From Fimbriimonadaceae bacterium (lineage in GTDB: Bacteria; Armatimonadota; Fimbriimonadia; Fimbriimonadales; Fimbriimonadaceae), in contig JAHCHO010000013.1 in the NCBI GenBank assembly GCA_026129685.1, positions 1 through 64,000 on the forward strand: a DNA stretch of 64,000 nucleotides. Reading direction: 5' to 3'. Positions 1 through 64,000 of the stretch are shown here, piece by piece (within the stretch, counting starts at the first letter, position 1; the number at the start of each line of letters is the position of its first letter). The position numbers were made by a program, and so were the translations under genes. The notes beneath the pieces were generated by a model. That model ran no database searches. It worked only from the letters and a program-made list of their open reading frames with translations, and was not told the DNA's origin.

Positions 1-2
1 GG

Positions 3-38
3 TACACCCGCGTCGCCGGGAAGGACGCCCGGTGGTGA
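3..38 (+). CDS. 3' end of an unknown rightward gene
   Basis: Only the last 11 codons and a TGA stop (36-38) are in the window. Frame 3 is open from the window edge and its stop overlaps the start of the next small ORF, the layout typical of adjoining phage or operon genes. Nothing in this short tail identifies a family. It is convergent with the integrase. Confidence 0.3.
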   Translation, partial: YTRVAGKDARW

Positions 39-130
39 TCCTCGGCGACGGCACCGCCGCCCTCGTCCTCCTCGCGCTCCCCTTCGTCCTGCTGATATGG
101 TTCGTCCTGCGTAAGGACCGACCCCGCTAG
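32..130 (+). CDS. Small membrane protein (possible holin-like)
   Basis: This ORF of about 32 codons starts at tandem GTG codons (32 or 35). It is mostly one hydrophobic segment rich in Leu, Val, Phe and Ala (around residues 9-25) followed by a short basic tail (RKDRPR). Its stop overlaps the end of the convergent integrase gene by 4 nt. The size and membrane segment next to another rightward gene would fit a lysis cassette continuing leftward out of the window, but a host gene is equally possible. There is no family assignment. Confidence 0.4.
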   Translation: MVILGDGTAALVLLALPFVLLIWFVLRKDRPR

Positions 131-1146
131 TCCACCGCGTCCCGCAACTGCCGCGCTTCCGCCTCCACGTAGTACTGCTTCGTGGTGGCGACGTTCGTGT
201 GCCGCATCAACCGCTTCAGAACGTGGTCGGGCACCTTCGAGGCCATCTCGCGGCCGAAGAGCTTTCGCAACTGGTACAGGTTGGTCTCCGGCACGTCGAG
301 GCCCGCCGTCCTCGCCCTGGCGATGGCCCGGTGCCAGTCCCGAACGACGTTCCGCGCTCCGAACGGGGTTCCGTTCGAGGTCGCGAACACGTAGACGGAA
401 TCCGTTCGGATCAGCGACAGGCTCATCACCGCGTCCGCCGACAACGGGATCGGCTTGCGACCCTCCGCCGTTTTCGATTCGTCCAGCGTCAGCCACCAGG
501 AGTCTCCCTCTCGGTGCAGGTGCCGCCACTCCAGGGTCCGCGCCTCCTCCGGCCGCAACCCCGTGTCCGCCAGGAACCGGAACAGCGTCCGGCGCACCGC
601 GCTCGGCTCCAGGTCGAGGATCGCGTCGAGGTCTTCCCGCGACATCATCGGTCGCTCGGCCTTCTCCTCCTTCGCCCGGTTGGAGAGGACGGCGGGGTTC
701 TTCGGGATCAGGTCGTTCTTCGCCGCGTAGTCCAGCGCCGCCCGCAGAACGCTCCGAACGAGGTTCGCCGTCCGGGCGTTGCCCCGCCCCGCGATCTCGT
801 CGATCAGCCCGTCCACGTGGCGAACGTGGAGGTCCTTGAGTTCCAGCCCGCCGAGGGCCGGAACGATGTGAACCCGTATCAGCCCCTCGTAGTCGCTCCG
901 CGTCTTGGAGGCGACCCGCGCGAACCGGGTCCGCATCGCCCACTCCATGAACGCCTCGACGCTCATCGTCGGCGTCGGCTTGCGCTCCTCGTTGACCCGC
1001 AGAATCTCGCGCGCCTTCGCCTGGACCTCCCGCTGGGTCTTCGCCTCGACGTACTTCGAGACCTTGGCCCCGGTGTCGGTGGTGAAGGTCAGGACGATGC
1101 GCCAAGTGCCGTTCGGTCGTCGGGTGCCGTCGAGTTTGCGTCTCAT
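127..1146 (-). CDS. int: Tyrosine site-specific integrase
   Basis: This 339-aa phage integrase catalyses site-specific strand exchange between phage and host attachment sites. It has an N-terminal AP2-like/arm-binding region, a SAM-like core-binding domain (about residues 60-150) and a C-terminal catalytic domain. Visible catalytic elements are the first Arg in DTGLRPEEAR, an LR pair in YQLRKLFG, the third His/Arg segment LMRHTN and the Tyr nucleophile in TTKQYY. The usual His of the HxxR box appears to be Tyr (YQLR), a variant also seen in some other integrases. The ATG at 1146 overlaps the TGA of the upstream HTH gene (ATGA). The open frame continues upstream to 1443, but that extension is low-complexity Arg/Gly and runs through the HTH gene, so it is rejected. 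Confidence 0.93.
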   Translation of the reverse strand: MRRKLDGTRRPNGTWRIVLTFTTDTGAKVSKYVEAKTQREVQAKAREILRVNEERKPTPTMSVEAFMEWAMRTRFARVASKTRSDYEGLIRVHIVPALGGLELKDLHVRHVDGLIDEIAGRGNARTANLVRSVLRAALDYAAKNDLIPKNPAVLSNRAKEEKAERPMMSREDLDAILDLEPSAVRRTLFRFLADTGLRPEEARTLEWRHLHREGDSWWLTLDESKTAEGRKPIPLSADAVMSLSLIRTDSVYVFATSNGTPFGARNVVRDWHRAIARARTAGLDVPETNLYQLRKLFGREMASKVPDHVLKRLMRHTNVATTKQYYVEAEARQLRDAVD

Positions 1147-1337
1147 GGTCGTTCCTTGCGAGGTCGGCCCCGAACCTTGCGCTCCGGCTCCGGCTGGTTC
1201 TCCTCGATCCGCCAGACCGGACCGAACTCCGTCGCGTCGAGCCGCGCCGCTATCCGACCCTCGCGGATCAGCGCCATCACTCGCTGACGGCTGACGCCGA
1301 TGCGCTTCGCGTATTGGGAGGGGGTGACCTCTGCCAC
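1143..1337 (-). CDS. Excisionase-like small HTH protein
   Basis: This 64-aa protein has a MerR/excisionase-type helix-turn-helix in its first 30 residues (SQYAKRIGVSRQRVMALIR, then EGRIAARL as the wing start) and a basic tail (RGRPRKERP). Such proteins bind attachment-site DNA and set the direction of integrase action. The gene lies immediately upstream of int with a 4-nt overlap, which makes a recombination directionality factor the best guess. A role as a transcription factor for the same operon cannot be excluded. Confidence 0.8.
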   Translation of the reverse strand: MAEVTPSQYAKRIGVSRQRVMALIREGRIAARLDATEFGPVWRIEENQPEPERKVRGRPRKERP

Positions 1338-1367
1338 GTCTTATTATTGCACCCGTGCAAGGATTCG

Positions 1368-1589
1368 TCAAGGGGTTTTCCGCAAACGATCCAGAAACCG
1401 CTCGATCACCGACGCCCGAACCAGGACGGTCGTTCCCGGCCAAAAGTCGAGCGGTTCCTCCGGGTCGGTCGTGGTCTCTTGCGGATGCGCCCTCCCGTAC
1501 TGCGCCCGGTTCTTACACGAGCGAGAGCAGTACACCCGGTCGGGTCGGTCGTCGGGCATCGGTCCCTCGCAAACCGGGCAGGTCCTCAC
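1368..1589 (-). CDS. Small zinc-finger protein
   Basis: This 73-aa protein starts at a GTG that overlaps the TGA of the upstream sigma-like gene (GTGA). It has one Cys4 zinc finger close to the N-terminus: CPVC, then about 14 residues, then CSRSC, followed by KNRAQYGR. This resembles small CGNR/FCS-type or MYM-like treble-clef fingers seen in phage and mobile-element proteins. The C-terminal half looks helical and ends in basic residues. It belongs to the leftward early operon. The partner and function are unknown, but nucleic-acid binding is likely. Confidence 0.72.
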   Translation of the reverse strand: MRTCPVCEGPMPDDRPDRVYCSRSCKNRAQYGRAHPQETTTDPEEPLDFWPGTTVLVRASVIERFLDRLRKTP

Positions 1590-2020
1590 GAGTCGCGCTC
1601 CGTCAGCGGCACCGACACCGAGTCGCAAGCCTCCCGGATCGATCGGAGTCGCTCCGGCGTAAGACCGGTCTCGGCGCACAACTCGTCTTCGGTCGGCGGT
1701 CGCCCGGTCGCCTCCGTGATGTCCCTCGCCGCCGACTCGACGAGCTTGCCGCAAGCTCTTAGGTACCTCGGCACCCGGACGGGCTGTGGCGCGACCTGAT
1801 CGAGGGTTCGCGACTTGCAGGAACCCCGGATTTTGCTCTCCAAGTACGCGGCCACGTCGCCCGACAGTCCACGACGCACCCAACCGTCGCACCCTTCGCA
1901 GAGCGCGACGTAGGCGGCGCTGAGCGCCTCGTCGCGATCCAACCGTTCCTTCCGGGCGACCTCTCCGGCGATCCGCTCCGCGAGAGGTCGGAACTTCTCC
2001 ATGAGTTCGGTCGCCGTCAA
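1586..2020 (-). CDS. Sigma-70-like protein lacking region 4
   Basis: This 144-aa protein looks like sigma-70 regions 2 and 3. Residues about 6-60 resemble region 2 (LAERIAGEVA, DEALSAAYVALCEG, AAYLESKIRG), and residues about 85-130 match region 3 (VPRYLR, then ITEATGRPPTEDELCAETG). No C-terminal -35-binding region 4 is present. The likely start is the TTG at 2020, which overlaps the primase TGA and follows a GGGGTGGGG ribosome-binding stretch. The ATG at 2002 is the alternative. A phage sigma-like protein made from the early operon could redirect host polymerase to the structural operon. That role is inferred from position. Confidence 0.7.
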   Translation of the reverse strand: MTATELMEKFRPLAERIAGEVARKERLDRDEALSAAYVALCEGCDGWVRRGLSGDVAAYLESKIRGSCKSRTLDQVAPQPVRVPRYLRACGKLVESAARDITEATGRPPTEDELCAETGLTPERLRSIREACDSVSVPLTERDS

Positions 2021-3876
2021 TCCCCACCCCGGTAAACGTGGGAATGATCGTCCGCCTCGACCACGTCCCCCGCGAACGGGTCGAGCGACCACGCTTTGTA
2101 GGCGCGGCCTCGCTTGGTCACCGTGATCTGTTTCGCCCCGAGTTGCGCGACCGCGTCGTAGAGGCTCTTCGCCCCGTACCCCAAGTCCTCGATCCGCGTT
2201 CGCGCCTCGAACTGAAGGACGTAGCCGTTCGGGGCGTCCCTCAGCATCGCCTCGACCGCGTCGAGACAAGCGGATCGCGAGACCGGGGCGCGACCTCGCT
2301 TGGGCTTCGCCGCGACCGCCATTCCGTCCGCGAACGGGTTCTCGATCCCCTGCACGAACTGCACCTCGCGGCCGATTCGCTTGAAGCAGAAGTGTTCGCC
2401 GCGCTCCACGAGCAACGACCCTTTCTCGTCGTTGACCACCACCAGCCCCGCGTGGTTCTCGCGATCCGGGTGCCACCGCATGACGAGTTGGCCCCGGTGC
2501 GAGTTCCTGAACTGCGCCGAACCCATGCCGATGTTCGACGCCTGACGGTCGGTCTGACCCTTGACGGTGTGGCGCAGGTTGACGAAGGTCGCTCCCGTCC
2601 GCTGGGCGATCTCGGTGAGCCTCTCGACCACCTTAAGGGCTTGGATCGCCGATGATATGTCGTCGATCAGCCCCGAGCAGAAATAGAACAGCGAGTCCAC
2701 GACGACCAGGCCGATCTTTTCGTCCACGATGGCCTCCTCCAAGCGGGCGCAACCGGCCTCGTCGAACACGAGGTCCTTGCCCCGGTAGTAGGACAGCCAG
2801 CCGACCTTTCCGTGGTTCGCCCGGTAGATCGTCTCGATCTCCTCGCTGGTGTCCTCCCCTCGGTGCAGGTAAAGCGTTCTGGTCGGTTTGACCGCCTCGC
2901 CGTTCGGCCCCGCCCCGTTCGAGAGGCAAGCCGCCAGAACCGCGCCGAAGGTGGTCTTGCCCGTGCCGCCGTCCGCGTCCAGGAGGACGCACTTGCCGAC
3001 CGGCAGGTACGGCTTCCAGAGGAACCTGGGTTCGACGTAGTGGAAATCCTCGCCGAACGTTTCGAGAACCAGTCCTCGCTCCGGCTCCAAGTCCTTCCGT
3101 CGAACGAAATCTTCCAGCCCGTGGTGTTGGAGATGATCGTGGGCGTCCTTGCCGGTCTTGGCCTCGACCACGTTCATCGCTCGCACGAAGCCGCGCAGCT
3201 CGGACACCAGCATGCGAACGTGTTCCACGCCCGCCTCGTCCTTGTCGCCGACGATGACGACGTTCGCCCCGCGCAGGTCCTCGCTGAACGAGCGGTCCCA
3301 CTTCTTAGAACCCTTGCCCCCGGCCCCGCCCGGGTTGCACGTCGCGACGACCCCGGCCCGTTCGAGCGCGTGTACGTCCTTCTCGCCCTCGGCGATCCAG
3401 ACGGTCGCCCCTCGCTTGACCGCGTCGAGGACCGCCGGGAGCCTGTACAGCACTCGCTTGGCGTCCTTGGGAAGACCCCACTTTCCCAGGGTCCCGTCCG
3501 GGTTGAAAGCGCGAACCGGGAAACTCTTATTGGCGGTGCGGCACACCCGGAACAGGGGAGTCCCGTCGCGATCCACGTAGTCGTAGGCCGCGACGATGCT
3601 CTCCCCTTCCCCGTCGGGACCCGGTCGCCACGTCCCGGTCTGCGGGCGATCCTCGTGCGGGAACAGGTCCCGCATCTCCAGCCCGAGCGCCCTCAGCACC
3701 TGGTCGGTGTCGTAGGCGGGGTTGAAGGAGTGCAACCAGACCGAACCGTCCACCCGCTCGGTGACGCCGAGCGACGGTCGGTTGTCGTCGTAGCAGGGGT
3801 GTTTCGCGACCCACTTGGGGCGCGATCCTTTGACGCCCTCCAGCCGCGCCAGCACCAGGTCGGTTGGGCTCGTCAT
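2017..3876 (-). CDS. TOPRIM primase / RepA-type DNA helicase
   Basis: This 619-aa phage replication protein has several domains. At the N-terminus is a degenerate zinc-finger-like region (residues about 15-60). A TOPRIM domain follows, with the glutamate motif WIAEGEKDVHAL (about residue 157) and the acidic motif VVIVGDKDEAG (about 205). The RecA-like ATPase domain has Walker A DADGGTGKTT (about 297-306) and Walker B-like GLVVVDSLF. The C-terminal region looks like a winged helix (about 540-600). This is the fused primase-helicase arrangement of many temperate phages and plasmids, which primes and unwinds at the phage origin. The ATG at 3876 is 1 nt after the rusA stop. Confidence 0.9.
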   Translation of the reverse strand: MTSPTDLVLARLEGVKGSRPKWVAKHPCYDDNRPSLGVTERVDGSVWLHSFNPAYDTDQVLRALGLEMRDLFPHEDRPQTGTWRPGPDGEGESIVAAYDYVDRDGTPLFRVCRTANKSFPVRAFNPDGTLGKWGLPKDAKRVLYRLPAVLDAVKRGATVWIAEGEKDVHALERAGVVATCNPGGAGGKGSKKWDRSFSEDLRGANVVIVGDKDEAGVEHVRMLVSELRGFVRAMNVVEAKTGKDAHDHLQHHGLEDFVRRKDLEPERGLVLETFGEDFHYVEPRFLWKPYLPVGKCVLLDADGGTGKTTFGAVLAACLSNGAGPNGEAVKPTRTLYLHRGEDTSEEIETIYRANHGKVGWLSYYRGKDLVFDEAGCARLEEAIVDEKIGLVVVDSLFYFCSGLIDDISSAIQALKVVERLTEIAQRTGATFVNLRHTVKGQTDRQASNIGMGSAQFRNSHRGQLVMRWHPDRENHAGLVVVNDEKGSLLVERGEHFCFKRIGREVQFVQGIENPFADGMAVAAKPKRGRAPVSRSACLDAVEAMLRDAPNGYVLQFEARTRIEDLGYGAKSLYDAVAQLGAKQITVTKRGRAYKAWSLDPFAGDVVEADDHSHVYRGGD

Positions 3877-3877
3877 G

Positions 3878-4285
3878 TCACCAAGGCAAGATCGTGACGA
3901 GGATGCCGGGACGATTCCCGCGACTCTTGCTCACCTGCAAGGCGACCACCTTCGCGTCGTCCTCGATGAACCGAAGGCGAACCAGGATGTCCACCAGGTC
4001 CTTCACCCAATTGTCGAGGTCGGGCTTTCGGTCGTGCGGCACTTGGCTCGACTCCCGCACCCGCTTCGAGTCGGTCGTCAGCCAAGGCCATTGGACCGCC
4101 ACGATCAACGACACCGGACCGAGAACGGGCTCGGCGGGCTGGTGTTCGACCAGAAGGGCCTCGAGCGTTCGCTCGGTCTCCTTCGCGGTCTTGCTCTTGA
4201 AGAAGCGTGGCTTACCGCCGATGTTGACGAGGCGCTTTCCTTGCGCCGTCGTCTTGGGGGGAACGCAGTTGATTCGGAACGTCAT
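3878..4285 (-). CDS. rusA: RusA-family Holliday junction resolvase
   Basis: This 135-aa endonuclease would cut Holliday junctions formed in phage recombination and replication. The RusA catalytic motif is clear in KPDLDNWVKDLVDIL (acidic residues plus Lys, about residues 88-102), followed by IEDDAKVVAL, the usual second acidic cluster. Length matches the family. The ATG at 4285 is preceded by AAGGGAG at a good distance. It sits in the leftward early operon between the small upstream ORFs and the primase, next to RecT and the exonuclease, so it fits a self-contained recombination module. Confidence 0.92.
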   Translation of the reverse strand: MTFRINCVPPKTTAQGKRLVNIGGKPRFFKSKTAKETERTLEALLVEHQPAEPVLGPVSLIVAVQWPWLTTDSKRVRESSQVPHDRKPDLDNWVKDLVDILVRLRFIEDDAKVVALQVSKSRGNRPGILVTILPW

Positions 4286-4406
4286 CGAACAAACTCCCTT
4301 GCGGATTCCTCAGCCGCTCGACGAGCCGCGCCAAGTCCGCCGGGGGCTTCCGGCGGACGGGCGGAATCGGCTTGTCGGGGCCGAACGGGTCGATCTCTTC
4401 GTCCAA
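4212..4406 (-). CDS. Small overlapping ORF with clamp-binding-like motif
   Basis: This 64-aa ORF begins at a TTG (4406) and overlaps the start of rusA by 74 nt in another frame. The N-terminal half is acidic/proline-rich and the last third is basic. It contains NPQGSLFDD, which resembles a bacterial sliding-clamp-binding pentapeptide (Q-x-x-L-F type). The ORF fills the gap between the 37-aa gene and rusA, which otherwise would be an unusual hole in a tightly packed operon. The start codon is weak and the overlap is large, so existence of the protein is uncertain. Confidence 0.4.
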   Translation of the reverse strand: MDEEIDPFGPDKPIPPVRRKPPADLARLVERLRNPQGSLFDDVPNQLRSPQDDGARKAPRQHRR

Positions 4407-4412
4407 CGGTCG

Positions 4413-4526
4413 CTACTCCGGCTCCTCGTACTCCCGAGCAGAAGCCCGCCACAACACCAGCAGGAAGCCGAGCAGGACCGCGTTCAGCGACAGCGAGATC
4501 GTTAGAACCCACCAAGCCGCGCTCAT
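4413..4526 (-). CDS. 37-aa single-pass membrane protein
   Basis: This tiny protein starts at ATG 4526, overlaps the previous stop by ATGA, and has a GGGGA ribosome-binding site. It is almost entirely one membrane helix (WWVLTISLSLNAVLLGFLLV, residues about 5-24) with a short charged tail (RASAREYEEPE). Such small phage membrane proteins occur in early operons. No function can be assigned. Confidence 0.6.
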   Translation of the reverse strand: MSAAWWVLTISLSLNAVLLGFLLVLWRASAREYEEPE

Positions 4527-5089
4527 CGCTTCCCCACCGCCGCTTTGAGGCGGCCCAGCAGGTCGGCGTAGGCCGCGTCGCGTTCGCAAGCCCTTTCGAC
4601 CTCGCGCAAACGCTTCACGACGTTCGGACCGTACCGACGAGAGACCGCCAAGCACTTCTCGAACGAAAGGGCCAGCGCCTCTCCGTGTTCGCGCGCTCCG
4701 TCGCCCGGAACCTGGACCATCCGTCGCACGATCTGAACTATCGCGATGGGGTCGAGTTGGTGCTTCGCCATCCATTCCCGGTCGAATACGGGATCGGTCT
4801 CGGGAAGAAGACTCGGCGCGGGATCGGGCGGAGCGTTGGCCTCCATGGGAGCGACCGTTGCCGCCTCTTCGGCCTGGACGACCGTGGGCTCCGACACGAC
4901 CTCGACCACCTGGACCGGATGGTCTGGACCCGCTCTCTCCGCCAAACGCAAGATCGCCGAGTCGCCGAATCGCCGCGCCTCCGCCAGTTCGGCGAGCAGT
5001 TCGTTCAGGGTTCCCAAATCGATGAGCACCGTCGTGCGCTTCATCGCCTCCGAGATCAGCGATTGGGCGCGATCCGTCGCCTGACTCAT
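4523..5089 (-). CDS. Hypothetical phage protein of the recombination operon
   Basis: This 188-aa protein is not recognised. It starts at ATG 5089, overlapping the recT stop by ATGA, and ends overlapping the 37-aa gene. Residues 1-55 look helical, residues 60-100 form a Pro/Ala/Val-rich linker, and residues 105-188 are helical and charged (DPIAIVQIVRRMVQ, then VVKRLREVERACERDAAYAD). Position directly after recT suggests a recombination or replication accessory. A recombination-mediator or single-strand-binding role would be a guess. Confidence 0.7.
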   Translation of the reverse strand: MSQATDRAQSLISEAMKRTTVLIDLGTLNELLAELAEARRFGDSAILRLAERAGPDHPVQVVEVVSEPTVVQAEEAATVAPMEANAPPDPAPSLLPETDPVFDREWMAKHQLDPIAIVQIVRRMVQVPGDGAREHGEALALSFEKCLAVSRRYGPNVVKRLREVERACERDAAYADLLGRLKAAVGKR

Positions 5090-5769
5090 TCCGTAACCTC
5101 CGCTTCGACGACCGATTCCTCGGCCAGCCGCGCCCTCAGCGTCGCCGTCCGCGACTCCGCCGGACCGGCGTCCTCGGGCACCTCGCCCGCGACGTAGACG
5201 GACATCCCGTTCAGCACGTCCGGCGCGAACCGTCGCACCCCCTGGCTCATCGCCCGCGCGTAGAGCATCGTCGCCGGAAACTTGTCGAGGTTCTGGGTTC
5301 CCATCTTGCGGGCGTCCGCCATCGTGAACACGGAGTCTCCGACCGGCTTGCCCCGGTGGACGAAGCGCAGAACGCACCGCTCGTCCGTGTTCTCGATCAC
5401 CTGGAAGTCGTAGTCCGGGTGTTGTCGGACCTTCGCCGCGATCACCGAGTAGTGCAGTTGGGGCTTGCCCTTCACCACGCTGATGCCTCCCGCGAGGGAC
5501 TGCGCGGGCGTGAGCCCGAACTGCATTCCCAGGATCATCAGACCGTTGGCCTGGGCGGCGGTGCGGGCGTCCGGGAACAGCCCGCTCGCCGCCATGATCT
5601 TGGCGAGAGTGACGACCTCCATCAGGTTGCGAGGCATCTGGCACGGGTCCACCGACTCGTAGTCGGTTCGCACCGGGGACGCCTCTTTGACGACGATCTC
5701 GCTTTTGGGCGAAGGGTCGTCCCTCCTTGCGGAGGGCGCGTTCGGAATGAGTTCGGGTTGTTCGATCAT
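5086..5769 (-). CDS. recT: RecT-family single-strand annealing recombinase
   Basis: This 227-aa protein resembles phage RecT annealing proteins. It has the AQANGLMILGMQFGLTP helix, the beta segment with SVVKGKPQLHYSVIAAKVR (about residues 85-110), the metal/DNA-facing FTMADARKMG, and ATMLYARAMSQGVRRFAPDV typical of the family's C-terminal core (about 165-190). It would anneal complementary single strands exposed by the neighbouring YqaJ exonuclease. ATG 5769 overlaps the exonuclease stop (ATGA), so the two are translationally coupled. Confidence 0.9.
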   Translation of the reverse strand: MIEQPELIPNAPSARRDDPSPKSEIVVKEASPVRTDYESVDPCQMPRNLMEVVTLAKIMAASGLFPDARTAAQANGLMILGMQFGLTPAQSLAGGISVVKGKPQLHYSVIAAKVRQHPDYDFQVIENTDERCVLRFVHRGKPVGDSVFTMADARKMGTQNLDKFPATMLYARAMSQGVRRFAPDVLNGMSVYVAGEVPEDAGPAESRTATLRARLAEESVVEAEVTE

Positions 5770-6707
5770 GGTTCGTCTCGTTTCAGAAAGGGGGTCAGAA
5801 ACCGTCGGGGGCCGGGCCTGACGACGGTGTGCGCCGCCACCAACTCGGGCGCTGGGGTCAATGCGTCGGCCACCCGCTTCCAGTCCGTGCGGGCGGCGTC
5901 TTTGGACTGTCGATAGGAAAACTCGCCGATGGCGGTCGCGATCCCGGAGGCGTCCCCTATCGCTTCGAGCATCCGCAAACGCAGGACCTCGAACTCGTGT
6001 TCGGCCTCGTTCAGCTCGCGGTACGCCATGTGGAGCCGGGACGCGAGCTGGTCTTGTTCGGGGGTCGCGATCACGACCTCGCCCCGTTCGGTCGGATAGA
6101 GGAGCCGGATCGCGTTCTCGTCTCGACGGTCCACCGCTTCCGGGGCCTTGTCGGCGACGACGTGTTTGCCCCACCACTCGACCCCGCGCCGAACCATCTC
6201 CTCGCCGAGTTCCGGGTCGGCGTCCACGACGTAGTCCGAGAAAGCGAGCTTGTCGCGGTGGAGGGCCACCACGATCCCGTGCGGGCGACCGCTGAGGTGG
6301 AGGTACCAAACGACTTGAAGGAGATACGCCTCGGGAATCTGGTCGGTCCCCGACTCGCCCCATTCCGAGGCGGTCGTCGCGCCGTAGGTTTTGATCTCCA
6401 CGACCGCGCTCTGACCGATGTAGCCGTCGGGGTTGCCGCCCAGAAACCCGTGGATCGGATGCCGCAACTCGGAACCCGGTTGGATCGCGACGTTCGCCTC
6501 CTGCTCGTACCACGCCTTCGCGAGCGGCTCCAAGAGGATGCCGACCTCGGCCGCGCGGGAGGTCGTCGACTCGGCCGTGCGTCCGGTCTTCTCCATCCAT
6601 ACCTGCAACGGCGTCCGATACTTGTGCCGTCCGAGGATCGCCGCCAGGTCGGTCCCGCCAAGATAGTCGCGGCGACGGGCCAGGAACTCCGACCGAGCGT
6701 CAGCCAC
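5766..6707 (-). CDS. YqaJ-type viral exonuclease
   Basis: This 313-aa PD-(D/E)XK nuclease of the lambda-exonuclease/YqaJ family would resect double-strand ends to give substrate for RecT. The N-terminal YLGGTDLAAILGRHKYRTPLQVW and the E in AAEVGILLEPLAK are family hallmarks, and the catalytic core is GNPDGYIG then VEIKTYG (D...ExK, about residues 88-107). The C-terminal third (about 210-313) is helical and variable. The gene pairs with recT downstream, and its start overlaps the small membrane gene's stop by 8 nt. Confidence 0.92.
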   Translation of the reverse strand: MADARSEFLARRRDYLGGTDLAAILGRHKYRTPLQVWMEKTGRTAESTTSRAAEVGILLEPLAKAWYEQEANVAIQPGSELRHPIHGFLGGNPDGYIGQSAVVEIKTYGATTASEWGESGTDQIPEAYLLQVVWYLHLSGRPHGIVVALHRDKLAFSDYVVDADPELGEEMVRRGVEWWGKHVVADKAPEAVDRRDENAIRLLYPTERGEVVIATPEQDQLASRLHMAYRELNEAEHEFEVLRLRMLEAIGDASGIATAIGEFSYRQSKDAARTDWKRVADALTPAPELVAAHTVVRPGPRRFLTPFLKRDEP

Positions 6708-6816
6708 GGAGCCACTCCAGCAACACGGGGATCGCGAACAGCGCGATCAAGCCGAACACCCCGACGAGAATCCCCTCGAGGGCGTCGTCGAGAACGGCGA
6801 GAAGCGTGCGTTTCAT
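6700..6816 (-). CDS. 38-aa single-pass membrane protein
   Basis: This short protein (ATG 6816 overlapping the upstream TGA) is dominated by a hydrophobic helix (GILVGVFGLIALFAIPVLL, residues about 15-33) followed by EWLRG. It is the second gene of the leftward early operon. Its function is unknown. It could act as a superinfection-exclusion or membrane-modifying peptide, but nothing in the sequence decides this. Confidence 0.58.
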   Translation of the reverse strand: MKRTLLAVLDDALEGILVGVFGLIALFAIPVLLEWLRG

Positions 6817-7070
6817 GATTGACCTCGCAGGGCTTGGGACCACGCTGCGGAGCGCGGCACCAACACCCGATCCGTCGCTCCGAAGTGATGCTCCGTGACC
6901 CGGCGACACCGTTCCCGCTTCGCGTAGAAACTGGATCGGGTCACCCCGGCCCGCGTGCACAACGCCGTGATCGGGGTCGTGCCCGCCGCCGCGTCGTCGA
7001 ACAGGGCTTGCCACTGGTTCGGCGACAACTTCTCGGTCGAGTGATTCCAGAACATCCGTCGGATGGACAT
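6813..7070 (-). CDS. Small HTH protein, first gene of leftward operon
   Basis: The reading frame is open from 7109, but a good sigma-70 promoter overlaps its first codons (7080-7108), so the mRNA should begin near 7073. The practical start is ATG 7070 (85 aa, nearly leaderless) or ATG 7055. A homeodomain-like helix-turn-helix lies at SPNQWQALFDDA, then ITALCTRAGVTRSSFYAKR (roughly residues 15-50 of the 85-aa form). It occupies the place where lambdoid phages put an early regulator. It may be a Cro-like or anti-repressor protein. Confidence 0.68.
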   Translation of the reverse strand: MSIRRMFWNHSTEKLSPNQWQALFDDAAAGTTPITALCTRAGVTRSSFYAKRERCRRVTEHHFGATDRVLVPRSAAWSQALRGQS

Positions 7071-7079
7071 ACGACGAGA

Positions 7080-7108
7080 ATCATACACCGTCGCCTGGCG
7101 ATTGTCCA
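7080..7108 (-). promoter_or_regulatory. Leftward early promoter
   Basis: On the minus strand there is TGGACA (7108-7103), a 17-nt spacer and TATGAT (7085-7080), close to the sigma-70 consensus. The -35 box is part of an ACAAT operator-like half-site, so the LexA-like repressor should block it directly. It drives the 7-kb early/integration operon. Confidence 0.75.
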
Positions 7109-7120
7109 TACCATTGTCAA
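7101..7120. promoter_or_regulatory. Repressor operator between divergent promoters
   Basis: Two ATTGTC half-sites lie 12 nt apart: ATTGTCC (7101-7107) and ATTGTCAA (7113-7120). The second overlaps a TACCAT (7109-7114) that lines up with the TAGCAT -10 box of the 7900 promoter, so it is a likely -10 for the repressor's own rightward transcript. The -35 for that transcript is poor, as expected for an autoregulated gene. Confidence 0.6.
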
Positions 7121-7153
7121 CAGATCGTGCGAGAAACTCCCGACGATAACGAT

Positions 7154-7861
7154 ATGGACGAACGAATCTCCGTCGGAACGAAGGTGCGAAAGCTCGGCCG
7201 CGCGCTCGGGCTGAAGGGCGTCGAACTCGCGGAAGGGCTCGGTCTGGACCGGACCACGGTCTACACCTACGGTCGCCGACCCAACGCGAACCCCGCCCCC
7301 GCCGCCGTGGATCGCCTCATCGCGTGGCTGGCGAAGAACGGAAAGCCCGTCCCCGATCGCGGCTGGTTCTACGACGGCCGGGACACCGACCCCTCGTTCG
7401 TGGAAGCCCGCTCGACCTCGGGCCGTCCCGTGCAGTCCCTGCCGATGGTGCCCGTGCGCGTCGTGGGCCGGGTCGGCGCGGGACCGGGAGAGAACGACGA
7501 GGCCGACTACGAGCCGATCTACGTCCCCGCGAACCTGGGCACCGGGGCCGACCGCATCGCCCACCTGATCGAGGGGGACTCGATGATGCCCGCGCTCGAA
7601 CCCGGCGACGTGGCGGTGTTCCGGGAGACGAGACGCCCGATGGGCCGAAGGGCCTTCCTGCTCAAAAGCCCCGACGGTCGGTACCAGGTCAAGCGCGTCG
7701 TCTGGGAACAGGACCGCTTCGTCGGCCGGAGCCTCAACCCTCGGTACGAGGACGTTCCCCTCGACGACTACCAGATCGAAGGGATGCTCGTCGGTTTCTA
7801 CCGCTCCGTCGGCGGCTACGAGCGCATCGAGTACGACTTTTCCGGTCTGGTCTTCGAGTGA
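7154..7861 (+). CDS. LexA/CI-type phage repressor (XRE HTH + S24 peptidase)
   Basis: This 235-aa repressor maintains lysogeny. Residues 8-60 hold an XRE helix-turn-helix (VELAEGLGLDRTTVYTYG). Residues about 98-225 form an S24 LexA-like autoprotease with cleavage site Ala109-Gly110 (VGAG), catalytic Ser143 (GDSMMPALEPGD) and Lys180 (YQVKRVV) as the general base. Damage-induced autocleavage at 109/110 would release both flanking promoters, which carry ATTGTCAA sites. ATG 7154 is chosen because the upstream GTG at 7127 lies inside the operator region. A 73-bp piece covering exactly codons 93-117 is duplicated at 23,662. Confidence 0.92.
   Translation: MDERISVGTKVRKLGRALGLKGVELAEGLGLDRTTVYTYGRRPNANPAPAAVDRLIAWLAKNGKPVPDRGWFYDGRDTDPSFVEARSTSGRPVQSLPMVPVRVVGRVGAGPGENDEADYEPIYVPANLGTGADRIAHLIEGDSMMPALEPGDVAVFRETRRPMGRRAFLLKSPDGRYQVKRVVWEQDRFVGRSLNPRYEDVPLDDYQIEGMLVGFYRSVGGYERIEYDFSGLVFE
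7431..7503 (+). repeat. 73-bp repeat, copy 1 (inside repressor)
   Basis: This segment matches 23,662-23,734 at 72 of 73 positions. It encodes the linker and autocleavage site of the repressor. See the second copy. Confidence 0.95.
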
Positions 7862-7881
7862 CCGCTCGGAACAAAGATGGA

Positions 7882-7934
7882 CGATTGTCGTCACGCCCCT
7901 TGACAATCGTCCGGTTTGTCAGTAGCATTGTCAA
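7882..7934 (+). promoter_or_regulatory. Rightward early promoter with operators
   Basis: TTGACA (7900-7905), a 17-nt spacer and TAGCAT (7923-7928) form a strong sigma-70 promoter. It is embedded in operator half-sites: GATTGTCG near 7883, TTGACAAT (7900-7907), TTTGTCAG near 7914 and ATTGTCAA (7927-7934). The second and fourth form a perfect 8-nt inverted pair covering the -35 and -10 boxes. This is the expected arrangement for a promoter shut by the lysogenic repressor. Confidence 0.8.
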
Positions 7935-7965
7935 CACGTCTCGCGAGAGACGGGGATAACGAACA

Positions 7966-8295
7966 ATGCTCACCGAACGAACCAAAGCGCTGATCGAGGC
8001 TCTCGGTCAGTCCCCCGCCGAGATCAGGGTCCACGCCGAGGAGGCGAACGACACGTTCGCCATCGTCGTCGGCGGCTCCCTCGTCGAATCCACCGGCTCC
8101 GTCGTCGTGCGCGGCGCGGCGACCGCCGAGAGACTCGTCGAGTGCCTCGCCATCGTCGCCCAGATTTGCCTTCGACGACAAGAGCGCGCCCTCCGCGATT
8201 TGCAGACCGCCTTCTGTCCTCCTACTCCCGGCCCGAATTGCGGGCCGGGAACTTCTTTCCCCACCGCTCCAACCGCAACCCCGGAAGGGTCGTAG
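7966..8295 (+). CDS. First gene of rightward early operon, hypothetical
   Basis: This 109-aa protein is not recognised. Residues 1-80 look like a compact alpha/beta fold (IRVHAEEANDTFAIVVGGSLV, VVVRGAATAERLVECLAIVAQIC), and residues 82-109 are a Pro/Thr-rich tail whose codons contain a perfect terminator-like hairpin. It lies directly behind the repressor-controlled promoter, where a cro-like or immunity gene would be, but no DNA-binding motif is visible. Confidence 0.65.
   Translation: MLTERTKALIEALGQSPAEIRVHAEEANDTFAIVVGGSLVESTGSVVVRGAATAERLVECLAIVAQICLRRQERALRDLQTAFCPPTPGPNCGPGTSFPTAPTATPEGS
8227..8258 (+). terminator. Intragenic terminator-like hairpin
   Basis: A 9-bp perfect stem, CCCGGCCCG (8227-8235) and CGGGCCGGG (8241-8249), with a 5-nt loop, is followed by a short pyrimidine run (CTTCTTTCC). 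It lies in the C-terminal codons of the preceding ORF. It may attenuate readthrough into the rest of the rightward operon, or mark an older gene end. Confidence 0.5.
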
Positions 8296-8377
8296 CGGGC
8301 TCCTCCTATTCCCCAAGGCGCGAGGGTTGCGGCGAGAGCCTCCCGAGCGCCTCGGCCCTTCCCCTTGTAAGGTTCCT

Positions 8378-9484
8378 ATGGCAATCCGAATCACCGAGTG
8401 CTTCGTCCGATCCGACCTCTCCGTCATGGCGAGCGTCGTGATGTCCCTCCTTCTCGACCACCACATCAAGAAGCCCGACGAACCGATGGAGGTGTCCGAC
8501 CTCGTGAGCGCGGTGCAGAAGCCCCGCGAGGCGATCCTCCATGCCCTGACCGAACTGAGCGAGTGCAAGATGCTCGCCGACCTCGGCGACCCCGAGACGC
8601 TCGACTCGTTCACCGTGGACGCGCTGACTATTTCGGTCTGCCGCCAACAGGACGCTTTGCCGTTCGACGCCCCGACCCCAAGCCCTAAACCGCGAGGCGA
8701 GACCGGCATCGAACACGACTTTGTGTTCGGCGTCGAACACCGCGCCGAGATCGCCTACGACGATGAGGGCTACGTCTTGGAGGTGTTTCGTCTGGAGGAC
8801 GACGACGAGCCTCGGGTCTTTGTGGACACGTATGCCAACAGCGACGACGCCTGGGAGGCCTGGGACGACTTTCGGGGGGCGTTCACGAAACGAACCGTCT
8901 ACAACGTCGATGGCGCACCTTACGTGTTGCGTCGCGACACCGACCCCTGGACGATACGGAACTCCGACGACGAAACGGTGTTCGTCGCGACCTCCGAGGC
9001 CGAGACTGGTCGGTGGGAGGAGGTCAAGGCGTGGTACGAAGCCCAGACCGCCGTCAGGCCCGTTCGCTCCATCGGAGTCTGGTTGCGAGAGCTGGCCGAC
9101 GCCGCCAAGCGTCGCCTCGACGACGGCCCCTACGAGGGCTTCGCCGTCGTCGTGGTATCGGAGGACGCGGTGAACGAACTCCGAGAGGAGTACCTCCTTC
9201 GCGAACACGACGAGTATCTTATCTGCGAGGAGGAGGCGGTCGCGATTCGCGCGGAGGACGGCGGGCTGGAGTGGCCGGGGGCGTTCGACCGCAATCTCCT
9301 GGTGCGCCGCGCCAAGGCTTTCGCCCAAAGCACCGGTTCCGTCTCCCTCTCCAAACTCCATCGTCGATTCGACCTGGACGACGCGACCGCCGAATGGGTG
9401 ATCGGGCAGCTGATCGCCGAGAACGTGGTCGGTTTCTTCGCCGACGGCGACCCCGACAAGACCTGCGAGGCGATCGAGGTCTAG
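8378..9484 (+). CDS. Phage protein with C-terminal FtsK-gamma-like domain
   Basis: This 368-aa protein starts at ATG 8378 with TAAGG upstream. The N-terminal 80 residues look like a helical/winged-helix region (MASVVMSLLLDHHI, VSDLVSAVQKPREAILHAL). The middle is acidic and beta-rich with no family recognised. The last 65 residues (AFDRNLLVRRAKAFAQ, VSLSKLHRRFDLDDATAEWV, IGQLIAENVVG) resemble the FtsK gamma winged-helix domain, which reads short oriented DNA motifs. The protein could bind phage DNA or connect to dimer-resolution sites. Its role is unknown. Confidence 0.75.
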   Translation: MAIRITECFVRSDLSVMASVVMSLLLDHHIKKPDEPMEVSDLVSAVQKPREAILHALTELSECKMLADLGDPETLDSFTVDALTISVCRQQDALPFDAPTPSPKPRGETGIEHDFVFGVEHRAEIAYDDEGYVLEVFRLEDDDEPRVFVDTYANSDDAWEAWDDFRGAFTKRTVYNVDGAPYVLRRDTDPWTIRNSDDETVFVATSEAETGRWEEVKAWYEAQTAVRPVRSIGVWLRELADAAKRRLDDGPYEGFAVVVVSEDAVNELREEYLLREHDEYLICEEEAVAIRAEDGGLEWPGAFDRNLLVRRAKAFAQSTGSVSLSKLHRRFDLDDATAEWVIGQLIAENVVGFFADGDPDKTCEAIEV

Positions 9485-9486
9485 AG

Positions 9487-10071
9487 GTGCGAAAGGTCCT
9501 GGTATTCGACCTGGAGACAGGCGGGCTGGATCCGCGAACGTGCGGCATCACCCAGATGTCGGCGGGCGCGTTCGGCTACGACGACGAGTGGAACCTGGCC
9601 GAGACCCTCGGCCAGGTGAGCCTCCTCGTCAAACCGGTTCCCGGATTCGAGTACCAGGACCAGGCCCTTCAGATTCAGCGCGTCGAACTCGAACGGCTGA
9701 AGGCGGAAGGCGCGAACATCGGCGTCGCGGTGAACAGGGTTCGCGATTTGGTGGTGCGGGAGTTCGGCGCGGAAAAGCGGTGCGCCCCCGTCGCTCACAA
9801 CGCGAGTTTCGACCGTGGGTTTCTCGACGCGCAGTTGGAGCGTTGGCGAATCGAGCCTCCGTTCAATCGTTGCTGGAGATGCACGATGGACCTTTTCCGA
9901 TGGATGCAGGACCTCGGCAAGCACGAACGCTACCGGGCCAACCTCGATACCATCGCCGAACACTACGGCTTGTCGTTGCCCGAGGAAGAGCGCCATACGG
10001 CTGGCGGCGACGTGCGCCTGACCGCGATGGCTTTGTCCGCGATGATGCGCGATCTGCGAGGCGTCGCGTGA
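9487..10071 (+). CDS. DEDDh 3'-5' exonuclease (DnaQ-like)
   Basis: This 194-aa protein starts at GTG 9487, 2 nt after the previous stop. Exo I motif is FDLETGG (about residues 7-13), Exo II is VAHNASFDRGFLDAQ (about 102-116), and Exo III is HTAGGDVRLT (about 171-180), giving the D-E-D-D plus His set. This matches the DnaQ/ExoX fold that degrades or proofreads DNA from the 3' end. In a phage early operon it may serve replication fidelity or degradation of single strands. Confidence 0.9.
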   Translation: MRKVLVFDLETGGLDPRTCGITQMSAGAFGYDDEWNLAETLGQVSLLVKPVPGFEYQDQALQIQRVELERLKAEGANIGVAVNRVRDLVVREFGAEKRCAPVAHNASFDRGFLDAQLERWRIEPPFNRCWRCTMDLFRWMQDLGKHERYRANLDTIAEHYGLSLPEEERHTAGGDVRLTAMALSAMMRDLRGVA

Positions 10072-10268
10072 AACTCTCTTACACCCTGACCAACGCCGCC
10101 GAGCTTCTCGACGTGTCCCGTCGAACGCTCGAACGGTTGATCCGCGAGGGTCGAATCAGAGCGCACACCCTGACCGTTCACGGTGACCGTCATGTTTCTC
10201 ACGCGGAACTGGAACGGTACGTCGCATTGCGCGAAAACGCGGTTCTGGAGCGGGAGGCGAGCCGATGA
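10068..10268 (+). CDS. Small MerR/excisionase-type HTH protein
   Basis: This 66-aa protein begins at GTG 10068, which overlaps the exonuclease TGA (GTGA). The helix-turn-helix is clear: YTLTNAAELLDVSRRTLER, then LIREGRIRAHTL and HVSHAELERYV, the helix_turn_helix type 17 pattern. It is the second such small regulator in the phage, the other being just upstream of int. It may regulate the rightward operon or act on DNA architecture. Confidence 0.8.
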   Translation: MKLSYTLTNAAELLDVSRRTLERLIREGRIRAHTLTVHGDRHVSHAELERYVALRENAVLEREASR

Positions 10269-10591
10269 CCTCCCGGAGCAGGGACCCCCATGCCCAGATC
10301 ACGGTGACGCTCCCGCGAGGGGTATTGCGAAGAGCGTTGCACAGAATTCTGCAGACCCATATTAGCGACTCGCATGCCGCCGCCGCCGATCACGGACGGC
10401 CTAAGTGGGCGTTGAACGACGAACGGACCCTGAAATATGGGACCGTCCACGGCTTCGAGCGCAAGACGTTCGGGGGTCCTCCCTATGTCGTCAGGATCGG
10501 CGACAAGGAAAGCCCGCCGTTCCGCTACTGCTATGACGCTCATTTCTGGTTCTTCATGCAGGCGAAGAAGATCACGGAGGCCGGATCGTGA
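10265..10591 (+). CDS. Hypothetical phage protein
   Basis: This 108-aa protein is unrecognised. ATG 10265 overlaps the upstream TGA. It has a basic N-terminal half (VTLPRGVLRRALHRILQTH) and an aromatic C-terminal half (YCYDAHFWFFMQAKK). It belongs to the run of small overlapping genes leading to the methyltransferase. Confidence 0.62.
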   Translation: MTSRSRDPHAQITVTLPRGVLRRALHRILQTHISDSHAAAADHGRPKWALNDERTLKYGTVHGFERKTFGGPPYVVRIGDKESPPFRYCYDAHFWFFMQAKKITEAGS

Positions 10592-10845
10592 GCCGCGTCA
10601 AGTTCACCCTGTCCTTGCGACCCGAAGCCGGGGCTTTTATTCTGATGATAGGAGTCGGCAGAGCGGTCGTCGGCTATGTCTGGCGTTCAGCGATTACCAA
10701 GTTCTGGCTGGCTTACGACCAAGTAGGGGGTCGCTATGTGAAAGGACACCCCACCAAATGGGCCGCGAGGACGGCCCTGATCGAGTCCGTCAAGGCGTCC
10801 ATCGTGGCGCTCGGCAAGAAGATCGAGGAGGAGGTCGGATCGTGA
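10588..10845 (+). CDS. Hypothetical phage protein
   Basis: This 85-aa protein begins at GTG 10588 in the context GGATCGTG and overlaps the preceding stop. A beta-rich start (VKFTLSLRPEAGAFILMIG) is followed by a helical, basic C-terminal region (ALIESVKASIVALGKKIEEEV). No family is recognised. Confidence 0.6.
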   Translation: MSRVKFTLSLRPEAGAFILMIGVGRAVVGYVWRSAITKFWLAYDQVGGRYVKGHPTKWAARTALIESVKASIVALGKKIEEEVGS

Positions 10846-11090
10846 ACGTCGAGTTCCCCTGCCGCTGGCCCGCCATGCGACCCCGAACGCCCGAAGCGGA
10901 ACGCGAGTCCGGTCGGTTCAAGGTCACCTTCAAATTGGCAGCGTCCGACCTTGAGGACGAACTGAATTTGTTCGGCGCGACGAGCGCCGTCCTCACGCTC
11001 AACTACGCGGAGCAGAAGCGGGCGCCCGAGGTGGCGCTGTGGTTCAACGGAAGCATTATCGTACCGAAGGAGGTGGAGGAGTGGCTTTGA
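10842..11090 (+). CDS. Hypothetical phage protein
   Basis: This 82-aa protein begins at GTG 10842, again in the context GGATCGTG and overlapping the previous stop. It is mostly beta-like (FKVTFKLAASDLEDEL, SAVLTLNYAEQKRAPEVALW). The acidic start of the C-terminal half and the SIIVPKEVEEWL ending suggest a small globular protein. No family is recognised. Confidence 0.6.
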   Translation: MNVEFPCRWPAMRPRTPEAERESGRFKVTFKLAASDLEDELNLFGATSAVLTLNYAEQKRAPEVALWFNGSIIVPKEVEEWL

Positions 11091-11227
11091 TCTTGGTGGG
11101 CGATGTGCAGACGTGTTCCGCCGACGGTCATCGCGCTTGGAGAGTTTGGTACGCTAGCTCATTGTCCTCACGCCTTTCGGGCGACGACATCGTCGCTCTC
11201 GCACGGGCAGAGGGGTGGACGGAATAG
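11081..11227 (+). CDS. Very small hypothetical phage protein
   Basis: This 48-aa ORF starts at GTG 11081 behind an AGGTGGAGGA ribosome-binding stretch, overlapping the previous gene by 10 nt. It reads ALILVGDVQTCSADGHRAW, then a short Ser-rich part and DDIVALARAEGWTE. It overlaps the methyltransferase start. The codon pattern is plausible but the product is unknown. Confidence 0.45.
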   Translation: MALILVGDVQTCSADGHRAWRVWYASSLSSRLSGDDIVALARAEGWTE

Positions 11228-12225
11228 GTGTGGCTCTACGTTCCGTCGAATTGTGCGCCGGGTACTCAGGACTCGGAATGGGACTCGGACTCCTTGGCAT
11301 CGAGGTTGTCCCAATGTGTTGTGTGGAGATCGAAGCCGTCGCCGCCGCAGGTCTGGTCCAAAAGATGCAAGAAGGCGTCTTGGCTGAGGCTCCTGTCTGG
11401 TCTGACGTTCACACCTTCCCGAGCGAACTCTTTAGCGGAAGAGTGGATATCGTCCTCGGCGGTTATTCTTGCCAACCGTTCTCTCACTGCGGAAAGCGAG
11501 CCGGAGAGGACGATCCTAGGCACCTTTGGCCCAGTATCGTTCGAATCCTTGGCGAGCTCCGACCTCGTTTCGCCTTCTTCGAGAACGTGGAAGGGCACCT
11601 CACGCTCGGATTCGAGAATGTCGTCGCGGACTTGGAGCGACTGGGTTACACGGTTGCGGCGGGCATATGGAGCGCGGCTGAAGTGGGCGCGAACCATGGT
11701 CGCAAGCGACTGTTCATCCTCGGCGAACTGGCCGACGCCCACCACGAGGGACCACAAGGACGGGACTTCGGCGGGAACGGTAGAGGAGAACGGACTGTTG
11801 GGCAGAGCGGCCCCGAACTGGCCGACGCCCATGGGGCAGGACCTGCGTCCGCATCACGACCCCAAGAGCAGGTTGGAGAACGTGGTCGCTCAATGGCCGA
11901 TGCCGAGAACTTGTTCCGCGATGGGGGCGACGATAAACCCAGACGCGACGTTCCCGAACTTGGAAACGGTGGTCGCCCGCTTTTCCCTCCCGGTCCCTCA
12001 GACTTCGACGCCTGGGAACGAGTTCTCGAAGCCAGACCAGACCTCGCCCCGGCGGTTGAACGAACTGTTCGTGGAGTGGCTGATGGGACTGCCCGAAGGG
12101 TGGGTGACCGGACGGACCACCTGCGACTCTTGGGCAACGGCGTTGTCCCGATGGTCGTCGGACTCGCGTTCGCGACTCTCTACGCTTCTCTCCTATCGGA
12201 AAGACGACGCGCAGGGGGCGCTTGA
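11215..12225 (+). CDS. dcm: DNA (cytosine-5) methyltransferase
   Basis: This phage C5-cytosine methyltransferase of up to 336 aa starts at GTG 11215 or, better spaced from the upstream stop, GTG 11230. Motif I is ELCAGYSGLGMGL (about residues 12-24), motif IV with catalytic Cys is GGYSCQPFS (about 82-90), motif VI is FFENVEG, motif VIII is HGRKRLFILG (about 161-170), and motifs IX-X end in LRLLGNGVVPMVVGLAF (about 303-319). The target-recognition stretch between VIII and IX carries three ADA repeats and stays open in the +1 frame as well (see findings). Likely role: modification of phage DNA against host restriction. Confidence 0.93.
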   Translation: MDGIGVALRSVELCAGYSGLGMGLGLLGIEVVPMCCVEIEAVAAAGLVQKMQEGVLAEAPVWSDVHTFPSELFSGRVDIVLGGYSCQPFSHCGKRAGEDDPRHLWPSIVRILGELRPRFAFFENVEGHLTLGFENVVADLERLGYTVAAGIWSAAEVGANHGRKRLFILGELADAHHEGPQGRDFGGNGRGERTVGQSGPELADAHGAGPASASRPQEQVGERGRSMADAENLFRDGGDDKPRRDVPELGNGGRPLFPPGPSDFDAWERVLEARPDLAPAVERTVRGVADGTARRVGDRTDHLRLLGNGVVPMVVGLAFATLYASLLSERRRAGGA

Positions 12226-12269
12226 ACCTGTGACCGCCCTCCTCACCGTGCCGCAGGTCGCCGAGCGGA

Positions 12270-13850
12270 TTAGCCCTTCGTCTTAGGCGGAGGTCCGATC
12301 TGACCGTGCAACAGCGGCTTGGTCGAAGCCCCCGGCGGTTTGGGGCGCAGGTCCTGTTCCCAAACCGGAGCCCCCGACGGGGCCGGACTCGTCTTGGCCT
12401 TCCGCAGCTGGTCCTCGATGCGTTGACGTTGCTCCCGTCGGACGCGCACCCGCTCGTCCAGTTCGTCCAACCGCTCCTCAAGTGCCGCGATCCGGTCCCG
12501 GTCGGGATTGAGTGCGTCCCGTTCGTCCTCCAGTTGGCGCTCGATGCCCCGCCGAATCGCCCGGTCCTCGTCCGCCGCGTCCTGTAGAGAGTTCGCAAAC
12601 TCCTTCATCGCGTCGAAGCCCGCCGCCTCCCCGCCCGCGAGCTGTTGCCACTTGCGGTAGTCCATCCGCGAGTAGGCGTCCGCGATCTGAGCGTTTCCCA
12701 CCGCCCGCCTCACGTCCACTTCCTGCTGATCGATGGTGAACCGGAGGTCCTGCCCTCGCCGCGTTACCCCGAGTTTCTCGCGCTCAAGCTTGTACGTCTC
12801 GGCCCAGTGCCGTTGCTTCGCCGCCAGGTCGGCCGCCGAGAGCTTGAGTCGCTGCTCGCGGTACGCTTCGTCCGGCGTCTCCTTGCTCACCGCTTCGCGG
12901 AGAGCGTCTCCGTACTCCTGGCTCAGGACTCCTTGCGACACCAGCACTTCGAGGTACGCCGCTCGGGCGTCTTTGCCCTCCACCTTGAAGAGGTCCGAGA
13001 GCGCTTTCGTGACCAGTTCTCGTCGCTCCTTCTTCTCCTCGGCGACGAGCTTGCGAACCTTGTCGAGCGCCTCGACCCGGTGTTCCTGCGCCCCTAGCTT
13101 GCGCTTCCACTCCTCGACCGCCCGCGAGTCGCTCCGGTCGATCTGGCCGACGATGTACTGGTATTCCAGTTGCGCCCGCTTCGCGTTCGCCTCCCGCGTC
13201 TCCGCTTGGAACTTCGCGTCCTCGTCGAGCGACTTCTGGTGCTTTTCCAGGGGCTCGGTCACGAATCGCGCCCAATCCTTGTTGCCCGACAGCAACGCGC
13301 CGATGGCCGAACCGATCACCCGGTTGCGCTTGCCGGGGTCCATGTTGTCGAGGCCCGCCATCTGCCGCCTCACCGGTTCCGGCACCATCCGCTCCAGCAT
13401 CTTGCGGAGCAGTTCGTCGGGTCGCTGTTGGTACTGCGGTCCCTGCTCCGCGAGTTTGGCCAAGTCCTCCTGCGCCGTGCGCAACTCCTGGTAGAACCGC
13501 TTGCTCGTCGCCTCGGGCACGTCCTCGGGTTGCTCCAGGATCCCCCGGGTCGTGTCGGCGAGGGATCGGAACCGCGAGCCGACGGTCATGTACGAAACGT
13601 TCGGGTCGGTGATCCGAGAGGCGTGGGTGATGCCCTTGATCAGCCAGTCCTTCCCGTTGATCGCCGGGACGGGCAACGGCTCGCCGTATTCGAGGTTGAG
13701 CTTGCCCAGCGGCGACAAATCGGGGGCGGCGTCCATCTCCGGGAGCTTGGTCGGAACGAAGCTCGTATCGGTCTTGGGTCTCCGGTCCCCGGTCAGAAAG
13801 TCGTAGACCTTCGCTAGCGGCCCCGGCTTGCGCTCGTCCTCGACGGTCAT
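12270..13850 (-). CDS. Large coiled-coil virion-associated protein
   Basis: This 526-aa protein is the last gene of the structural operon, starting at ATG 13850 with GGAGAG upstream and overlapping the preceding stop. Residues 1-100 are mixed. From about 190 to 480 it is highly charged and helical with long coiled-coil stretches (for example KHQKSLDEDAKFQAETREA and ALEERLDELDERVRVRREQ). The C-terminal 40 residues are Pro-rich. Length, position and composition fit an internal or ejected virion protein of a podovirus-like particle. No family is recognised by motif. Confidence 0.72.
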   Translation of the reverse strand: MTVEDERKPGPLAKVYDFLTGDRRPKTDTSFVPTKLPEMDAAPDLSPLGKLNLEYGEPLPVPAINGKDWLIKGITHASRITDPNVSYMTVGSRFRSLADTTRGILEQPEDVPEATSKRFYQELRTAQEDLAKLAEQGPQYQQRPDELLRKMLERMVPEPVRRQMAGLDNMDPGKRNRVIGSAIGALLSGNKDWARFVTEPLEKHQKSLDEDAKFQAETREANAKRAQLEYQYIVGQIDRSDSRAVEEWKRKLGAQEHRVEALDKVRKLVAEEKKERRELVTKALSDLFKVEGKDARAAYLEVLVSQGVLSQEYGDALREAVSKETPDEAYREQRLKLSAADLAAKQRHWAETYKLEREKLGVTRRGQDLRFTIDQQEVDVRRAVGNAQIADAYSRMDYRKWQQLAGGEAAGFDAMKEFANSLQDAADEDRAIRRGIERQLEDERDALNPDRDRIAALEERLDELDERVRVRREQRQRIEDQLRKAKTSPAPSGAPVWEQDLRPKPPGASTKPLLHGQIGPPPKTKG

Positions 13851-14461
13851 CGCACTCTCCACCGGAAGTTCGACACGTCGTTGACGAGCGACCGGCCCGA
13901 GTAGTCCGCCGACCGCGTCTTCTCGCTTCGGTCGCGCTCCCGTTGCAGGATCGAACCGATGTAGTCCCCGATCGCCCCGATCGCCTCCCGGTTCCCGGCG
14001 CCCCGTTGCTGATCGTAGGCGTCGAGACTCCCGCCGATGCCGCCACCCTGAAGCACGTCTTGAACGTTCGGCAAGAGCGACTTCTGGAGCATCGGCTTTT
14101 GCATCATGAAGTTCGCCTGACGGCCCGCCAGCACGTCCGCCGTCTTGGACCGAACCAGTCCGCGCTGAACCGACTGCTCGGTGTCGCCGCCGGTCGGGGT
14201 GATCCCCGCCGTCCGCAGGGTGGCGTCGTAGTTCTTCAATCCCCGCCGGGTTTCGCGCTCCGCGATCTTGCCGTAGGCCTCCTGCGATCGGGCGAAAAGC
14301 TGGTCCCAGTCCGTGGTGCGGTAGAGGTTCATCCCCTCGTCGAGAATCTGCTGGAACCGCTCGTAGAGACCCTCCAAACGCGAAGGACCGCCTCCACCAC
14401 CGCCGAACATCCCGCCGAGAAGTCCGACGCCGAGCTGAACCATTGCGGGATCGATCGCCAC
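13847..14461 (-). CDS. Virion protein with glycine-rich N-terminus
   Basis: This 204-aa protein starts at GTG 14461 in the context CGGATCGTG, with ATG 14443 as an alternative start. Residues 8-25 are hydrophobic and Gly-rich (LGVGLLGGMFGGGGGG), like the N-terminus of many internal or ejection virion proteins. The rest is helical and charged. It lies between the 907-aa protein and the coiled-coil protein. A DNA-ejection or internal role is likely by position, but the family is not recognised. Confidence 0.7.
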   Translation of the reverse strand: MAIDPAMVQLGVGLLGGMFGGGGGGPSRLEGLYERFQQILDEGMNLYRTTDWDQLFARSQEAYGKIAERETRRGLKNYDATLRTAGITPTGGDTEQSVQRGLVRSKTADVLAGRQANFMMQKPMLQKSLLPNVQDVLQGGGIGGSLDAYDQQRGAGNREAIGAIGDYIGSILQRERDRSEKTRSADYSGRSLVNDVSNFRWRVR

Positions 14462-14476
14462 GATCCGAGTGAACGC

Positions 14477-17200
14477 CTAACGGTACTTGGGTCCCCGGTC
14501 CTCGTGGGCGGGCACCCGATCCGTCTCCAAAGCGAGCAAAGTGTCCTGCGCCCGTCCGGTCAGCTTCAGTTCGTGCCACTGCCCGTTCGTAGGCTCACCG
14601 GACGCAAAGGCCTGGGACGTGTCCTCGACCCCCGTGAAGGTCACCGTCTGCCCGTTCTGGGACCGGGACGTGTAGAGCGTGGTCGTCACCGCCGGGACTC
14701 CGCTCGAAGCCTCCACGTCGGCGGAAACGCGGTTCACCGAAGCGTCCAGAAGCCACCGTTTCGTCCAGTACGTCCACGTCACCGTCGTGCCGTTGTCGCC
14801 CGCCTCGTTCGTCCCGCCGTCCGTCGGGTACGACCCGATGGTCCCGAAGGAACCGTCCTCGAACTGAAGCAGGAACCCCGATATCGGGTCCGCCAAGGCG
14901 CAGACCACCGAGGCGTCGTCCGCCCATTCGCCCGTGTTCCAATGCCCGTGCCGGGTCAGGTGGAGCCATCGCTCCTCGCAGAAGACCCAGAGTTCACGGT
15001 CGTGGTATCGCACCACGGTTTTCTCGCGGGCGTCGAGGTCGCCGATGAGCCAGGTCCAGGTGTCTCGCAGGTTCAGCGTGAGTTCCTCCGGCTCCGGGGC
15101 CGAACCGACCAGGGTCTCGAAGTACGGGTTGACGTAGAGCGAGAACAACCCGGCGTCGGAGGCGAACACCACCCGCCCCTCGACCGCGCAAGCCGCGTAC
15201 TGGGAGAGAGCCCCCCGCGAGGCGATCTTCGTCACGAACCCGTCGCTCGGGTACTTCCCGCCCTTGGCGAACGCTTCTCGGCGGCAGAACACGTAGAGCG
15301 CCCCGTTCGACACGCCGCACAACGCCGGGTTCTTCGAGTCGCTGATCGGAACCGTGCGCGGGCGACCGAGGTCGTCCTCCGTGTACGGGAAGTCCTCGAA
15401 GTCCGGCCACAACACGTTCAGCGGGAATCCGACCTCGCTGAAATACGCCTTTCCGTCCCCCCCGAAATACACGTTTCCCCCGTTGTGGGAACAGCCCGCC
15501 ACCACGTCGGCGACGTAGGGCGCGGGCACGTCCGATCCGAGCGCCGTTCCCGTCAGTTCGTCGTCTCTGGCCTCGTCGGTGTAACTCGGGGTGCCCGAGT
15601 TCGCCACCGTCGAGATCAACCGGAACGTCGAGTCGCTCGAACGCTTGCGGTAAAGCTCGATGTGCGTCCACCCTCCCGTCGCCAGGTACGGAGGGGTGAT
15701 CGTGACCTTGTTCGGAATCACGAACCCCCCGAACTCGAACGGCTCCCCGAACGCCTCGCCTTTGGGAACCCTCACGAGGACCGGGTCGCTGTAAGTCGTT
15801 CCGACCTTGTACCGATAGGCGTAGTCGAGGTACTCGCCGTCGGTGAGCGGTCCGTAGCCCAGCAGGTCCGTCTCTTCCGCCACGATCCGGGCGTTGTCCA
15901 AGAGCGAGCCGGTGAGACGTCCCACGGTCGCGTTGTGCGGCAGACAAGAACCCAGCCCGTAGAAGTGCGGGACCTGAATGGACTGTGAGTGAAAGTCGCT
16001 ACCTCGCATCCACACGTCGAAGGTGAGAGCCGTGATCGCCGCCACGTTCACGTCGGTGTCGTACCAGTTCGACCACGCGAGAGGGACCAGGATGTAGAGG
16101 GTCGAACCGTTCGGGTTGAGGAAGTAACAGACGAAGCTCACTTCGTCGGTCCCGTCGTCGAACCCCACCATAAGCTGAAACCCGCCGCGATGGGCGTCGT
16201 TCACCCCGTCCGTATCGGAATCGGGGTCCGTTCCGTAGCCGAGAAACACCGTCGCCGCCGACCGGTCGCCCGAACGATTGTTGTTGAACGACCAGGCCGC
16301 CGCCGCGATCCCAGGATTGGCCGCGATCTTCGCCGCGCCGACCGCCCCCCCGGCCGAGACCACCCCGTCTCGAATGACTCGTTGAGCCAGTCGGTCGATG
16401 AACGAGTCCGGGTCCTCGTCCGTCGGGCTCATTCGCGAGATCGGGATCAGCAGGTAGTCGTAGGCTGAGAAGTCCCGCGCCGGGGAGAAGTTGATCTGAA
16501 TCGTCCACTTGGCGATCTGTTGCGGGTTCGGCTGAAAGTTGTCGTGCATCGTGAACCCGTCCGTCGCGTTGAAGTTCACGTTCGCCGCCACGACGTAGGC
16601 GTTCGACGAGTCGATCGGCTTGTAGCGAACCGGCCTCGATGTGCCGCCTCCGGTCGGGTCCCCGAGCGTGTCGCCCGCCGCCCATTGGAGCTTCGTCCAG
16701 TTCGGGGCCACCGACCACAACCCGTCGTAGAGCGACGAGTCGTAGCACTTTTCCAGCCGCGAGACCGCCCCCGTCGTGATGTGAATCCGCCGGGTCTGAC
16801 CCTCGTTCGTGACGTAGACGTACTCCCCGTCCTGCCAGACCGACGAATTACCCGTGAACAGGTCCGTCGCCGCCCAAGCCAGGTCGCTCGTTCGATCCGT
16901 GGACCCGAGCGAGTCGACCCAATCGCCGGGAGTGAGGGAAGGGTTTGTGAACAGCGAGTCCCCCGCGCAGATCACGAATCGCTCGTTCCCGTCGTAGTGC
17001 CCCACCCCGAACCCCGTTCCCGGCTGGGTCGGCGTCCCGCTCGCGTGGATCGGAACCGTCGAGACCTTTCGGTACCGCTTCGTGATCTCCCACACCCCCC
17101 GCGAGGTGTCCACGTTGAGCTTCGAGGGACTCTCGTCGTCGCCGATCCCCGTCTTGTGACGGGTCGTCGAGAGGTTTCCGGGTCGAACGTTGAACCTCAC
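14477..17200 (-). CDS. Large beta-rich virion protein (probable tail/stabilisation)
   Basis: This 907-aa protein starts at GTG 17200, whose GTG overlaps the preceding TGA. It opens with RPGNLSTTRHKTG and is rich in Trp, Tyr, Gly and Thr throughout, with repeated beta-strand/turn segments that look like propeller or jelly-roll repeats (EYVYVTNEG, ALYVFCRREAF, RELWVFCEERWLHL). This is reminiscent of P22-type tail stabilisation or receptor-binding hub proteins, but no diagnostic motif is seen. It is the largest virion gene and follows the probable adaptor, which supports a tail position. Confidence 0.75.
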   Translation of the reverse strand: MRFNVRPGNLSTTRHKTGIGDDESPSKLNVDTSRGVWEITKRYRKVSTVPIHASGTPTQPGTGFGVGHYDGNERFVICAGDSLFTNPSLTPGDWVDSLGSTDRTSDLAWAATDLFTGNSSVWQDGEYVYVTNEGQTRRIHITTGAVSRLEKCYDSSLYDGLWSVAPNWTKLQWAAGDTLGDPTGGGTSRPVRYKPIDSSNAYVVAANVNFNATDGFTMHDNFQPNPQQIAKWTIQINFSPARDFSAYDYLLIPISRMSPTDEDPDSFIDRLAQRVIRDGVVSAGGAVGAAKIAANPGIAAAAWSFNNNRSGDRSAATVFLGYGTDPDSDTDGVNDAHRGGFQLMVGFDDGTDEVSFVCYFLNPNGSTLYILVPLAWSNWYDTDVNVAAITALTFDVWMRGSDFHSQSIQVPHFYGLGSCLPHNATVGRLTGSLLDNARIVAEETDLLGYGPLTDGEYLDYAYRYKVGTTYSDPVLVRVPKGEAFGEPFEFGGFVIPNKVTITPPYLATGGWTHIELYRKRSSDSTFRLISTVANSGTPSYTDEARDDELTGTALGSDVPAPYVADVVAGCSHNGGNVYFGGDGKAYFSEVGFPLNVLWPDFEDFPYTEDDLGRPRTVPISDSKNPALCGVSNGALYVFCRREAFAKGGKYPSDGFVTKIASRGALSQYAACAVEGRVVFASDAGLFSLYVNPYFETLVGSAPEPEELTLNLRDTWTWLIGDLDAREKTVVRYHDRELWVFCEERWLHLTRHGHWNTGEWADDASVVCALADPISGFLLQFEDGSFGTIGSYPTDGGTNEAGDNGTTVTWTYWTKRWLLDASVNRVSADVEASSGVPAVTTTLYTSRSQNGQTVTFTGVEDTSQAFASGEPTNGQWHELKLTGRAQDTLLALETDRVPAHEDRGPKYR

Positions 17201-17868
17201 AGTCCGCCGACCGCCTCCCACCCGAAGCCCACCGTGTTGTCCGCCCGCCGCTGAAGCACGAACCGCGCCGCGTCCTCGTTGTACTGGGCGATGCGCTGAA
17301 TGGACAGGTTGGCGTCCACGCTCGGCTTGGAAATCAGAATCGAACACCAGAGCGCCGCCGCCTCGTGGGCGGACTCCGAGAGCGAGATCGCCGTCTCGTC
17401 CGTCGAGATCGTCGGATGCTCCGCGTAGCCCGCGACGTAGTTGTTCGAGTACGCCGCCACCGTCGCCGAGACCGGTACGTCGAACCGAATCGCGCCCTCG
17501 CGCAGAACCACCCAATACTGCGGCAAACCCGCCGTCAGCGCCGCCTGTTGCCGAATGCCCTCAAGGGCGTCCCGGTTCGTCCTGAGAATCTCGATCTTGT
17601 TCAGGAACACCTTGGTCGGAAGGAACACCTCCCGCGCGCACTTGGCCGAGGAGTAGAGATCGACCTCCTGGTCGCTCGTCGCGAGAGTCAGCGCCGCGTT
17701 GTAGGCGTAAAACTCCCGACAGGCGCGGCAGAACGAACGGAAGTGCCGCATCACCCGAACGTCGAACTCGGAACCGAGCGCCGTCGCGCTCAGGCTGACC
17801 GTCGTCGCGCCGTCGAATCGGGCCTTCTCAAGCACGAGCGCCTTGAACTGTTCCCACGTCGTGGCCAC
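17197..17868 (-). CDS. Probable head-tail adaptor protein
   Basis: This 223-aa protein starts at GTG 17868 (context CGGATCGTG) just after a terminator-like hairpin. It has alternating beta strands and two long helices, with SLSESAHEAAALWCSILI near residue 165 and a helical C-terminal region. Size and location, after the capsid genes and before the large tail protein, match connector/adaptor proteins of short-tailed phages. Assigned by context only. Confidence 0.62.
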   Translation of the reverse strand: MATTWEQFKALVLEKARFDGATTVSLSATALGSEFDVRVMRHFRSFCRACREFYAYNAALTLATSDQEVDLYSSAKCAREVFLPTKVFLNKIEILRTNRDALEGIRQQAALTAGLPQYWVVLREGAIRFDVPVSATVAAYSNNYVAGYAEHPTISTDETAISLSESAHEAAALWCSILISKPSVDANLSIQRIAQYNEDAARFVLQRRADNTVGFGWEAVGGL

Positions 17869-17893
17869 GATCCGAAGGAACCCATAACGAAGA

Positions 17894-17917
17894 ACGGCCC
17901 CCGGTGAAGGGGGCCGT
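17894..17917 (-). terminator. Perfect 9-bp terminator hairpin
   Basis: ACGGCCCCC (17894-17902) and GGGGGCCGT (17909-17917) pair perfectly around a 6-nt loop, with TTCTTCG following on the minus strand. It lies after the signal-anchored protein gene and would end or attenuate capsid-region transcripts. Confidence 0.75.
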
Positions 17918-17940
17918 CTCTCTCTTCAGATGGTCTTGTG

Positions 17941-18705
17941 TCAGGAGTTGGAAATCGGCGAGGCCGTTCCGACGTACCGGTAGACCATCGTGATGGCCCC
18001 GGCTTCGCCCGTCAGGACGGCGATGGAGGGAGTGAGCGCCTCGTCGTAAGGCAGGTTGGTCGTGGTCACCGTGCGAATCCGCACCCCGTCGATCAGCACC
18101 GTGACCTGACCGTATCCGGTCGCGTTCAGAGGCTGGACGATGATCGCGTACTCGTGGGCCGACGTGTCGAAGGTGGCGATTCCCGACCATTGGACCTCGG
18201 TCGAGTCCTTCTCGACCACGAGGTCGAGGGCCGTGTCGCCGTCGTCCTTCCGCAGGTAAACCCCGTCGGTCATACCCCCGAGCAGGGTCGTGTCGGTGAT
18301 GCAAAGACCGGCGATGAAGTCGCTCTGGGTGGCCGACGAGATCGACGCCTTGCACGCCCACCGATATTGACCGTTCGTCGTCAGCAGGACGCTTTCGACC
18401 AGATGCTGGTACTGGACCCCCTCGTTCTCGGTCGCGCCGATGGCGACGCTGATGCCGCCCTCGCCGTCGTCGAGAACCGTGGTCGGGGTCGTGATCCCGT
18501 CGTCGCCACCGTCCACCTCGGTGTAGGTGAAGTCCGAGATGTCCGCGTCGCGGAGGAACTGGTACGTCTGGACCCGGTAGTCCGCGCCGATCAACTGCTT
18601 GATCTGGGAGAACACCGTCTGCGGCGCGGCGACGGTGGAGTACCCGACGGCGACCAGCCCCGCGAGCGCGAGGGTCGCCAGGATTCCGATGCGATTCAGC
18701 TTCAT
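17941..18705 (-). CDS. Virion-region protein with N-terminal signal/anchor
   Basis: This 254-aa protein starts at ATG 18705 (AAGGAG upstream), with TTG 18714 as an alternative. Residues 1-30 look like a bacterial signal peptide or anchor (NRIGILATLALAGLVAVGYS, then VAAPQ). Residues about 60-250 form a beta-rich domain resembling concanavalin-like lectin/glucanase sandwiches (GEGGISVAIG, QVTVLIDGVRIRTVTTTN). It directly follows the major capsid gene, where decoration or head-fibre genes usually lie, but an export signal there is unusual. Function unknown. Confidence 0.68.
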   Translation of the reverse strand: MKLNRIGILATLALAGLVAVGYSTVAAPQTVFSQIKQLIGADYRVQTYQFLRDADISDFTYTEVDGGDDGITTPTTVLDDGEGGISVAIGATENEGVQYQHLVESVLLTTNGQYRWACKASISSATQSDFIAGLCITDTTLLGGMTDGVYLRKDDGDTALDLVVEKDSTEVQWSGIATFDTSAHEYAIIVQPLNATGYGQVTVLIDGVRIRTVTTTNLPYDEALTPSIAVLTGEAGAITMVYRYVGTASPISNS

Positions 18706-18739
18706 GTCTTTCAATGGCTCCTTCGTGGTGTCGTGAGGC

Positions 18740-19834
18740 TTAGGAGAGGGTGACCTTGTAGGCCAGACCGTTGAGACGAGGGTTCGTGCAGATGATCAGG
18801 CACTTCCAGAACCACTGCAACAGCGCCGCGACCGACGGCTCGTCCGGGACGTTCTGGATGGTCGTGATGTCGTTCATCCCGGCCTCGAAGAACTTCCAGG
18901 TGCTGGGGTCGAAGAAGTCGATGCAACGATCCAGACCCGCGTCCACCTGGTCCTGATGCCGAGCCGACGGCACATACGTGACGCCGCCGTAACGGGCCAG
19001 CTCGTCCGAACCGAAGATCATCGCGTCCGACTGGTTGATCTGCAACTTCGACTCGCCCTGCGTGATCATGTAGTCCACGATCCCGAAGTCGGTGAACGCG
19101 AACCGAACGTTCGCCTTGCGCTTCTCGCGAAGCGGCATCAGGATGTTCGTGCGGATCGAGGACAGACTCGGGACGCCGAAACCGGACGCCACCGAACCGG
19201 AGACGACCGCCTTGGCGTTCACCATGTACCCGTCGTTGAGGTCGTGACCGAGGTAGGAGAACGAACCGGACCCGGTCGCCGCCATCGAGGCGTAACCGGT
19301 CTGTAGCGGGTAGCGAACCGCCATCACCGCGTCGTTCGCCCGGTATCCCACCGAAGGCGAGACCTGCACCGTCGGCCAAAGGTGATCGTCGAGGATCGCG
19401 AGCTGACCCGAAACGACCGACTTCGCGACCACCATCGCCAGGTTCGTGATCGCCTCCACGCTCGGGGCCGAACCGAGTCGCTGAACGCTGTCCTTCAGGA
19501 TGCGCTCGCTGCCACGGTAGGTGGACCAGTCCATCTCGCCCGCGACGTGGTTGAAGTTTCTCGCGGCGGGCATCTTGTGCTGGGCCAGGGTCGCCGTCTT
19601 GGCGTCGAAGCCCTCGGAGACGGGCACCGCCACCTGCATATCGACGCGAACGCCGCGACCGTCCACCCGAGCGTCGGTCGGGATGTCCACCCCGGTCCGC
19701 TTCCGCTCGTCTTCCAGCCGCATGATCGCGCCGATGAACTGGCGACGGGTCGCCCCCTCGGGGCTGATGTCGTGAAGGATTCCGTCCGCCGCGATGGGCA
19801 GAGCGGTTGCCAGATGTTCGTACAAAGCACTCAT
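18740..19834 (-). CDS. Major capsid protein
   Basis: This 364-aa protein is the likely coat protein. Position is the main evidence: it follows portal and an acidic scaffold and is flanked by terminator-like hairpins. Length fits HK97-fold coats. The sequence is rich in short beta elements, with an extended arm-like N-terminal region, a long spine-type segment (SVEAITNLAMVVAKSVVSGQ, about residues 122-141) and a conserved-looking end (GLAYKVTLS). ATG 19834 has only a weak purine stretch upstream. Replacement of the assignment would need a structural prediction. Confidence 0.78.
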   Translation of the reverse strand: MSALYEHLATALPIAADGILHDISPEGATRRQFIGAIMRLEDERKRTGVDIPTDARVDGRGVRVDMQVAVPVSEGFDAKTATLAQHKMPAARNFNHVAGEMDWSTYRGSERILKDSVQRLGSAPSVEAITNLAMVVAKSVVSGQLAILDDHLWPTVQVSPSVGYRANDAVMAVRYPLQTGYASMAATGSGSFSYLGHDLNDGYMVNAKAVVSGSVASGFGVPSLSSIRTNILMPLREKRKANVRFAFTDFGIVDYMITQGESKLQINQSDAMIFGSDELARYGGVTYVPSARHQDQVDAGLDRCIDFFDPSTWKFFEAGMNDITTIQNVPDEPSVAALLQWFWKCLIICTNPRLNGLAYKVTLS

Positions 19835-19875
19835 GGTTGTTTCCGTGCGCGACCGACGGTGTGGGACGCATAACG

Positions 19876-19914
19876 GTCAAAAGGCCGCCCCGGAGGAACC
19901 GGGAACGGCCTGAC
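19876..19914 (-). terminator. Hairpin between scaffold and capsid genes
   Basis: AGGCCG and CGGCCT arms with an inner CCGG/CCGG pair form a bulged stem in the 100-nt gap between scaffold and capsid. It may be a partial terminator or an mRNA-processing site that sets the capsid-to-scaffold ratio. Confidence 0.5.
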
Positions 19915-19933
19915 CATGATTCCGCACACTCGC

Positions 19934-20746
19934 CTAGGAGATACGGCTAACGCTTTGCCCGAGGGCGTCCGCGATCCGTTTACGGGTCGCCTCGTAAGGA
20001 CTCGTCGGGCGCTCTTCCTCCTTCGGCGGAGGTGGCGGCGGGGGAGACTCGTCTTTCCTGGGTTCCGCCTTCGGAGCGACCCGCTTCTGTCGGGCGAGTT
20101 CCGGGCCGACCACGAACTCCTCGTAGGCCCGCACGCCGAACTCCGGCGTGTAGATCGCCAGGTCGTTCCCGTCGAGGCCGTCCGCCTCGATCAGCCGTCC
20201 CATCGCTTTCAGCACGTCCCGCTTCTCGGGAGACACCCCGTGCTGCCGGTTGACCCGGTTGACGACCCGGCCCGCCAAGTCGTCGAACAACCGGTTCGTC
20301 ACCTGGCGGAAAGCGTCCATCGCCTGGTCCCTCTCCTCGGAGAGTTCGCGAAACCGAGGATGCGCCTCGACGACCGCCTCGTAACCCTCGTCGAGCGCCT
20401 TCGCCAAGAGCTTCTCGAACTCCTGTCGCTCCTGGTCCAGCTTGGCCCGCTCGTCGGCGAGCGTCGCCTCGAACGCCTTCCGCTCCTCCGCGAGGGCCTG
20501 AGTTTTCTTGGTGTAGTCGGCGTGGCGAAGCCGATCGGCGCGCTCTTCCGCCTCGGCGTCCTTGGCCTCTTCCTTGGTTTCCTCTTTGGGCTCCTCTTCC
20601 TTGGGAGCCTCCTCGGTTTTGGCCTCGGGTTCTTCGACCTTCGGCGGGGTCAGGGCTTGCGCGATGGCGTCGCGAACGGCAGAGGTGGGGGTCGGCGCTT
20701 CCGTGTTCCCGATGGGAGTGGTCGCGCCTTCTTCGGTTTCATTCAT
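19934..20746 (-). CDS. Capsid scaffolding protein
   Basis: This 270-aa protein is acidic in its first 65 residues (EEAPKEEEPKEETKEEAKD) and strongly coiled-coil from about 70 to 150 (KKTQALAEERKAFEATLADE). It has a poly-Pro stretch near 235 and a basic C-terminal tail. This composition and the portal-scaffold-capsid gene order are typical of phage scaffolding proteins, which guide procapsid assembly and then leave. ATG 20746 overlaps the portal stop by 8 nt. Confidence 0.85.
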   Translation of the reverse strand: MNETEEGATTPIGNTEAPTPTSAVRDAIAQALTPPKVEEPEAKTEEAPKEEEPKEETKEEAKDAEAEERADRLRHADYTKKTQALAEERKAFEATLADERAKLDQERQEFEKLLAKALDEGYEAVVEAHPRFRELSEERDQAMDAFRQVTNRLFDDLAGRVVNRVNRQHGVSPEKRDVLKAMGRLIEADGLDGNDLAIYTPEFGVRAYEEFVVGPELARQKRVAPKAEPRKDESPPPPPPPKEEERPTSPYEATRKRIADALGQSVSRIS

Positions 20747-22508
20747 TGGGGGTTTCCTGCGGGGTCGCGGCGTTGTTCGGGTCTCCCGAGTCGCCTCCCG
20801 CCTGTTGGGCGGCCATCGCCGCCGCTTGCCGCATCGCCAGTTCCCGGGGATCCATGAGACCGCGCTCCTGAGGATCGTACACCCCTAGGTCGCGATAGAG
20901 GGCTTCCGCCGCCTTGAGCGGGTCCACCGCCCCGAGCTGGACGAGCGGCAAATCGATCTCCAGGAACTCGCGCTTGCGCTCCTCGTTGCGCCGAGTCCTG
21001 GTCTGGAACTGAAGGCCGGTCTCCGCCACCTGAAGCGACACCGGTTCGCGCAACATCGGCGCGATGGGGAACACGTCCGTCTCGAACATCCCCTGCCGAA
21101 GCGGAATCCGTCGCGACTTGCGGTCCCAGAGCGCCCCGATCTGGCGAAGCTTGTGGCCCATGTCCACCAGGAACACCGAGTACCGCTTCCGCGTGTGCCG
21201 CGCCTGGACGCCCGACTGGTCCGCGAACTCCTCGACCTCGAACCGGGTCCGCTCACCCGGCATCATCTGGCCCCGCTTGTAGTCGTTCATGCCCGTCGAG
21301 GTGTTCGTCTCCTGGAGCATGATGTCGCGGGCCACCAGCCACGAGTTCGGAATCTCGGCGGCGGGCAACCGGTGGATGTTCTTCTCGATGTCCTCCAGAC
21401 CCCGGTTCAGAATCACCTTTCCGACCTCGTCGAGGCTCTTGCCCTGGCGAATCATCTCCAGGTGCTGAGGCTCCATGCCGATCGCCGAGAGCAGCGTCAC
21501 CGGCTTGCCGTTCACCACCGTGTTCCCGATGGCCTCCTCGATGTGCTGAAGCAGGGTCGCCAGCGGGCGGTGAAAGTCGAACTTGCTCGTAGGGCGACGC
21601 GAGGACGGCAGCGCGATCTCGGACCACGAGCAGACCGGCATCGCCCCAAACGGGTTCGGACCCGCCTTCGGGTCGCTCCGGTTGAACAGCGTCGGCTCGT
21701 CCACCCTCTCGTACTTGCCGTCGTCCGCCAGCCGAAACGCGATCCCCTCGCCCCGCCCGATCCCGCCGAGGAACAGGAAGTGATCGAACTCGGTCCAGAA
21801 CGACCACTCGACCACCGACTCCGCTTGGCGCTCGACCTTCCTCCCGGCCGACCAATGGACCCGGATTCGCGAGCCGAACCGCTCGATCTCGTCGTTCGAG
21901 ACCAGCTTGCCGTACTTCCGGCGCACCTCGATCGGATGGAGGCGCGTTCGCACGAAGCACCACTCCCAATCCGAGACGTGACGGTGGATCGGGTCTCCCA
22001 TCAGGTCCAGCGGGTTCACCCGCCAAACGTTCGGACCTCCGTAACGGTCCATCCCGAGCTGGACCGTGCCGATGCCGCAGACGCCCAGGTCGATCGCCGC
22101 GTCTAGCATCTTCGTCTCGAAGTCGTTCTCCTCCCAGAGATGTTCGAGGTACGCCCGGTTGAACTCCCTCAGGAACGGGTCGGGGTGGACGAAGTTCCAG
22201 TCGGGCGTCGTCGCCGTCGTCGCGATGGCGTTGACTCTGGCGTCCTGGAACATATGGTTCTGGACCCCGTCGCGCATGTCGGCCGGTTCCACGTCGGGGT
22301 AGTCCGAAACCTCCAGCGGGTTGCGCTTGACCCCCGCGACCGAGAACGCTCCCGCCGCCGTCGCCTCGCGGTAGTAGCCCGCCGCGAGAGTCTGCTGTCG
22401 GAACATCGCGTCGTATCGGTCGTCGTCCACGCTCTGGCGCGCCAGGTCGCGCACCTCGCTCAAGCGTAGGCGCTTCGGTTCGTCCACCCGGAAGAAGGCG
22501 TTGTTCAT
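20739..22508 (-). CDS. Portal protein
   Basis: This 589-aa protein starts at ATG 22508, overlapping the zinc-ribbon gene's stop. It resembles podovirus-type portals: RYDAMFRQQTLAAGYYREAT near the N-terminus, the DWEWCFVRTRLHPIEVRRKYG segment (split by strand changes), an acidic/aromatic core, and the helix with NTSTGMNDYKRGQ then MMPGERTRFEVEEFADQSG (about residues 405-440) that is typical of portal crown/stem regions. The C-terminal tail is rich in Ala, Gln and Met. It forms the dodecameric DNA channel and the packaging motor's docking ring. Confidence 0.85.
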   Translation of the reverse strand: MNNAFFRVDEPKRLRLSEVRDLARQSVDDDRYDAMFRQQTLAAGYYREATAAGAFSVAGVKRNPLEVSDYPDVEPADMRDGVQNHMFQDARVNAIATTATTPDWNFVHPDPFLREFNRAYLEHLWEENDFETKMLDAAIDLGVCGIGTVQLGMDRYGGPNVWRVNPLDLMGDPIHRHVSDWEWCFVRTRLHPIEVRRKYGKLVSNDEIERFGSRIRVHWSAGRKVERQAESVVEWSFWTEFDHFLFLGGIGRGEGIAFRLADDGKYERVDEPTLFNRSDPKAGPNPFGAMPVCSWSEIALPSSRRPTSKFDFHRPLATLLQHIEEAIGNTVVNGKPVTLLSAIGMEPQHLEMIRQGKSLDEVGKVILNRGLEDIEKNIHRLPAAEIPNSWLVARDIMLQETNTSTGMNDYKRGQMMPGERTRFEVEEFADQSGVQARHTRKRYSVFLVDMGHKLRQIGALWDRKSRRIPLRQGMFETDVFPIAPMLREPVSLQVAETGLQFQTRTRRNEERKREFLEIDLPLVQLGAVDPLKAAEALYRDLGVYDPQERGLMDPRELAMRQAAAMAAQQAGGDSGDPNNAATPQETPNE

Positions 22509-22918
22509 GCGACTCTCATCGAGACCCGAACCGCCTCGGCCACCGCCCGCTCCGTCTCGGGCTTGATCGCGATCTCGTGCGGCTTGGGAACGACCCCGAC
22601 CGCGCACTCCTCGGGCGACTTGCGGCGGTCCCCGAACCAGTTGCTACAGGCTCTCGTCGTCGCCAATCCCGCCTTCACCATCTGCTCGTCGCTCATTCCC
22701 TTAGGGTTGTTGGGGTTCGGCCGCTGAAACTCTTCCAGGGCGATTGCGTGTTCCGCGTGGTTCACCGCACGGTGGCATCTTGGGATCAGAACGGCGGGCA
22801 TCGTCAGAACCTTCGCGGTCTCCTCCCCGCAAGCGCAGACCGGCGGCGGGCAACCGATCGGGAAGAAGTCCTCGATCCGTTCCCCGCACCCCGGACACTC
22901 GAACACGTAGAGCGGCAA
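22505..22918 (-). CDS. FmdB-type zinc-ribbon protein
   Basis: This 137-aa protein begins at TTG 22918 just after the previous stop, with GGGGGAAG upstream. The first 40 residues form a zinc ribbon: YVFECPGCGERIEDFF, then the CACGEE knuckle. This is the FmdB/putative regulatory zinc-ribbon pattern often found near phage portal genes. The rest is variable and contains two further Cys. A nucleic-acid or protein-binding role is likely, but the specific function is unknown. Confidence 0.75.
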   Translation of the reverse strand: MPLYVFECPGCGERIEDFFPIGCPPPVCACGEETAKVLTMPAVLIPRCHRAVNHAEHAIALEEFQRPNPNNPKGMSDEQMVKAGLATTRACSNWFGDRRKSPEECAVGVVPKPHEIAIKPETERAVAEAVRVSMRVA

Positions 22919-22919
22919 G

Positions 22920-23345
22920 CTACTTCCCCCGCGTCTTGGCGAGCGACTTCTCGGAGGTCTTCGCCCGGTGCAGGAACTTCTCGTCCACCAGCGCGAACGG
23001 CTTGTCCGAGACGGTCGCCTCGAAGACGATCTCGTCGGTCGGCATCTCGCTCAACGCCGCCTCGATAACGCTCATCTCGTCGCGAATCCCGGCCTCGACC
23101 TCGGCGAACGCCGCCAGATTCGCATCGTGTTCCTCCGCGACCTCGGGTCGCATCGCCGCGACCACCGGGTTCACGGTTGGGCGGGACAGTTCGATGCGCT
23201 TCTGGCACTCTCCCAGATTGCGCTCCAGTCGTCGGCGCAACTCGGGGTTGGGATTCAGGCGCACCCGCACCTTCAGCCTCTCCGGGTCCACCGAAACGAC
23301 GTACTCGTCCCCGCGCCAGTGAACGACTCTGGGGGGAATCGCCAC
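22920..23345 (-). CDS. Hypothetical first gene of structural operon
   Basis: This 141-aa protein starts at GTG 23345 behind a strong GAAAGGAG ribosome-binding site. The frame is open to 23417, but the extension lacks its own signal. Residues 1-45 are beta-like (VVHWRGDEYVVSVDPERLKV) and the rest is helical and charged, ending KTSEKSLAKTRGK. It is in the place where a small terminase or head-completion gene would be expected, but neither is recognisable. Confidence 0.62.
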   Translation of the reverse strand: MAIPPRVVHWRGDEYVVSVDPERLKVRVRLNPNPELRRRLERNLGECQKRIELSRPTVNPVVAAMRPEVAEEHDANLAAFAEVEAGIRDEMSVIEAALSEMPTDEIVFEATVSDKPFALVDEKFLHRAKTSEKSLAKTRGK

Positions 23346-23509
23346 GGTCTCCTTTCTGCCGAAGCGGGCAAACACCTCGCAGACGACGATCCATACGGCG
23401 GCGGGAAGGAGTCTCACGCCCAGTTGAAACGCCTAACCCGAAATCTCCGGCGATCCGCTTCTGGGGGTCGCTCTGGGGTGAATCCGGGGCCGTCTCCCCC
23501 ACAAACGAC

Positions 23510-23536
23510 GAAACCCGCACGATTCGTGCAGGTTTC
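23510..23536 (-). terminator. Terminator after tRNA-Lys
   Basis: GAAACC pairs with GGTTTC, and inside it GCACG pairs with CGTGC around an ATT loop, with one mismatch between. On the minus strand it follows the tRNA-Lys 3' end by about 12 nt and ends in TTTCGTCGTTTG. It would end the tRNA transcript. Confidence 0.65.
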
Positions 23537-23548
23537 AGGTTCGAAACT

Positions 23549-23624
<76 letters not shown>

Positions 23625-23636
23625 GGGCGAAGCGAT

Positions 23637-23665
23637 AGGATACCCGCGTCAGCGCGACAGATGCA
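23637..23665 (-). promoter_or_regulatory. Possible tRNA-Lys promoter, -35 at repeat junction
   Basis: TATCCT (23642-23637) lies 12 nt before the tRNA 5' end, and 17 nt further is TGCATC (23665-23660), a poor -35 box. That -35 straddles the edge of the repressor-derived repeat (23,662). The native -35 may have been replaced. Confidence 0.4.
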
Positions 23666-23734
23666 GTCCCTGCCGATGGTGCCCGTGCGCGTCGTGGGCC
23701 GGGTCGGCGCGGGACCCGGAGAGAACGACGAGGC
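23662..23734 (+). repeat. 73-bp repeat, copy 2 (repressor cleavage-site fragment)
   Basis: It matches repressor bases 7431-7503 at 72 of 73 positions (one G-to-C change near 23,717) and ends sharply on both sides. It covers the codons for VPVRVVGRVGAG and flanks, that is, the autocleavage site of the repressor. It is 37 nt upstream of the tRNA-Lys gene, on the side away from the prophage. No complete gene is attached to it. Confidence 0.93.
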
Positions 23735-23831
23735 GCACGGCAATGGTCCAACGGTGCATCGTGACGAGGATTCCGTGTTGTTAGCGTTGGCCCGACCAAC
23801 CGCCGAACGACCTCGATGGTTCGGGACCCCT

Positions 23832-24893
23832 CTACGGAGGGATGGCGTCGGGGCGCGTGTTGGGCACGACGTAACGATCGCCTCGCCACAGCCGCGAGTC
23901 GTGACGGATGTTCCAGCGCTCCGAAGAACCGCCGGGCAACCTCAGCCGGCAACTCGCTTCCCAGAGACTTGCGGTCGCCTCGATCCGCAACTCCGAAACC
24001 CCGTCGACTCCGGATTCCGGGAACCCAAGCCGATCGACCGAGTCGGCGTATGACCCGTGGGCCACCCAGTGCCGCCGTTGCGCATAGTAGACCTCGCCAA
24101 GAACCTCGATCGCCGGTTGGGCAGGGTCGCCCGCGAAGCCTAAGCACGGGTGGTCCGGGGTCGCGAAACAGATCGTTCCCCACCGCTCGGGTCGGTGCAT
24201 GTCGACCACCCCCGGCGGAGACCACACCCAGTTCTCCTCCGGGACGCCGGGGCGCTTCGCGTACCCCCCTCGTACCACGTCTCGGTGCCAGTGCACCCTT
24301 GACATGTTCATTCGCCAAAAGTCCCCGGGGTGCGGGGGACAAGGTCGGTAGGCGAAGTCGCGCAAGGCCGCCCATGGGAACGCCGCCTCGAGCGACCACC
24401 CCTCGTCACGGTCCCTTGGGTTGTTCAGCGTCCCTCGGACATGAACGCACGAGCGCCCCCCCGCGATCTCGAAACCGCTGATCGGCGGGCCACCGTCCCG
24501 GTACGGGGTTGCCATGAGCAGGTCCCACGTCGTACCGAGGGCGTTGATCTCCCACTCCAGGTAGAGATGGTTGTCTCCGTCCGGGTCGAGGAACAGCTCG
24601 AAGTCGTTGTCCTGGAAGACCATCGAGTCGTGCTCGCTAAGGGTCGCCCATAGGTCCGGGTCCTCCAACTCCACCGCAAGATACAGGCACTCGTCGTCCC
24701 AAAGCATCTTTGCTCGCGTTCGGTACAGCGGCCTAGGACCGTTTTCGCCAAGGATGTCGGCAAAGTCGTCCGTCCAAGGGGCCAAATCCCATACTAGGTC
24801 GTCGAACCGGCCAGAGATCACGGGAGGCGAGGGGCACCGCTGGCAGACGTAGGCCTTCGGCAAGGCCGGGGAAAGCGGCGTGTGGTCGCTCAT
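23832..24893 (-). CDS. CBM9-like carbohydrate-binding protein
   Basis: This 353-aa protein contains a family 9-like carbohydrate-binding module (DOMON-type beta sandwich) in residues about 25-235: RFDDLVWDLAPWTDDF, then KMLWDDECLYLAVELEDPDL, the NDFELFLDPDGDNHLYLEWEIN signature, and a final PGDFWRMNMSRVHWHRD. The C-terminal 100 residues are less clear. There is no signal peptide. In planctomycete/Armatimonadota-type genomes such proteins accompany sugar catabolism genes. It lies 40 nt after a PhyH gene on the same strand. Confidence 0.82.
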   Translation of the reverse strand: MSDHTPLSPALPKAYVCQRCPSPPVISGRFDDLVWDLAPWTDDFADILGENGPRPLYRTRAKMLWDDECLYLAVELEDPDLWATLSEHDSMVFQDNDFELFLDPDGDNHLYLEWEINALGTTWDLLMATPYRDGGPPISGFEIAGGRSCVHVRGTLNNPRDRDEGWSLEAAFPWAALRDFAYRPCPPHPGDFWRMNMSRVHWHRDVVRGGYAKRPGVPEENWVWSPPGVVDMHRPERWGTICFATPDHPCLGFAGDPAQPAIEVLGEVYYAQRRHWVAHGSYADSVDRLGFPESGVDGVSELRIEATASLWEASCRLRLPGGSSERWNIRHDSRLWRGDRYVVPNTRPDAIPP

Positions 24894-24933
24894 CGAAACC
24901 CACTTCCCGGTCTGAGACCGAGCATCCTGCCCC

Positions 24934-25812
24934 TTAGGACGCTTGCAGGTCGTACACCCCGTGGTTTGCGAGGTAGTCCACCGGTCCGTCGGTGAACTCG
25001 CAACAAGTCCGAAGGACCGGGTGCTCGAAGAACGATTCCGTACCCTTCGGCATGCGGATCGCGCCCTTGTTCCACCAGTGAATCCAGTGGATCATCGCCA
25101 CCATGGGTCGAGGCTGGTCGGAGTGGTTCGGTGTGCCCCCGTGCCACATCCGCATGTCGCGGATCAGCATGTCTCCCACTTCGATCGTCGGCTGGATCGG
25201 GGGGCGCACCGCCCGCCGCGCTTCCAGCTCCTCGGCCGGGACTTTGATGTCCCCGTCCAGCCCGTAGCGGTTGATCTTGTGCGAGCCGAGCCATAGCTCG
25301 GTGCTTCCGTTGTGCGCCGACGTGTGGACGAGCGGTAGGTTCACGACGAGCGAGAACGGTGGGGTGGCCGGCTCAAGACCGGGCCACAAATGCACGATAT
25401 CCCCGTGCACGGGCTGGGCCTCGTGGCCCCCCGGGAGTGCGGTGTTGCCACTGTAGAAGTCGTTCGCCACCCCGTCGCCGAGCACCCCGTGCGTCACCTG
25501 GATCACGTACTCGTTTAGCAGCACGTCCGCGAACAGAAACTCCTCGATCGGCGGCGGGTCTTGCTGCACGTTGCCTCGGTTGAACTGAAAGGGGGTGTCG
25601 GGACGACTCAGGATGCGCGTCAAGTCCGCCATCATCCGTTCCCGTAGCGCCAGGACGTGATCGACCGCGACCACCCCTTTGAGCAGCACGCATCCGTCCT
25701 CGAACACGGCCTCGACGGCCTCCGCCAGGTGCGACTCGCCAAGGCGCCCGTTGGTGCGCTCTTCGGAGGTTGGGACGATCGAAACGGGTGCGTCGTGGGG
25801 CATGGGGGCCAT
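24934..25812 (-). CDS. Phytanoyl-CoA dioxygenase family protein (PhyH)
   Basis: This 292-aa protein belongs to the Fe(II)/2-oxoglutarate oxygenases of the PhyH family. The metal-binding HxD is in PVHGDIVHLWPG (about residues 139-150), the distal His in MRMWHGGTPN (about 224), and the 2-oxoglutarate-binding Arg in SDQPRPMVAM. The substrate is unknown; family members hydroxylate many small molecules. The start may be ATG 25812 or ATG 25803. It is co-directional with the CBM9-like gene and close to the upstream DUF3883-type gene. Confidence 0.88.
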   Translation of the reverse strand: MAPMPHDAPVSIVPTSEERTNGRLGESHLAEAVEAVFEDGCVLLKGVVAVDHVLALRERMMADLTRILSRPDTPFQFNRGNVQQDPPPIEEFLFADVLLNEYVIQVTHGVLGDGVANDFYSGNTALPGGHEAQPVHGDIVHLWPGLEPATPPFSLVVNLPLVHTSAHNGSTELWLGSHKINRYGLDGDIKVPAEELEARRAVRPPIQPTIEVGDMLIRDMRMWHGGTPNHSDQPRPMVAMIHWIHWWNKGAIRMPKGTESFFEHPVLRTCCEFTDGPVDYLANHGVYDLQAS

Positions 25813-25859
25813 TCTACAGCACGCTCCTCAAGCCTGCCCGATGGGCCACCACCCGACCG

Positions 25860-26642
25860 CTAGCCCGCGTCGGCTCGGAGCGCCGTTGTCGCGAACTCGG
25901 CCTCCCGGTACGGGCTCGTCCAGGACGTGCAGAACCGCCGTTCGGCGCGGGGTCGCCCGGCCAGAGATCGAGTTGGATCGGCAAGTACGGCGGCTCTTGT
26001 CGTGTTCGGAATGCCCGAAACGACGACGAGAAGGTACCTCGATCGACTCGCCAGGGCGATTCTCCATTCGAGGTCAGTGAACAACAGGTTGCCACTCACG
26101 GTGGTGAGGCCCTTGATCTCGTACATCAGCGATCCGCTCTGATTCCGAAAGTCGTAGCCGCACGCCTCGTTCCGCGTGTCCACCAGTTCGGAACGGGGTA
26201 GGCCCACGAGCGAAAGGCAATGCTCCTGAAAAACGCGCTCGGCGAACGCCCCGGTGCGTAGCCGGTCCGCCACGTGCGCCAACCGGTCGGGAGGCGTCGC
26301 GATTGCCTCGTCCACGGCTTGAACCGCAGTCCCACGTCCTTCGATGACATCTTGAACCAGCGACTCCAGCGCAGCGTCCGAAACTCCCTCCATCTCGTGC
26401 ATGAGCGCCACCAAGGGTCGCCGGGCGGCGCGACCGCTCCAACCCCGTCGAGCGTTGTCAAAGAACGGGTCGAACTCGTCCCTGAGGGCCTTGATGGACT
26501 TTGGCCTCTCCCCCAGGAGCCCGCCCGCCTTCTCAAACGCCTCATCCCAAGTCCGACAGCCCAGGATCACCAACGATCGGGCGTCGAGGCGGCTCATGGC
26601 ATACCCGATCAGCAGGGCGGCCGGGCCGATCCGTTTCTCCAT
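25860..26642 (-). CDS. DUF3883-type (PD-(D/E)XK nuclease-like) protein
   Basis: This 260-aa protein has a C-terminal domain that resembles DUF3883: VDTRNEACGYDFRNQSG, then MYEIKGLTTVSG and FTDLEWRIA, with D and E-x-K placed as in PD-(D/E)XK-like folds (about residues 160-200). The N-terminal 95 residues include RDEFDPFFDNARRGW, a motif often found in predicted restriction or nuclease proteins. It begins 36 nt after the subtilase stop, on the same strand, so it may belong to the sigma/CHAT operon and serve as an effector. Function inferred. Confidence 0.7.
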   Translation of the reverse strand: MEKRIGPAALLIGYAMSRLDARSLVILGCRTWDEAFEKAGGLLGERPKSIKALRDEFDPFFDNARRGWSGRAARRPLVALMHEMEGVSDAALESLVQDVIEGRGTAVQAVDEAIATPPDRLAHVADRLRTGAFAERVFQEHCLSLVGLPRSELVDTRNEACGYDFRNQSGSLMYEIKGLTTVSGNLLFTDLEWRIALASRSRYLLVVVSGIPNTTRAAVLADPTRSLAGRPRAERRFCTSWTSPYREAEFATTALRADAG

Positions 26643-26678
26643 GTCTTTTGGCGATCATAGCATCGCGGGCAGCGACCC

Positions 26679-27872
26679 CTACCGACCCCGGCGCAACGCC
26701 CGGAGATACGCGTCCAGCTTCGTCACGTTGAGCTTGACCCCGAGTTCGCTCCGGTGGTTCGGGTTCGCCCCGTCCAACGAGTCGCCGGTGGCCTCCAGCG
26801 CCCGTCGAAGCACCTCCGGCAGCTTCGGCCCGTAACGGCGCACCACGTTCGCGAGTGCGCCCGTCACCAGCGGAGTCGCGAACGACGTACCCGACCACGC
26901 GGCCGCCCCGCCACGCCACCATGGTCCCGCCAAGCCGGTCGCGGGCGCCGACACGCGCACGTGATTGCCCCAGTTGCTGAACGGGGCTTTCGTGTCGTCC
27001 GGTGACAGCCCCGCCACGGAGACCACCTTGCGGATCTCCGCCGGGGAGAGGATGAGGTTCGCACCGTTGTTCCCCACCGCCGCGACCACCACGACGTTCC
27101 GCTCCTCGACCCAGTCGAGGACGTCGCTCATCGCGGGAATGCTTTCGGCGCCCAGGCTCACGTTCACAATCTCGACCCCGTTTGCGACCGCGTAGGCCAT
27201 TCCTTTGATCACCGTCCAAGCCCTCCCGAATCCGTCGCTGTCTGCCACGCGGACGATAACGAACTCGACCTTTGGGCAGACTTGCTCAACCAACCCCGCC
27301 ACCATCGTGCCGTGCCCCACCGCTTGGTCCGGAACGCCGTTGCCGTTGGTGTCGGTCCCCGACGGAATGTCGTACGCGGGAGACCCCGTCTCGACCACGT
27401 TCAGCGACGCCACGACCTTCGGCCAGAGACGCCCCACGAGCGGCGAAAGACCGGTGTCAAGGATCCCGACCCGCACCCTTCGCCCCGGAGCGAGCGCCGC
27501 CGCCGCGTTCCAGTGAACCTGTGCGAGCATGTTGGCGTTAAGGGCGTAGAGCGTGTTCGGGTCTCCGACCGCCGCGATGGTGCTCGCCAACGAGCCACCC
27601 GCGTGCTCCGGCGTCGAAAGCGCGTCATCGTCCTCCGCCCAGACGATGCGCGCATCGAGTCGCATCGCCGCCTGGATCGCCGCCACGTCCGACCCTGGCG
27701 GCGCGACAAACACCACGAACGGCGCGGGCGAGGTGGTGTCCGCCAGAGTGATGGTGTAGTCGCTCGCGATCGCCAACGCGTCCGCGCCCGGCTGAATCCG
27801 CGCCAGGATCCGACCCTGACCGGCGCCGAGCGCTGCGGAAAGACCCGCTATCAGCAGAAAGAGTGATTTCAT
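26679..27872 (-). CDS. Secreted subtilisin-like serine protease (S8)
   Basis: This 397-aa protein has a signal peptide (MKSLFLLIAGLSAALGAG), an inhibitor-like propeptide region (to about residue 105) and an S8 catalytic domain. Asp is in VGILDTGLSP (about 136), His in VGHGTMVAG (about 184), the oxyanion Asn in AAVGNNG (about 267) and Ser in GTSFATP (about 329). ATG 27872 overlaps the TGA of the CHAT gene (ATGA), so the two are translationally coupled. An exported protease directly coupled to a cytoplasmic CHAT protease-like protein is a notable arrangement. Confidence 0.93.
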   Translation of the reverse strand: MKSLFLLIAGLSAALGAGQGRILARIQPGADALAIASDYTITLADTTSPAPFVVFVAPPGSDVAAIQAAMRLDARIVWAEDDDALSTPEHAGGSLASTIAAVGDPNTLYALNANMLAQVHWNAAAALAPGRRVRVGILDTGLSPLVGRLWPKVVASLNVVETGSPAYDIPSGTDTNGNGVPDQAVGHGTMVAGLVEQVCPKVEFVIVRVADSDGFGRAWTVIKGMAYAVANGVEIVNVSLGAESIPAMSDVLDWVEERNVVVVAAVGNNGANLILSPAEIRKVVSVAGLSPDDTKAPFSNWGNHVRVSAPATGLAGPWWRGGAAAWSGTSFATPLVTGALANVVRRYGPKLPEVLRRALEATGDSLDGANPNHRSELGVKLNVTKLDAYLRALRRGR

Positions 27873-30487
27873 GCGTGAATGTCCTCCTCTCGGTAGCCCG
27901 CAAAGAGGGAAAAGGGACCCCAGAAGTACGGGTGGGGGTATCGCTCGCGGACAGCGCGACGCGCCGCCGCCATGGCCACGTGTAGGCCCTCGTCTGCAAG
28001 AGACGCATCGTAGAATCCGCGGGCGAAGACGCGCGCGGCCTCGTCGTCCACGGACCAGGCATTGGCGATCACCGCCGTCGTCCCCGTGGCCAGGAGCGCC
28101 CGCACCAGGCCGTCCGGTTCGGACCGGTTCTGAAGGCTGAGACGGCCGGTTTCGCAAGCGTCGAGAAACGCGAACCTTGCGCGAAGGCCGAGCGTGGCCA
28201 AGTCCGCCGCCAGAAGCGGACCGTCATCGAGGAAGATCGCCGAGAACATTGGGTTCCCCGGGTTGAGCCCGGCGTGGCCCGCCACGTGAAGCACGTCCCA
28301 CTCCTGCGCCCGCCCGATTTCGTAAAGCCCGGCAACGGTCCGACACACCGTCACCCCCGCGAAACGCGCCCGCAAGTCTTCGACCTCGCGCTCGATGTGG
28401 GGCAAAGGGTCACGGCTGCCGACAACCACCAGGACCCGAGCCTCCCGGTGAATCACGGGTTCTCCCGCCCCAAACGAGGGGTGCATCGCGACTTCGACTT
28501 CGCGCGCTTCCATCGCCCCCAGGAGTCCCCAAGGCACGGACCACAGCAGTCCGTCTGGAGCCACCCTCTCGCCCGTCGGCAGGTGCTCACGGAGCCATTC
28601 CAGACGGCGCCACACCCTTTCGACCGACGAGTGGGGAACCGACAGGTCGAACCACAACCACCTTAGACTGCTTTCGAGTTCGCTCCTTAGACCGACCGAG
28701 CGCGAGACTCGGTCCTGGTGGATTCGGTAAAGGTCGTCGCCAAGCAAAACGAAGGTCGTCGTCGCTCCAGAGCCCGTGGAACGGCGTCCACCGACGAGTA
28801 CGCGCTCGACGCACTCCGTCCAGCGGCGACGCAACGCCCCCAGCATCGCCGGGTTACCGGCGCGTCGTGCTCCTTCTGCGTCCAGCGACTCCTCTGTGGC
28901 CTCTGCGATGCGTTGTCGAAGGACGACCAGTTCGTCAAGGAACCCGGCGGGCAACGCGTCTCGCCTCGCCGAGACGATCTCGTCCACTAGCGCGACCGAC
29001 CGACTGCTTCCGATCGCATCGACCGCCTCCCGAATGCGCGTCGGCGTCGGACGAGCGAGGAGTTCCCGCAGATAGGCGCAGACCGCCTCGTTCTTACCGC
29101 CGAAGTACGCCTGCCGGGCGGCGACCGAGGTCCTCAGCGCACGTTCGTCCAACATCGCCCGGAACATGCGTCGGTAGGCGGTCAACCGCCGGGGGCCCCG
29201 CCGTCCCTCCGCTTCCAGCCAGTACGGGCGCCATTCATCGGCCACGTATCGGCGTCGCCCCAGAATCCGGCGGGCCTCTTGGAGGTCCGCATCCGCCGTA
29301 CGGCCCATGCGTGTGCGGGCGGCAGCGGTCAACAGCCTCGCTCGAATGTGAAACGCCCCCGGGGTCAAGAAACTCAGTCGTCCAAGCGCCTCCAAGCCGC
29401 GGCCGAGCGCCCCGTGAAGGTCGCCCGACTCCAAAGCCGCTTCGCCCAGCGCCAGGGCCGCCGCCGCGATCCACAGGGCGTTCCCTTTCGACCTGGCCCC
29501 CCGGTACGCCCGCAAAAGGTGCCCCCGCGCACCCATCGGGTCGCCCGCATTCCGTGCCAACTCCCCGAGACCGATCTCTGCGATCAGGGCGTTAAAGGGC
29601 AGCGACCGGAGGGCGGGCGACGCCAAAGCCGCCATGTACGCGTCTTTTGCTTCCGCATCGAGCCCCAACTGACGATAGGCGTCGCCAAGGAACTGCTCGA
29701 CGCGCGCGTGCTCCGCGCTCGACTCCTCGAATGCCGGACGTAGCTCGAGAAGCCGTCGCCGTGCGCCATCGTGCCGACCCCCAATCGCCTCCGCCTGCGC
29801 CAGGGTCAACTCGGACAGGTTCGCGTAGTGCGTCAGGCCGAGTTCCGCGAACGTGTCGCGCGCCGAGGTCGCCAAGACGACACATGCACCGACGTCCCCG
29901 AGAAGCAGCGCCGCCGCCCGACCGAGCATGGCCGCCGCGCGTTCGACGCGCGATTCGACGGGCAACCGTTCGAGGGCCCTCTGGTACCACCGTCCCGACT
30001 CGCGGTGCCGGTCGGCCCAAACCAATGCGTTCGCCACGTTCAGCGCGACCCGCCCCGCTTGAGCCACGTCTCCACATTGGACAAGACGGCGGGACAAGTC
30101 GCGCCCGTGTCGCACCGCCTCTTCGAACTGACCCGCGCGCGCCAGGGAGTCGACCGACCCAACTCGCATCGCGAGTTTCTCGCCAGGGTCGTCGGCGATC
30201 CGCGAAGCCTCGAGAAACGATGCCGCACTCTTTGCCCATCGGCAGTCGAGTCTCTCGCCAATCGCGCGAACTCGGATCGCGTAGGCCGGGTCCGCGGCGC
30301 GGCGAAAGACGGGTCGCCATAGCCGGGCCAGCGATCGGGCGGTCGCCGGATCACGACCGAGTCGCTCTGTGACTTCCATGAACAACGCCCGTCCCAGGCC
30401 ATTGGGATCGGCGTCGAGCAACGCCCGCTTGGCGCCGCCCGGGCCGACCGCCGCAAGTCTTGCGATCGCCTCAGCGGGATTCGTCAT
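27869..30487 (-). CDS. TPR-repeat protein with C-terminal CHAT protease domain
   Basis: This 872-aa protein has about 450 residues of TPR-like helical repeats (for example RVALNVANALVWADRHRES and ARVEQFLGDAYRQLGLDAEA). A linker follows, then a CHAT domain from about 600 onward with the caspase-like dyad: His in LHVAGHAGL (about 737) and Cys in FLDACETGR (about 776). CHAT proteins are clan CD cysteine peptidases. TPR-CHAT proteins include Csx29 of type III-E CRISPR. No transmembrane segment is seen. Its start overlaps the end of the 172-aa gene by 17 nt. Confidence 0.92.
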   Translation of the reverse strand: MTNPAEAIARLAAVGPGGAKRALLDADPNGLGRALFMEVTERLGRDPATARSLARLWRPVFRRAADPAYAIRVRAIGERLDCRWAKSAASFLEASRIADDPGEKLAMRVGSVDSLARAGQFEEAVRHGRDLSRRLVQCGDVAQAGRVALNVANALVWADRHRESGRWYQRALERLPVESRVERAAAMLGRAAALLLGDVGACVVLATSARDTFAELGLTHYANLSELTLAQAEAIGGRHDGARRRLLELRPAFEESSAEHARVEQFLGDAYRQLGLDAEAKDAYMAALASPALRSLPFNALIAEIGLGELARNAGDPMGARGHLLRAYRGARSKGNALWIAAAALALGEAALESGDLHGALGRGLEALGRLSFLTPGAFHIRARLLTAAARTRMGRTADADLQEARRILGRRRYVADEWRPYWLEAEGRRGPRRLTAYRRMFRAMLDERALRTSVAARQAYFGGKNEAVCAYLRELLARPTPTRIREAVDAIGSSRSVALVDEIVSARRDALPAGFLDELVVLRQRIAEATEESLDAEGARRAGNPAMLGALRRRWTECVERVLVGGRRSTGSGATTTFVLLGDDLYRIHQDRVSRSVGLRSELESSLRWLWFDLSVPHSSVERVWRRLEWLREHLPTGERVAPDGLLWSVPWGLLGAMEAREVEVAMHPSFGAGEPVIHREARVLVVVGSRDPLPHIEREVEDLRARFAGVTVCRTVAGLYEIGRAQEWDVLHVAGHAGLNPGNPMFSAIFLDDGPLLAADLATLGLRARFAFLDACETGRLSLQNRSEPDGLVRALLATGTTAVIANAWSVDDEAARVFARGFYDASLADEGLHVAMAAARRAVRERYPHPYFWGPFSLFAGYREEDIHA

Positions 30488-30989
30488 GGGTCGCCTCGGA
30501 ACCGGGTGGGATTGGGATCTCCCGGTCCGAAAGCCGAAGCACGAATCCCGTACCGTTCAAGGATGCCGCTTCGAACTCGAAACGACCCTCGTCCGGTTCG
30601 AGATCCCGATCCGGTAGTTCGACCCAGGCGCCCGCCGGACCTTCGCCGAGCACCCGCCACCCTTGCCCCTCACGCTCGTACCCCACGCGCACCGTCACGT
30701 CCTCTGCCTCGTACATCACCTGAAAAGCGGTCGCCGCCAGGCCCCGCGCGCCCGCCAAGCCAAGACCGAATGCCTTTGGCAGAATGCGCCTGGCCACCGG
30801 AAACACCGCCTCCGCCCGCTCGACCGAATGATCGGGAGCGTCGTAGAAGCCCGCCCGAAGCGCGGATGCCATCCGAACGAACTGCTCGGACCGTAACGCG
30901 TCCCGTTCGGACATCGCTTCCGGCTTTGGCCCCTCGTCGAAAACCCAAGCGATCAGAGGTTCCTCGTGGTGGTTGTGTTGTCGCTTCAT
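30471..30989 (-). CDS. 172-aa protein between ECF sigma and CHAT genes
   Basis: The start is placed at ATG 30989; an earlier codon at 31013 is possible. The N-terminal 45 residues are charged and His-rich (MKRQHNHHEEPL). The middle has AEAVFPVARRILPKAFGLGL and GARGLAATAFQVMYEAEDVT, and the C-terminal half looks like a small beta-sandwich (VRVGYEREGQGWRVLGEGP, then GFVLRLSDREIPIPP). No zinc finger or membrane helix of a classical anti-sigma factor is seen. Position suggests a sigma-binding regulator or protease substrate. Confidence 0.7.
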   Translation of the reverse strand: MKRQHNHHEEPLIAWVFDEGPKPEAMSERDALRSEQFVRMASALRAGFYDAPDHSVERAEAVFPVARRILPKAFGLGLAGARGLAATAFQVMYEAEDVTVRVGYEREGQGWRVLGEGPAGAWVELPDRDLEPDEGRFEFEAASLNGTGFVLRLSDREIPIPPGSEATHDESR

Positions 30990-31047
30990 GATGTCGATCG
31001 CCGACCGTGTCACCTACGATGAGGCACACCCTCGCCCGCTTGATACG

Positions 31048-31626
31048 TCAGCCGACAAAGAACCCCTCCGCTTCGAGCGTCCGCCGCAGTTTCTCCAGGC
31101 AGCGAGCCCGTGTGGGACCGATCGAGCCGATCGGAATCCCCAGCGCGGTGACCACTTCCTGGTACGCGAGCCCCTCCACGTACAGGGCCGTCAAGAGGTC
31201 TCGGCATTGGGCGCCCAGCCCCCGAACACCCTGCCGAACCCAGTCCGCCTCGCTCGCGCGAATCGCCGTCTCGTCCGCTCGCTCCTCATCGTCCTGCAGC
31301 ACCTCGTCGAGTGCGCGCGCGTCGTCGTCCACCGTCACGTACCTTCCGGAAAGACGGCGAACCCGGTAGCTCTCGCGCGCGGCGGTCGTCGCCACCCATT
31401 TGGGCAACGCTTGACCGTCCTCGATCGCGTGCAGCGAACGGTAAAGCGCGACGAACGTTGCCTGAAAGACGTCGCCCGCGTCGTCCTCACCCATCCCCAT
31501 ACGCCGAGGAATGGAGTAGACGAGCGACCGAAACCGCTCGATCAGCTCGCTCCAAGCTCGCGAATCGCCTCGGCGGCAGCGCGCCAACAGCCTCTGCAGA
31601 TCGCCGCTTTCGGCATGATTCGGCAT
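31048..31626 (-). CDS. ECF-type RNA polymerase sigma factor (CHAT operon)
   Basis: This 192-aa sigma factor has region 2 in residues about 12-80 (LIERFRSLVYSIPRRMGM, DDAGDVFQATFVALYRSL) and region 4 in about 130-180 (LTALYVEGLAYQEVVTALGI, then RARCLEKLRRTL). It heads the leftward operon with the 172-aa protein, TPR-CHAT protein and subtilase. It may control that operon or a stress regulon. The first stretch before ATG 31626 is short and divergent from the secreted 127-aa gene, so the promoters lie in the 92 nt between them. Confidence 0.9.
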   Translation of the reverse strand: MPNHAESGDLQRLLARCRRGDSRAWSELIERFRSLVYSIPRRMGMGEDDAGDVFQATFVALYRSLHAIEDGQALPKWVATTAARESYRVRRLSGRYVTVDDDARALDEVLQDDEERADETAIRASEADWVRQGVRGLGAQCRDLLTALYVEGLAYQEVVTALGIPIGSIGPTRARCLEKLRRTLEAEGFFVG

Positions 31627-31718
31627 TTCCTGAATCCCAGTGTATCACGGCTCCCACGACCTGACTCTTGCCCAACGTTCGCCCAACGAGGTGGACATCG
31701 AACCGAGGTACTGAACCC

Positions 31719-32102
31719 ATGAAAGGACGAATCTCTATCGCCATCACCCTCTTCGCCCTCGCCATCGCCGTCGCCGTGGCCCAGTCCACTCGAATCGAGC
31801 TTCGCGCCAAGATGCGCGACGGGGCGGCCGAGTACTCCTCCAAGTACAAGCAGCGCGATACCCGAGGCCGGGTCCGCGGCGAACTCGAAGTCGAGATCCA
31901 GAACGGCGCGCCCAACACGGAGTACGTGTTCCTGATTCAGGGCATCGCCCCGATCGTGCTCGAGACCGACGCCGCCGGCATGGCCGCCAACGAGGCGCAC
32001 CTCCGCGCGGGGGCCCTTCCCCCGATCGTCGCCGGTACGGCGATCGCCGTGGCCGACCCCGAGGGCAATGTCCTCGCGTCCAGCACCTTCCAGCCCCGCT
32101 AG
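31719..32102 (+). CDS. Small secreted beta-rich protein
   Basis: This 127-aa protein has a signal peptide (RISIAITLFALAIAVAVAQS) followed by an about 100-residue beta-rich domain (RGRVRGELEVEIQNGAPNT, PIVLETDAAGMAANEAHL, IAVADPEGNVLASSTF). The layout is like small exported proteins that accompany extracytoplasmic sigma factors. It lies between two ECF sigma genes, diverging from one and followed by a terminator before the other. Function unknown. Confidence 0.75.
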   Translation: MKGRISIAITLFALAIAVAVAQSTRIELRAKMRDGAAEYSSKYKQRDTRGRVRGELEVEIQNGAPNTEYVFLIQGIAPIVLETDAAGMAANEAHLRAGALPPIVAGTAIAVADPEGNVLASSTFQPR

Positions 32103-32150
32103 AAGGGCTCCCGACTTGTCCGCGCTCCAATAATTGTCTAGTGAGACCTC

Positions 32151-32187
32151 GACCCCCGTCCGCCTCATGGAACGGGGGTCGCCTTTT
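32151..32187 (+). terminator. Terminator after secreted protein gene
   Basis: GACCCCCGT (32151-32159) pairs perfectly with ACGGGGGTC (32172-32180) around a 12-nt loop, followed by GCCTTTTCTC. It separates the secreted-protein gene from the second sigma gene. Confidence 0.8.
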
Positions 32188-32265
32188 CTCCCAGAAGCCC
32201 CACAAAGTCCTATCCGCGCCGCCCCGGTGTCACTCTATCCGTACAGAGACCGAGGACCAAGCGCC

Positions 32266-32859
32266 GTGCCCATTCCCGATTCGCTTTCACCGCCCGACGA
32301 AACCCTCGTCCGGTGGGCGCAATGGGGAAGGCTCGACGCGTACGACGTCCTGGTTCAAAGGCACCGGCTGTCCGTGCTGGCGATCGTGAGACCGCTCGTC
32401 GGAACCCGGGAGGTCGCGGAAGACGTGGTTCAAGACGCATTTCTGGCCGGCTATCGCAACATTGGGACGCTTCGCGAGCCCGACCGGTTCGGGGCGTGGC
32501 TCATCGCCATCGCCCGCAGGCGGGCCCTCTTGGCGTCCGGCCAAGAGCGTCGCGACCGTACCGTCCTCCAGGAAGCCCTCGACGAGGCGGTTCTGAACCA
32601 GAGTCGGGCCATCGGTCAGAACGAGACGGGCGTCCTTCGACGGGCCGAACTCGAGCGCGTCTGGGCCGCTCTTCGAGCCCTGCCCGCCGAACTGCGAGAG
32701 CCCCTCGCCCTCTACGCCCTTCGCGAACTCAGCCTTTCGCAGATCGCCGGCTTGCTCGACGTTCCGCTCTCGACCGTGAAATGGCGCATGCACGAGGCGC
32801 GCCGCCGACTCCGGCGGCAACTCGGCGAACCAGGAGACGACAACCATGTCCAACATTGA
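32266..32859 (+). CDS. ECF-type RNA polymerase sigma factor (second)
   Basis: The start at GTG 32266 (GAGGACC upstream) gives 197 aa. The open frame reaches back to 32134 but crosses the terminator. Region 2 is in residues about 20-90 (DAYDVLVQRHRLSVLAIVR, VAEDVVQDAFLAGYRNIG) and region 4 in about 130-190 (LALYALRELSLSQIAGLLDV, STVKWRMHEARRRLR). It is co-transcribed with the 246-aa protein, whose start overlaps by 14 nt. Confidence 0.9.
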   Translation: MPIPDSLSPPDETLVRWAQWGRLDAYDVLVQRHRLSVLAIVRPLVGTREVAEDVVQDAFLAGYRNIGTLREPDRFGAWLIAIARRRALLASGQERRDRTVLQEALDEAVLNQSRAIGQNETGVLRRAELERVWAALRALPAELREPLALYALRELSLSQIAGLLDVPLSTVKWRMHEARRRLRRQLGEPGDDNHVQH

Positions 32860-33586
32860 CCGCGCCGCTCTTCGGCGCATGCTCACCAACCTCGCCGATA
32901 TGGCGGACGACGCGACCCTGACGGGCAAACTCCGTGACGCCGCCCAAGAAGCCGCCAAGAAGTACAACACCGTCCTGGCCACCCTCCATGCCGAAGCCGA
33001 TCTCCCCGAGGGGCTCTTCGAACCCCTGCCCGAGGACGCCGGGTGGGACCGGCTCGGCGTGGACGCGCGACTCCTCGCCGGCTACTTGGACGACGACCGC
33101 AAAGGACGTCACCGTCACGGTCCCGAGGACGCTCCGGGCGACCTCGGCGCGCTCGTCGCGCTCGCCCCGTTCCTGAACTCCGACGACTTGGCTCGCCTGG
33201 TCGAAGAGCGCATTGCGGATGGACTCCCGTTCGACGAGGGCATCCTCATTGCGCTCGCCCCCTTTGTGGGGTCCGACGCGCTGGGACGTATGATACGGAC
33301 GCGCTTGCGGCGCGGCCGGTCGCCCGGGGCTGTCCCGGTCGCTCCCGAAGCCCCGAAGGCTCCCGAGGCGCCGCACGAGCCCGTCGCCGTCGTCCCGCCG
33401 GCCCCCGTCCGGCCCCCGGTGCCTGATCCCGTGGACGAGCTCGAGGCCGAAGCCGCCCGACACGTTCCCCCGGGACCCGATCTCGAGACCTTGCTGACGA
33501 GTCTCCGCGATCCCTACCTCGACGCCGGCCACCGGCAGGAGATTCTCGACCAGATCGCCGTCGTCATGGCGACGAAGCAGGACTAG
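32846..33586 (+). CDS. Hypothetical partner of second sigma factor
   Basis: This 246-aa cytoplasmic-looking protein follows the sigma gene with a 14-nt overlap. Residues 1-150 are helical and charged (RRMLTNLADMADDATLTGKL). Residues about 155-190 are a Pro/Ala/Glu-rich linker, and the C-terminal 45 residues are helical (DLETLLTSLRDPYLDAGHRQ). There is no membrane helix or zinc motif. The location is that of an anti-sigma factor, so this is a reasonable but unproven guess. Confidence 0.7.
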   Translation: MSNIDRAALRRMLTNLADMADDATLTGKLRDAAQEAAKKYNTVLATLHAEADLPEGLFEPLPEDAGWDRLGVDARLLAGYLDDDRKGRHRHGPEDAPGDLGALVALAPFLNSDDLARLVEERIADGLPFDEGILIALAPFVGSDALGRMIRTRLRRGRSPGAVPVAPEAPKAPEAPHEPVAVVPPAPVRPPVPDPVDELEAEAARHVPPGPDLETLLTSLRDPYLDAGHRQEILDQIAVVMATKQD

Positions 33587-33600
33587 TCGGACCGGGCCAA

Positions 33601-33625
33601 TAGGGGCCGCCAAAAGCGGCCCCTA
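33601..33625. terminator. Perfect bidirectional terminator
   Basis: TAGGGGCCGC and GCGGCCCCTA form a perfect 10-bp stem with a CAAAA loop between the convergent sigma-partner gene and the GNAT gene, whose last codons it overlaps. Confidence 0.8.
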
Positions 33626-34147
33626 CCGGTTCGACTCGTACAACTCGAGTTCCACACCGTAGTAGGCGTCCGTCGTTCCCCGATGCGACATCCCGAGTTT
33701 CCGCATCACCCTCAGCGAGGCCACGTTTGCGGCGAAGGCGACCGCCACGATGCGCCCCAAGCCCAACTCCTCGTGCCCGTACCTCAGAAGCCGCGCACCG
33801 ATCTCCGTCGCAAAACCCCTCCCCCATGCGGCGCGCCGAAGGTGCCACCCGACCTCGATCGTTTCGGTCTCCTGGATTGGATGCAGAATCCCCGTTCCCA
33901 TGACCTCGCCCGTCGCCAGTTCTTCCGCCGCGCAGAAGCCAAGCCCTTCGTTCTCCTCGTTGCGCGCCAGCAACGATCCGAGCCTTTCGCGCAGCGTCTC
34001 CAGGTCGGGAACGGCCTGTCCGTCGTTGCCCAGATATCGCATAACCTCCGGGTCGCCGTACATCGCGAAAGCCGCCCGAACGTCCCCCTCGGAGGATGTC
34101 CATGGTCGCAACCGCAACCGTGCGGTCTCAAGAAAAGGAATGGCCAT
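33623..34147 (-). CDS. GNAT acetyltransferase (RimJ/RimL-like)
   Basis: This 174-aa protein matches the RimJ/RimL type N-acetyltransferase: FLETARLRLRPW at the start, then GTGILHPIQETETIEVGWHL, the acetyl-CoA-binding RAAWGRGFATEIGARLL (about residues 105-121), and NVASLRVMRKLGM (about 142-154). The acceptor is unknown. Its ATG overlaps the phoU TGA by 1 nt (TGATG), so the two are coupled. Confidence 0.92.
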   Translation of the reverse strand: MAIPFLETARLRLRPWTSSEGDVRAAFAMYGDPEVMRYLGNDGQAVPDLETLRERLGSLLARNEENEGLGFCAAEELATGEVMGTGILHPIQETETIEVGWHLRRAAWGRGFATEIGARLLRYGHEELGLGRIVAVAFAANVASLRVMRKLGMSHRGTTDAYYGVELELYESNR

Positions 34148-34791
34148 CAGACCACCGGACGGTGCGACGAACGCAGCCGATCCGCGATTTCTTTGGCGCG
34201 GTCGCCGACGTGCTCCAACTTGTGGAACGCGTCGAGGCACCGAAGAAGGTTTTCGGCATGGGTGGCGTCCGCCTGAATCATCGCCAGGATCGCTACCCGA
34301 GCCTCCGCGTAGGACTGGTCGATCTCGGCCTCGAGCGCTTCGATCTCGGCCGCCTTCTCGTCGCTGTACTCGCCGTAAAGATGGATCGCGGTCGAAAACG
34401 CCCTCCGCGCCAAGTCGCCCGTCTTCTGCAGCGGAAGCCGCAGTTCGGAAGGGAATCGCCCCCCGATCTTCCGTACGCAACCGGCAAGCTTGACCGTGAT
34501 GTCCGCCGTGCTCTCGATCTCGCCGATCACGCCAAGAGTTCCCACCAGCATCCGAAGGTCGCTCGCAACCGGCGCCTCCTGCATGATGACGACCGCCGTT
34601 TCCGTCGTCACTCGGCTTTCGAGCCGATCGATTTCCTGCTCGGCAACCGCGAGTCGCGCCTCCACCGATGGGTCGTTCGCCACCACCGCTTGCACCGCAT
34701 CGTGGATCATCTCCAGAGTGCGCGAACCCATATGAACCACTTGTTCGCGGATTTCTTTGAGACGGTCGTCGAATTGCTGTCGCAGGGTCAT
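34147..34791 (-). CDS. phoU: PhoU-like phosphate signalling protein
   Basis: This 214-aa all-helical protein has the two PhoU repeats: residues about 5-95 with RTLEMIHDAVQAVVAND and AEQEIDRLE, and about 110-205 with DATHAENLLRCLDAFHKLEHVGDRAKEIA (shown in part), including the metal-binding E/D-xxx-D pattern. It modulates phosphate transport and PhoR signalling. No pst genes are in the window, so this copy stands alone with the GNAT gene. Confidence 0.93.
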   Translation of the reverse strand: MTLRQQFDDRLKEIREQVVHMGSRTLEMIHDAVQAVVANDPSVEARLAVAEQEIDRLESRVTTETAVVIMQEAPVASDLRMLVGTLGVIGEIESTADITVKLAGCVRKIGGRFPSELRLPLQKTGDLARRAFSTAIHLYGEYSDEKAAEIEALEAEIDQSYAEARVAILAMIQADATHAENLLRCLDAFHKLEHVGDRAKEIADRLRSSHRPVV

Positions 34792-34829
34792 GGATTCCCG
34801 ATGGCGAAGACGGTAGTGTACCGTAGCCT

Positions 34830-35714
34830 ATGTTAAGGACCGGCATCTATCCCGCGAGCGTGACCCCCCTCCGTTCCGACGGTCGGCTCGACGCCGAATC
34901 GCTCGCCAAGCTCTTGGCATGGTTCGAGTTCTGCGGCTGTCGCGGCGTGGTCCTCGCGGGCACCAACGGAGAGGGGCCGTCCCTCAGTGCCCCTGAAAAG
35001 CGCGACCTCCTTGCCACCGCCCGACCCCTCGCGGGAAGCCTCAGCCTCATCTTAGGAATTGCCACGCCCAGCCTCGATGAAGCCCTTTGGCTGGCGAAGC
35101 AGGCGGGCCGCCTCGGCGCGGCGGCCGCCCTCGTGATGCCCCCCGGGTACTTCCGTTCCGTGAGCGAGGCCGCCATCGGACGCTGGTTCGAGGCCCTGAT
35201 GGACGATTCCCCGATTCCGATCATCGCCTACAACCACCCGGCCATGACCGGAATCTCCCTCTCTCCGTCGTTGCTCTCCCACCTCGCCGACCATCCCCAA
35301 CTGGCCGGGGTCAAGGACAGCAGTGGATTTGCCGACAACCTCGTTCCCTTTCGCGAAGCGCTACCGGACCACGTTCGCCTCTACGTGGGTGACGAAACCC
35401 TCCTAACGGACGCCCTTGCCTCCGGTTGGTCCGGCTCCATCAGCGGGGCGGCCAACGTCCTCGCCGACTGGCTGGTTCGCATCGAATCCGACTTCCGGGA
35501 AGGCGGCCGCGAGTCGGCCGAGGCCAAGCACGCGCTCATCCGGCCCGTCTTAGAGGCCATCCGAACGTCGCCCCAGCCCGCCTGTCACAAGGGTGTGCTG
35601 GTCAAGGCCGGAATCCTCGCCTCGGATACGCTCCGTCTACCTCTGGAAAGCGCACCCGAATCCGCCGAGACGCTCCATCGGATGCTCGTCCAGACGGTTG
35701 GCGAACGCCGCTAG
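34830..35714 (+). CDS. DapA-like aldolase/lyase
   Basis: This 294-aa class I aldolase belongs to the dihydrodipicolinate synthase/N-acetylneuraminate lyase superfamily. The (beta/alpha)8 barrel shows the loop AGTNGEGPSL (about residue 43), catalytic Tyr in IAYNHP (about 131) and Schiff-base Lys in GVKDSSG (about 160). The TNGE loop is closer to 4-hydroxy-2-oxoglutarate or sugar-acid aldolases than to true DapA, so the substrate is left open. Confidence 0.85.
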   Translation: MLRTGIYPASVTPLRSDGRLDAESLAKLLAWFEFCGCRGVVLAGTNGEGPSLSAPEKRDLLATARPLAGSLSLILGIATPSLDEALWLAKQAGRLGAAAALVMPPGYFRSVSEAAIGRWFEALMDDSPIPIIAYNHPAMTGISLSPSLLSHLADHPQLAGVKDSSGFADNLVPFREALPDHVRLYVGDETLLTDALASGWSGSISGAANVLADWLVRIESDFREGGRESAEAKHALIRPVLEAIRTSPQPACHKGVLVKAGILASDTLRLPLESAPESAETLHRMLVQTVGERR

Positions 35715-36550
35715 CCGTCCTTCTTCGTCGCGGCGGGTTGCTTCACTCCCTGCCCGTCTGCCTTCTTCCGGACCTCGGGCGACAGCGGCGTTGAGGGCGG
35801 AAACGTCTTGCCCGACTCCTTGATCCACTTCGCGATCGCCTTGGATCGGTTGTTGGGGTCCGGATGCGAACTGACGAACTCCCAGGGTCGCCCCCCCTCG
35901 GAGGCGAACATCCGCATCACGAACTCCAACCCCTCCGGGTTGTAACCCGCCCGAACCATTAGGTCGAGTCCGACCCTGTCCGCTTCCGATTCGTGTTTCC
36001 TCGAATAGGGCAGCCCTACCAGCAGATCGTCCGCCACGCCCGCGATGTCGAACGCGCTCGAGCCGGCGTTGAAGATCGTCAGGATCGCGGTGATTCCGAG
36101 GCGGCGCTTCATGTTGTCGGCATAGGCGCTCGCCCAGTGCTGGTTGCGAACGTGGGTCATTTCGTGCGCCAACACGCCCGCCAGCTGATCCTCCGTCTCC
36201 AGTTTGTCGATCAGTCCGTTGAAGAAGAAGATCGGCCCGCCCGGGAACGCGAACGCGTTGACCTCCTTCTTGTCGATCACATCGAAGCTGAACTTCCAGA
36301 TCTCCTTCTTGCGCTGGTCGGCAGGAATCGCGTCGAGAATTCGTTGGGCCGCGCTCCTCAGGAGCCGAACCCGAGGATGGTCGTCCGGCAACAACTTTTC
36401 GCTCTTGCGCACCTTCGCCGCCGCGTCCGTCCCCAGTTTGACCTGGTCCTCCTTACTTGGCCGGAAGATGTCCGCCTGGGCGGCGGCGACCGACCAAAGC
36501 AGGACGCCCGTCGCCAACGCTCTTGCCGTTGCGCATCGCATACCGTTCAT
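35711..36550 (-). CDS. Secreted M48-family metalloprotease
   Basis: This 279-aa zinc metallopeptidase has a signal peptide (ATARALATGVLLWSVAAAQA). The active site is LAHEMTHVRNQHW (HEXXH, about residue 126), and the third zinc ligand is in HESEADRVGLDLM (about 177). The lack of multiple membrane helices and TPRs makes it a short BepA-like/M48 periplasmic peptidase. It is convergent with the DapA-like gene, with a 4-nt overlap. ATG 36550 is chosen over the longer open frame. Confidence 0.9.
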   Translation of the reverse strand: MNGMRCATARALATGVLLWSVAAAQADIFRPSKEDQVKLGTDAAAKVRKSEKLLPDDHPRVRLLRSAAQRILDAIPADQRKKEIWKFSFDVIDKKEVNAFAFPGGPIFFFNGLIDKLETEDQLAGVLAHEMTHVRNQHWASAYADNMKRRLGITAILTIFNAGSSAFDIAGVADDLLVGLPYSRKHESEADRVGLDLMVRAGYNPEGLEFVMRMFASEGGRPWEFVSSHPDPNNRSKAIAKWIKESGKTFPPSTPLSPEVRKKADGQGVKQPAATKKDG

Positions 36551-36585
36551 TACGTCACCCGCTCGCGCCCGTGAGTCCGCCCAAC

Positions 36586-37158
36586 TTACAGAATTCGGCG
36601 GAAGGGCCGCACTTCGTACATCGACTTCTTCGGCAACGAGGCGAGGAATGACGTTCGGTCGGTCCAGAGGACGATGCCGCTGACTCGCTCCGCCAACTGG
36701 ATTTGGTGCCCGACCATGGAGCCCCGATAGCCCTCCATGTTCGCCAGTTCGACGAAGATCATCCCGAGTTCCTCGACCAGTTTCCCGCCCAGACCCAGTT
36801 CGGCGTTCCGAGTGCTCACCGACAAGAACCCGTCCCAAGGGGTCTCGCCGATCGACGTGCCCTCCCGCCGGTCCACGACCAGCCGAAGCACGTCCGGCGA
36901 AGAACGGAAGATCGCGTACAGGTCGAACATCTGCGGGCTCGTGCCCCAGGCCTCGTACCCGTGGAGGGAGGCGTCCACCGAGTCGTAATGGACGATCAGC
37001 AGGTACTTCCCCTCCTCGTCGTCGTCCCGCCAGATCGTGTAGGAAAGGCAGCCGGGCAAACGCTCAAACCGCTGCTTGACCTCCGTCGACAGGACGAGCA
37101 ACCGCCTCTCGTCCGTTGGAAAGACGGTGAGGTACGTGAGCGTGACCACCTCGGGCAT
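36586..37158 (-). CDS. Antibiotic biosynthesis monooxygenase-like protein
   Basis: This 190-aa protein is a tandem of two ferredoxin-like (dimeric alpha+beta barrel) units. The first (about residues 1-100) has the ABM pattern TLTYLTVFPTDERRLL, then RFERLPGCLSYTIWRDDDEE. The second (about 105-190) is more diverged. Such proteins can be small monooxygenases or simple binders. It follows the ABC importer genes on the same strand by 64 nt. Confidence 0.7.
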   Translation of the reverse strand: MPEVVTLTYLTVFPTDERRLLVLSTEVKQRFERLPGCLSYTIWRDDDEEGKYLLIVHYDSVDASLHGYEAWGTSPQMFDLYAIFRSSPDVLRLVVDRREGTSIGETPWDGFLSVSTRNAELGLGGKLVEELGMIFVELANMEGYRGSMVGHQIQLAERVSGIVLWTDRTSFLASLPKKSMYEVRPFRRIL

Positions 37159-37222
37159 GCCACGATTCTGACCGATCCGCGCTCTCCCGGACACAACCTA
37201 TCGGGTCGGCCGAGAGACCCGG

Positions 37223-38065
37223 TCACTTGAGCCCGCTCGTCGCGATCCCCTGCACGAACGTCTTCTGGGCGAAGAAGAACACCACGATAATCGGCAGGAT
37301 CACCATCAGCGACGCGGCCATCAGCAGGTTCCACGGCGTGCCCCCGTGTTGCGTCTGGTAAGCCTGCAACCCCAAGGACAACGTGAACGTGCTCTGGTCG
37401 GTGAGGTAGATCAGCGGCCCGAGGAAGTCGTTCCACGCCCCCATGAACGCGAACAGGGCGATCACCGAAACCGCCGGTCGGGCAAGGGGAAGCACGACGT
37501 CGGTGAAGATCTGTAGTTCGCTCGCTCCATCGATCTTCGCCGCCTCGCTGAGATCCGTCGGGATCGTTCGGAAGAACTGACGCAACAGGAAGATCGCGAA
37601 CGCGCTCCCCAGGTACGCCGGAACCCAGAGAGGCTTGAAAGTCCCCACCCATCCCAGCCACTTGAACAGCGCGAACGTCGGCACCATCGTCACCGGAAAC
37701 GGCACCATCATCGTCGCGAGCGTCAGACCGAAGAACGCGTCTCGCCCACGCCACTTCAGCCGCGCGAAGGAATAAGCCACCACCGTGTTCGAGGCCACGG
37801 CCCCGACCACGCTCAGAACCGTCACGATCAGCGTGTTCCGCGCGTACACGAGGAACGGGATGTAGCCGACTTGCTCCCTGCCGTAAAGCACCGCGTCCGG
37901 AAAGTTGCTCCAGAGGAAGCGCGACGGGATCCACTGCGGCGGCGAGGTCATCGTCTCCCCGATCGGCTTGACCGCCGTTGTGATCATCCACAGAAACGGC
38001 AGAACGAACAGCACCGACAAGGTCACCAGCGCGATATGGGTTGCCGCGACCTTACTGCGTTTCAT
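37223..38065 (-). CDS. Carbohydrate ABC transporter permease (MalG-like)
   Basis: This 280-aa inner-membrane protein has six predicted helices and the cytoplasmic EAA loop (SEAAKIDGASELQIFTDVVL, about residues 193-212) that docks the ATPase. It resembles MalG/LacG permeases of sugar importers. No ATP-binding gene is linked, so a shared MsmX-type ATPase elsewhere is expected. The start overlaps the MalF-like gene by 14 nt. Confidence 0.94.
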   Translation of the reverse strand: MKRSKVAATHIALVTLSVLFVLPFLWMITTAVKPIGETMTSPPQWIPSRFLWSNFPDAVLYGREQVGYIPFLVYARNTLIVTVLSVVGAVASNTVVAYSFARLKWRGRDAFFGLTLATMMVPFPVTMVPTFALFKWLGWVGTFKPLWVPAYLGSAFAIFLLRQFFRTIPTDLSEAAKIDGASELQIFTDVVLPLARPAVSVIALFAFMGAWNDFLGPLIYLTDQSTFTLSLGLQAYQTQHGGTPWNLLMAASLMVILPIIVVFFFAQKTFVQGIATSGLK

Positions 38066-38930
38066 AGTGAACGTGCCTCTCCGAGAGCCGTAGCGCCACC
38101 AGGGTCAGCGCGAGAATGACGAGGAACATGATCCAGCCCATCGCGCTGGCATAGCCCATGCGCTGGTACAGGAACGCGTTGTCGTACAGGTACATCGCGA
38201 ACATGTAGGTGCTCCGGGCCGGGGCGCCTCCTGGGAACATGACTTGCGGCACCGCGAACACCTGGATCGAGCCGATGATCCCCATAATCACGTTGAACAG
38301 GATTACGGGGGAGATCATCGGCAAGGTGATATGGCGCGTCTTCGCCCAGGACTTCGCCCCGTCCAGGTCGGCGGCCTCGTACAGCGAGGTCGGCACGTCC
38401 TGCAGGCCCGCCAGGTAGATCAGCATCGCCTGGCCGCTCCCCCACACCGCGATCATCACGAGGGTCCACTTGGCCCACATCGGGTCGCCGAGCCAATTCG
38501 GAGGGCTCAGCCCGCACCACCGGAGGGCGGCGTTCAAAAGGCCGTAGTCACCGTTGAACACCCACAGGAACAAGGTCGCCTGCGCCACCATCGGCACGAG
38601 CGTCGGCAGGAACAGCAGCGTCCGGTACACCGGCATCCCCCGCACTTTCGAATTCAGCAGCATCGCCAGGCCGATCGCCAGCACCGTGCCCAGCGGCACC
38701 GCCCCCAGGGCGTAGAGGAGCGTGTTCTGCAACGAGGTGTGGAACACCCCGTCGTTCGCCAGTTCGCGGTAGTTCTCCGTCCCGATCCACTTGGGCGCCC
38801 TCAAGACCGAGAAGTTGGTGAAGCTCGTCACGAACGACGAGATCAGCGGGTAAGCCATCAGCAACCCGAAGCCGACGATCCATGGCGTTGCGAAGAGAAT
38901 GCCCACCCGTGCGTCCCGTCGTCGGTTCAC
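38052..38930 (-). CDS. Carbohydrate ABC transporter permease (MalF-like)
   Basis: This 292-aa permease starts at GTG 38930, which overlaps the binding-protein TGA (GTGA). It has an N-terminal signal-like helix (ARVGILFATPWIVGFGLLMA), about six helices and the EAA loop LYEAADLDGAKSWAKTRHIT (about residues 200-220). It is the partner of the MalG-like permease. The longer open frame to 38963 runs into the binding-protein gene and is rejected. Confidence 0.93.
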   Translation of the reverse strand: MNRRRDARVGILFATPWIVGFGLLMAYPLISSFVTSFTNFSVLRAPKWIGTENYRELANDGVFHTSLQNTLLYALGAVPLGTVLAIGLAMLLNSKVRGMPVYRTLLFLPTLVPMVAQATLFLWVFNGDYGLLNAALRWCGLSPPNWLGDPMWAKWTLVMIAVWGSGQAMLIYLAGLQDVPTSLYEAADLDGAKSWAKTRHITLPMISPVILFNVIMGIIGSIQVFAVPQVMFPGGAPARSTYMFAMYLYDNAFLYQRMGYASAMGWIMFLVILALTLVALRLSERHVHYETQ

Positions 38931-40246
38931 GAGTCGGCCACCTGGGTGCGATAGGTCTTCCACAGGCCGTCGATCCGGACCTGAGCGTCGCGCAACGCTT
39001 GTGCCGGCTCCTTCACCCCCGTGTTGACCTCCTGAAACGCGTTGTTCAGTTCCCCGTTGACGCGGGGGAAGAAGCCGTTTCGTGACGGGTAAATCGGATG
39101 CGACGACCGGGCGAGTTGGTCGAACAGCCGGATCGCCTTGTTGGGATGGGTTCTGAAGAAGCGTTCGCTGACTCGGTTGAGGGGCGAGTTCTTACCGTGG
39201 GACGCGCACAGCCCTTCCATAACGTCCTGCCGCTGAACGAACCGAATGAAATCGAAAGCCTCGTTCGGGTGCTTCGCTCCCGCCGGAACAACCAGCACGT
39301 CCTGCGACAGGATGGTGTGCCCCTTCAGGTCTGGACGGTCCTTAGGATAGGGGAATGGCACCGCGAACCAGGGCAGGTCGGGCTTGTAGACGTGGATGTA
39401 GTTCGCCTTCCACACCCCGTTCAGCTCCATCGCCACCTTGCCCGTCATGAAGGGATCCTGCGGCGACGAGAAGTTCCCAAACCCGCTCTGGAAGTTCTGC
39501 ACCGCCTGCGGTCCAAATCGCTTGGCGTACCTCGCGACCCACGTGAACGCGCGCACCGACTCCGGCGAATCGACCGTCGGACGACCGTCCTTGAACAAGT
39601 CCGCCCCGAAGAGCGGTCCCCACGCGTAGTGCCACCAGCCCGGGTTGGAAGGCAAGAACCCCGCCAACACAAGGCTTCCGTCCGGGTTCTGTTTCGAGAT
39701 CTCGTCGGAAAGGGCGTCCAGCTCCTCTAGCGTTTCGGGGAACGTCTCCGGAGTCGCGACGCGCTTGGGCACCAGGTCGGGCCGGACGTGAAGCGCGATC
39801 GAAGCGGGCGTGCTCGGCAACGCCCAGAGCCGCCCGTCTCTCGACAGGGCATCGTAGTACGCGTGGATGTAGTAGTCGCGGCCCAGCCCTGCCGCCTTCG
39901 CCATCGACGAGAGATCGGTCAACGCTCCGAGATCGGCGAACTGGAACACTTGGTCCTGCCAAATCCCCGCCACATCCGGCGGGTTTCCCCCGCCGCTCGC
40001 AAGGATCGTCTTTTGATCCACCCCCGAGATGCTGAGGTACTTCACGAACACCCGGTCCTGCGAACGGTTGTACGCGTCCACGACCTTGCGCATCTCCTCG
40101 CCCTCCTGCCCGGTCCACTTCTCCCAGTAGAGGACCGTCACTCGGCCCGGCTTGGCGTCGCGCCGCACCACCCGGTCACCGAGCAGCGCCGCCGAGACGA
40201 CGACCGCCAATACGAACGAGAACCCGACGATCGCCCGGTTCGTCAC
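38927..40246 (-). CDS. Extracellular sugar-binding protein of ABC importer
   Basis: This 439-aa family 1 solute-binding protein has an N-terminal anchor/signal (VGFSFVLAVVVSAALLGD). It shows the typical start LYWEKWTGQEGEEMRKVVDAYN, and YYDALSRDGRLWALP, WHYAWGPLF and VAMELNGVWKANYI, all typical of type-1 binding proteins. It starts at GTG 40246. The set SBP, MalF, MalG is in one operon, so this is an oligosaccharide importer of unknown substrate. Confidence 0.93.
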   Translation of the reverse strand: MTNRAIVGFSFVLAVVVSAALLGDRVVRRDAKPGRVTVLYWEKWTGQEGEEMRKVVDAYNRSQDRVFVKYLSISGVDQKTILASGGGNPPDVAGIWQDQVFQFADLGALTDLSSMAKAAGLGRDYYIHAYYDALSRDGRLWALPSTPASIALHVRPDLVPKRVATPETFPETLEELDALSDEISKQNPDGSLVLAGFLPSNPGWWHYAWGPLFGADLFKDGRPTVDSPESVRAFTWVARYAKRFGPQAVQNFQSGFGNFSSPQDPFMTGKVAMELNGVWKANYIHVYKPDLPWFAVPFPYPKDRPDLKGHTILSQDVLVVPAGAKHPNEAFDFIRFVQRQDVMEGLCASHGKNSPLNRVSERFFRTHPNKAIRLFDQLARSSHPIYPSRNGFFPRVNGELNNAFQEVNTGVKEPAQALRDAQVRIDGLWKTYRTQVADS

Positions 40247-40413
40247 GATTCGGCCGCCCTGGTGGCCACCGGAAGGCGAACGTCCCAAGCAAGAGCCAAG
40301 GTCGCCCGTAGGTTCGGCATGGACCCATTATGCTCACGTTCGCCACAAAGATGGTCCACACCGTCCCACCGCACGACGGTACTCTCCGCGAGCCTCCCCA
40401 ACCCGAAAACCCC

Positions 40414-41271
40414 ATGAACGTTGACGAGGTCCTCTCCCATTTCCGGCACGAGTTGCGAACCGTCGTTCGCAAGGGCGAGTCGCTGGAGGCCCTCCCCGGA
40501 GTGACCCGGCGCACCTACGTGAACGGCGCGATCCACGAAGTGACCGCCCACAACCTCGAAGTGGACACCGTGGACGACGCCATTCGCCGGGAAGTCGCTC
40601 GTGCCGCCTGCCTCGGAGTGCCGTTGGAGTGGAAGGTCTTCTCCTTCGACTCGCCCCCGGACCTTCTGAACCGGTTGCGGACCGCTGGTTTCACGATCGG
40701 AGATAGAGAAACGATGCTCGCCTATGACACCCACGATGGGTTGTCGCCGTTCACGGGTCCCGAGCAAAGGGTCGTCCGCAAGGTCGACTCTCGGCGCCAC
40801 CTCGAGGACTTCCGGCGCGTGGCGGAGGAAGTCTTTCTGAAGGACTACTCCCTTACGACGCGCGAGATCGCCGACGCCCTTCGGGCCGGCGACGGGGGCA
40901 TCACCGCGTACGTAGCTTACGACGGCAAGACCCCGGTCTCGGTCGCCCGGCTCTACACCGACCCCAAGAGCTGGTTCGCCGGGCTTTACGGCGGGGGAAC
41001 GGTGTCCTCGCATCGCGGCCGTGGCTTCTATCGGGCGATGGTCGCCGCGCGCTCGTACGACGCCGTCGCGCGGGGAGCCCGCTACTTGATCGTGGACGCC
41101 TTACCGACGAGCCTGCCAATCCTGCTGCGGCTTGGGTTCGTACGCGTCGCCGATACCTGGCCATGCGGCTACGCAACCGCCGAGGCAATCCTTGGGCAGG
41201 AGATGGCGACTTCCCAAAGAACCGACCTTGACCGACGAGCGTCTGAAGGTCGGTTGCGTGGTTCACGATGA
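40414..41271 (+). CDS. GNAT-family acetyltransferase
   Basis: The start is placed at ATG 40414; ATG 40330 would add 28 residues. The product is 285 aa. The C-terminal half is a GNAT domain: YVAYDGKTPVSVARLYTDP, GLYGGGTVSSHRGRGFYRAM (acetyl-CoA loop, about residues 190-209) and PTSLPILLRLGFVRVADTW. The N-terminal half is a less conserved GNAT-like fold. The acceptor is unknown. The stop overlaps the next gene's ATG. Confidence 0.88.
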   Translation: MNVDEVLSHFRHELRTVVRKGESLEALPGVTRRTYVNGAIHEVTAHNLEVDTVDDAIRREVARAACLGVPLEWKVFSFDSPPDLLNRLRTAGFTIGDRETMLAYDTHDGLSPFTGPEQRVVRKVDSRRHLEDFRRVAEEVFLKDYSLTTREIADALRAGDGGITAYVAYDGKTPVSVARLYTDPKSWFAGLYGGGTVSSHRGRGFYRAMVAARSYDAVARGARYLIVDALPTSLPILLRLGFVRVADTWPCGYATAEAILGQEMATSQRTDLDRRASEGRLRGSR

Positions 41272-42101
41272 AGGTTCCCTCACAAATCGCGCTGGTCGGC
41301 GTTTCGCTTGTATTCCTCGGTGGGTTCGTGGGCGCACAACGGAGCGTTCCTCTCGGCAACGTCGAGAAACTTGGCCGACTCGGGCGCATCCTGGTCCTTT
41401 ACGCAAGGGACTACGACGACTGCTTTCCCTTGGCGATGGCAACCCGCGAGGACGGCTCGTGGCGCTGGAACGCGATGGTGAAGGTCGACCCTTACTCCCT
41501 CGCTGACCTCAACCTTACCGACCGCTACTTCTGGATCAATGCGTGCCGCCCATACGGCGCGATCGATGCCGTTCTCGAGGCGGACCGCGCCGAGCACCGT
41601 CCCCTCCCGGGCGCGTCCAGCCCGGACGAAGGCGTCGGCCCCTGGGTCTCCTGGGCCTATAACGGCCTCCTCCACGGTTCGTCGCGAAGCGCGGTGGCCG
41701 TCCCGGGCAAGCTCCCCGTCCTTTGGCTCGGCTGGGGGAACATCGCCTACCCTGGCCGAGCGATGGCCAACCCTTCGTTGATGTGCATGATGCCCGGTCC
41801 CTGCCGCTTCAATGCGAAGGGTTCCGCGCAACCGGACGGTCTGTTCGGCGGGGCCTTCTTCTACACGGGCGGCAAGTTCCCGGACGATCCGGGCACTCCC
41901 TTCCTGAGCGCCGACCTGTCCGTCTACCACCTGAAGCTTGGCGCAAGCGCCGACTACGAAGGACGCACCAAGGTCGAGGAAGACCCCTTCGTCTATGGTC
42001 CCGGTCGTCGGCTGATCGGCGCATGGTCTTGCGAGGCCGGTCCGGTGCAATACCCCTGCTGGTTCCGGCCCGACTTCGAGTACAAGGCGAAAGGCTCCTA
42101 G
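41268..42101 (+). CDS. Secreted pseudopilin-like/DUF1559-type protein
   Basis: This 277-aa protein has a signal or anchor (QIALVGVSLVFLGGFVGAQ) and then RILVLYARDYDDCFPLAMA, WAYNGLLHG and GGAFFYTGGKFPDDPG, a pattern seen in prepilin-like, H-X-DG secreted proteins that are abundant in planctomycetes and Armatimonadota. It has several Cys and aromatic residues. It precedes the GspE-type ATPase gene, but pilus assembly is not certain. Confidence 0.72.
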   Translation: MKVPSQIALVGVSLVFLGGFVGAQRSVPLGNVEKLGRLGRILVLYARDYDDCFPLAMATREDGSWRWNAMVKVDPYSLADLNLTDRYFWINACRPYGAIDAVLEADRAEHRPLPGASSPDEGVGPWVSWAYNGLLHGSSRSAVAVPGKLPVLWLGWGNIAYPGRAMANPSLMCMMPGPCRFNAKGSAQPDGLFGGAFFYTGGKFPDDPGTPFLSADLSVYHLKLGASADYEGRTKVEEDPFVYGPGRRLIGAWSCEAGPVQYPCWFRPDFEYKAKGS

Positions 42102-42138
42102 CAGGAACCCTCGATCCCTTACCGAATTGGGGTCCCCG

Positions 42139-43458
42139 ATGTCACTCGGTGGAAACCTCGGCGCCCAGGCGTTCGGCAAGCGCTTTCGTCTCATCCTTCG
42201 CGAATCGGGCTCGGTCCGCGAAATGGGCGGAGAGGAGATGTCCCTCGCCGTCGGGATCGTGGACAGCATCTTCACGAACGCCCTGGACACCGACGCCAGC
42301 GACATTCACCTCCAACCCGAGCGCAACCAGTTGCGCATCCGCTTCCGTCAGGACGGCGTCCTCCAGGATGCCGGCCAACTCCCTCCCGAACAGGCCGCTA
42401 ACGTTCTAACCCGCTTGAAGCTCGCGGCGGGTATGCGCATCGATGAAACCCGCGAGCCGCAGGACGGACGCATTGACATGGAATATGCGGGCCGCCGCCT
42501 CTCCGCCCGCGCTTCTTGCGTCCCCGCCCTTAACGGCGAAAAGATGGTGATCCGCCTGCTCGACCCGGTCGCGATGCGCGTCGAACTCGCCAAGCTGGGA
42601 ATGCCGGAGGACGTGCTCAAGAACTGGAGCCGTTGCGTTCAGATGCCCTACGGGCTGATCATCGTCACCGGCCCCACGGGCTCGGGCAAAACGTCCACCC
42701 TCTACGCCTCGCTCAACCTGCTCGACTCCAAAACGCGCAACATCGTCACCGTCGAAGATCCCGTCGAATACGAGTTCGAGAAGAACATCGCTCAAGTCCA
42801 GGTCACCGAGCGCCTCACATTCCCGAAGGTGATGCGCACCTTCTTGCGTCAGGACCCCGACGTCATGATGGTCGGCGAAATGCGCGACCCCGACTCCTTG
42901 GCGATCGGCATCCAAGCCGCTCTGACCGGTCACCTCGTCCTCACCACGCTGCACACGAACAACGCCGCTGAGACCATTGGCCGCATGATGGACATGAAAG
43001 CGGAGCGCTACCTGGTCGCGAGCGTGGTCGTCGGCATCCTCGCCCAGCGGCTGGTCCGCCTTGTCTGCCCCAAGTGCCGCCAACCCTACAAGCCCACCAA
43101 GGACGAGGCCACCATGCTTCGCCTGAGTCCCGATATGCTCGAGCGAGGACGCTTCGCCAAAGGAACCGGTTGCGAACACTGCCGAGGAACCGGCTACAAG
43201 GGCCGCACCGGAGTGTTCGAACTGATCCTCGGAACTCACGGTTTCCGCCAGGCCGTCGCTCTCGGAGCGAGCATGTCGGACATCGTCGCCGCCGCGCGCG
43301 AACAGGGCTACCGCACCATGCTCGAGGACGGTATGGCGAAGGTGCTCAACGGCTGGACCACCCCCGACGAAGTGATCCGCGCCGTCTACACCCAGGCCAT
43401 CGATGCTCCCGTCAGCACCGAACCGCTCGCCGCGCCCCTTCCGAACGCCGAGGCGTGA
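42139..43458 (+). CDS. GspE/PilB-type secretion ATPase
   Basis: This 439-aa ATPase powers type II secretion or type IV pilus assembly. It starts at ATG 42139. Walker A is GPTGSGKTS (about residue 179), the Asp box and Walker B region are VEDPVEYEFE and VMMVGEMRDPDS (about 243), the His box is LTTLHTNNA, and a C-terminal Cys4 zinc finger is CPKC then CEHC. The long N1/MshEN domain of standard GspE is missing; only about 40 residues precede the N2 domain. Confidence 0.95.
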   Translation: MSLGGNLGAQAFGKRFRLILRESGSVREMGGEEMSLAVGIVDSIFTNALDTDASDIHLQPERNQLRIRFRQDGVLQDAGQLPPEQAANVLTRLKLAAGMRIDETREPQDGRIDMEYAGRRLSARASCVPALNGEKMVIRLLDPVAMRVELAKLGMPEDVLKNWSRCVQMPYGLIIVTGPTGSGKTSTLYASLNLLDSKTRNIVTVEDPVEYEFEKNIAQVQVTERLTFPKVMRTFLRQDPDVMMVGEMRDPDSLAIGIQAALTGHLVLTTLHTNNAAETIGRMMDMKAERYLVASVVVGILAQRLVRLVCPKCRQPYKPTKDEATMLRLSPDMLERGRFAKGTGCEHCRGTGYKGRTGVFELILGTHGFRQAVALGASMSDIVAAAREQGYRTMLEDGMAKVLNGWTTPDEVIRAVYTQAIDAPVSTEPLAAPLPNAEA

Positions 43459-43525
43459 CCCGCTTATGTTGGCGCGACTGAGGACGTAGACATCGTTGCC
43501 AACTCCCATCGGCACCCTTACTAGC

Positions 43526-45091
43526 ATGTGGATCGCCAGTGCCCGCCGTTCCCGCGAAATCGACCGCCTCGCCCATGAACGGTTTGGCATCCCATCCCGC
43601 GTCCTGATGGAACGTGCGGGCCTTGCGGTCTTCCAGGCGATCCAAGAGCTCCTCCCCGAGGGCGGGCGGCTGGCGGTCCTCTGCGGTAAGGGCAACAACG
43701 GTGGCGACGGCTTCGTCGTCGCCCGCCTCGCCCACGAAGCCGGGTTCGGCGTGCTCAGCCTCGTGGCCGCCACCGAAGCCGAACTGACGCCGGAAGCGGC
43801 CGACCAACTGGCCGTATCCAGCGCCCAGGGCGTCACCACGATCTTCTTTGACGACGCCCGCTACGCCCGCAAGCTTCACGACCTTGGCGGATTCGACCTC
43901 ATCGTGGACGGTCTCTTGGGAACCGGCGCCAAGGGTGAGGTCCAGGGCGCCGTTGCCGACGCGATCGACGCCATCGGACGAAGCGGCGTGCCCGTCGTCG
44001 CCATCGACATCCCTTCTGGCATCCACTGCGACACCGGCGAGGAGCTTGGCCAGAGTGTCTGGGCTCTTCGCACCGTCACGTTCGGCCTCCCCAAGCCGTA
44101 CCTGTTCCAAGGTCTGGGCCTCGAACAGGCCGGCTTCTGGTCGGTGGCGGACATCGGGTTCCCGAAGGCTCTTCTCGACGAACCGACCGATGCCCGCCTC
44201 ATTTCCGATGGCTGGGTCGCCAACCGTCTCCCCGAACGTCTGCGCGCAAGCCACAAAGGCGACCACGGGTCCGTACTCATCGTCGCCGGAAGCGATCGCA
44301 TGCCGGGAGCGGCCGTCCTTGCCGCCCTGGGCGCGCTCCGGAGCGGAGCCGGACTCGTCACTGTGGCCTCCGTCCCGAACGTACTCCGTGCCGTCGCCTC
44401 TCGCGTTCCTGAAGCGACACTCCTGCCGTTGCCCGAACTCGATGGGGCGATCGCGCCCGAGGCGGCCGGCACGATCCTGGGCGCCGACCGGACCTTCCAC
44501 GCCGCCCTATTCGGTCCTGGGTTGACGCACTCGACGCCCGTCAAGGAGTTCCTCAACCGTGTCTGGCGCCAGTGGTCTAGGCCCTGCGTCGTGGACGCCG
44601 ATGCCCTGAACGCCGTGAGCGAAGGCGTTTCCGTTCCCGAGGCCAGAACCGTCCTGACGCCTCATCCCGGCGAAATGGGCCGCCTTCTCCAAAGCTCCGT
44701 CGCCGAGATCCAGTGCGATCGTTTCCGAACGGTACGCGCCGCCGTCGAGAGATACGCATGCACGGTTCTCCTCAAGGGAGCCTATTCGATCGTGGGGAGT
44801 CCCGACGAGCCGATGCTCGTCAACCAGACCGGCAACCCTGGCATGGCTTCAGGCGGGATGGGCGACGTGCTCGGCGGAGTGATCGCCGCCCTGCTTGGCC
44901 AGGACCTCGACCCACATCAGGCGGCCGCGTGCGCGATGCATTGGCACGGTGCGGCGGGTGACCGCTGTGCGGACGAGGTCGCTCCGGTCGGCTACCTCGC
45001 CACCGACCTTGCCGAGGCCCTTCCCCGCGCGCGCGCCGCCATCTGCCCGGCCACCGGTTGCGGGAACTGCGATCGCCCGACGTTCGGGTAA
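43526..45091 (+). CDS. nnr: Bifunctional NAD(P)H-hydrate epimerase / ADP-dependent dehydratase
   Basis: This 521-aa repair enzyme restores damaged NAD(P)H. The N-terminal YjeF_N epimerase domain (about residues 1-215) has FGIPSRVLMERAGLAV and CGKGNNGGDGFV. The C-terminal carbohydrate-kinase-like dehydratase domain (about 225-515) has GSDRMPGAAVLAA, ALNAVS, TPHPGEMGRLL and GMASGGMGDVLGGVIA near the end. The start is ATG 43526. Length and order are standard for the fused NnrE-NnrD protein. Confidence 0.96.
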   Translation: MWIASARRSREIDRLAHERFGIPSRVLMERAGLAVFQAIQELLPEGGRLAVLCGKGNNGGDGFVVARLAHEAGFGVLSLVAATEAELTPEAADQLAVSSAQGVTTIFFDDARYARKLHDLGGFDLIVDGLLGTGAKGEVQGAVADAIDAIGRSGVPVVAIDIPSGIHCDTGEELGQSVWALRTVTFGLPKPYLFQGLGLEQAGFWSVADIGFPKALLDEPTDARLISDGWVANRLPERLRASHKGDHGSVLIVAGSDRMPGAAVLAALGALRSGAGLVTVASVPNVLRAVASRVPEATLLPLPELDGAIAPEAAGTILGADRTFHAALFGPGLTHSTPVKEFLNRVWRQWSRPCVVDADALNAVSEGVSVPEARTVLTPHPGEMGRLLQSSVAEIQCDRFRTVRAAVERYACTVLLKGAYSIVGSPDEPMLVNQTGNPGMASGGMGDVLGGVIAALLGQDLDPHQAAACAMHWHGAAGDRCADEVAPVGYLATDLAEALPRARAAICPATGCGNCDRPTFG

Positions 45092-45131
45092 CCGGGGATC
45101 GCCTTCGATGCACGCCGCGAAGAGAGGCCTT

Positions 45132-46157
45132 CTATCCCCCGATCTCGGGGATGGTCGCGTTCGCGTCCGGATACGCCTTCGCCACCGACCGGCATAGCCC
45201 CCGAAACGCCTCGATGGCCGCCGCGCGGCTCTTCTTCGGCACCGGCGACACCTTGCCCCCCGAGATCGCGCACGGGCGAACCTTGAGCGACTTCCAAGTC
45301 GCTCCTTCGTACCCTAGTTCCATGATCGCCGTCGCCCCCGGCTTCGCTGAGACCAGATTTCCCATCGAGTACAGGATCGGCTTCCCTCGATAGACCTCGG
45401 CGCCCTGGAGCACGTGCGGGTGCGCACCCACCACCAAGTCCGCGCCCGCTTCTACCGCCGCCCTTCCGAGCGCCACCTGGTAGGGATCGGGCACGGTCTT
45501 CCGTTCGGTCCCCCAATGCAGCGCGAAAACCACCAGGTCCGCCCTAGATCGGGCCGCGTCCACCAACCGCCTCAACGTTGCCCGCGCCCTATCACCGATC
45601 GTCGCGTCGAACGCCAGCACTCCAATCCCGGGCGAGTTCGTCCCTGCCGGGGTACATGCCCGAAGACCGCCGCGCGTCCGAAATGCCAGCATCGAATACA
45701 CCGCAGTTTCCGTGCCGTCCGAGGCGCGAACGAAGGCCGGCGCCATCGCCTGCGCCCAGTTCGTGCCCGCCCCGCAGAACGCGATTCCCGCCTCGGCCAG
45801 CGCACCCGTCATCTGGGCCAGCCCCTCTGGACCATAGTCCATCGCGTGGTTGTTGCCGAGGCTGACCACGTCCAACCCTGCCGCCCGCAGCCCCTCCAAG
45901 TGCGCCGGGACGGCTCTCAGAACGAACTGCCGACGCGCCTTCACGTCCGCGGCGGACTTGCGCGGTGTCGCCGTCCCCTGGTCGGTCAGGGGGATCTCTA
46001 GGTTCGCGTACGCCAGTCCCGCCTCGCGAAACAACGAGGCGACACCCGCCAGCGGCTTCGACGACGGCTTGATTCCGTTCAACATCACGTCGCCCCCCAC
46101 GGCGAAGGTCCAAGCGGAACCCGTCAGCACGACGGTGGCGGCAAGGCTGGCGACCAT
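45132..46157 (-). CDS. CapA-family metallophosphatase
   Basis: This 341-aa protein has a signal peptide and the CapA/PgsA fold: AVGGDVMLNG (about residue 20), NLEIPLTD (about 53), VVSLGNNHAMDYG (about 98), VFALHWGTE (about 215) and VVGAHPHVLQGAEVYRGK (about 242-259). CapA-like proteins act in poly-gamma-glutamate capsule or cell-wall processes at the outer side of the membrane. It is convergent with the nnr gene. Confidence 0.92.
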   Translation of the reverse strand: MVASLAATVVLTGSAWTFAVGGDVMLNGIKPSSKPLAGVASLFREAGLAYANLEIPLTDQGTATPRKSAADVKARRQFVLRAVPAHLEGLRAAGLDVVSLGNNHAMDYGPEGLAQMTGALAEAGIAFCGAGTNWAQAMAPAFVRASDGTETAVYSMLAFRTRGGLRACTPAGTNSPGIGVLAFDATIGDRARATLRRLVDAARSRADLVVFALHWGTERKTVPDPYQVALGRAAVEAGADLVVGAHPHVLQGAEVYRGKPILYSMGNLVSAKPGATAIMELGYEGATWKSLKVRPCAISGGKVSPVPKKSRAAAIEAFRGLCRSVAKAYPDANATIPEIGG

Positions 46158-46259
46158 CGTTCCAAAGACGACGAAGGACCCAAGAAAGGTCTATCCTGTG
46201 CGTCTAAGACAGTGGTATCACGCCATGCGCCCCGTTGTACGCGGGCATCGAGGATCAAA

Positions 46260-47087
46260 ATGAGGAAACCGCTCGCTTCCGCCGCCTTGCTCTTGCTCGC
46301 GCTCGCTGCTTGTGCCGTTCAAGACGCCGTCAGCCTCCGCCTCAAACTGGACGGCGACCAGAAATCCGTCTACAAGATCGTCTCCAAGATGGTTCAGAAC
46401 ACGACCACCCCGATGGGGGATATGGAGATGAAGATCGATACGTCCATGACCCTCGCGATGGAAACGGGCAAGGCCGGCGAGGACGGTAAAGCACCCCTCA
46501 AGATGACCGCCTCCGACATCAAGATGAAGCTCGACAGCCCGATGCCGGTCGGCGAGATGCCCGAGATCAAGGACATCGTCACCACCGCCAAGATCAACGG
46601 GCTCGGCGTCGTTTCCGACCTCAAGGCCGAAGGCGTCGGCGCCCAAATGGCCCAGATGCTCGGCTCTCAGCAGAGTTCCTACTTCGTGGTCTTCCCGGAG
46701 AAGGCGCTCGCCATCGGCGATTCCTGGGAGTACAAGATTCCTGCGATGGAGTCCTTCGGCATCAAGGAGTCCGTCATGTCCGCGAAGCTCCTCAAGCTGG
46801 CGGACTACAAGGGAAAGCCCGCTTACCAGGTTTCGGTGAAGGGCAAGATCCTCATGGAGGGCGATCCGTCCAAGATGGCGGGGGCCATGGGCGCCGAGGT
46901 GCCCTTCCAGATGAAGGTCAAGGGCACGACGGGAATGGACATGATCCTCTGGGTGGACCCGCAGACCGGGCGCACGTTCAAGATGGAGTCGACGATGGAC
47001 AACGATCAGCAGATCGAGATCATCGACATGAACATGACCGTGACGTCCAAAGGTAAGGGCACCTACACGATGGAACTCGTGGGCTGA
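46260..47087 (+). CDS. Putative lipoprotein, hypothetical
   Basis: This 275-aa protein starts at ATG 46260 with GAGGA upstream. The N-terminus is a lipoprotein signal (KPLASAALLLLALAACAVQ; lipobox LAAC). The mature part is beta-rich with many Met and Lys (VFPEKALAIGDSWEYKIPAM, VKGTTGMDMILWVDPQTGR), resembling DUF6263-type exported proteins. No catalytic motif is seen. Confidence 0.78.
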   Translation: MRKPLASAALLLLALAACAVQDAVSLRLKLDGDQKSVYKIVSKMVQNTTTPMGDMEMKIDTSMTLAMETGKAGEDGKAPLKMTASDIKMKLDSPMPVGEMPEIKDIVTTAKINGLGVVSDLKAEGVGAQMAQMLGSQQSSYFVVFPEKALAIGDSWEYKIPAMESFGIKESVMSAKLLKLADYKGKPAYQVSVKGKILMEGDPSKMAGAMGAEVPFQMKVKGTTGMDMILWVDPQTGRTFKMESTMDNDQQIEIIDMNMTVTSKGKGTYTMELVG

Positions 47088-47105
47088 ATTCCGTCCCGGC
47101 AACAA

Positions 47106-47137
47106 GGGCCGCCCGGTCCGGACCATCCGGGCGGCCC
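47106..47137. terminator. Strong 11-bp terminator hairpin
   Basis: GGGCCGCCCGG (47106-47116) and CCGGGCGGCCC (47127-47137) form a perfect stem between the lipoprotein gene and the convergent exporter gene. Confidence 0.85.
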
Positions 47138-47146
47138 CGTTCTCCA

Positions 47147-48562
47147 CTAGGCCGGGGTTGCCGCGAGTTCTCTTACCTGAGCCTCGACCTTACGCCAGGA
47201 CCACCAAAGCGCGCCCAGTTCGACCAGAACCGCCGCCATGAGAACCACGCTGGCCGACACCACCCCGGAAACGCCGAGCGTCACGATCGCGTAGAGGCCG
47301 GCGCAGAGGGTCGCCATCCCCACCAGCATCGCCCGCAGACGCGCCGACGTTCGGTGGTGCTTGGTCAACAGCCCCCGAACCAGGGACTGCAACGCCCCGA
47401 GCAACGGCATCGCCATCCCCGCCAGGTAAGCCATGTGGGCTTGGCCCACGACGGCCGCCTCGGCGCCGACAACGCGCGAGAAGAAGAACCGATCGAGCGT
47501 CAGGAGCGCCATAAGCGGCATCAGACCGCTGGCCACCAAGCCCACCGTCACGCAGAACTGTCGGAGCGCGGCCTTGCTCTGCTCGTCGTGGTAGAGCGTG
47601 ATCACCACCTCTGGCAAAGCGAAGACCACCGTGCGATGGAGGAACGTCAGGGTCATGGCCACTTGCCATCCCGCCATCACCAGCACCGAGTCGGGTGCCC
47701 GCGAGAGGGCCGCGCTCACCAACGGCCCGCCGACCAGCATTACCATCGTCGTCGCCGTCAACGGAAAGTGGAACTTCGCCAGGCGCCGGAGAGTCAGCGG
47801 GTGCCGATCGTCGTGGTCCGTTGGCCTTGTGAAATGAGCACGGATCAGGGGCTTCGCCGCGAAGTGCACGAACGTCGACTCCACCGCCACCGACGTAACC
47901 AGCGCCATCGATGCCATCGCGATGCTCGGCAGCGCGAGTCCCGCGAACCGCGACAGGAGATAGAAGAACAAGACGAGCAGCGACACCGTGGCGACCCGCG
48001 ACAGGGTGCCGAACCCGATCATCTTCGTCTCGCCCCGGCTGATCATGAGCCCTTGGTGGTACCGGCGCCATCCGATGAACGCCGACCAAGGCGTCATGAT
48101 CATCAGGCCGTGCCGCGCCGCCTCCGCCACCTCGACCGGCAGTCCTAGGAGCGACCGGGTGAATACCCAGTACAGCGGCGTGAAGGCGATGAGCCCGTGG
48201 ACCACCGTCACCGCCGCCATCAACATCATCGCGAAGCGACGGATCGTCTCGTAGCTGCGCTTCCCCTTCGCCAACGTGGTCGAGGTCGAGAGCAGGTCGA
48301 TTACCGGGCTCTCGATCCAGATCGAGAGCGACAGCACCACGAGCATCGCCGCCGAGTTGACGGTCGGGGAAGGCAACCTCGAGATCAGGCTTTGACAAAC
48401 CGGCGCCTCGACCGCCATGAAGATCCAGGAGATCGCGAGCGGAAGGTAAATCTTCGTAATCCGCGCCGAAGTCAACGCGGAGTCTTGCGAGGCGTTCGAG
48501 AGAGGTGGGTCCACGGGTGGTCGGGGAATCTCCGCCCATGGTACCGTCCCGTCCCCATCCAT
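47147..48562 (-). CDS. MATE-type multidrug/lipid exporter
   Basis: This 471-aa polytopic membrane protein starts at ATG 48562, with ATG 48598 as an alternative. About 12 helices are predicted, with KIYLPLAISWIFMAVEAPV, LSLSIWIESPVIDLLSTST, PWSAFIGWRRYHQGLMISRG, SAALSRAPDSVLVMAGWQV and SLVRGLLTKHHRT spread along two similar halves, the layout of the MATE/MOP superfamily. The acidic Glu/Asp in the IESPVID helix may be the coupling site. The substrate is unknown. Confidence 0.85.
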   Translation of the reverse strand: MDGDGTVPWAEIPRPPVDPPLSNASQDSALTSARITKIYLPLAISWIFMAVEAPVCQSLISRLPSPTVNSAAMLVVLSLSIWIESPVIDLLSTSTTLAKGKRSYETIRRFAMMLMAAVTVVHGLIAFTPLYWVFTRSLLGLPVEVAEAARHGLMIMTPWSAFIGWRRYHQGLMISRGETKMIGFGTLSRVATVSLLVLFFYLLSRFAGLALPSIAMASMALVTSVAVESTFVHFAAKPLIRAHFTRPTDHDDRHPLTLRRLAKFHFPLTATTMVMLVGGPLVSAALSRAPDSVLVMAGWQVAMTLTFLHRTVVFALPEVVITLYHDEQSKAALRQFCVTVGLVASGLMPLMALLTLDRFFFSRVVGAEAAVVGQAHMAYLAGMAMPLLGALQSLVRGLLTKHHRTSARLRAMLVGMATLCAGLYAIVTLGVSGVVSASVVLMAAVLVELGALWWSWRKVEAQVRELAATPA

Positions 48563-48673
48563 CCCGTCGCCGTGGTCGAGCCGGACGCAGGCGTCCATAG
48601 CACGACACTCGAGCGCTCCAAGCCAATGCCTAAAGGCGACGGCACTTGGCGACCCGCGGGCCCAACGAGAAGC

Positions 48674-48707
48674 GGGCCCCGTCGCGGATCGCGAGCGGGG
48701 CCCTTTT
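48674..48707 (+). terminator. Orphan terminator hairpin with T tract
   Basis: GGGCCCCG (48674-48681) and CGGGGCCC (48696-48703) pair perfectly and are followed by TTTT. It reads rightward, but no rightward gene lies upstream in this 275-nt gap between divergent genes. Confidence 0.6.
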
Positions 48708-48837
48708 GGGGAGGCGTGTCGGAACAAATCGTCTGACCGAGCGCTTCGACACGAGGTTCCTTTCGATGACATGAATTCGCCGTGACCCGATCGTGACCCG
48801 CCGGGTCGGAACACCGTCGAAAGGGGCGAGGAACCCC

Positions 48838-49773
48838 GTGAAGAACCGTCTTTGGCTCTTGGCCCTGATTCCCGTCGTCCTCGCCATTGTCGTGGTCGCG
48901 GGTGCCCGGCAGTTGTTCGCGCGGCCAAACCTGGCGACGCTCACGCGCAAGGCGAACGCCGACCTACGCCAAGGACGGGTGGCCGAAGCGACCGCCATGT
49001 TCGCCGACATCGCCTCGCGCGACCCCGGTAACGGCGCCGCCTGGTTTCGACTCGGATACGCGCATCACACCGCCCGGGCCTATCGCGAAGCGATCGGGGC
49101 CTATGAGAAGTCCTATGCCTTGCACTGGATTCCCGGGACGACCGCCTATAACCTTGCCTGTGCGCACGCTTTGGCGGGGAACGAGGCGGCCGCTCTCAAG
49201 TGGCTCGAACGGTCGATGCAAGACGGTTTCCGCGACGCGCGGCTGCTTGCGACCGACCCCGACCTTGACCCGCTCCGAAACACCGCAGGTTACCGGTCGC
49301 TCGAGGAGAAGTTCGACCGGACGACCAAGAACGCGGGCCTCCGCGCCCTGGAACCCCTGATCGGACCTTGGGACGCTTACGACGGCAAGGGAATTCTCGT
49401 TGGCACCGTCGAATTCCGATCTCTCTTGACAAAGTCGGCCGTCCAGCAGGTCGCGAGCCTTCCCGGCCGAACCCGACAAGTGGCTATGTTCTACTACAAC
49501 GCACAGGCCGGTTTGTGGAAACAGGTCGAAGCCTCGGACGACGGTTCCTTCGTCGAACGGGTCGCGAAGCCGCAGTCGGACGGCCTTCGGTTCGAGGGCT
49601 GGGCCTACCCCGTCGCCGGAAGCAACACCATGGACCGCGTAGTGCTTCGCGAGGCCGGAGGCGCATACCGACTGCGCAACGAGACCTCCGCCGACAGCGG
49701 TCGTAATTGGACCACGATCCTCGATGTCGAACTGCGCCGACGGCAGAACGCGCCAAAATCGTCGAAGGATTGA
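48838..49773 (+). CDS. Membrane-anchored TPR protein
   Basis: This 311-aa protein starts at GTG 48838 behind AAGGGGCGAGG. There is an N-terminal anchor (RLWLLALIPVVLAIVVVAGA) and then at least three TPR-type repeats (residues about 38-140; LTRKANADLRQGRVAEATAM, AWFRLGYAHHTARAYREAIG). The C-terminal half (about 165-311) is beta-rich, resembling a small lipocalin-like domain (YDGKGILVGTVEFRSLLTK). It may be an envelope scaffold. Function unknown. Confidence 0.8.
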   Translation: MKNRLWLLALIPVVLAIVVVAGARQLFARPNLATLTRKANADLRQGRVAEATAMFADIASRDPGNGAAWFRLGYAHHTARAYREAIGAYEKSYALHWIPGTTAYNLACAHALAGNEAAALKWLERSMQDGFRDARLLATDPDLDPLRNTAGYRSLEEKFDRTTKNAGLRALEPLIGPWDAYDGKGILVGTVEFRSLLTKSAVQQVASLPGRTRQVAMFYYNAQAGLWKQVEASDDGSFVERVAKPQSDGLRFEGWAYPVAGSNTMDRVVLREAGGAYRLRNETSADSGRNWTTILDVELRRRQNAPKSSKD

Positions 49774-49779
49774 GGGAAG

Positions 49780-49855
49780 TGGCGCGCTCGAGAGGATTCG
49801 AACCTCCGACCCTCAGCTCCGCAAGCTGATGCTCTATCCACTGAGCTACGAGCGC
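49780..49855 (-). tRNA. tRNA-Arg (anticodon GCG)
   Basis: A 76-nt cloverleaf: acceptor GCGCTCG/CGAGCGC with discriminator G and encoded CCA, D arm GCTC/GAGC with A20 present, anticodon stem TCAGC/GCTGA with loop TTGCGGA (positions 34-36 GCG), T arm GGAGG/CCTCT. Anticodon GCG reads Arg CGC/CGU without the A34-to-I editing that the usual ACG tRNA needs. A20 is the expected arginine identity element. Confidence 0.9.
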
Positions 49856-49923
49856 ACGTGACACCAGAATACCCGATCCCCACCCGTGGCGTCCCCCTGC
49901 AACCGGCACCCGGAGGGGCCATA

Positions 49924-50391
49924 ATGGCCCTCGTGGACGTTTCGACCGACGACGTGCGAGCCAAGATCGATCTTCTCGCCGAACTGATGAGGGAATTCGG
50001 TCTCGTCGAGGCCTCGTTGTCCGGCGACGACTGGCACATCCGGTTCGGCAAGGCCGGCCGGCGAAGCGCCGCCTCCGAGGTCGCCGACGAGCCGGAATTC
50101 GACGACGAAGAGGCACCGGCCCCCGCACCCGTCACGGCGGCCCCCGACCTTCCCCAAGGATTCCCCGTGAGAAGCCCGATGCAGGGCATCTTCTATCTCA
50201 CCTCGAGCCCCGGCTCGCCCCCGTTCGTGAAGGAGGGCGACGACGTGGCCGCAGGACAAGTGGTGGGCCTGATCGAGGCCATGAAGGTCTTCAACGAGAT
50301 CACCGCCCCCATCCCCGGTCGGGTGACCAAGATCACCAAGAAGGGCGGTGACCTCATTCAGCCGGGCGAACCCCTCCTCTACATCGGCTGA
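49924..50391 (+). CDS. accB: Biotin carboxyl carrier protein of acetyl-CoA carboxylase
   Basis: This 155-aa protein has the usual N-terminal oligomerisation region (LAELMREFGLVEASLSG), a Glu/Pro/Ala-rich linker (about 58-75) and a C-terminal biotinyl domain with the modification site EAMKVFNEI (Lys about 122; the usual motif is EAMKM). It carries biotin to the carboxylase and transferase in fatty acid synthesis. ATG 49924 is used; the frame upstream overlaps the tRNA region. accC is not adjacent. Confidence 0.95.
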   Translation: MALVDVSTDDVRAKIDLLAELMREFGLVEASLSGDDWHIRFGKAGRRSAASEVADEPEFDDEEAPAPAPVTAAPDLPQGFPVRSPMQGIFYLTSSPGSPPFVKEGDDVAAGQVVGLIEAMKVFNEITAPIPGRVTKITKKGGDLIQPGEPLLYIG

Positions 50392-50981
50392 TGCGGGGGG
50401 AGATGGCCGAGGCCAGGCGGCGGCTTTTCTTTGCGGTCCGTCCCCCCGAGCCCGTCCTCGCGCATCTGGCCAACCTCATCGCGCGACACCGCGCGTCCTC
50501 GCCCGGCCCGGCGTGGGTTCGAACGGAGAACCTTCATCTGACCGTGCTGTTCGTCGGAATCGTCCCTGAACGCCTGACAGGACCCTTGGCCAAAATCGGC
50601 GCCCGCGTCGCCGCCTCCACGCCCGCCTTCGCGGCAACCCTCGGCGCACCCAGCGGCTTTCCCAACCCGGCTCGCCCGCGCGTCGCCAGCGTCGAACTCC
50701 TCGAGCCGACGGGTGCCCTCTCTGCCCTCCATGTTGCCCTTTGTTCGGCGGCTCGCCGGTTCGTGCTCCTGGACTCCCGCCCGCTCAAAGCCCATGTGAC
50801 GATCGCCCGGGCAAAGGCCGGCGGAGAACCCGCCTTGCGCCGAGTTCTCGCTGCCGTGGCGAACGAGCCGGCTCCGCCACTTCCCTTCCCGGTCTCCCGC
50901 CTCGAACTTCTCGAGTCTCGACCCCGTTCGTCCGGTCCAATCTACGACACGGTCGCCGCCTTCCCGCTTGGGGTCGGGTGA
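50391..50981 (+). CDS. thpR: RNA 2',3'-cyclic phosphodiesterase (LigT/ThpR)
   Basis: This 196-aa member of the 2H phosphoesterases has two catalytic motifs: LHLTVLFVG (about residue 48) and AHVTIARAK (about 138), plus the FFAVRPP start. It would open 2',3'-cyclic phosphates on RNA. The ATG at 50391 overlaps the accB stop (TGATG); the internal ATG at 50403 has a purine stretch directly before it, too close to be its ribosome-binding site. Confidence 0.93.
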   Translation: MRGEMAEARRRLFFAVRPPEPVLAHLANLIARHRASSPGPAWVRTENLHLTVLFVGIVPERLTGPLAKIGARVAASTPAFAATLGAPSGFPNPARPRVASVELLEPTGALSALHVALCSAARRFVLLDSRPLKAHVTIARAKAGGEPALRRVLAAVANEPAPPLPFPVSRLELLESRPRSSGPIYDTVAAFPLGVG

Positions 50982-51035
50982 GTCGGAAGCCCCGTCGAAG
51001 AAGGGGTTGCACTGCCACCGTCGAACGCGACCGTC

Positions 51036-52028
51036 GTGAAGTGCCTGCGCGTTTGCTACCCCGAACCAAAGAAGGTCGAAATCGTCGAGTCCGAACTCGA
51101 GCCCCTGACCGAAGGCCGCGTCCTCGTCGAAAGCGAGGTCTCTCTGATGAGCACCGGGACCGAGAACATCATTCTCAACGCGCTCTTCGATCCCGGCACC
51201 CACTGGGCCAACTTCGTCAAGTTTCCCTACTATCCGGGCTACAGCTCGGTCGGCATCGTCCGCGAACTCGGCCCCGGAGTGACGAACTTGAAGGTCGGGG
51301 ACCGGGTGGTTTTCCCCCACGCGCACCGCAGTTGGCACGTCCCGACCGCCGAGGAACCGATCGTCGTCCCGCCCCACGTTCGCCCGGAAGACGCCGCCTG
51401 GTTCGCGCTCGCCCGCATCACCCACAACGGCGCGCGCAACATCGGCTTCGACCTGGGAGATTCGGTCGCCGTGATCGGTGCCGGTCCGATCGGCCAGATG
51501 GTCCTTCGCTGGGCCGTCTGCGCCGGCGCGCAGCACGTTGTCGCCATCGATTCGATTCCTCTCCGCCTTGAGATCGCCAAGAAAGGCGGCGCAACCCACG
51601 CCATCGCCGCCACCGCCGACGGGGCCCTCGAGCCGCTGAAGGAACACCTCGGGGGCGTCCTTCCGCGGACCGTGGCCGACACCACCGGGTTCGCCGACGT
51701 CTTCCCCCACGCCCTGAAACTGACCCGCACCCTGGGTCGCCTCCTTCTGATCGGCGACACGGGCAGCCCCGCGAGCCAGCACCTGACCCCGGACGTCGTG
51801 ACCCGAGGCCTCAGCGTCGTGGGCGCCCATTACATGAACACCTACCTCGATCGAAGCGTCCCTCAGATCTTCGACCTTTTCTGGGCGCTCGTGACGGACG
51901 GCAGGTTCAAGATGGACGGCATGGTGACCCATACCTTCAAGGGCACCGACGCACCCGAAGCCTACCGCTTGGTCAACGAAAACCGAGGATCGACCGTAGG
52001 CGTTCAGTTCGATTGGCGCGGGCTCTGA
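51036..52028 (+). CDS. Zinc-type alcohol dehydrogenase-like oxidoreductase (MDR)
   Basis: This 330-aa member of the medium-chain dehydrogenase/reductase superfamily starts at GTG 51036. The GroES-like domain (about 1-135) includes SLMSTGTENIILNALFDPG and YYPGYSSVGIVRELGPGV. The Rossmann domain has VAVIGAGPIGQMVLRWA (about 146-162). The Cys and His ligands of classical zinc enzymes are largely missing, so it is probably a non-zinc or sugar-alcohol type family member. Confidence 0.9.
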   Translation: MKCLRVCYPEPKKVEIVESELEPLTEGRVLVESEVSLMSTGTENIILNALFDPGTHWANFVKFPYYPGYSSVGIVRELGPGVTNLKVGDRVVFPHAHRSWHVPTAEEPIVVPPHVRPEDAAWFALARITHNGARNIGFDLGDSVAVIGAGPIGQMVLRWAVCAGAQHVVAIDSIPLRLEIAKKGGATHAIAATADGALEPLKEHLGGVLPRTVADTTGFADVFPHALKLTRTLGRLLLIGDTGSPASQHLTPDVVTRGLSVVGAHYMNTYLDRSVPQIFDLFWALVTDGRFKMDGMVTHTFKGTDAPEAYRLVNENRGSTVGVQFDWRGL

Positions 52029-52077
52029 CCCGTCGGGACGGCGAACCGGAGTGCCGCAGGTAAACTGCCGCCCGTCC

Positions 52078-53916
52078 ATGAGACTCGCCGTCCTCCCCTT
52101 CAATGCCGCCGCCGGCACCCCGCCTTCGCTCGCCCGTCAGTTCGCGAACTTCGCGGTCGAAACGTTGCGGAACGCCACCCAGTCCGACGTCAACTTCGTC
52201 AGCTACCTTGCACAAGTGGAGACGTCGGCCGGCCCGAAGGGCGCGTTCGTCAACGTCAGCGAGACGCTTCTCGAACGGGACTGGCTTCAGCGATTCTTCG
52301 GCGAGGTCGAGGCGGAACGAGTCATGGACGGTCTGCTCGAGCACACCCCCGGCACCGCGTCCTTCGTGCTGACGACCCGCTTCCACGACCCGGAGGGTGA
52401 GGAACCGCTCGAGGAGTTCAAGTTCGAATTCGACCGTAGCCAACTCTTCGAGAGCCTTCACTACCTGATCAAGCAGATGGCGAAGCACGCCGGAGCCACT
52501 CTGCCACCCGAACTCGCGGGAGAGAAAATGGAGTTCGGAACGGACGACCCGGAAGCCTTCGTCAAGTTCGTCGAAGGCTACGACGCCCTCATGTACCTTC
52601 AGCAGACCAACGGCCAAGTCCCGCCCGAGTTCGATCCCGAGCCCGCGCTCGATGCCCTGCGCGAGGCCTTTCGACGGGATCACGACTTCCTTGGTGCCTA
52701 CGAAATGCTGATTCAGTACTGCCGGGCTCTTGCGCGGTTCCGCCTTGGCCGATTCGAGCCGGTCGAGCGCGCCCTGCAGGAAGCCCTCGAGGCCGAGCCG
52801 AAGGACTTCAAGTCCGCCTTCGCCCTCGCCGAGGTCTACGAGGCCGCCGGCAACCCTCAGGCCGCCAAGGAGTGGATCGAGAAGGCGATCGAGGTCGAGG
52901 ACAAAGAACCGGCCCTCTACGCGCGCCTTGGCCTTCTCCAAACCCACCTCGGAATGCCGAACAACGCCGAGAAGAGCTTCCGGCAAGCTCTCGAACTGGA
53001 GGGCCCCGAGAAGCCGTCGACCGACTACCTCTCGATGGTCCTCTTCCAGACCGGGCGCGGCCACGAGGTTCCGCCCCTCTGGAAAGAGCTTTGCGCGCGA
53101 TTCCCCGAGAACGCCTTCTACGCCGGCAAGCTGGCGATGGCCCTGATCCAGTCCGGCGAGGAAAAGGAGGGGGTCGAGGTCTTCGAGAAGGCCCTCGATC
53201 TCCCCGAAAACTTGTTCGTCAAGCGCGCATACGCCCCCTACTTGGTCGACCACGCCGACGTGGATCGCGCCCTCGACTTCTACGAGGACTGCCTCGAGCA
53301 GGGTGGCGAAGGCGACGTTCAGCTCAACTTCGAATACGCGAACGCCCTCCAGAAGGCCGACCGTGAATTCGAGATTCCTCCCGTCCTCAAGCGCATCCTC
53401 CAGATCGCCCCCGACCAGAACATCAAGGCCCAAGCGCAAGCGTGGCTCCTCGAGATCGAACAGAAGAAGCGCACCGATTTGGTCGAGAAAGCGCGGCAGA
53501 AGGCGGAGGCCGGTGACTTCGCCGCCGTCGTCAAGGAGCTTCGCCCCCTCAAGAACTGGCTTGCCGACTACTGGAAGCTCTGGATTCTTCTCGCGAACGC
53601 CCACAACCGGCTGAACGAACCCGCTGAGGCTGAAGAGGCCGCCCGCAAGCTGATCGAGGTGTTCCCGGGCAACGAAGCCGGATACATCGAGTTGTCCAAC
53701 GCTTTGACCTCGCTTGGCAACCTGGAGGAGGCCTACATGGCCGCGCGCTTCGCCGCATCGAGCCTGCCCACGACGCCGCAGATTATGATCACCCTCGGAC
53801 TCGCCGCCAAACGAGCGGGCCATTCCGACGAGGCCAAGGCGATCGCCGAGCAAATCCGCCGCGCCATCCCGGACAACGCCGAGCTTCAGCCGGTCTTGGC
53901 CGAAATGGAAAGCTGA
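52078..53916 (+). CDS. Large TPR-repeat protein
   Basis: This 612-aa protein starts at ATG 52078. The N-terminal 180 residues have a different, beta-containing domain (MRLAVLPFNAAAGTPPSLAR, like the start of TolB/adenylate-cyclase-associated TPR proteins). From about 185 on are TPRs (AFALAEVYEAAGNPQAAKEW, ARLGLLQTHLGMPNNAEKSF, AYIELSNALTSLGNLEEAY-like). It is cytoplasmic. Likely a protein-interaction scaffold. Confidence 0.85.
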   Translation: MRLAVLPFNAAAGTPPSLARQFANFAVETLRNATQSDVNFVSYLAQVETSAGPKGAFVNVSETLLERDWLQRFFGEVEAERVMDGLLEHTPGTASFVLTTRFHDPEGEEPLEEFKFEFDRSQLFESLHYLIKQMAKHAGATLPPELAGEKMEFGTDDPEAFVKFVEGYDALMYLQQTNGQVPPEFDPEPALDALREAFRRDHDFLGAYEMLIQYCRALARFRLGRFEPVERALQEALEAEPKDFKSAFALAEVYEAAGNPQAAKEWIEKAIEVEDKEPALYARLGLLQTHLGMPNNAEKSFRQALELEGPEKPSTDYLSMVLFQTGRGHEVPPLWKELCARFPENAFYAGKLAMALIQSGEEKEGVEVFEKALDLPENLFVKRAYAPYLVDHADVDRALDFYEDCLEQGGEGDVQLNFEYANALQKADREFEIPPVLKRILQIAPDQNIKAQAQAWLLEIEQKKRTDLVEKARQKAEAGDFAAVVKELRPLKNWLADYWKLWILLANAHNRLNEPAEAEEAARKLIEVFPGNEAGYIELSNALTSLGNLEEAYMAARFAASSLPTTPQIMITLGLAAKRAGHSDEAKAIAEQIRRAIPDNAELQPVLAEMES

Positions 53917-55305
53917 TCAGACGGGATCCCGAAAGCCCTTCCTGGCCAGCAGCGCGCGCGCGCGCTTGATCTGAGCCGCCATGGCCCGGCGTCCCGGCCC
54001 CCCTTGCGAGTTTCGGGAAAGCGCGCTCTGCGTTGGCCGCAGGACACTGAGCGCTTCCTCCGGGACCGTTGGGTCGATCTCGCGAAGGGTAGCGACGTTC
54101 AGGTCTTCGAGGCCGATCCCGCGCTCTCGACACGCCCGCGCGATCTTCCCAACCGTCTCGTGCGCCGTCCGAAAGGGCGTGCCCTGCGCCGCAAGGAAGT
54201 CCGCCAGATCGGTCGCCGTCGAAAAGTCCCGCTTCGTCGCCCGCCGCATCGCGTCGGTCCGCCACGTCGCCGTCTCAAGCATCAACGCGGTGAGCCGCAT
54301 CGAGTCGCGGGTCAGATCGAGGCTCTCGAACAGGCACGGCTTGTCGTCCTGAGTGTCGCGGTTATAGCCAAGCGGCAACCCTTTCATGGTCGTCGCCAGC
54401 GTCACGTAGTTGCCGACCGCCCGCGCCGCCCGCCCCCGAATCAGTTCTGCCATGTCGGGGTTTCTCTTCTGCGGCATGATGCTCGATCCGGTCGTCACCC
54501 GGTCGCTCAGCGAAACGAATCCGAATTCGTTCCCGGACCACAGCACAAGCTCTTGGCACATCCGGCTGAGTTCCAGCATGATGAGCGCGCAGACGTGCAG
54601 TCCGTCCAACGCCCACGAGCGATCCGATGTGGCATCCAGGGCGTTCGGCATCGGTCCGGCGAAGCCCAGCGCCTCCGCCGTCGCCACCCGGTCGATGGGA
54701 AACCCCGTTCCCGCGACCGCTGCCGCCCCGAGCGGCGAGTAGTTCGCCAGAGCGCGCGCGTGATCCAGCCGATTCCCGTGCCGCTGAAAGGCCCAGAACG
54801 AAGCCATTAGGTGGAATCCAAGGGTGTACGGCTGGGCGCGCTGCTGGTGCGTGTAGCCGGGCATCGTCGCCTCGCGGTGGGTTCGCGCCAAGTCGAGCAA
54901 CACGCGCTGAAGCGCCTTGACATCGGCCGCAAGTTCGTCGTACCGCTTCCTCAAGTAGAGCCGCGCGTCGGTCGCCACCTGATCGTTGCGGCTTCGCGCG
55001 GTGTGGAGCTTCCCGGCAACCTCTCCCACCAGTTCGGACAGCCGAGCCTCCACCGCCGTGTGAACGTCCTCGGCGTCGCGCGGTAGGCCGTCGGGGCCCT
55101 CCCTAAGAATCCGCCCTAGGCCGTCTGCCAGCAAGGCCGAGTCCGCTTCCGACACGATGCCCGTCCTGCCCAGCATCGTCGCATGGGCGATCGAACCCAG
55201 GACGTCCTCTTCCCAGAATCGCAGATCGGTCTCGATGCTCTGTCCGAACCGTTCGACCAACTCGTCGGAACCCTCGGAGAACGCGCCGCCCCACAACTTT
55301 CTCAT
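53917..55305 (-). CDS. argH: Argininosuccinate lyase
   Basis: This 462-aa enzyme of the fumarase/aspartase superfamily splits argininosuccinate into arginine and fumarate, the last step of arginine synthesis. It has KLWGGAFSEGSDELVERFGQ at the start, HTARSRNDQVATDARLYLR, GYTHQQRAQPYT and the signature GSSIMPQKRNPD (about residue 280). Length is standard. It is convergent with the TPR gene (1-nt gap), and argC-argJ lie 5 kb to the right on the other strand. Confidence 0.97.
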   Translation of the reverse strand: MRKLWGGAFSEGSDELVERFGQSIETDLRFWEEDVLGSIAHATMLGRTGIVSEADSALLADGLGRILREGPDGLPRDAEDVHTAVEARLSELVGEVAGKLHTARSRNDQVATDARLYLRKRYDELAADVKALQRVLLDLARTHREATMPGYTHQQRAQPYTLGFHLMASFWAFQRHGNRLDHARALANYSPLGAAAVAGTGFPIDRVATAEALGFAGPMPNALDATSDRSWALDGLHVCALIMLELSRMCQELVLWSGNEFGFVSLSDRVTTGSSIMPQKRNPDMAELIRGRAARAVGNYVTLATTMKGLPLGYNRDTQDDKPCLFESLDLTRDSMRLTALMLETATWRTDAMRRATKRDFSTATDLADFLAAQGTPFRTAHETVGKIARACRERGIGLEDLNVATLREIDPTVPEEALSVLRPTQSALSRNSQGGPGRRAMAAQIKRARALLARKGFRDPV

Positions 55306-55403
55306 GTCACCCGATTGTGGGCCGCGTTCGCCTTCCGATGCACCCCATCTTCCCGCCGAGACCGGCTCTTGCGCTCACGGCACGGTATCCTCATTCGGTC
55401 GCC

Positions 55404-56021
55404 ATGAGTGAGCCCCTCCGTATAGGTCGTCCCCACGAACGCCCCGCCCCGCCGAAGGCCGAGGATCTGAACCTCCACTTCTCCGAGCGCGCGGTGCAAG
55501 AGCTCGAGGCGCTCAAGACCCACTACCCCGACCTCAAGGCTTGCGTCCTGCCCTGCCTGTGGATCGCCCAGCGCGAGTACGGCGGGTTCCTTTCCGGCGA
55601 AGCCCTCGCCGAAGTGGCCTTCCGGCTCAAGCGTAGCTACGCCGAAGTGGAGGGCGTCGCGACCTTCTACTCGATGTACAACGTCGCCCATAAGCCCGGA
55701 CGCCACAAGATCGAGGTTTGCACTTGCCTTACCTGCAGCGTTTGCGGTGGCTTCCGGGTCTGGGAATACCTCAAGGCCAAACTTGGAGTCGAGAACGGAC
55801 AAACGACGCCCGATGGCGTCTTCACCCTCGAAGAAGTGGAGTGTCTTGACGCTTGCGACCGTGCCCCCGTGATCCAGGTCGGCGACCGCTACATTGGACC
55901 GGTGAACGAGGCCACACTCGACGCTCTTCTCGCCGAACTGCGCGCGTCCGAGGAGTCGTCCGTCGTCCAGATGGCGAACGAGATCGTCCAGGTGCATCTC
56001 GCCGCGTCCGAGCGCGCCTGA
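55404..56021 (+). CDS. nuoE: NADH dehydrogenase NuoE-type subunit
   Basis: This 205-aa thioredoxin-like 2Fe-2S protein of complex I has the cluster ligands in CTCLTC (about residue 109) and ECLDAC (about 149). The helical N-terminal bundle PDLKACVLPCLWIAQREYG and the VEGVATFYSMYN stretch are typical. No other nuo genes are adjacent. The start is ATG 55404; the frame continues upstream but overlaps the argH start region. Confidence 0.93.
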   Translation: MSEPLRIGRPHERPAPPKAEDLNLHFSERAVQELEALKTHYPDLKACVLPCLWIAQREYGGFLSGEALAEVAFRLKRSYAEVEGVATFYSMYNVAHKPGRHKIEVCTCLTCSVCGGFRVWEYLKAKLGVENGQTTPDGVFTLEEVECLDACDRAPVIQVGDRYIGPVNEATLDALLAELRASEESSVVQMANEIVQVHLAASERA

Positions 56022-56074
56022 CACGCCCGACGATCTGTTCTTTCGGCCTCGCCTCGAAACGTGCAACGCTTTGG

Positions 56075-56117
56075 CACCTACAAGCGTCGGTATAATTGCG
56101 ACCGACATCTGTAGGTG
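56075..56117 (+). promoter_or_regulatory. BlaI-type operator/promoter
   Basis: CACCTACA (56075-56082) and TGTAGGTG (56110-56117) form a perfect 8-nt inverted repeat, extended by TCGGT/ACCGA inside. Between them is TATAAT (56091-56096), a perfect -10 box. The dyads flank the -10, matching autorepression by the BlaI-like protein encoded just downstream (ATG 56122). Confidence 0.8.
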
Positions 56118-56121
56118 ATCA

Positions 56122-56502
56122 ATGCCCGAAATCCCACCTCTGTCCGACGCCCAACTCGAGATCATGGGTCTCCTCTGGGACCGTGGCGAGGGCACTTTGG
56201 GCGAGCTATGGTCCGACCTGAACTCCCACCGGACCGTTGCGAGGAACACCGTCCAAACCCTCTTGACCCGAATGGTGGAGAAGGGCTGGGTGACCACGAG
56301 ACCGGAAAGCCGGGGCTTCGTGTACCTTCCCGCACGCCCCCGTGCCGCCGGCATGAGAACCGTCCTGCGGCGGCTGATCGACACCGCGTTCCGGGGGTCG
56401 GCGGAGGGACTCGTCCTTTCTCTCCTCGATGGGGACACGCTTGACGAGGCCGAATTGGCCCGCGTTCGGAACCTCCTTTCGGACCGTCGGAGCGAGCCAT
56501 GA
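56122..56502 (+). CDS. BlaI/MecI-family repressor
   Basis: This 126-aa winged-helix repressor has DAQLEIMGLLWDRGEGTLG, then RNTVQTLLTRMVEKGWV and the wing GFVYLPA. The C-terminal third is helical for dimerisation. It should bind the dyads at 56075-56117. The stop overlaps the M56-type gene by 4 nt, the standard pairing. The regulated targets other than itself are not in the window. Confidence 0.93.
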   Translation: MPEIPPLSDAQLEIMGLLWDRGEGTLGELWSDLNSHRTVARNTVQTLLTRMVEKGWVTTRPESRGFVYLPARPRAAGMRTVLRRLIDTAFRGSAEGLVLSLLDGDTLDEAELARVRNLLSDRRSEP

Positions 56503-58322
56503 TCGAGTCCGCCTACGTGTGGCTGCGACCTCTCGCGGTCGGGACCGCCGTGCTCCTGATCGCTCCGCTCTTGGCCAGGTTTCTGCCGTCCTCGCGGACT
56601 CGCTATGCCGTTGGAGGCTGGGCCCTCCTCGCCGGCGTATCGGCGCCACTCTGGTGCGTCCTCGCCGATTCGGTCGGCGCGACCTCGGTGCGAGTCCCGA
56701 TCCTGCCTCCGCAACCAAGGATAGCCGAAGTCAGCGTGAACCCTCCGCCCCCGGCGCCCGATGCCGACCACGAAGGACCCGAGAGAACCCCACTTTGGGT
56801 CGGCGCGGTTTATATGGCGGGAGGCTTGCTCCTCCTCGCCCGACTAGTCCACGGCCGCGTGAAAATCCGTGCGGTGATTGGCGCCACCACGACGGCCGTC
56901 GACGATCGCGTCGGGTCCGAGGTCTCTCGGCTGGCGGCCGCCATGCGGGTCGACACGATCGATCTGCGCACCGGAGACCCAAGTTGCCTGCCGTTCTTAG
57001 TGGCCGGACGCGAACCTGTAATCGTGGTGCCGGAGGGGCTGGCCGACCGACTCGAACCCGACGAACTCCGCGCCGTGCTGGCGCATGAACTTGCCCATGT
57101 CCGATTTCGGCACCTCGCCACGGCCGCCCTCGAACGAACATGCCAGATTCTGGCTTGGCCCCATCCCCTCGTTCACCTTCTGATTCGGGATATGGCCGCC
57201 TGGAGAGAAGAGGTCTGCGATGACGTCGCCGCCGACGCCACCACCGTCCACGCCTACACCCGTGCCCTGCTCAAAGTCGCCGAATGCGCCATTCGGCCAC
57301 CCACCACATCGCTCGCCTTGTTCGCATCGCGTCGGACGCTGCGCCGTCGCGTGCAACGCCTTCTACACGAACCCAGGAGGTCCGTAAAACTCATGCCCGT
57401 CTCGTTTGTTTCCTCACTCGCCGCCCTTGCCGGCCTCAGCGCTCTCGGCGCCGGTGCCCGCCTCGCTCCTCAGTCGGTTCCCTCGGAACCGCCGACCGTC
57501 CGGACCGCGCGCCCCGCCGTCGCGACCCCGGGTGTGGCGACGGTCGCGCCCGTGTCTCCGGCGAGACAGGCGCCACCCGCGCCGCTCGCCACTGCCCGCG
57601 CGAGGGGAGTTGACGGCAAGGACTACATCGTGACGGTCGTGACCACCAAGAAGGGCAAGTTGCGCGGACGCGTTCGGGTCGCGGGCGTATCGACCTCGCC
57701 CGTCGTCTCTCCGAGCATCGAGGCAGGAGCCGCACAGCCCGCTCGGACCGGCGTACCCGTCACATTGGAGGCTGCTAAAGAGGCGCACTCAGTCACAACA
57801 CGGTCCGATACTCCCGCCGCCGTACGCTCAACTGCATCTACCGAAACGCCGATCGTCGCCCGCGTGGTCCAAGGATTTCCCGCGAAGGTCGCCGACCTCC
57901 CCGGCGCTCGGCCCGAGGCGCAGGTCGCGGCGCCTGTCGTCGTCCAAGGGAACGCGACAACCGTCTATGCTCCCACGGTTTCGGTTCCCGGCCGAGCCAT
58001 GCCCGCCGTGAAGACGACCACGGTCTGGGCCGCGCCTGGCGAACCCACGCCTGCAAGGGCCCAGGGCGTTCGACCGGGACAAGGCAATGGCACGGAGGAC
58101 CTCGCCGCCCGAATCGATCGCCTTATAGGCGAACTCGAGCAAATACGATCCACCTTGCGCAATCGGACCACGACCCGAACGACGCCTGCGGACGCCGCCA
58201 TCGCGACCCGGGGCCGGCCGGTGGCCCCGGCGTCCACCGTGAAGGCCGCTCGAAGCGCGACAAGGCGCCCGTCGACCGCACCCTTCAAGGCCGGACCGGC
58301 CGTTTCGCCAACGAGACGTTAG
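56499..58322 (+). CDS. BlaR1/M56-type membrane metallopeptidase
   Basis: This 607-aa protein has two or more N-terminal helices (LAVGTAVLLIAPLLARFLP, LWVGAVYMAGGLLLLARLV), then an M56 zinc peptidase domain with LAHELAHVRFRH (His196-Glu-Leu-Ala-His200). A further helix near 305-325 precedes a long (about 280 residues) Ala/Pro/Thr/Val-rich tail ending in a helical segment. There is no beta-lactam sensor domain. It likely cleaves the BlaI-like repressor after an unknown signal. Confidence 0.9.
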   Translation: MIESAYVWLRPLAVGTAVLLIAPLLARFLPSSRTRYAVGGWALLAGVSAPLWCVLADSVGATSVRVPILPPQPRIAEVSVNPPPPAPDADHEGPERTPLWVGAVYMAGGLLLLARLVHGRVKIRAVIGATTTAVDDRVGSEVSRLAAAMRVDTIDLRTGDPSCLPFLVAGREPVIVVPEGLADRLEPDELRAVLAHELAHVRFRHLATAALERTCQILAWPHPLVHLLIRDMAAWREEVCDDVAADATTVHAYTRALLKVAECAIRPPTTSLALFASRRTLRRRVQRLLHEPRRSVKLMPVSFVSSLAALAGLSALGAGARLAPQSVPSEPPTVRTARPAVATPGVATVAPVSPARQAPPAPLATARARGVDGKDYIVTVVTTKKGKLRGRVRVAGVSTSPVVSPSIEAGAAQPARTGVPVTLEAAKEAHSVTTRSDTPAAVRSTASTETPIVARVVQGFPAKVADLPGARPEAQVAAPVVVQGNATTVYAPTVSVPGRAMPAVKTTTVWAAPGEPTPARAQGVRPGQGNGTEDLAARIDRLIGELEQIRSTLRNRTTTRTTPADAAIATRGRPVAPASTVKAARSATRRPSTAPFKAGPAVSPTRR

Positions 58323-58338
58323 CCGCGCACGTCCGCCG

Positions 58339-58373
58339 AACCGAGGGCGGGGCCGCTGGCCCCGCCCTCGGTT
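58339..58373 (+). terminator. Perfect 16-bp terminator hairpin
   Basis: A 16-bp perfect stem (58339-58354 with 58358-58373) with a 3-nt GCT loop ends the blaI-M56 operon. The T tract is weak, so it may also act as a strong structural stop. Confidence 0.85.
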
Positions 58374-58459
58374 ATCGTGTAACCGTTAGCTTGCGCGGGG
58401 AGGCGCCGAGCGGCGTAGAATGCCCAGACCGCCCCGCCGGGCGACACTGGGCCACCCGA

Positions 58460-59242
58460 ATGACGACCATATCCTCCCCTTCGATCGGCGAGCAGTTCCG
58501 AGAGCACGGTTTCTACCTTGCCAAGGGCGTGTACACGCCCGATGAAGTTGCCGAACTCGAAGCCGAGTTCGACCGCATCGTTGCCCAGTTGCTGGCATCC
58601 GGCGAGGAACTCAACGCGCGCTGGAGCGGCCCCGAGATGGAACGCATCGGCGCCGCCGGCACCGTCGTCCTCCACACGCATAACGTCCAGCAGTACTCGG
58701 CGGCCTGGTTGCGCGCGTTCATGCATCCTCGCTTCCTCGACGTCGCGGAAGCGATCCTCGGACCCGACATCGTCCTGCACCACTCCAAGCTTTTCCAGAA
58801 ACCGCCCGAAACCGGCGCGCCGTTCCCGATGCACCAGGACTGGGAATACTTCCCCTCCGTCCTCGACACAATGATCGCGGGAATCGTCCACGTCTCGGAG
58901 GCGACCGACGAGATGGGTTGCCTCCGGGTCTATCCCGGTTCGCACAAAGTTGGGCGCGTCGGCGGCTCGTCCGGCCAATCCGAGTCCGAATGGCTCGCCA
59001 AGCACCCCATCGAAGGGGCGACCCCGCTCGAAGCCGAACCCGGTGACGTGGCCTTCTTCCACTACTTCACTCTCCACGGCTCCCTGCCCAACCGATCGTC
59101 CAAAACGCGCAAAACGGTACTCGCGCAAATGCTGTCGGGGAAAGACGAGATCGAAGCGGGCAACGCCCACCCGAACGAAAAGCTCGTCCTTCGCGGATGG
59201 AACCACCGTGCCCGCCGCGGCGCGGTGAACGCGATGAAATGA
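58460..59242 (+). CDS. Phytanoyl-CoA dioxygenase family protein (PhyH), second
   Basis: This 260-aa Fe(II)/2-oxoglutarate oxygenase has HxD in PFPMHQDWEYF (about residue 117), the distal His and Arg in YFTLHGSLPNRSSKTRKT (about 203 and 212), and CLRVYPGSHKVGR between them. It starts at ATG 58460. The substrate is unknown. It is the second family member in the window, the other being at 24,934. Confidence 0.9.
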   Translation: MTTISSPSIGEQFREHGFYLAKGVYTPDEVAELEAEFDRIVAQLLASGEELNARWSGPEMERIGAAGTVVLHTHNVQQYSAAWLRAFMHPRFLDVAEAILGPDIVLHHSKLFQKPPETGAPFPMHQDWEYFPSVLDTMIAGIVHVSEATDEMGCLRVYPGSHKVGRVGGSSGQSESEWLAKHPIEGATPLEAEPGDVAFFHYFTLHGSLPNRSSKTRKTVLAQMLSGKDEIEAGNAHPNEKLVLRGWNHRARRGAVNAMK

Positions 59243-59246
59243 CGCC

Positions 59247-59591
59247 TCAGCGGACGTAGTGGATGACCGGACTGTCCAGCTTGTCGAGGAGCATCACGCA
59301 GACCACCGGCAACGGCCGGTCTTTCGCGATGTCCCGGGCCTCCTCAAAGGAGACCTCCTGGGACATCATGCCGCTGAGGTCGATCCACTCCGCGAACCGA
59401 AACGCGCCGGATTCGGTGCTGAAGCAGGCGAGGCCGTGGATTCCCTCATAGCGATAGCAGCCGTATTTGCCGGTGCCGGGGTGACTCAAGAGGAACACCC
59501 GCTCGGGGAATGACTCGCTGAGTTCGAGAAACGGGGCGTCGAGCGTTTGGGTCATCTCGTCGGGTCCAACCAGAAGTGTCGGTAAGGCCAA
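59247..59591 (-). CDS. Small hypothetical protein
   Basis: This 114-aa protein is unrecognised. It may begin at the first start (59591) or the ATG at 59555. It is an alpha/beta domain with RVFLLSHPGTGKYGCYRYEG, GLACFSTESGAFRFAEWIDL and PLPVVCVMLLDKLDSPVIHY. Similar short proteins of unknown function occur in other genomes. It is convergent with the PhyH gene. Confidence 0.68.
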   Translation of the reverse strand: MALPTLLVGPDEMTQTLDAPFLELSESFPERVFLLSHPGTGKYGCYRYEGIHGLACFSTESGAFRFAEWIDLSGMMSQEVSFEEARDIAKDRPLPVVCVMLLDKLDSPVIHYVR

Positions 59592-59760
59592 GGCGATTCT
59601 AGCACGATGGACGATGGGTGTCCAGACCCGACCCCCAATTTGTGGCCACCGTGTCCCTCTTCAAGGCCTCGCCGACGATTTCATCCGTTGGGGTCCTGGC
59701 CCCCTCGAGACACTTCGCGCGGCCGCCGAGGAGTCACCGACAACTTCCGGCGAACGCAAA

Positions 59761-59787
59761 GGGCCAGGACCCAACGGCCCTGGCCCT
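59761..59787 (-). terminator. Terminator after Cys-rich secreted protein gene
   Basis: GGGCCAGG (59761-59768) and CCTGGCCC (59780-59787) pair perfectly, with CCTTTGCG following on the minus strand. Confidence 0.75.
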
Positions 59788-59810
59788 CGAAACGGAAAGC
59801 GAGAGTCGTC

Positions 59811-60221
59811 CTAGATCGCGACCTTGCCCGCGACCTTCTGAACCGGGCCGACCTTGGCGCCCTTTGCGAGAAGTTGGCTCCGACCCTTTCCGGCCGAATC
59901 CTCGCAACCGAAGTACTTGTAGCCAACGCCCGCCACGAACACCTTGAACTTGGCCGGAGCGCCCTTCGCGTTGCAGCAACCCGGGTCGCCCTTCGCCATC
60001 GGCTTCTCGACGGTCGACTTGCAGCACGCCTCCTTGCCCTCGGCCTCGGCGGCCATCCGCGCCGCTTCCGCCAGGAACGCGTCGTCGCTCTTCGCGCCCT
60101 TTGCGCAGTTGTCGCAGCTCTTCTCGACTTGGGCGACCACCTTCGTGGACGCGCACTTCTTTTCATCGGCCATGCCGGCGACCGTACAAGCCGCCAGCGC
60201 GATCATCAAAAACCACTTCAT
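59811..60221 (-). CDS. Cys-rich secreted protein
   Basis: This 136-aa protein has a signal peptide (KWFLMIALAACTVAGMA; the LAAC could also be a lipobox). The mature part has nine or so Cys in CASTK, CDNCAK, ACCKS, GCCNAK and FGCEDS. The final KYFGCEDSAGKGRSQLLAKG looks like a small YHS/TRASH-like metal-handling fold. Heavy-metal or cofactor binding is possible. Function unknown. Confidence 0.75.
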   Translation of the reverse strand: MKWFLMIALAACTVAGMADEKKCASTKVVAQVEKSCDNCAKGAKSDDAFLAEAARMAAEAEGKEACCKSTVEKPMAKGDPGCCNAKGAPAKFKVFVAGVGYKYFGCEDSAGKGRSQLLAKGAKVGPVQKVAGKVAI

Positions 60222-60325
60222 AGAGTTCGTACCTTCCGCAATCCAATGTCGGACTGCGTATCAATACCCGAAACGGGGAGTTCCGGGCACGGGTTCCCGG
60301 TGACGGGTACATTCGCTTTCGGTAC

Positions 60326-61345
60326 ATGGACCCATCTTTGTTGCGCGCGCTCGTCGTGGGCGGGACCGGATACACCGGCTCGGAGGTCGTTCGGCTGTTG
60401 CTCGATCACCGACGAATCGGTGCCCTCGCCGCGACTTCCGAGCGACAAGTCGGCCGTCCCCTTCGGGAGTCCTGTCCCTGGCTCGCCACCGATCTTGTGC
60501 TCGAGTCGTTCGATCCCGAGCGAGTGGATGTCGACGTGGTCTTCCTCTGCCAAAGCAACGGCTTCGCCATGCGCCACGCGCCGCGACTCTTGGAGCGGAC
60601 CCGCGTCGTGGACTTGTCCGCCGATTTCCGGCTTCGCGATCCCTCGCTCTACCCGATTTGGTACGGGTTCGAGCACGCCTGCCCCGACCTTTCGCCCTCG
60701 CCTGTCTACGGCCTACCCGAACTCGGCGACAAAGCCGAGATCGGCAAGGCTCGATTGGTCGCGAACCCGGGCTGCTACGTGACCGCTTCCCTTCTCGCAC
60801 TGGTTCCTCTCCAGAATGCCGGGCTTATCGACGGTATTCCGATCATCGACGCGAAGTCCGGCGTCTCCGGGGCGGGTCGCTCCAAAGCTGAGACCGAGTT
60901 CCTTCTCGCCGAATTGGACGGAGGCATGAAGGCGTACGGCCTTGCCGGTCACCGCCATACCCCTGAGATCGAACAGGAGTTGGGGCGCCCGGTTCGTTTC
61001 ACCCCGCACCTCCTGCCGTTCGCGCGCGGCATCCATGCGACGATCCACGTCCCCCTTCGTCCCGGGCTGACCGACGAGGACGTGCGCGCAACGTGGCGAG
61101 CCCAATACGACGGTGCCCCCTTTGTCACCGTCCGCGAGAGTGGATTCCCCTCGACCAAGGAAGCCCTCGGCTCCAACCGTTGCGTCCTCGCCGCCGCCTA
61201 CGACGCCCGCACGGGTCTGGCGACGCTCGTTTCGGTCCTCGATAACCTCGTCAAAGGCGCCGCCGGACAAGCGGTGCAGAATATGAACCTGATGTTTGGA
61301 TTCGGCGAGACAGAGGGCCTCACCGCCCATGGAGTGTGGCCCTGA
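60326..61345 (+). CDS. argC: N-acetyl-gamma-glutamyl-phosphate reductase
   Basis: This 339-aa enzyme catalyses the NADPH-dependent third step of arginine synthesis. NAD(P) binding is in LVVGGTGYTGSEVVRLLL (about 9-26), and the catalytic Cys is in ANPGCYVTA (about 151). AGHRHTPEIEQEL and HLLPFARGIHATIHVP complete the ArgC pattern. It begins at ATG 60326. Its stop overlaps the argJ start (TGATG). Confidence 0.97.
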   Translation: MDPSLLRALVVGGTGYTGSEVVRLLLDHRRIGALAATSERQVGRPLRESCPWLATDLVLESFDPERVDVDVVFLCQSNGFAMRHAPRLLERTRVVDLSADFRLRDPSLYPIWYGFEHACPDLSPSPVYGLPELGDKAEIGKARLVANPGCYVTASLLALVPLQNAGLIDGIPIIDAKSGVSGAGRSKAETEFLLAELDGGMKAYGLAGHRHTPEIEQELGRPVRFTPHLLPFARGIHATIHVPLRPGLTDEDVRATWRAQYDGAPFVTVRESGFPSTKEALGSNRCVLAAAYDARTGLATLVSVLDNLVKGAAGQAVQNMNLMFGFGETEGLTAHGVWP

Positions 61346-62484
61346 TGGCCAAGGGCTTTCTCTACGGTGGCGTTCGGTGCGGCCTCAAGAACAAGCGACG
61401 CGACGTCGGCGTGATCTACAGCGAGGTCCCTGCCACGAGCGCCGGGGTGTTCACCCGGAATGTGGTGCGCGCCGCCTGCGTGGACTTCTCGCGCCGTTCC
61501 GTGGAGGGAGGGGTTCTTCGCGCCATCGCCGTCAACAGCGGCAACGCGAATTGCTGTACCGGCGTCCAAGGCGAGGTCGACTGCGCGCGAACCGCCGAGA
61601 TCGCCGCCGACGCCCTTGACGTCCCTGCCGGCCAGGTCGCCGTCGCCTCGACGGGCGTGATCGGCCAACCCCTCGACATGACGAAACTCGAGCGCGGCGT
61701 GCGCGAGGCCTGCGTTCACCTCCAGGGCGACCCGAGCCCGTTCATGGAGGCGATCCTCACCACCGATCTCGTCGAGAAACAGGCGTCCGCCATCCTCGGT
61801 GGCGGCACCATTCGGGGTTTTGCCAAAGGCTCCGGCATGATCGAACCGAACATGGCCACCTTGCTGGGCTTCATCGTGACCGACCTGATCGTGGAACGCG
61901 AGGACCTTCAACGCGCCTTGCGCGAAGCGAACGAGGCCTCGTTCAACTGCCTGACCGTGGACGGCGACACCTCGACGAACGACATGCTCTTCCTAATGGC
62001 GAACGGTGCCTCCGGTCACCGGCCAACCTACCCCGAGTTCGCCCACGCCCTCGCCACCGTCTGCACCGACTTGGCGCGCCAAGTTGCGCGCGACGGCGAA
62101 GGGGCGACCAAACTGCTCGAGATCGTCGTGCGCGGCACCGAAGACCCTCGCAGAGTCGCCAAGACGATCGCCAATTCGCCTTTGGTCAAAACCGCAATGT
62201 TCGGTTGCGACCCGAACTGGGGCCGCGTTCTCGCCGCGGCCGGACGTTCCGGAGTCCCGTTCGATCCTGCCCTCGTGCGGCTCGCCCTTATCGCCAACGA
62301 CGAGCGCCACGAGCTCTTTTGCCGCGGCGAACCCACCGGCTTCGATCCCGCTCGGGTGTCTGCCGACCTGAAGGACGATACGGTACGAATCGAATTCGAC
62401 GCGCCTGGCGAACTTGAAGCCACCGTCTACACCTGCGACTTCGGGTACGGCTACGTTCGCATCAACGCCGAGTACCACACGTAA
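61345..62484 (+). CDS. argJ: Glutamate N-acetyltransferase / N-acetylglutamate synthase
   Basis: This 379-aa bifunctional ArgJ feeds the acetyl cycle of arginine synthesis. The autocleavage site, where the new N-terminal Thr becomes the nucleophile, is in [12 protein letters not shown] (Ala-Thr, about residue 170; the consensus is ATML). [10 protein letters not shown] and [18 protein letters not shown] are the other hallmarks. It is coupled to argC by TGATG, so the two form an operon. Confidence 0.96.
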
Positions 62485-62511
62485 GCCTGGACCCGGTCCC
62501 ATAATCGTTCC

Positions 62512-63090
62512 GTGAAGCGCAGCGAGATCAATGCCCTCGTCCGCGACGCGACCCGCTGTTTCCAGAAGGCGGGTTGGACGCTCCCTCCGAACCCCCGTTG
62601 GGACGTGACCGACTTCGGCCTCGGCGATTGGCAAACCGCGGGTCTGGTTCTCGTCAACCTCGCCGAGGAACCTGAGTATTGCGAGAAGCTCATGTACGCG
62701 CGACGCGGCATGGCCACGCCCGCTCATTGCCACGCCGTCAAAAAGGAGGACATTGTCTGCCGCTGGGGCGAATTGTCCATCCAGGTCTGGCCGACCGCCC
62801 CGGACCAAGGCGGCTTTCCCTTTTCGATCAACGTCAACGGAGCGCCCCGGGAAGTCGTCAGCGGAGCCGTCCTAACGCTGAGCGCCGGCGAACGCGTCAC
62901 CCTCCTCCCCGGCGTTTACCACGAGTTTCGCCCGTTGAGCGATGAGTGCGTCATGGGTGAGGTTTCCACCGCCAACGACGACCTTAACGACAACTTCTTC
63001 GTCAACCCCCGGATCGGCCGTTACGCCAAGGTCGAGGAGGACGAACCCCCGATCGTGCGGCTCGTCTCGGACTCCGCTCCGACCCCCTAA
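62512..63090 (+). CDS. D-lyxose isomerase-like cupin
   Basis: This 192-aa cupin starts at GTG 62512. The metal ligands are in ATPAHCHAVKKEDIVCRWGE (HxH, then E, about residues 70-80) and VYHEFRPLSDECVMGEVS (His, about 143). This matches YdaE-like D-lyxose ketol-isomerases, which interconvert lyxose/mannose-type sugars. It follows argJ by 27 nt, but no pathway link is implied. Confidence 0.88.
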   Translation: MKRSEINALVRDATRCFQKAGWTLPPNPRWDVTDFGLGDWQTAGLVLVNLAEEPEYCEKLMYARRGMATPAHCHAVKKEDIVCRWGELSIQVWPTAPDQGGFPFSINVNGAPREVVSGAVLTLSAGERVTLLPGVYHEFRPLSDECVMGEVSTANDDLNDNFFVNPRIGRYAKVEEDEPPIVRLVSDSAPTP

Positions 63091-63176
63091 CGAATAGCGC
63101 TCGGCGACTTTCCCCATTCTGGGTACTCCCAACCTGGGACTCACCCAAAGCGCGCATCTACGCTATCGTACGAGTG

Positions 63177-64000
63177 ATGCGCGTGCCTCTGAGCGAAATC
63201 ACCTCGGTTCACGCCCACCAACGCTGGATGACCGCCGAAGTGGACGAGGCGCGCTTTCGCCTCGGCAAGTCGCTGATCGAGCGTATCCGGATCCCCGGTG
63301 CCGTCGCCTCCGTCCACCCGGCGAGCGACTCCTGGTACCCCAGCCAGAACCCCAACCGCGTGGATCGAGTGCGGCGCGGCTTCCGAGTTCAAGACGCGAT
63401 CGAGCTTTACGCGCGAAACGGCGTGCACCGGTTTTTTGCTTACCTTGACCCCGCTACCCGGATGGGAGCAGCGCCATAGCGAACTCGACGCCGCCGGACT
63501 TCGGCGCTGTGTCGAACTGGTCTGGCTTGGAGCGAAGCTGGATCGCGGATTCGTCCTCCCGTGCTCCCCCGCACCACCCGGCAAGATCGTTCTCGCCACC
63601 GCCGAACGTCGTGCCGACCTGCTCCGTGTTCTGACCTTGGAGGAAACCCAGCCGCCCGCCTTTGAGGACGCGACGCTCGGCCTCTTCGAGCGGCCCGGCG
63701 CCTTTACCCTCCTCGCCTACGACGGGGACCGTCCCGTCGCCACCGGCTGCCTCTACGTGCAAGACGGCGTGGCCTACCTCGCCAACGGCCTCACCATTCC
63801 CGATGCTCGTGGGCGCGGGTTCCAGACCCACCTGATCCGCCGACGGATCGAGGTCGCACTCGACATCGGCGCCCGAATCGCCGTCTCCGCGACCTACCGC
63901 TTCCTTTAGCGGTCGTTCGCCAATCTGCAACGCGCCGGCCTCGAGGAGTCCTGGGTCGGCCGGATCTACCGCTACGAATCGAACCCCGACGTTCGCGCCC
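63177..64000 (+). pseudogene. Disrupted GNAT acetyltransferase gene
   Basis: Coding starts at ATG 63177 (RVPLSEITSVHAHQRWM) and is continuous to RFFAYLDP near 63,450. The match then continues only in the next frame (LPGWEQRHSELDAAGLRRC), consistent with one extra base there. The second part reads VATGCLYVQDG, then IPDARGRGFQTHLI (acetyl-CoA loop) up to VSATYRFL and a TAG at 63907-63909. The same frame goes on after it with RSFANLQRAGLEESWVG to the window edge. Two lesions suggest decay, or sequencing errors. Confidence 0.8.

Follow-up and report, generated by a model that had tools for sequence, protein, structure and literature searches.

The question raised by this locus is whether one stretch of DNA encodes a single methyltransferase or two proteins that are read from the same bases in different frames. 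The window (the whole stretch analyzed, 64,000 nucleotides) comes from a 3.9-Mb bacterial assembly of a Fimbriimonadaceae bacterium (GenBank assembly GCA_026129685.1, contig JAHCHO010000013.1) and contains a C5-cytosine methyltransferase gene whose +1 frame is also open. A preliminary description had reported ADA units in the methyltransferase frame, WPTP and WPMP sequences in the +1 frame over the same DNA, and no +1 stop from 11228 to 12286. This reading of the sequence held and even understates the case: the description missed that the +1 gene spans the whole methyltransferase gene and has its own start, as well as that the arrangement matches M.EcoHK31I, a described two-polypeptide enzyme. 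Just upstream of the methyltransferase, at 9013-10268, lie an excisionase-like gene and one for a DNA polymerase exonuclease subunit (PHROG_192, E 1e-28), and the methyltransferase gene is therefore probably in a prophage.

Both open reading frames (ORFs) lie on the plus strand. Alpha, the large subunit of a C5-cytosine methyltransferase, is in frame 0 (11230-12225) and consists of motifs I-VIII, a low-constraint linker and motif X. Beta is the +1 ORF (11228-12286), which covers alpha end to end and carries recognition units and motif IX in its C-terminal half. Their start codons overlap in the sequence GTGTG (11228-11232), with the GTG of beta at 11228-11230 and that of alpha at 11230-11232. 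In alpha, motifs I-VIII (11236-11730) include SCQPF at approximately 11467-11481 and ENV at approximately 11581-11589; they are followed by the linker with the ADA repeats (11755-11967), predicted to be disordered on the basis of AlphaFold pLDDT and composition (77% of residues 167-279 are A, G, R, D, E, Q, S, P or K), and by motif X (GNGVVP, 12133-12150) with a C-terminal helix (together 12133-12216), which are supported by frame-0 constraint in 65 loci and by pLDDT. The N-terminal part of beta (11228-11728) lies over the catalytic domain of alpha and contains conserved MW, WRSKPSP and R residues. It is followed by recognition unit 1 (WPTPTTRDHKDG...NGLLGR, 11729-11818), over which frame 0 reads an ADA unit; recognition unit 2 (WPTP, 11819-11893), assigned from its sequence and the +1 placement of WPTP in related loci; recognition unit 3 (WPMP) with a linker to motif IX (11894-12055), assigned from its sequence; and motif IX (LNELFVEWLMGLPEGW, 12056-12103), supported by +1 matches of the motif IX type and by beta-frame constraint in 65 loci. 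In the window sequence itself, +1 TGG codons are found at 11729 and 11819, QWPMP at 11894 and LNELFVEWLMGLPEGW at 12056-12103, and the +1 frame is free of stops from 11228 to 12286. Frame 0 over the +1 series WPTP/WPTP/WPMP reads LADA/LADA/MADA and is preceded by the catalytic motifs.

Alpha meets the criteria for a C5-cytosine methyltransferase, having motifs I-VIII with SCQ/PCQ and ENV, and the remaining elements (motifs IX and X and the recognition region) are all present across the two ORFs, X being in alpha and LNxxxVEWLMGxPxGW with the WPTP units in beta. The assignment of VEWLMG as motif IX is likely; it is inferred from position and residues, not from structure. The Pfam family DNA_methylase matches only residues 4-171 of alpha (E 6e-26), whereas PHROG_363 covers its whole length. 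Beta is matched over residues 75-300 by PHROG_1008 ("DNA methyltransferase", E = 1e-22), including part of the N-terminal half, and has the invariant residues of an alignment of 36 beta sequences. PHROG_363 and PHROG_1008 thus correspond to alpha and beta, respectively; both are labelled DNA methyltransferase but are kept as separate families, and their two-frame relation is not noted there.

For comparison, two separate scans of viral contigs, one with the frame-0 protein and one with the +1 peptide, yielded 160 loci. Beta is present in loci that were retrieved with the alpha protein, and alpha in loci retrieved with a beta protein. In approximately 135 non-redundant viral loci, 228 of 229 exact WPTP units lie in the +1 frame relative to the catalytic motifs, with one in frame 0 and none in +2, and all 46 matches to the motif IX pattern are in +1; the frame placement of both is the same whichever query fetched the loci. 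The WPTPTTRDHKDG-type (TRDHKDG) units, of which there are 88 copies (75 unique) in the collected loci, are also found exclusively in +1. The preliminary description had taken the ADA-type and WPTP-type sequences for frame variants of one DNA, which held (88/88 TRDHKDG-type units in +1 of the catalytic frame).

Within the window, the openness of the +1 frame alone is only weak evidence, because the window is GC-rich and has many long spurious ORFs, and the probability of an open +1 frame over the catalytic part is approximately 0.08 after synonymous shuffling. Across loci the result is very different. In the catalytic region of 136 loci, 21 stops were seen in +1 versus 244 expected from synonymous shuffling of frame 0, while the third frame (+2), used as a control, had 712 stops versus 707 expected. 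In the variable region of 115 loci, it is frame 0 that is depleted, with 22 stops versus 412 expected from shuffling of the +1 codons, most of them in only three loci (L058, L068 and L054); the third frame had 849 versus 781 expected. No depletion was observed in 17 ordinary C5-methyltransferases of related genomes (90 stops versus 91.6 expected). Selection therefore holds both frames open in more than 100 loci.

The content of the +1 frame in the window was examined with a profile of the +1 protein built from other loci, with the window left out, against which 600 synonymous recodings of frame 0 were also scored. The +1 frame of the window scores 231 bits, compared to at most 140 for the recodings; the corresponding values are 166 versus at most 130 for the N-terminal part alone and 60 versus at most 21 for the C-terminal part alone. 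The +1 content of the window is thus not due to chance. The preliminary description had named a +1 frame open only through base composition as an outcome that would refute it, which was not borne out by either the shuffling or the recoding tests.

Codon-position rates indicate which frame carries the protein information in each region. Across loci, mismatch rates at frame-0 codon positions 1, 2 and 3 are.169,.111 and.302 in the catalytic region and.271,.121 and.103 in the variable region, and therefore the free position is the third position of frame 0 in the former and the third position of +1 in the latter. Constraint is on frame 0 in motifs I-VIII, passes to +1 from the WPTP region to motif IX and returns to frame 0 at motif X. 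The second of these changes was resolved in 65 loci: beta (LNPxxVEWLMGxPxGW) is constrained as far as its tryptophan, a few codons with both frames constrained follow, and then alpha (RVDRLRxLGNAVVP) is constrained. The statement in the preliminary description that the catalytic motifs stay in one frame on both sides of the variable region also held (I-VIII and X in frame 0). In the TRDHKDG unit, the first and second positions of +1 are near invariant and the third is free, and the frame-0 residues vary. Considering this +1 constraint in the variable region, the "ADA" repeats are an out-of-frame reading of WPTP units, and it is very likely, as far as can be inferred from sequence alone, that the WPTP units are the real target-recognition units and ADA their frame-0 shadow.

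For beta over the catalytic region, mean +1 conservation was not used, since the +2 control also exceeds the shuffles through shared ancestry, and only site-specific +1 conservation peaks were taken as evidence. Four columns have z above 20, i.e., +1 conservation beyond synonymous shuffling; because individual +1 residues are conserved far more than shuffling would give, the N-terminal half of beta is a genuine part of a protein. Conserved MW, WRSKPSP and LxPS elements and an arginine near residue 150 can be recognized in this half, which has no known fold or function.

Most loci of the window's group start with ATGTGG or GTGTGG, i.e., the ATG or GTG of beta followed by TGG, with the GTG of alpha two bases later; in a smaller set, the ATG or GTG of alpha is four bases ahead of the ATG of beta. 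Among 43 non-redundant beta starts, 42 are ATG, GTG or TTG, and a Shine-Dalgarno-like match precedes 30 of the 43, nearly always by 4-9 nt. Neither a conserved slippery heptamer nor a conserved frame-0 stop was found in 68 loci where the constraint changes frame. The overlapping starts together with the lack of a conserved slippery sequence favor two proteins over frameshifting.

In the AlphaFold prediction of the window alpha, the large domain (residues 1-167) is well predicted, with block means mostly 87-97, pLDDT falls below 50 over residues 176-246 (the ADA repeats), and the motif X helix reaches approximately 90-97 over residues 311-330. The model matches M.HhaI with a Z of 20 over approximately 200 of the 327 residues of that enzyme. 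By this prediction, alpha alone forms the entire large domain, with disordered sequence in the place of a recognition domain. A beta protein predicted alone gave a mean pLDDT of 49 and a pTM of 0.23, and only its motif IX end reached 60-81; due to this poor prediction, the fold of the recognition units is not established.

The reading that we prefer is that the two proteins of these overlapping same-strand genes assemble into one C5-methyltransferase, which we consider likely (a probability of approximately 0.82). Frames, constraint, motif distribution, starts and breadth are shown, whereas expression, the complex and the target sites are inferred. In this model, alpha and beta both begin behind one ribosome-binding site (Shine-Dalgarno) at the overlapping codons. 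Frame 0 would give alpha, the catalytic subunit with motifs I-VIII, a disordered linker and motif X, and +1 would give beta, with a long N-terminal part shadowing the catalytic domain, WPTP-type units and motif IX. Beta may then associate with alpha, supply the missing small domain and set the target sequence, and the out-of-frame linker of alpha may bridge the gap to motif X. Against this reading, beta has no meaningful sequence match in the PDB, and searches of PDB, PADLOC and NCBIfam with it gave no useful match. In addition, the conserved N-terminal part of beta over the catalytic domain is not explained by the two-subunit reading, for which there are no expression or biochemical data.

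Natural two-polypeptide C5-methyltransferases are already known, namely M.AquI and M.EcoHK31I (PMC3404938). In M.EcoHK31I (YGGCCR; Lee, Kam and Shaw 1995, cited in PMC3404938), motifs I-VIII and X are on the large polypeptide and motif IX on the small one, and the predicted target-recognition domain (TRD) was placed in the large subunit (PMC3404938). The gene for its small subunit lies inside that for the large subunit in another frame, and both polypeptides are required. Similar to M.EcoHK31I, the window alpha has motifs I-VIII and X and lacks motif IX, which is on a second polypeptide of an overlapping frame (in the window, the evidence is constraint and the product is inferred). On the other hand, the start codons overlap here, and so do the ORFs, from one end to the other; the recognition units, of which a gene has 1-6, belong to the beta frame and not to the large subunit; and the family spans many phages and prophages. 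By analogy, the phage family resembles M.EcoHK31I as far as motif distribution goes; neither homology nor a need for both proteins is established. M.AquI (CYCGRG) is similar in that a C5-methyltransferase is split into catalytic and recognition polypeptides, but in the window and most loci motif X is in alpha (frame 0) and the genes overlap fully. The C5-methyltransferases of SPbeta-group Bacillus phages are multispecific, with several recognition modules between motifs VIII and IX; they are single chains in one frame, whereas the modules here are in a second frame. The open-access literature, to which the search was limited, gave no account of this phage family or of its full-length overlap, overlapping starts, second-frame units or breadth among phages.

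Several other explanations should be considered. Programmed +1 ribosomal frameshifting after motif VIII might produce one chain in which the catalytic domain is followed by the WPTP region and motif IX, and a further shift might return it to frame 0 for motif X. Such a chimeric reading would gather all motifs, and the frame under constraint does switch immediately behind motif VIII and a second time ahead of motif X. However, the junction has no conserved slippery sequence or frame-0 stop in 68 loci, beta is equipped with a start codon and Shine-Dalgarno sequence of its own, and frameshifting would need neither an open +1 frame across the catalytic region (21 versus 244) nor an open frame 0 across the variable region (22 versus 412), making this explanation very unlikely. 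A different role for beta, which would be translated but would not be a methyltransferase subunit (for example, it might inhibit host restriction, the overlap being a chance of origin), draws support from the half of beta over the catalytic domain, which has no known fold or function, and from the absence of direct evidence for an alpha-beta complex. It is nevertheless improbable to a similar degree, considering that motif IX is in beta and missing from alpha, that motifs IX and X move between the two proteins in variants with each present once, and that M.EcoHK31I provides a precedent.

The remaining two alternatives can be almost entirely dismissed. One is that paired compensating frameshift mutations produced two separate families, with one frame used per locus, as the preliminary description had offered beside true dual coding. 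In its favor, the ADA and WPTP types are annotated apart (PHROG_363 and PHROG_1008) and public records give one or the other. This option failed because both readings are present together in almost every locus and neither frame is allowed to close; loci with a freely interrupted frame are uncommon (L058/L068, L054 and a few loci with early +1 stops). True dual coding is supported by the openness of both frames in more than 100 loci and by the codon-position rates. The other alternative is that only frame 0 is translated and that +1 is open and motif-like through GC content, codon usage and the conserved frame-0 protein. It is true that the GC-rich window has numerous spurious long ORFs and that LADA, written in preferred codons, gives WPTP. 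However, synonymous recoding does not reproduce the +1 sequence of the window, the third positions of +1 are the free ones in the variable region, and the pattern holds at 44-50% GC. Base composition alone is ruled out by the shuffling, the recoding and the low-GC loci.

Natural variants provide further information about the division of labor. In L058 (1469-2551), alpha ends soon after motif VIII, frame-0 stops thereafter are as frequent as expected (10 versus 11.5), and recognition units, motif IX and motif X are all in the single frame of beta, a division like that of M.AquI. The same layout was observed in L068, in which frame 0 is no longer kept open. The variants suggest that an open frame 0 across the variable region is retained only in loci that have motif X further along in that frame. 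Actinophage relatives carry motif IX in alpha, the catalytic frame, sometimes together with units: all units are in +1 in some of them (for example, L205-L207), and units are split between the two frames in L190, L192, L191 and L201. Throughout the loci inspected, motifs IX and X occur once each, in one protein or the other, which fits two subunits completing each other. The number of units per beta varies from 1 to 6 (three in the window), and the same recognition unit is found at different positions in different loci; this suggests, by inference, that the units are exchangeable specificity modules.

With regard to breadth, phages and prophages that are only distantly related share the arrangement, which is kept in more than 100 loci at 44-71% GC. 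The overlap was also revealed by a scan of bacterial genomes with one beta protein: it is present in gamma-, alpha- and betaproteobacteria, Brevibacillus, Clostridium, Synergistaceae, Verrucomicrobia and Nocardiopsis. Some of these loci have 43-44% GC, and in several of them beta starts inside alpha and not at its start. Only one of the two ORFs is annotated in the public records inspected. They list beta, as a hypothetical protein, for Synechococcus phage Ssp-JY39 and Xanthomonas phage PhiXhv-7 and a part of it for Komagataeibacter phage phiKX1; for Klebsiella phage KlebP_265, Escherichia phage N15 (gp58) and phage C72C1, they list alpha.

Long same-strand overlapping genes in bacteria and phages have often been doubted as artefacts of GC content; the methyltransferase overlap passes stop-avoidance, codon-position and recoding tests in this broad set of loci. 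What was a curiosity of one or two restriction-modification enzymes becomes a widespread design, which implies that gene catalogues omit one protein of each pair systematically and present the remaining ones as unrelated families. Since one frame is devoted to catalysis and the other to specificity, these genes offer a natural system for studying two proteins that evolve in the same bases. A bolder reading, to which we incline by only a small margin, is that they represent a very large unrecognized family of full-length same-strand overlapping genes in bacterial viruses, in which frame 0 would encode the catalytic subunit and +1 a specificity subunit of modular build, from overlapping start codons. 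Phages would swap recognition units in phase, leaving both frames intact, and motifs IX and X would migrate between frames during evolution.

Some additional observations were made on individual loci. A second C5-methyltransferase in the window's genome (contig C12:241063, L162) looks ordinary, with 4 stops in +1 of its catalytic region and approximately 3.6 expected. A genome of the same bacterial family contains a related overlapping gene (L171; 43% identity to the window alpha over residues 8-220), which has WPTP in +1 and no +1 stop in the catalytic region. Actinophage-type contigs (L190, L191, L192, L201, L222 and L196-L207, and also L163 and L168) have LPTP units in +1 or divided between frames, and their +1 ORF ends just where the frame-0 units or motif IX begin. 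Moreover, three loci (L208 and L210, in both at approximately 900-1400, and L215) have an insertion after the ENV motif whose +1 frame reads like a LAGLIDADG-type homing endonuclease (AGLIDGEGCV...), an identity that was not confirmed by a Pfam scan of short segments of L208 and L215; in L208 and L210, frame 0 is open through this insertion.

Follow-up and report, generated by a model that had tools for sequence, protein, structure and literature searches.

The window analysed here (64,000 nt of a Fimbriimonadaceae bacterium genome, contig JAHCHO010000013.1) contains a tight leftward operon of four genes, as judged from the ORF coordinates and domain matches. It starts with an ECF sigma factor of 192 aa (31048..31626, minus strand; Sigma70_r2 2.8e-8, sigma70-ECF TIGR02937 4.4e-20), whose profile (A3) has SigW (5wuq_A, 2.6e-16) as best PDB match. 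This is followed by a 172-aa protein (30471..30989, minus strand), a TPR-CHAT protein of 872 aa (27869..30487, minus strand; CHAT 5e-31, TPR_12 4.5e-5) with its CHAT domain at residues 642-861 (28564-27905, minus strand), and an exported S8 (subtilase) protease of 397 aa (26679..27872, minus strand; Peptidase_S8 6.1e-30). The gap between the sigma gene and the 172-aa gene measures 58 nt, while the 172-aa and CHAT genes overlap by 17 nt and the CHAT and S8 genes by 4 nt. Coordinates, overlaps, and domain matches thus bear out the four tightly coupled genes described in an earlier, sequence-only reading of this DNA.

The four-gene unit was found repeatedly within one bacterial phylum. Of 48 related loci that were fetched, 41 contain all four genes, in the order sigma-small-CHAT-S8 in 32 and sigma-CHAT-small-S8 in 9; five further loci are cut by contig ends and two are not the unit. 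Because all four genes occur together so often, the unit represents more than a chance arrangement, and the gene order is conserved beyond this genome and independently of the PhyH/CBM9 neighbours. The position of the sigma gene varies somewhat: in L097 and L099 (among the 32 loci, with the sigma-then-small order kept) it lies at a distance of about 1.6 kb and in L131 of 3 kb, while it is divergent in L134 and was not found within the fetched stretch of L139. A search from the CHAT side gave 45 matches at E <= 1e-50 in at least 41 of 291 genomes, these counts being lower bounds since three candidates per genome were scored. The small-protein gene adjoins the CHAT gene in 43 of these 45 matches and the remaining two begin at contig ends. 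Across 39 loci, the pairwise distances of the four proteins correlate with Pearson coefficients of 0.77-0.93, uncorrected for shared descent. The genome searches covered groups other than Actinomycetota, where, according to the available part of PMC8999054, ECF sigma factors under proteolytic control are chiefly found. At the thresholds used, seven CHAT loci from Bacteroidota/Ignavibacteria had no sigma factor, small protein, or S8 protease of these families nearby, nor was the small protein found in the six genomes concerned. Plasmid searches with the CHAT and S8 proteins returned distant matches only, and one with a single small protein (L035) returned no match.

Two genes flank the unit in the window. 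Behind the S8 gene, at a distance of 36 nt, lies a NOV_C gene (25860..26642, minus strand; PF13020 5e-6), NOV_C being the newer name for DUF3883. No NOV_C match was found in the 18 related loci checked. The protein matches 6 of 101 related genomes (its own included), with clear relatives only in G002 (5e-45) and G024 (3e-34), and in both of these the relative and the unit are located on different contigs. This absence and the separate contigs rule it out as a unit member, and the role of effector that it had been given in the earlier reading is not supported. On the other side, a divergent gene (31719..32102, plus strand; about 127 aa from ATG) encodes a small protein of secreted type and is a recurrent but not universal partner: counting the window, its family adjoins the unit in 13 of 44 sources, and a second secreted-type family is found beside the unit in 7 further sources. 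Five relatives of the divergent protein were run against Pfam, and none gave a match. Besides secreted-type genes and antisense frames, no further neighbour recurs in at least 5 of the 44 sources. A conserved ECF-type promoter upstream of the sigma gene was considered and rejected. Instead, GTGATACA occurs in 7 of 39 upstream stretches (starts chosen by rule, with 11 loci left out where the rule gave no start), and GTGATACA-like words, which look like a housekeeping -10 element, stand a few bases before the start in some loci.

The central question is the identity of the 172-aa protein. On its own, the window copy has no Pfam match at E up to 1 and no NCBIfam match at E up to 0.1. When a 36-member family profile (A6) was searched against the PDB, positions 9-75 matched the anti-sigma-W factor RsiW (5wuq_C) with an E value of 5.9e-5; a narrower 19-member profile (A1) reached only 0.084. 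Moreover, the best hits fetched from another phylum, ten in number, all sit directly downstream of a sigma frame. Taken with the zinc motif of the family described below, the RsiW match and the location of the best hits behind sigma genes make it highly likely that the protein is an anti-sigma factor, and very probably a soluble one of class I. The proposal that the small protein restrains the sigma factor is therefore supported by homology as far as its anti-sigma identity is concerned. Dodecin (4b2h_A) was the best match of A1 at 6e-5 but fell to 0.0033 with A6. This identity was rejected because the match, which weakened once the profile took in more members, runs from the loop into the beginning of the beta domain and corresponds to no complete domain of the model.

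A zinc motif of the form H-x3/4-C-x2-C is found in 27 of 55 family members. The stricter H-x3-C-x2-C occurs in 18 of 48 small proteins, against 0.005 expected in shuffles, and 14 of these 18 carriers have an additional Cys 22 residues upstream of the motif. The window copy has neither form. As class I anti-sigma factors include non-zinc members (PMC7406223, available part), the window copy is thereby ruled out only as a member of the zinc subtype. The zf-HC2 family matched the N-terminus in 5 of 10 and 1 of 8 relatives, in each case under its cut-off; in the first alignment, only a single member out of 19 gave a match (0.26).

The AF2 model of the 172-aa protein (mean pLDDT 82.4) predicts three N-terminal helices, a loop, and an Ig-like beta-sandwich at about residues 86-168 (30486..30734, minus strand); inspection of the sequence and the model by eye revealed no membrane helix. 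With VIA-align, the best hits were Ig-like folds at Z 7.4, a value within reach of unrelated folds, and none attained Z >= 8, whereas Foldseek on the whole model gave a best E of 0.033. The anti-sigma part is absent from the fold-search listings of the whole model, which says nothing either way. Anti-sigma factors of class I have a helical fold that fits in between domains 2 and 4 of the sigma factor. When the sigma factor and the small protein of L038 were predicted as one chain, mean pLDDT was 90.1 and pTM 0.76, scores from which the interface cannot be read. The two sigma domains of this fused model are arranged differently from those in solved sigma/anti-sigma complexes and fail to superpose on them (rmsd of 13.1 A for sigmaE-RseA over 164 residues, 13.1 A for BldN over 135, and 10.6 A for SigK over 142), and they deviate by 22-29 A from RNAP-bound sigma factors when both domains are aligned.

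Both proteases of the unit keep their catalytic residues. His738 of the CHAT protein (CAC, 28274..28276, minus strand) is present in 43 of 45 CHAT frames, the exceptions being a copy cut by a contig end and one of the frames of L045, whose copy is broken; Cys778 (TGC, 28154..28156, minus strand) is present in 44 of 45, with one contig-cut exception. Apart from contig-cut and broken copies, the His/Cys dyad is hence intact throughout, as had been claimed for the window. PDB matches of the CHAT protein include Csx29 and separase (5fc2_B, 4.3e-4), and Peptidase_C50 matches 9 of 15 CHAT members at E up to 1 (best 3.2e-4). In separase, the S1 Asp that reads the P1 Arg is D2151, and its counterpart in Csx29 is K670 (PMC9729208, available part). 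This place is not conserved as Asp in the present family, where it is Arg819 in the window and variable in other copies; in its vicinity only Asp815 is invariant among the CHAT copies. In the S8 protease of the window, the triad consists of D139, H187, and S330. The triad and Asn268 are found in 43 of 44 S8 frames (the single exception is contig-cut), and by eye the N-terminus looks signal-like in the window protein and at the 17 S8 starts listed.

We consider it probable that the CHAT protein acts on the 172-aa anti-sigma factor, presumably by cleavage. A candidate P1 residue is Arg82 (CGG, 30744..30746, minus strand), the only invariant residue of the small-protein family. It was kept in 47 of 47 and then in 55 of 55 members with three accurate MAFFT modes (a fast mode lines it up in only 47 of 55), while the 47 proteins have a median pairwise identity of 19%. 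In the AF2 model, Arg82 is located in the loop that joins strand 70-75 to strand 88-95, ahead of the Ig-like domain, where mean pLDDT is 59 for residues 71-80 and 72 for residues 81-90. For cleavage at precisely this residue, we would put the odds just short of even. The invariant Arg could also be structural.

Building on the conserved unit, the anti-sigma homology, the intact catalytic residues, and the invariant Arg, we propose a cytoplasmic, protease-triggered sigma switch, to which we assign a probability of roughly 0.55. The soluble class I anti-sigma factor, whose N-terminal helices carry zinc ligands in roughly one half of the family and are followed by an Ig-like C-terminal domain, would bind and hold the ECF sigma factor. 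The TPR superhelix of the CHAT protein would sense a cytoplasmic signal and thereby activate the caspase/separase-like dyad, upon which the protease would cut the anti-sigma factor after Arg82 of the loop that precedes the Ig-like domain. The cut inhibitor would fail or be degraded, releasing the sigma factor. The output would be extracytoplasmic, with a putative regulon comprising the co-encoded secreted subtilase and often the divergent secreted protein. A precedent is provided by Csx29, whose substrate, the sigma inhibitor Csx30, is cleaved within a flexible loop of the Csx30 C-terminal domain (PMC10028731, available part).

Other explanations of the same gene set have to be weighed against this switch. 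The anti-sigma factor may be real and yet be released by ligand binding or by a zinc/redox change, in which case the CHAT protein would have another substrate and the Arg would be structural or contact the sigma factor. ChrR and RshA are soluble zinc anti-sigma factors released by conformational change (PMC8999054, section 2.1), and both the zinc ligands in 27 of 55 family members and the missing P1-reading Asp fit such a release. We nevertheless judge it unlikely, given that a dyad-intact CHAT gene adjoins the small-protein gene wherever contig ends permit (43 of 45 matches), that the half of the family without the zinc motif retains the CHAT gene, and that the Arg lies in a lower-confidence loop outside the domain core. 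A more radical view dispenses with the anti-sigma factor and has the CHAT protein and/or the subtilase degrade the sigma factor itself, keeping it off. It was put forward from the ECF54 gene context (PMC8999054, section 3.3), but the recognisable anti-sigma domain in the small-protein family speaks against it, and a subtilase with a signal-like N-terminus (in the 17 starts listed) is unlikely to meet a cytoplasmic sigma factor; we regard this view as very improbable.

CHAT proteases are also found in type III-E CRISPR, and a link to gasdermins exists (PMC9729208, available part), so the CHAT protein could be a defence sensor with the subtilase and NOV_C proteins as effectors of an anti-phage or suicide response. 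Phage genes lie about 3 kb from the unit in the window, and PADLOC models gave weak matches (BovA 4.6e-5, subtilase 8.8e-10, IetS 4.1e-5, and TmtA 3.8e-5). These matches cover only the CHAT, S8, and NOV_C domains and therefore look like shared domains. As NOV_C is unlinked to the unit, neighbours recurring in at least 5 of the 44 sources are limited to secreted-type genes and antisense frames, and the subtilase looks exported, a defence role appears improbable. The secreted subtilase might instead be an outside sensor, with the CHAT protein acting only as a relay. The S8 gene is a constant member of the unit with its triad kept in every uncut frame, but by eye neither the window copy of the anti-sigma factor nor its AF2 model has a membrane helix, leaving the unit without a direct relay through the membrane, and we give this arrangement hardly any weight.

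The closest description in print is the ECF54 context, in which a CHAT protein, a subtilase, and a carboxypeptidase-domain protein are described without an anti-sigma factor and proteolytic control of the sigma factor is proposed (PMC8999054, section 3.3). The window unit likewise joins an ECF sigma factor, a CHAT protein, and a subtilase, a likeness at the level of gene context; in contrast to that description, its small-protein family carries an anti-sigma domain. Concerning the carboxypeptidase domain, only sub-threshold CarboxypepD_reg-type matches were seen, in some relatives' small proteins at the position of the Ig-like domain. The earlier designation of the system as undescribed needs to be narrowed accordingly: the gene context was already in print in that section, whereas the anti-sigma reading is opposite to it. 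In the literature considered, partly as titles and abstract openings, no anti-sigma role beside a CHAT protein and a subtilase was recognised other than that of CRISPR Csx29-Csx30.

With the type III-E CASP/Craspase system (Csx29-Csx30-CASP-sigma), the unit shares a TPR-CHAT protein with a His/Cys dyad, a sigma inhibitor, and an ECF-type sigma factor, and its mechanism likely resembles that system minus CRISPR. Unlike Craspase, it has no fused gRAMP (Cas7-11), includes a secreted subtilase, and has its predicted cut after an Arg, which differs from the site in Csx30. The genome's own six RAMP matches occupy separate frames of 327-693 aa, all on contigs 11 and 15 and none on contig 5. The small-protein profiles retrieved no Csx30 chain from the PDB at E up to 10, a result still compatible with distant homology. 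Like the ZAS factors ChrR and RshA, the 172-aa protein has an N-terminal anti-sigma domain and looks soluble, with an extra C-terminal domain as in ChrR (PMC8999054, section 2.1), but this domain is Ig-like in place of a cupin, half of the family lacks the zinc motif, and a CHAT gene stands beside the small-protein gene in every testable locus of the unit. RsiW, the nearest solved relative by profile, and RseA are destroyed by proteases as in the proposed switch; they are membrane proteins cut stepwise (PMC10028731, available part), whereas the 172-aa protein looks soluble and its presumed protease cytoplasmic. Finally, the CHAT domain profile matches separase, which cuts after Arg (PMC9729208, available part), although the window protein is bacterial, TPR-fused, and without a conserved S1 Asp at the same place.

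It is tempting, though doubtful at present, to view a CRISPR-free switch of a separase-like TPR-CHAT protease, a soluble anti-sigma factor cut after its invariant Arg, and an ECF sigma factor as the general circuit of ECF54-type operons and as the kind of older module on which the type III-E Csx29-Csx30-sigma arm drew. If true, CHAT proteases outside CRISPR would gain a substrate and a candidate cut site, and the ECF54-type operons, described in PMC8999054 (section 3.3) without an anti-sigma factor, would be explained. The protease-sigma arm of Craspase may then be seen as a borrowed, older cellular circuit.

The operon of the window is read leftward (minus strand) and comprises the genes of an ECF sigma factor (31626-31048), a 172-aa protein (30989-30471; here the small protein), a TPR-CHAT protein (30487-27869), and an S8 protease or subtilase (27872-26679), followed 36 nt behind the S8 gene by a leftward NOV_C gene (26642-25860). 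The TPR-CHAT gene overlaps the small gene by 17 nt and the S8 gene by 4 nt; this layout agrees with the sequence-only reading, as does its intact CHAT His/Cys dyad (H738 and C778), which sequence inspection and alignment place correctly together with the S8 triad D139/H187/S330. Several loci, the window among them (minus strand, about 31640-31655), carry a GTGATACA-like word 10-20 bases ahead of the sigma start, which would fit a housekeeping -10 element from which the operon is transcribed without a leader.

The small protein as query found matches in 18 of 101 genomes, its own included. In the first round of related loci (18 other places out of 17 genomes), the order sigma-small-CHAT-S8 was observed in 15, contig ends were reached after the small gene in two (L037, L040), and the order was sigma-CHAT-small-S8 in one (L045), whose CHAT gene (6772-8443) is split over two overlapping frames by a frameshift or an assembly error. 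A 19-member profile of the family, for which no more than 11 candidates per genome were scored, gave matches at 49 or more places in at least 46 of the phylum's 291 genomes. A second round of 30 further places delivered 17 loci with the window order, which L086 follows with a cut S8 gene and L097 and L099 with a sigma gene about 1.6 kb off; CHAT precedes the small gene in eight (L087-L093, L095), and contig ends cut three (L094, L096, L103). Two loci were not counted as the unit: L102, which gave no hit, and L104, where the gene behind sigma is of anti-sigma type but appears by eye to encode a membrane segment, and neither CHAT nor S8 was found on the short contig. Whether the four-gene order recurs across genomes had been raised earlier; all four genes are present in 41 of the 48 loci (32 with sigma-small-CHAT-S8, nine with sigma-CHAT-small-S8), five being cut and two not the unit. 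A second S8 protease gene lies near the unit in L083 (2602-3789, minus) and L042 (2104-3288, plus). The protein distances of the four members correlate (Pearson 0.77-0.93, uncorrected for shared descent) over 39 loci; L045, L086, L094, L104, and any locus lacking one of the four genes were excluded.

As the small protein was the starting point of these counts, a search was also begun at the CHAT side. It yielded at least 45 matches at E ≤ 1e-50 in at least 41 of 291 genomes, figures that are lower bounds as three candidates were scored per genome; in most loci with swapped order, moreover, the CHAT protein misses this threshold. Thirty-five of the 45, window included, were already known beside a small gene, and in genomes G072 and G150 the CHAT match begins at a contig end while the small gene is at the end of another contig. 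Eight new places were fetched together with this other G150 contig; in every one of the eight, CHAT has both a small gene and an S8 gene as neighbours, the latter cut in L136. The sigma gene lies on the same strand within 0.7 kb in five of the eight, 3 kb away in L131, and divergent in L134; it was not found in the fetched stretch of L139. The general CHAT family is much broader than the unit and is present in 156 of 291 genomes.

Searched alone, the small protein of the window has no Pfam or NCBIfam match. An N-terminal H-x3-C-x2-C motif, however, is carried by 18 of 48 relatives (0.005 expected from shuffles), 14 of which have an extra Cys 22 residues upstream; counting H-x4-C-x2-C too, the motif is found in 24/48 (L104 in) or 27/55 (L104 out), and the window copy has neither form. 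Pfam zf-HC2 matched one of the 19 profile members (0.26), the N-terminus of five of ten chosen relatives (0.0031-0.044), and that of one of eight further relatives (0.0023), all below cut-off. A 36-member profile matches the anti-sigma factor RsiW (5.9e-5) across positions 9-75, and the alignment brings the His/Cys motif into register, whereas the earlier 19-member profile reached only 0.084, behind a dodecin. In another phylum (that of genome G294), 29 of 198 genomes match the 36-member profile, with matches confined to its first 90 positions, and a sigma-factor frame is immediately upstream in all ten fetched places (best of ten genomes; raw count). Given the zinc motif in relatives, the zf-HC2 and RsiW matches, and this sigma adjacency, the small protein is very probably a class I anti-sigma factor, with the zinc motif absent here and in about half of the other members. 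Anti-sigma groups mixing zinc and non-zinc members are known (PMC7406223). The AlphaFold2 model (mean pLDDT 82.4) has three helices at the N-terminus and a beta sandwich predicted with confidence; the sandwich is Ig-like by VIA-align, its best Z of 7.4 being a level that unrelated folds also reach, and the CarboxypepD_reg-type matches of some relatives, none of which attains the cut-off, map to this domain.

Contact with sigma was modeled on L038, where the sigma and small genes share one frame with a single TGA between them. Read through as one chain, the model has a mean pLDDT of 90.1 and a pTM of 0.76, with means of 92-96 in the blocks holding most anti-sigma helices (residues 211-270) and 83 for the last helix. 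The best Foldseek match of the sigma part is SigW of the SigW-RsiW complex (3.8e-4). The sigma domains are arranged unlike solved complexes (rmsd 10.6-13.4 Å over both domains for several) and farther still from RNAP-bound sigmas (22-29 Å). The model is supportive of, not decisive for, the predicted contact.

Both proteases appear conserved in their catalytic residues. Counted without L131-L139, C778 is retained in 44 of 45 CHAT frames (the exception being a contig-cut copy) and H738 in 43 (the same kind of copy and one frame of broken L045), and the S8 triad plus Asn268 in 43 of 44 frames (exception contig-cut), a count that takes in the extra S8 copies of L042 and L083. All 17 S8 starts listed have a signal-like N-terminus, judged by eye. 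In the PDB, the CHAT domain profile best matches 8rot_B, a CHAT protein (1.7e-7), and next Csx29 entries.

A candidate cleavage site is Arg82, the one invariant column among 47 aligned small proteins (L104 left out; median pairwise identity 19%), the runner-up being a Pro (43/47). It is again the sole invariant column in the 19- and 36-member alignments and holds in 55/55 after adding eight CHAT-side proteins, L132 offering two nearby Args; fresh realignment gave 55/55 in three accurate MAFFT modes and 47/55 in the fast mode, which misplaced the window row. Its context is Gly (31/47), Ala or Val (36/47), Arg, Gly or Ser (33/47), in a modeled loop between strands 70-75 and 88-95, where mean pLDDT is 62, 59, and 72 for residues 61-70, 71-80, and 81-90 versus 93-98 for 91-160. 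CHAT proteins belong to the caspase/separase type of protease. Separase cleaves after Arg and Csx29 does not, which PMC9729208 ties to separase D2151 being K670 in Csx29. In the profile alignment, K670 stands opposite window Arg819, a variable position, and the Asp of the separase type is therefore missing; four residues earlier, Asp815 is invariant (16/16) and corresponds to Ser in Csx29. This evidence on the P1 preference is mixed, and CHAT cleavage at Arg82 is something we infer.

Flanking-frame clustering (43 loci plus the window) revealed recurring divergent, secreted-type genes. The window's family of about 125 aa (31719-32102, plus), without Pfam match in the members tested, occurs in 13 of 44 sources (also L028-L034, L039, L076, L079, L084, L094), and in seven more, all of them CHAT-before-small loci, this place is taken by another family, about 305 aa long. 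Apart from these and frames overlapping the unit's own genes, no neighbour was found in five or more of the 44. The divergent proteins are possible targets of sigma or of the subtilase. No recurrence beside the unit was seen for the NOV_C gene: among 101 genomes it has two clear relatives, both on contigs other than the unit's, and the proposed role of this DUF3883 protein as effector is not supported. Just past the divergent gene lies a second ECF sigma gene (32134-32859, plus); an uncharacterised frame of 246 aa (32846-33586) overlaps it and may encode its regulator. Elsewhere in the window, phage genes extend over about 2000-23624, PHROGs matches in four of ten frames tested being a primase/helicase (2017-3876), RecT (5086-6600), a scaffold (19934-20746), and a portal (20739-22607); they end near tRNA-Lys (23549-23624), which suggests a prophage beside it. 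The unit operon is located outside this putative prophage.

The gene context of the unit is already known in outline: for the sigma group ECF54, PMC8999054 describes CHAT, subtilase and carboxypeptidase-domain proteins around an ECF sigma gene, but it sees no anti-sigma factor there and proposes that proteolysis controls sigma. New, as far as our searches show, are the recognition of the small protein as anti-sigma type, its one invariant Arg, and the existence of two gene orders. The closest mechanism is the Csx29-Csx30-CASP-sigma arm of type III-E CRISPR (PMC10028731), but no RAMP match was found beside the operon. The genome's own RAMP matches are confined to contigs 11 and 15, where each occupies a separate frame, so the unit is not the type III-E system, and the earlier statement that no gRAMP is nearby holds. 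They form two separate gene clusters (L140-L145), as in type III CRISPR loci. The core idea of the sequence-only reading, a CHAT protein cutting a sigma-restraining small protein, is supported in part: the small protein is of anti-sigma type by homology, and the cleavage is a step that we infer. The best mechanism, to which we give a rough probability of 55%, is that the cytoplasmic TPR-CHAT protease would cut a soluble anti-sigma factor and thereby release the ECF sigma factor, whose output would be secreted products.
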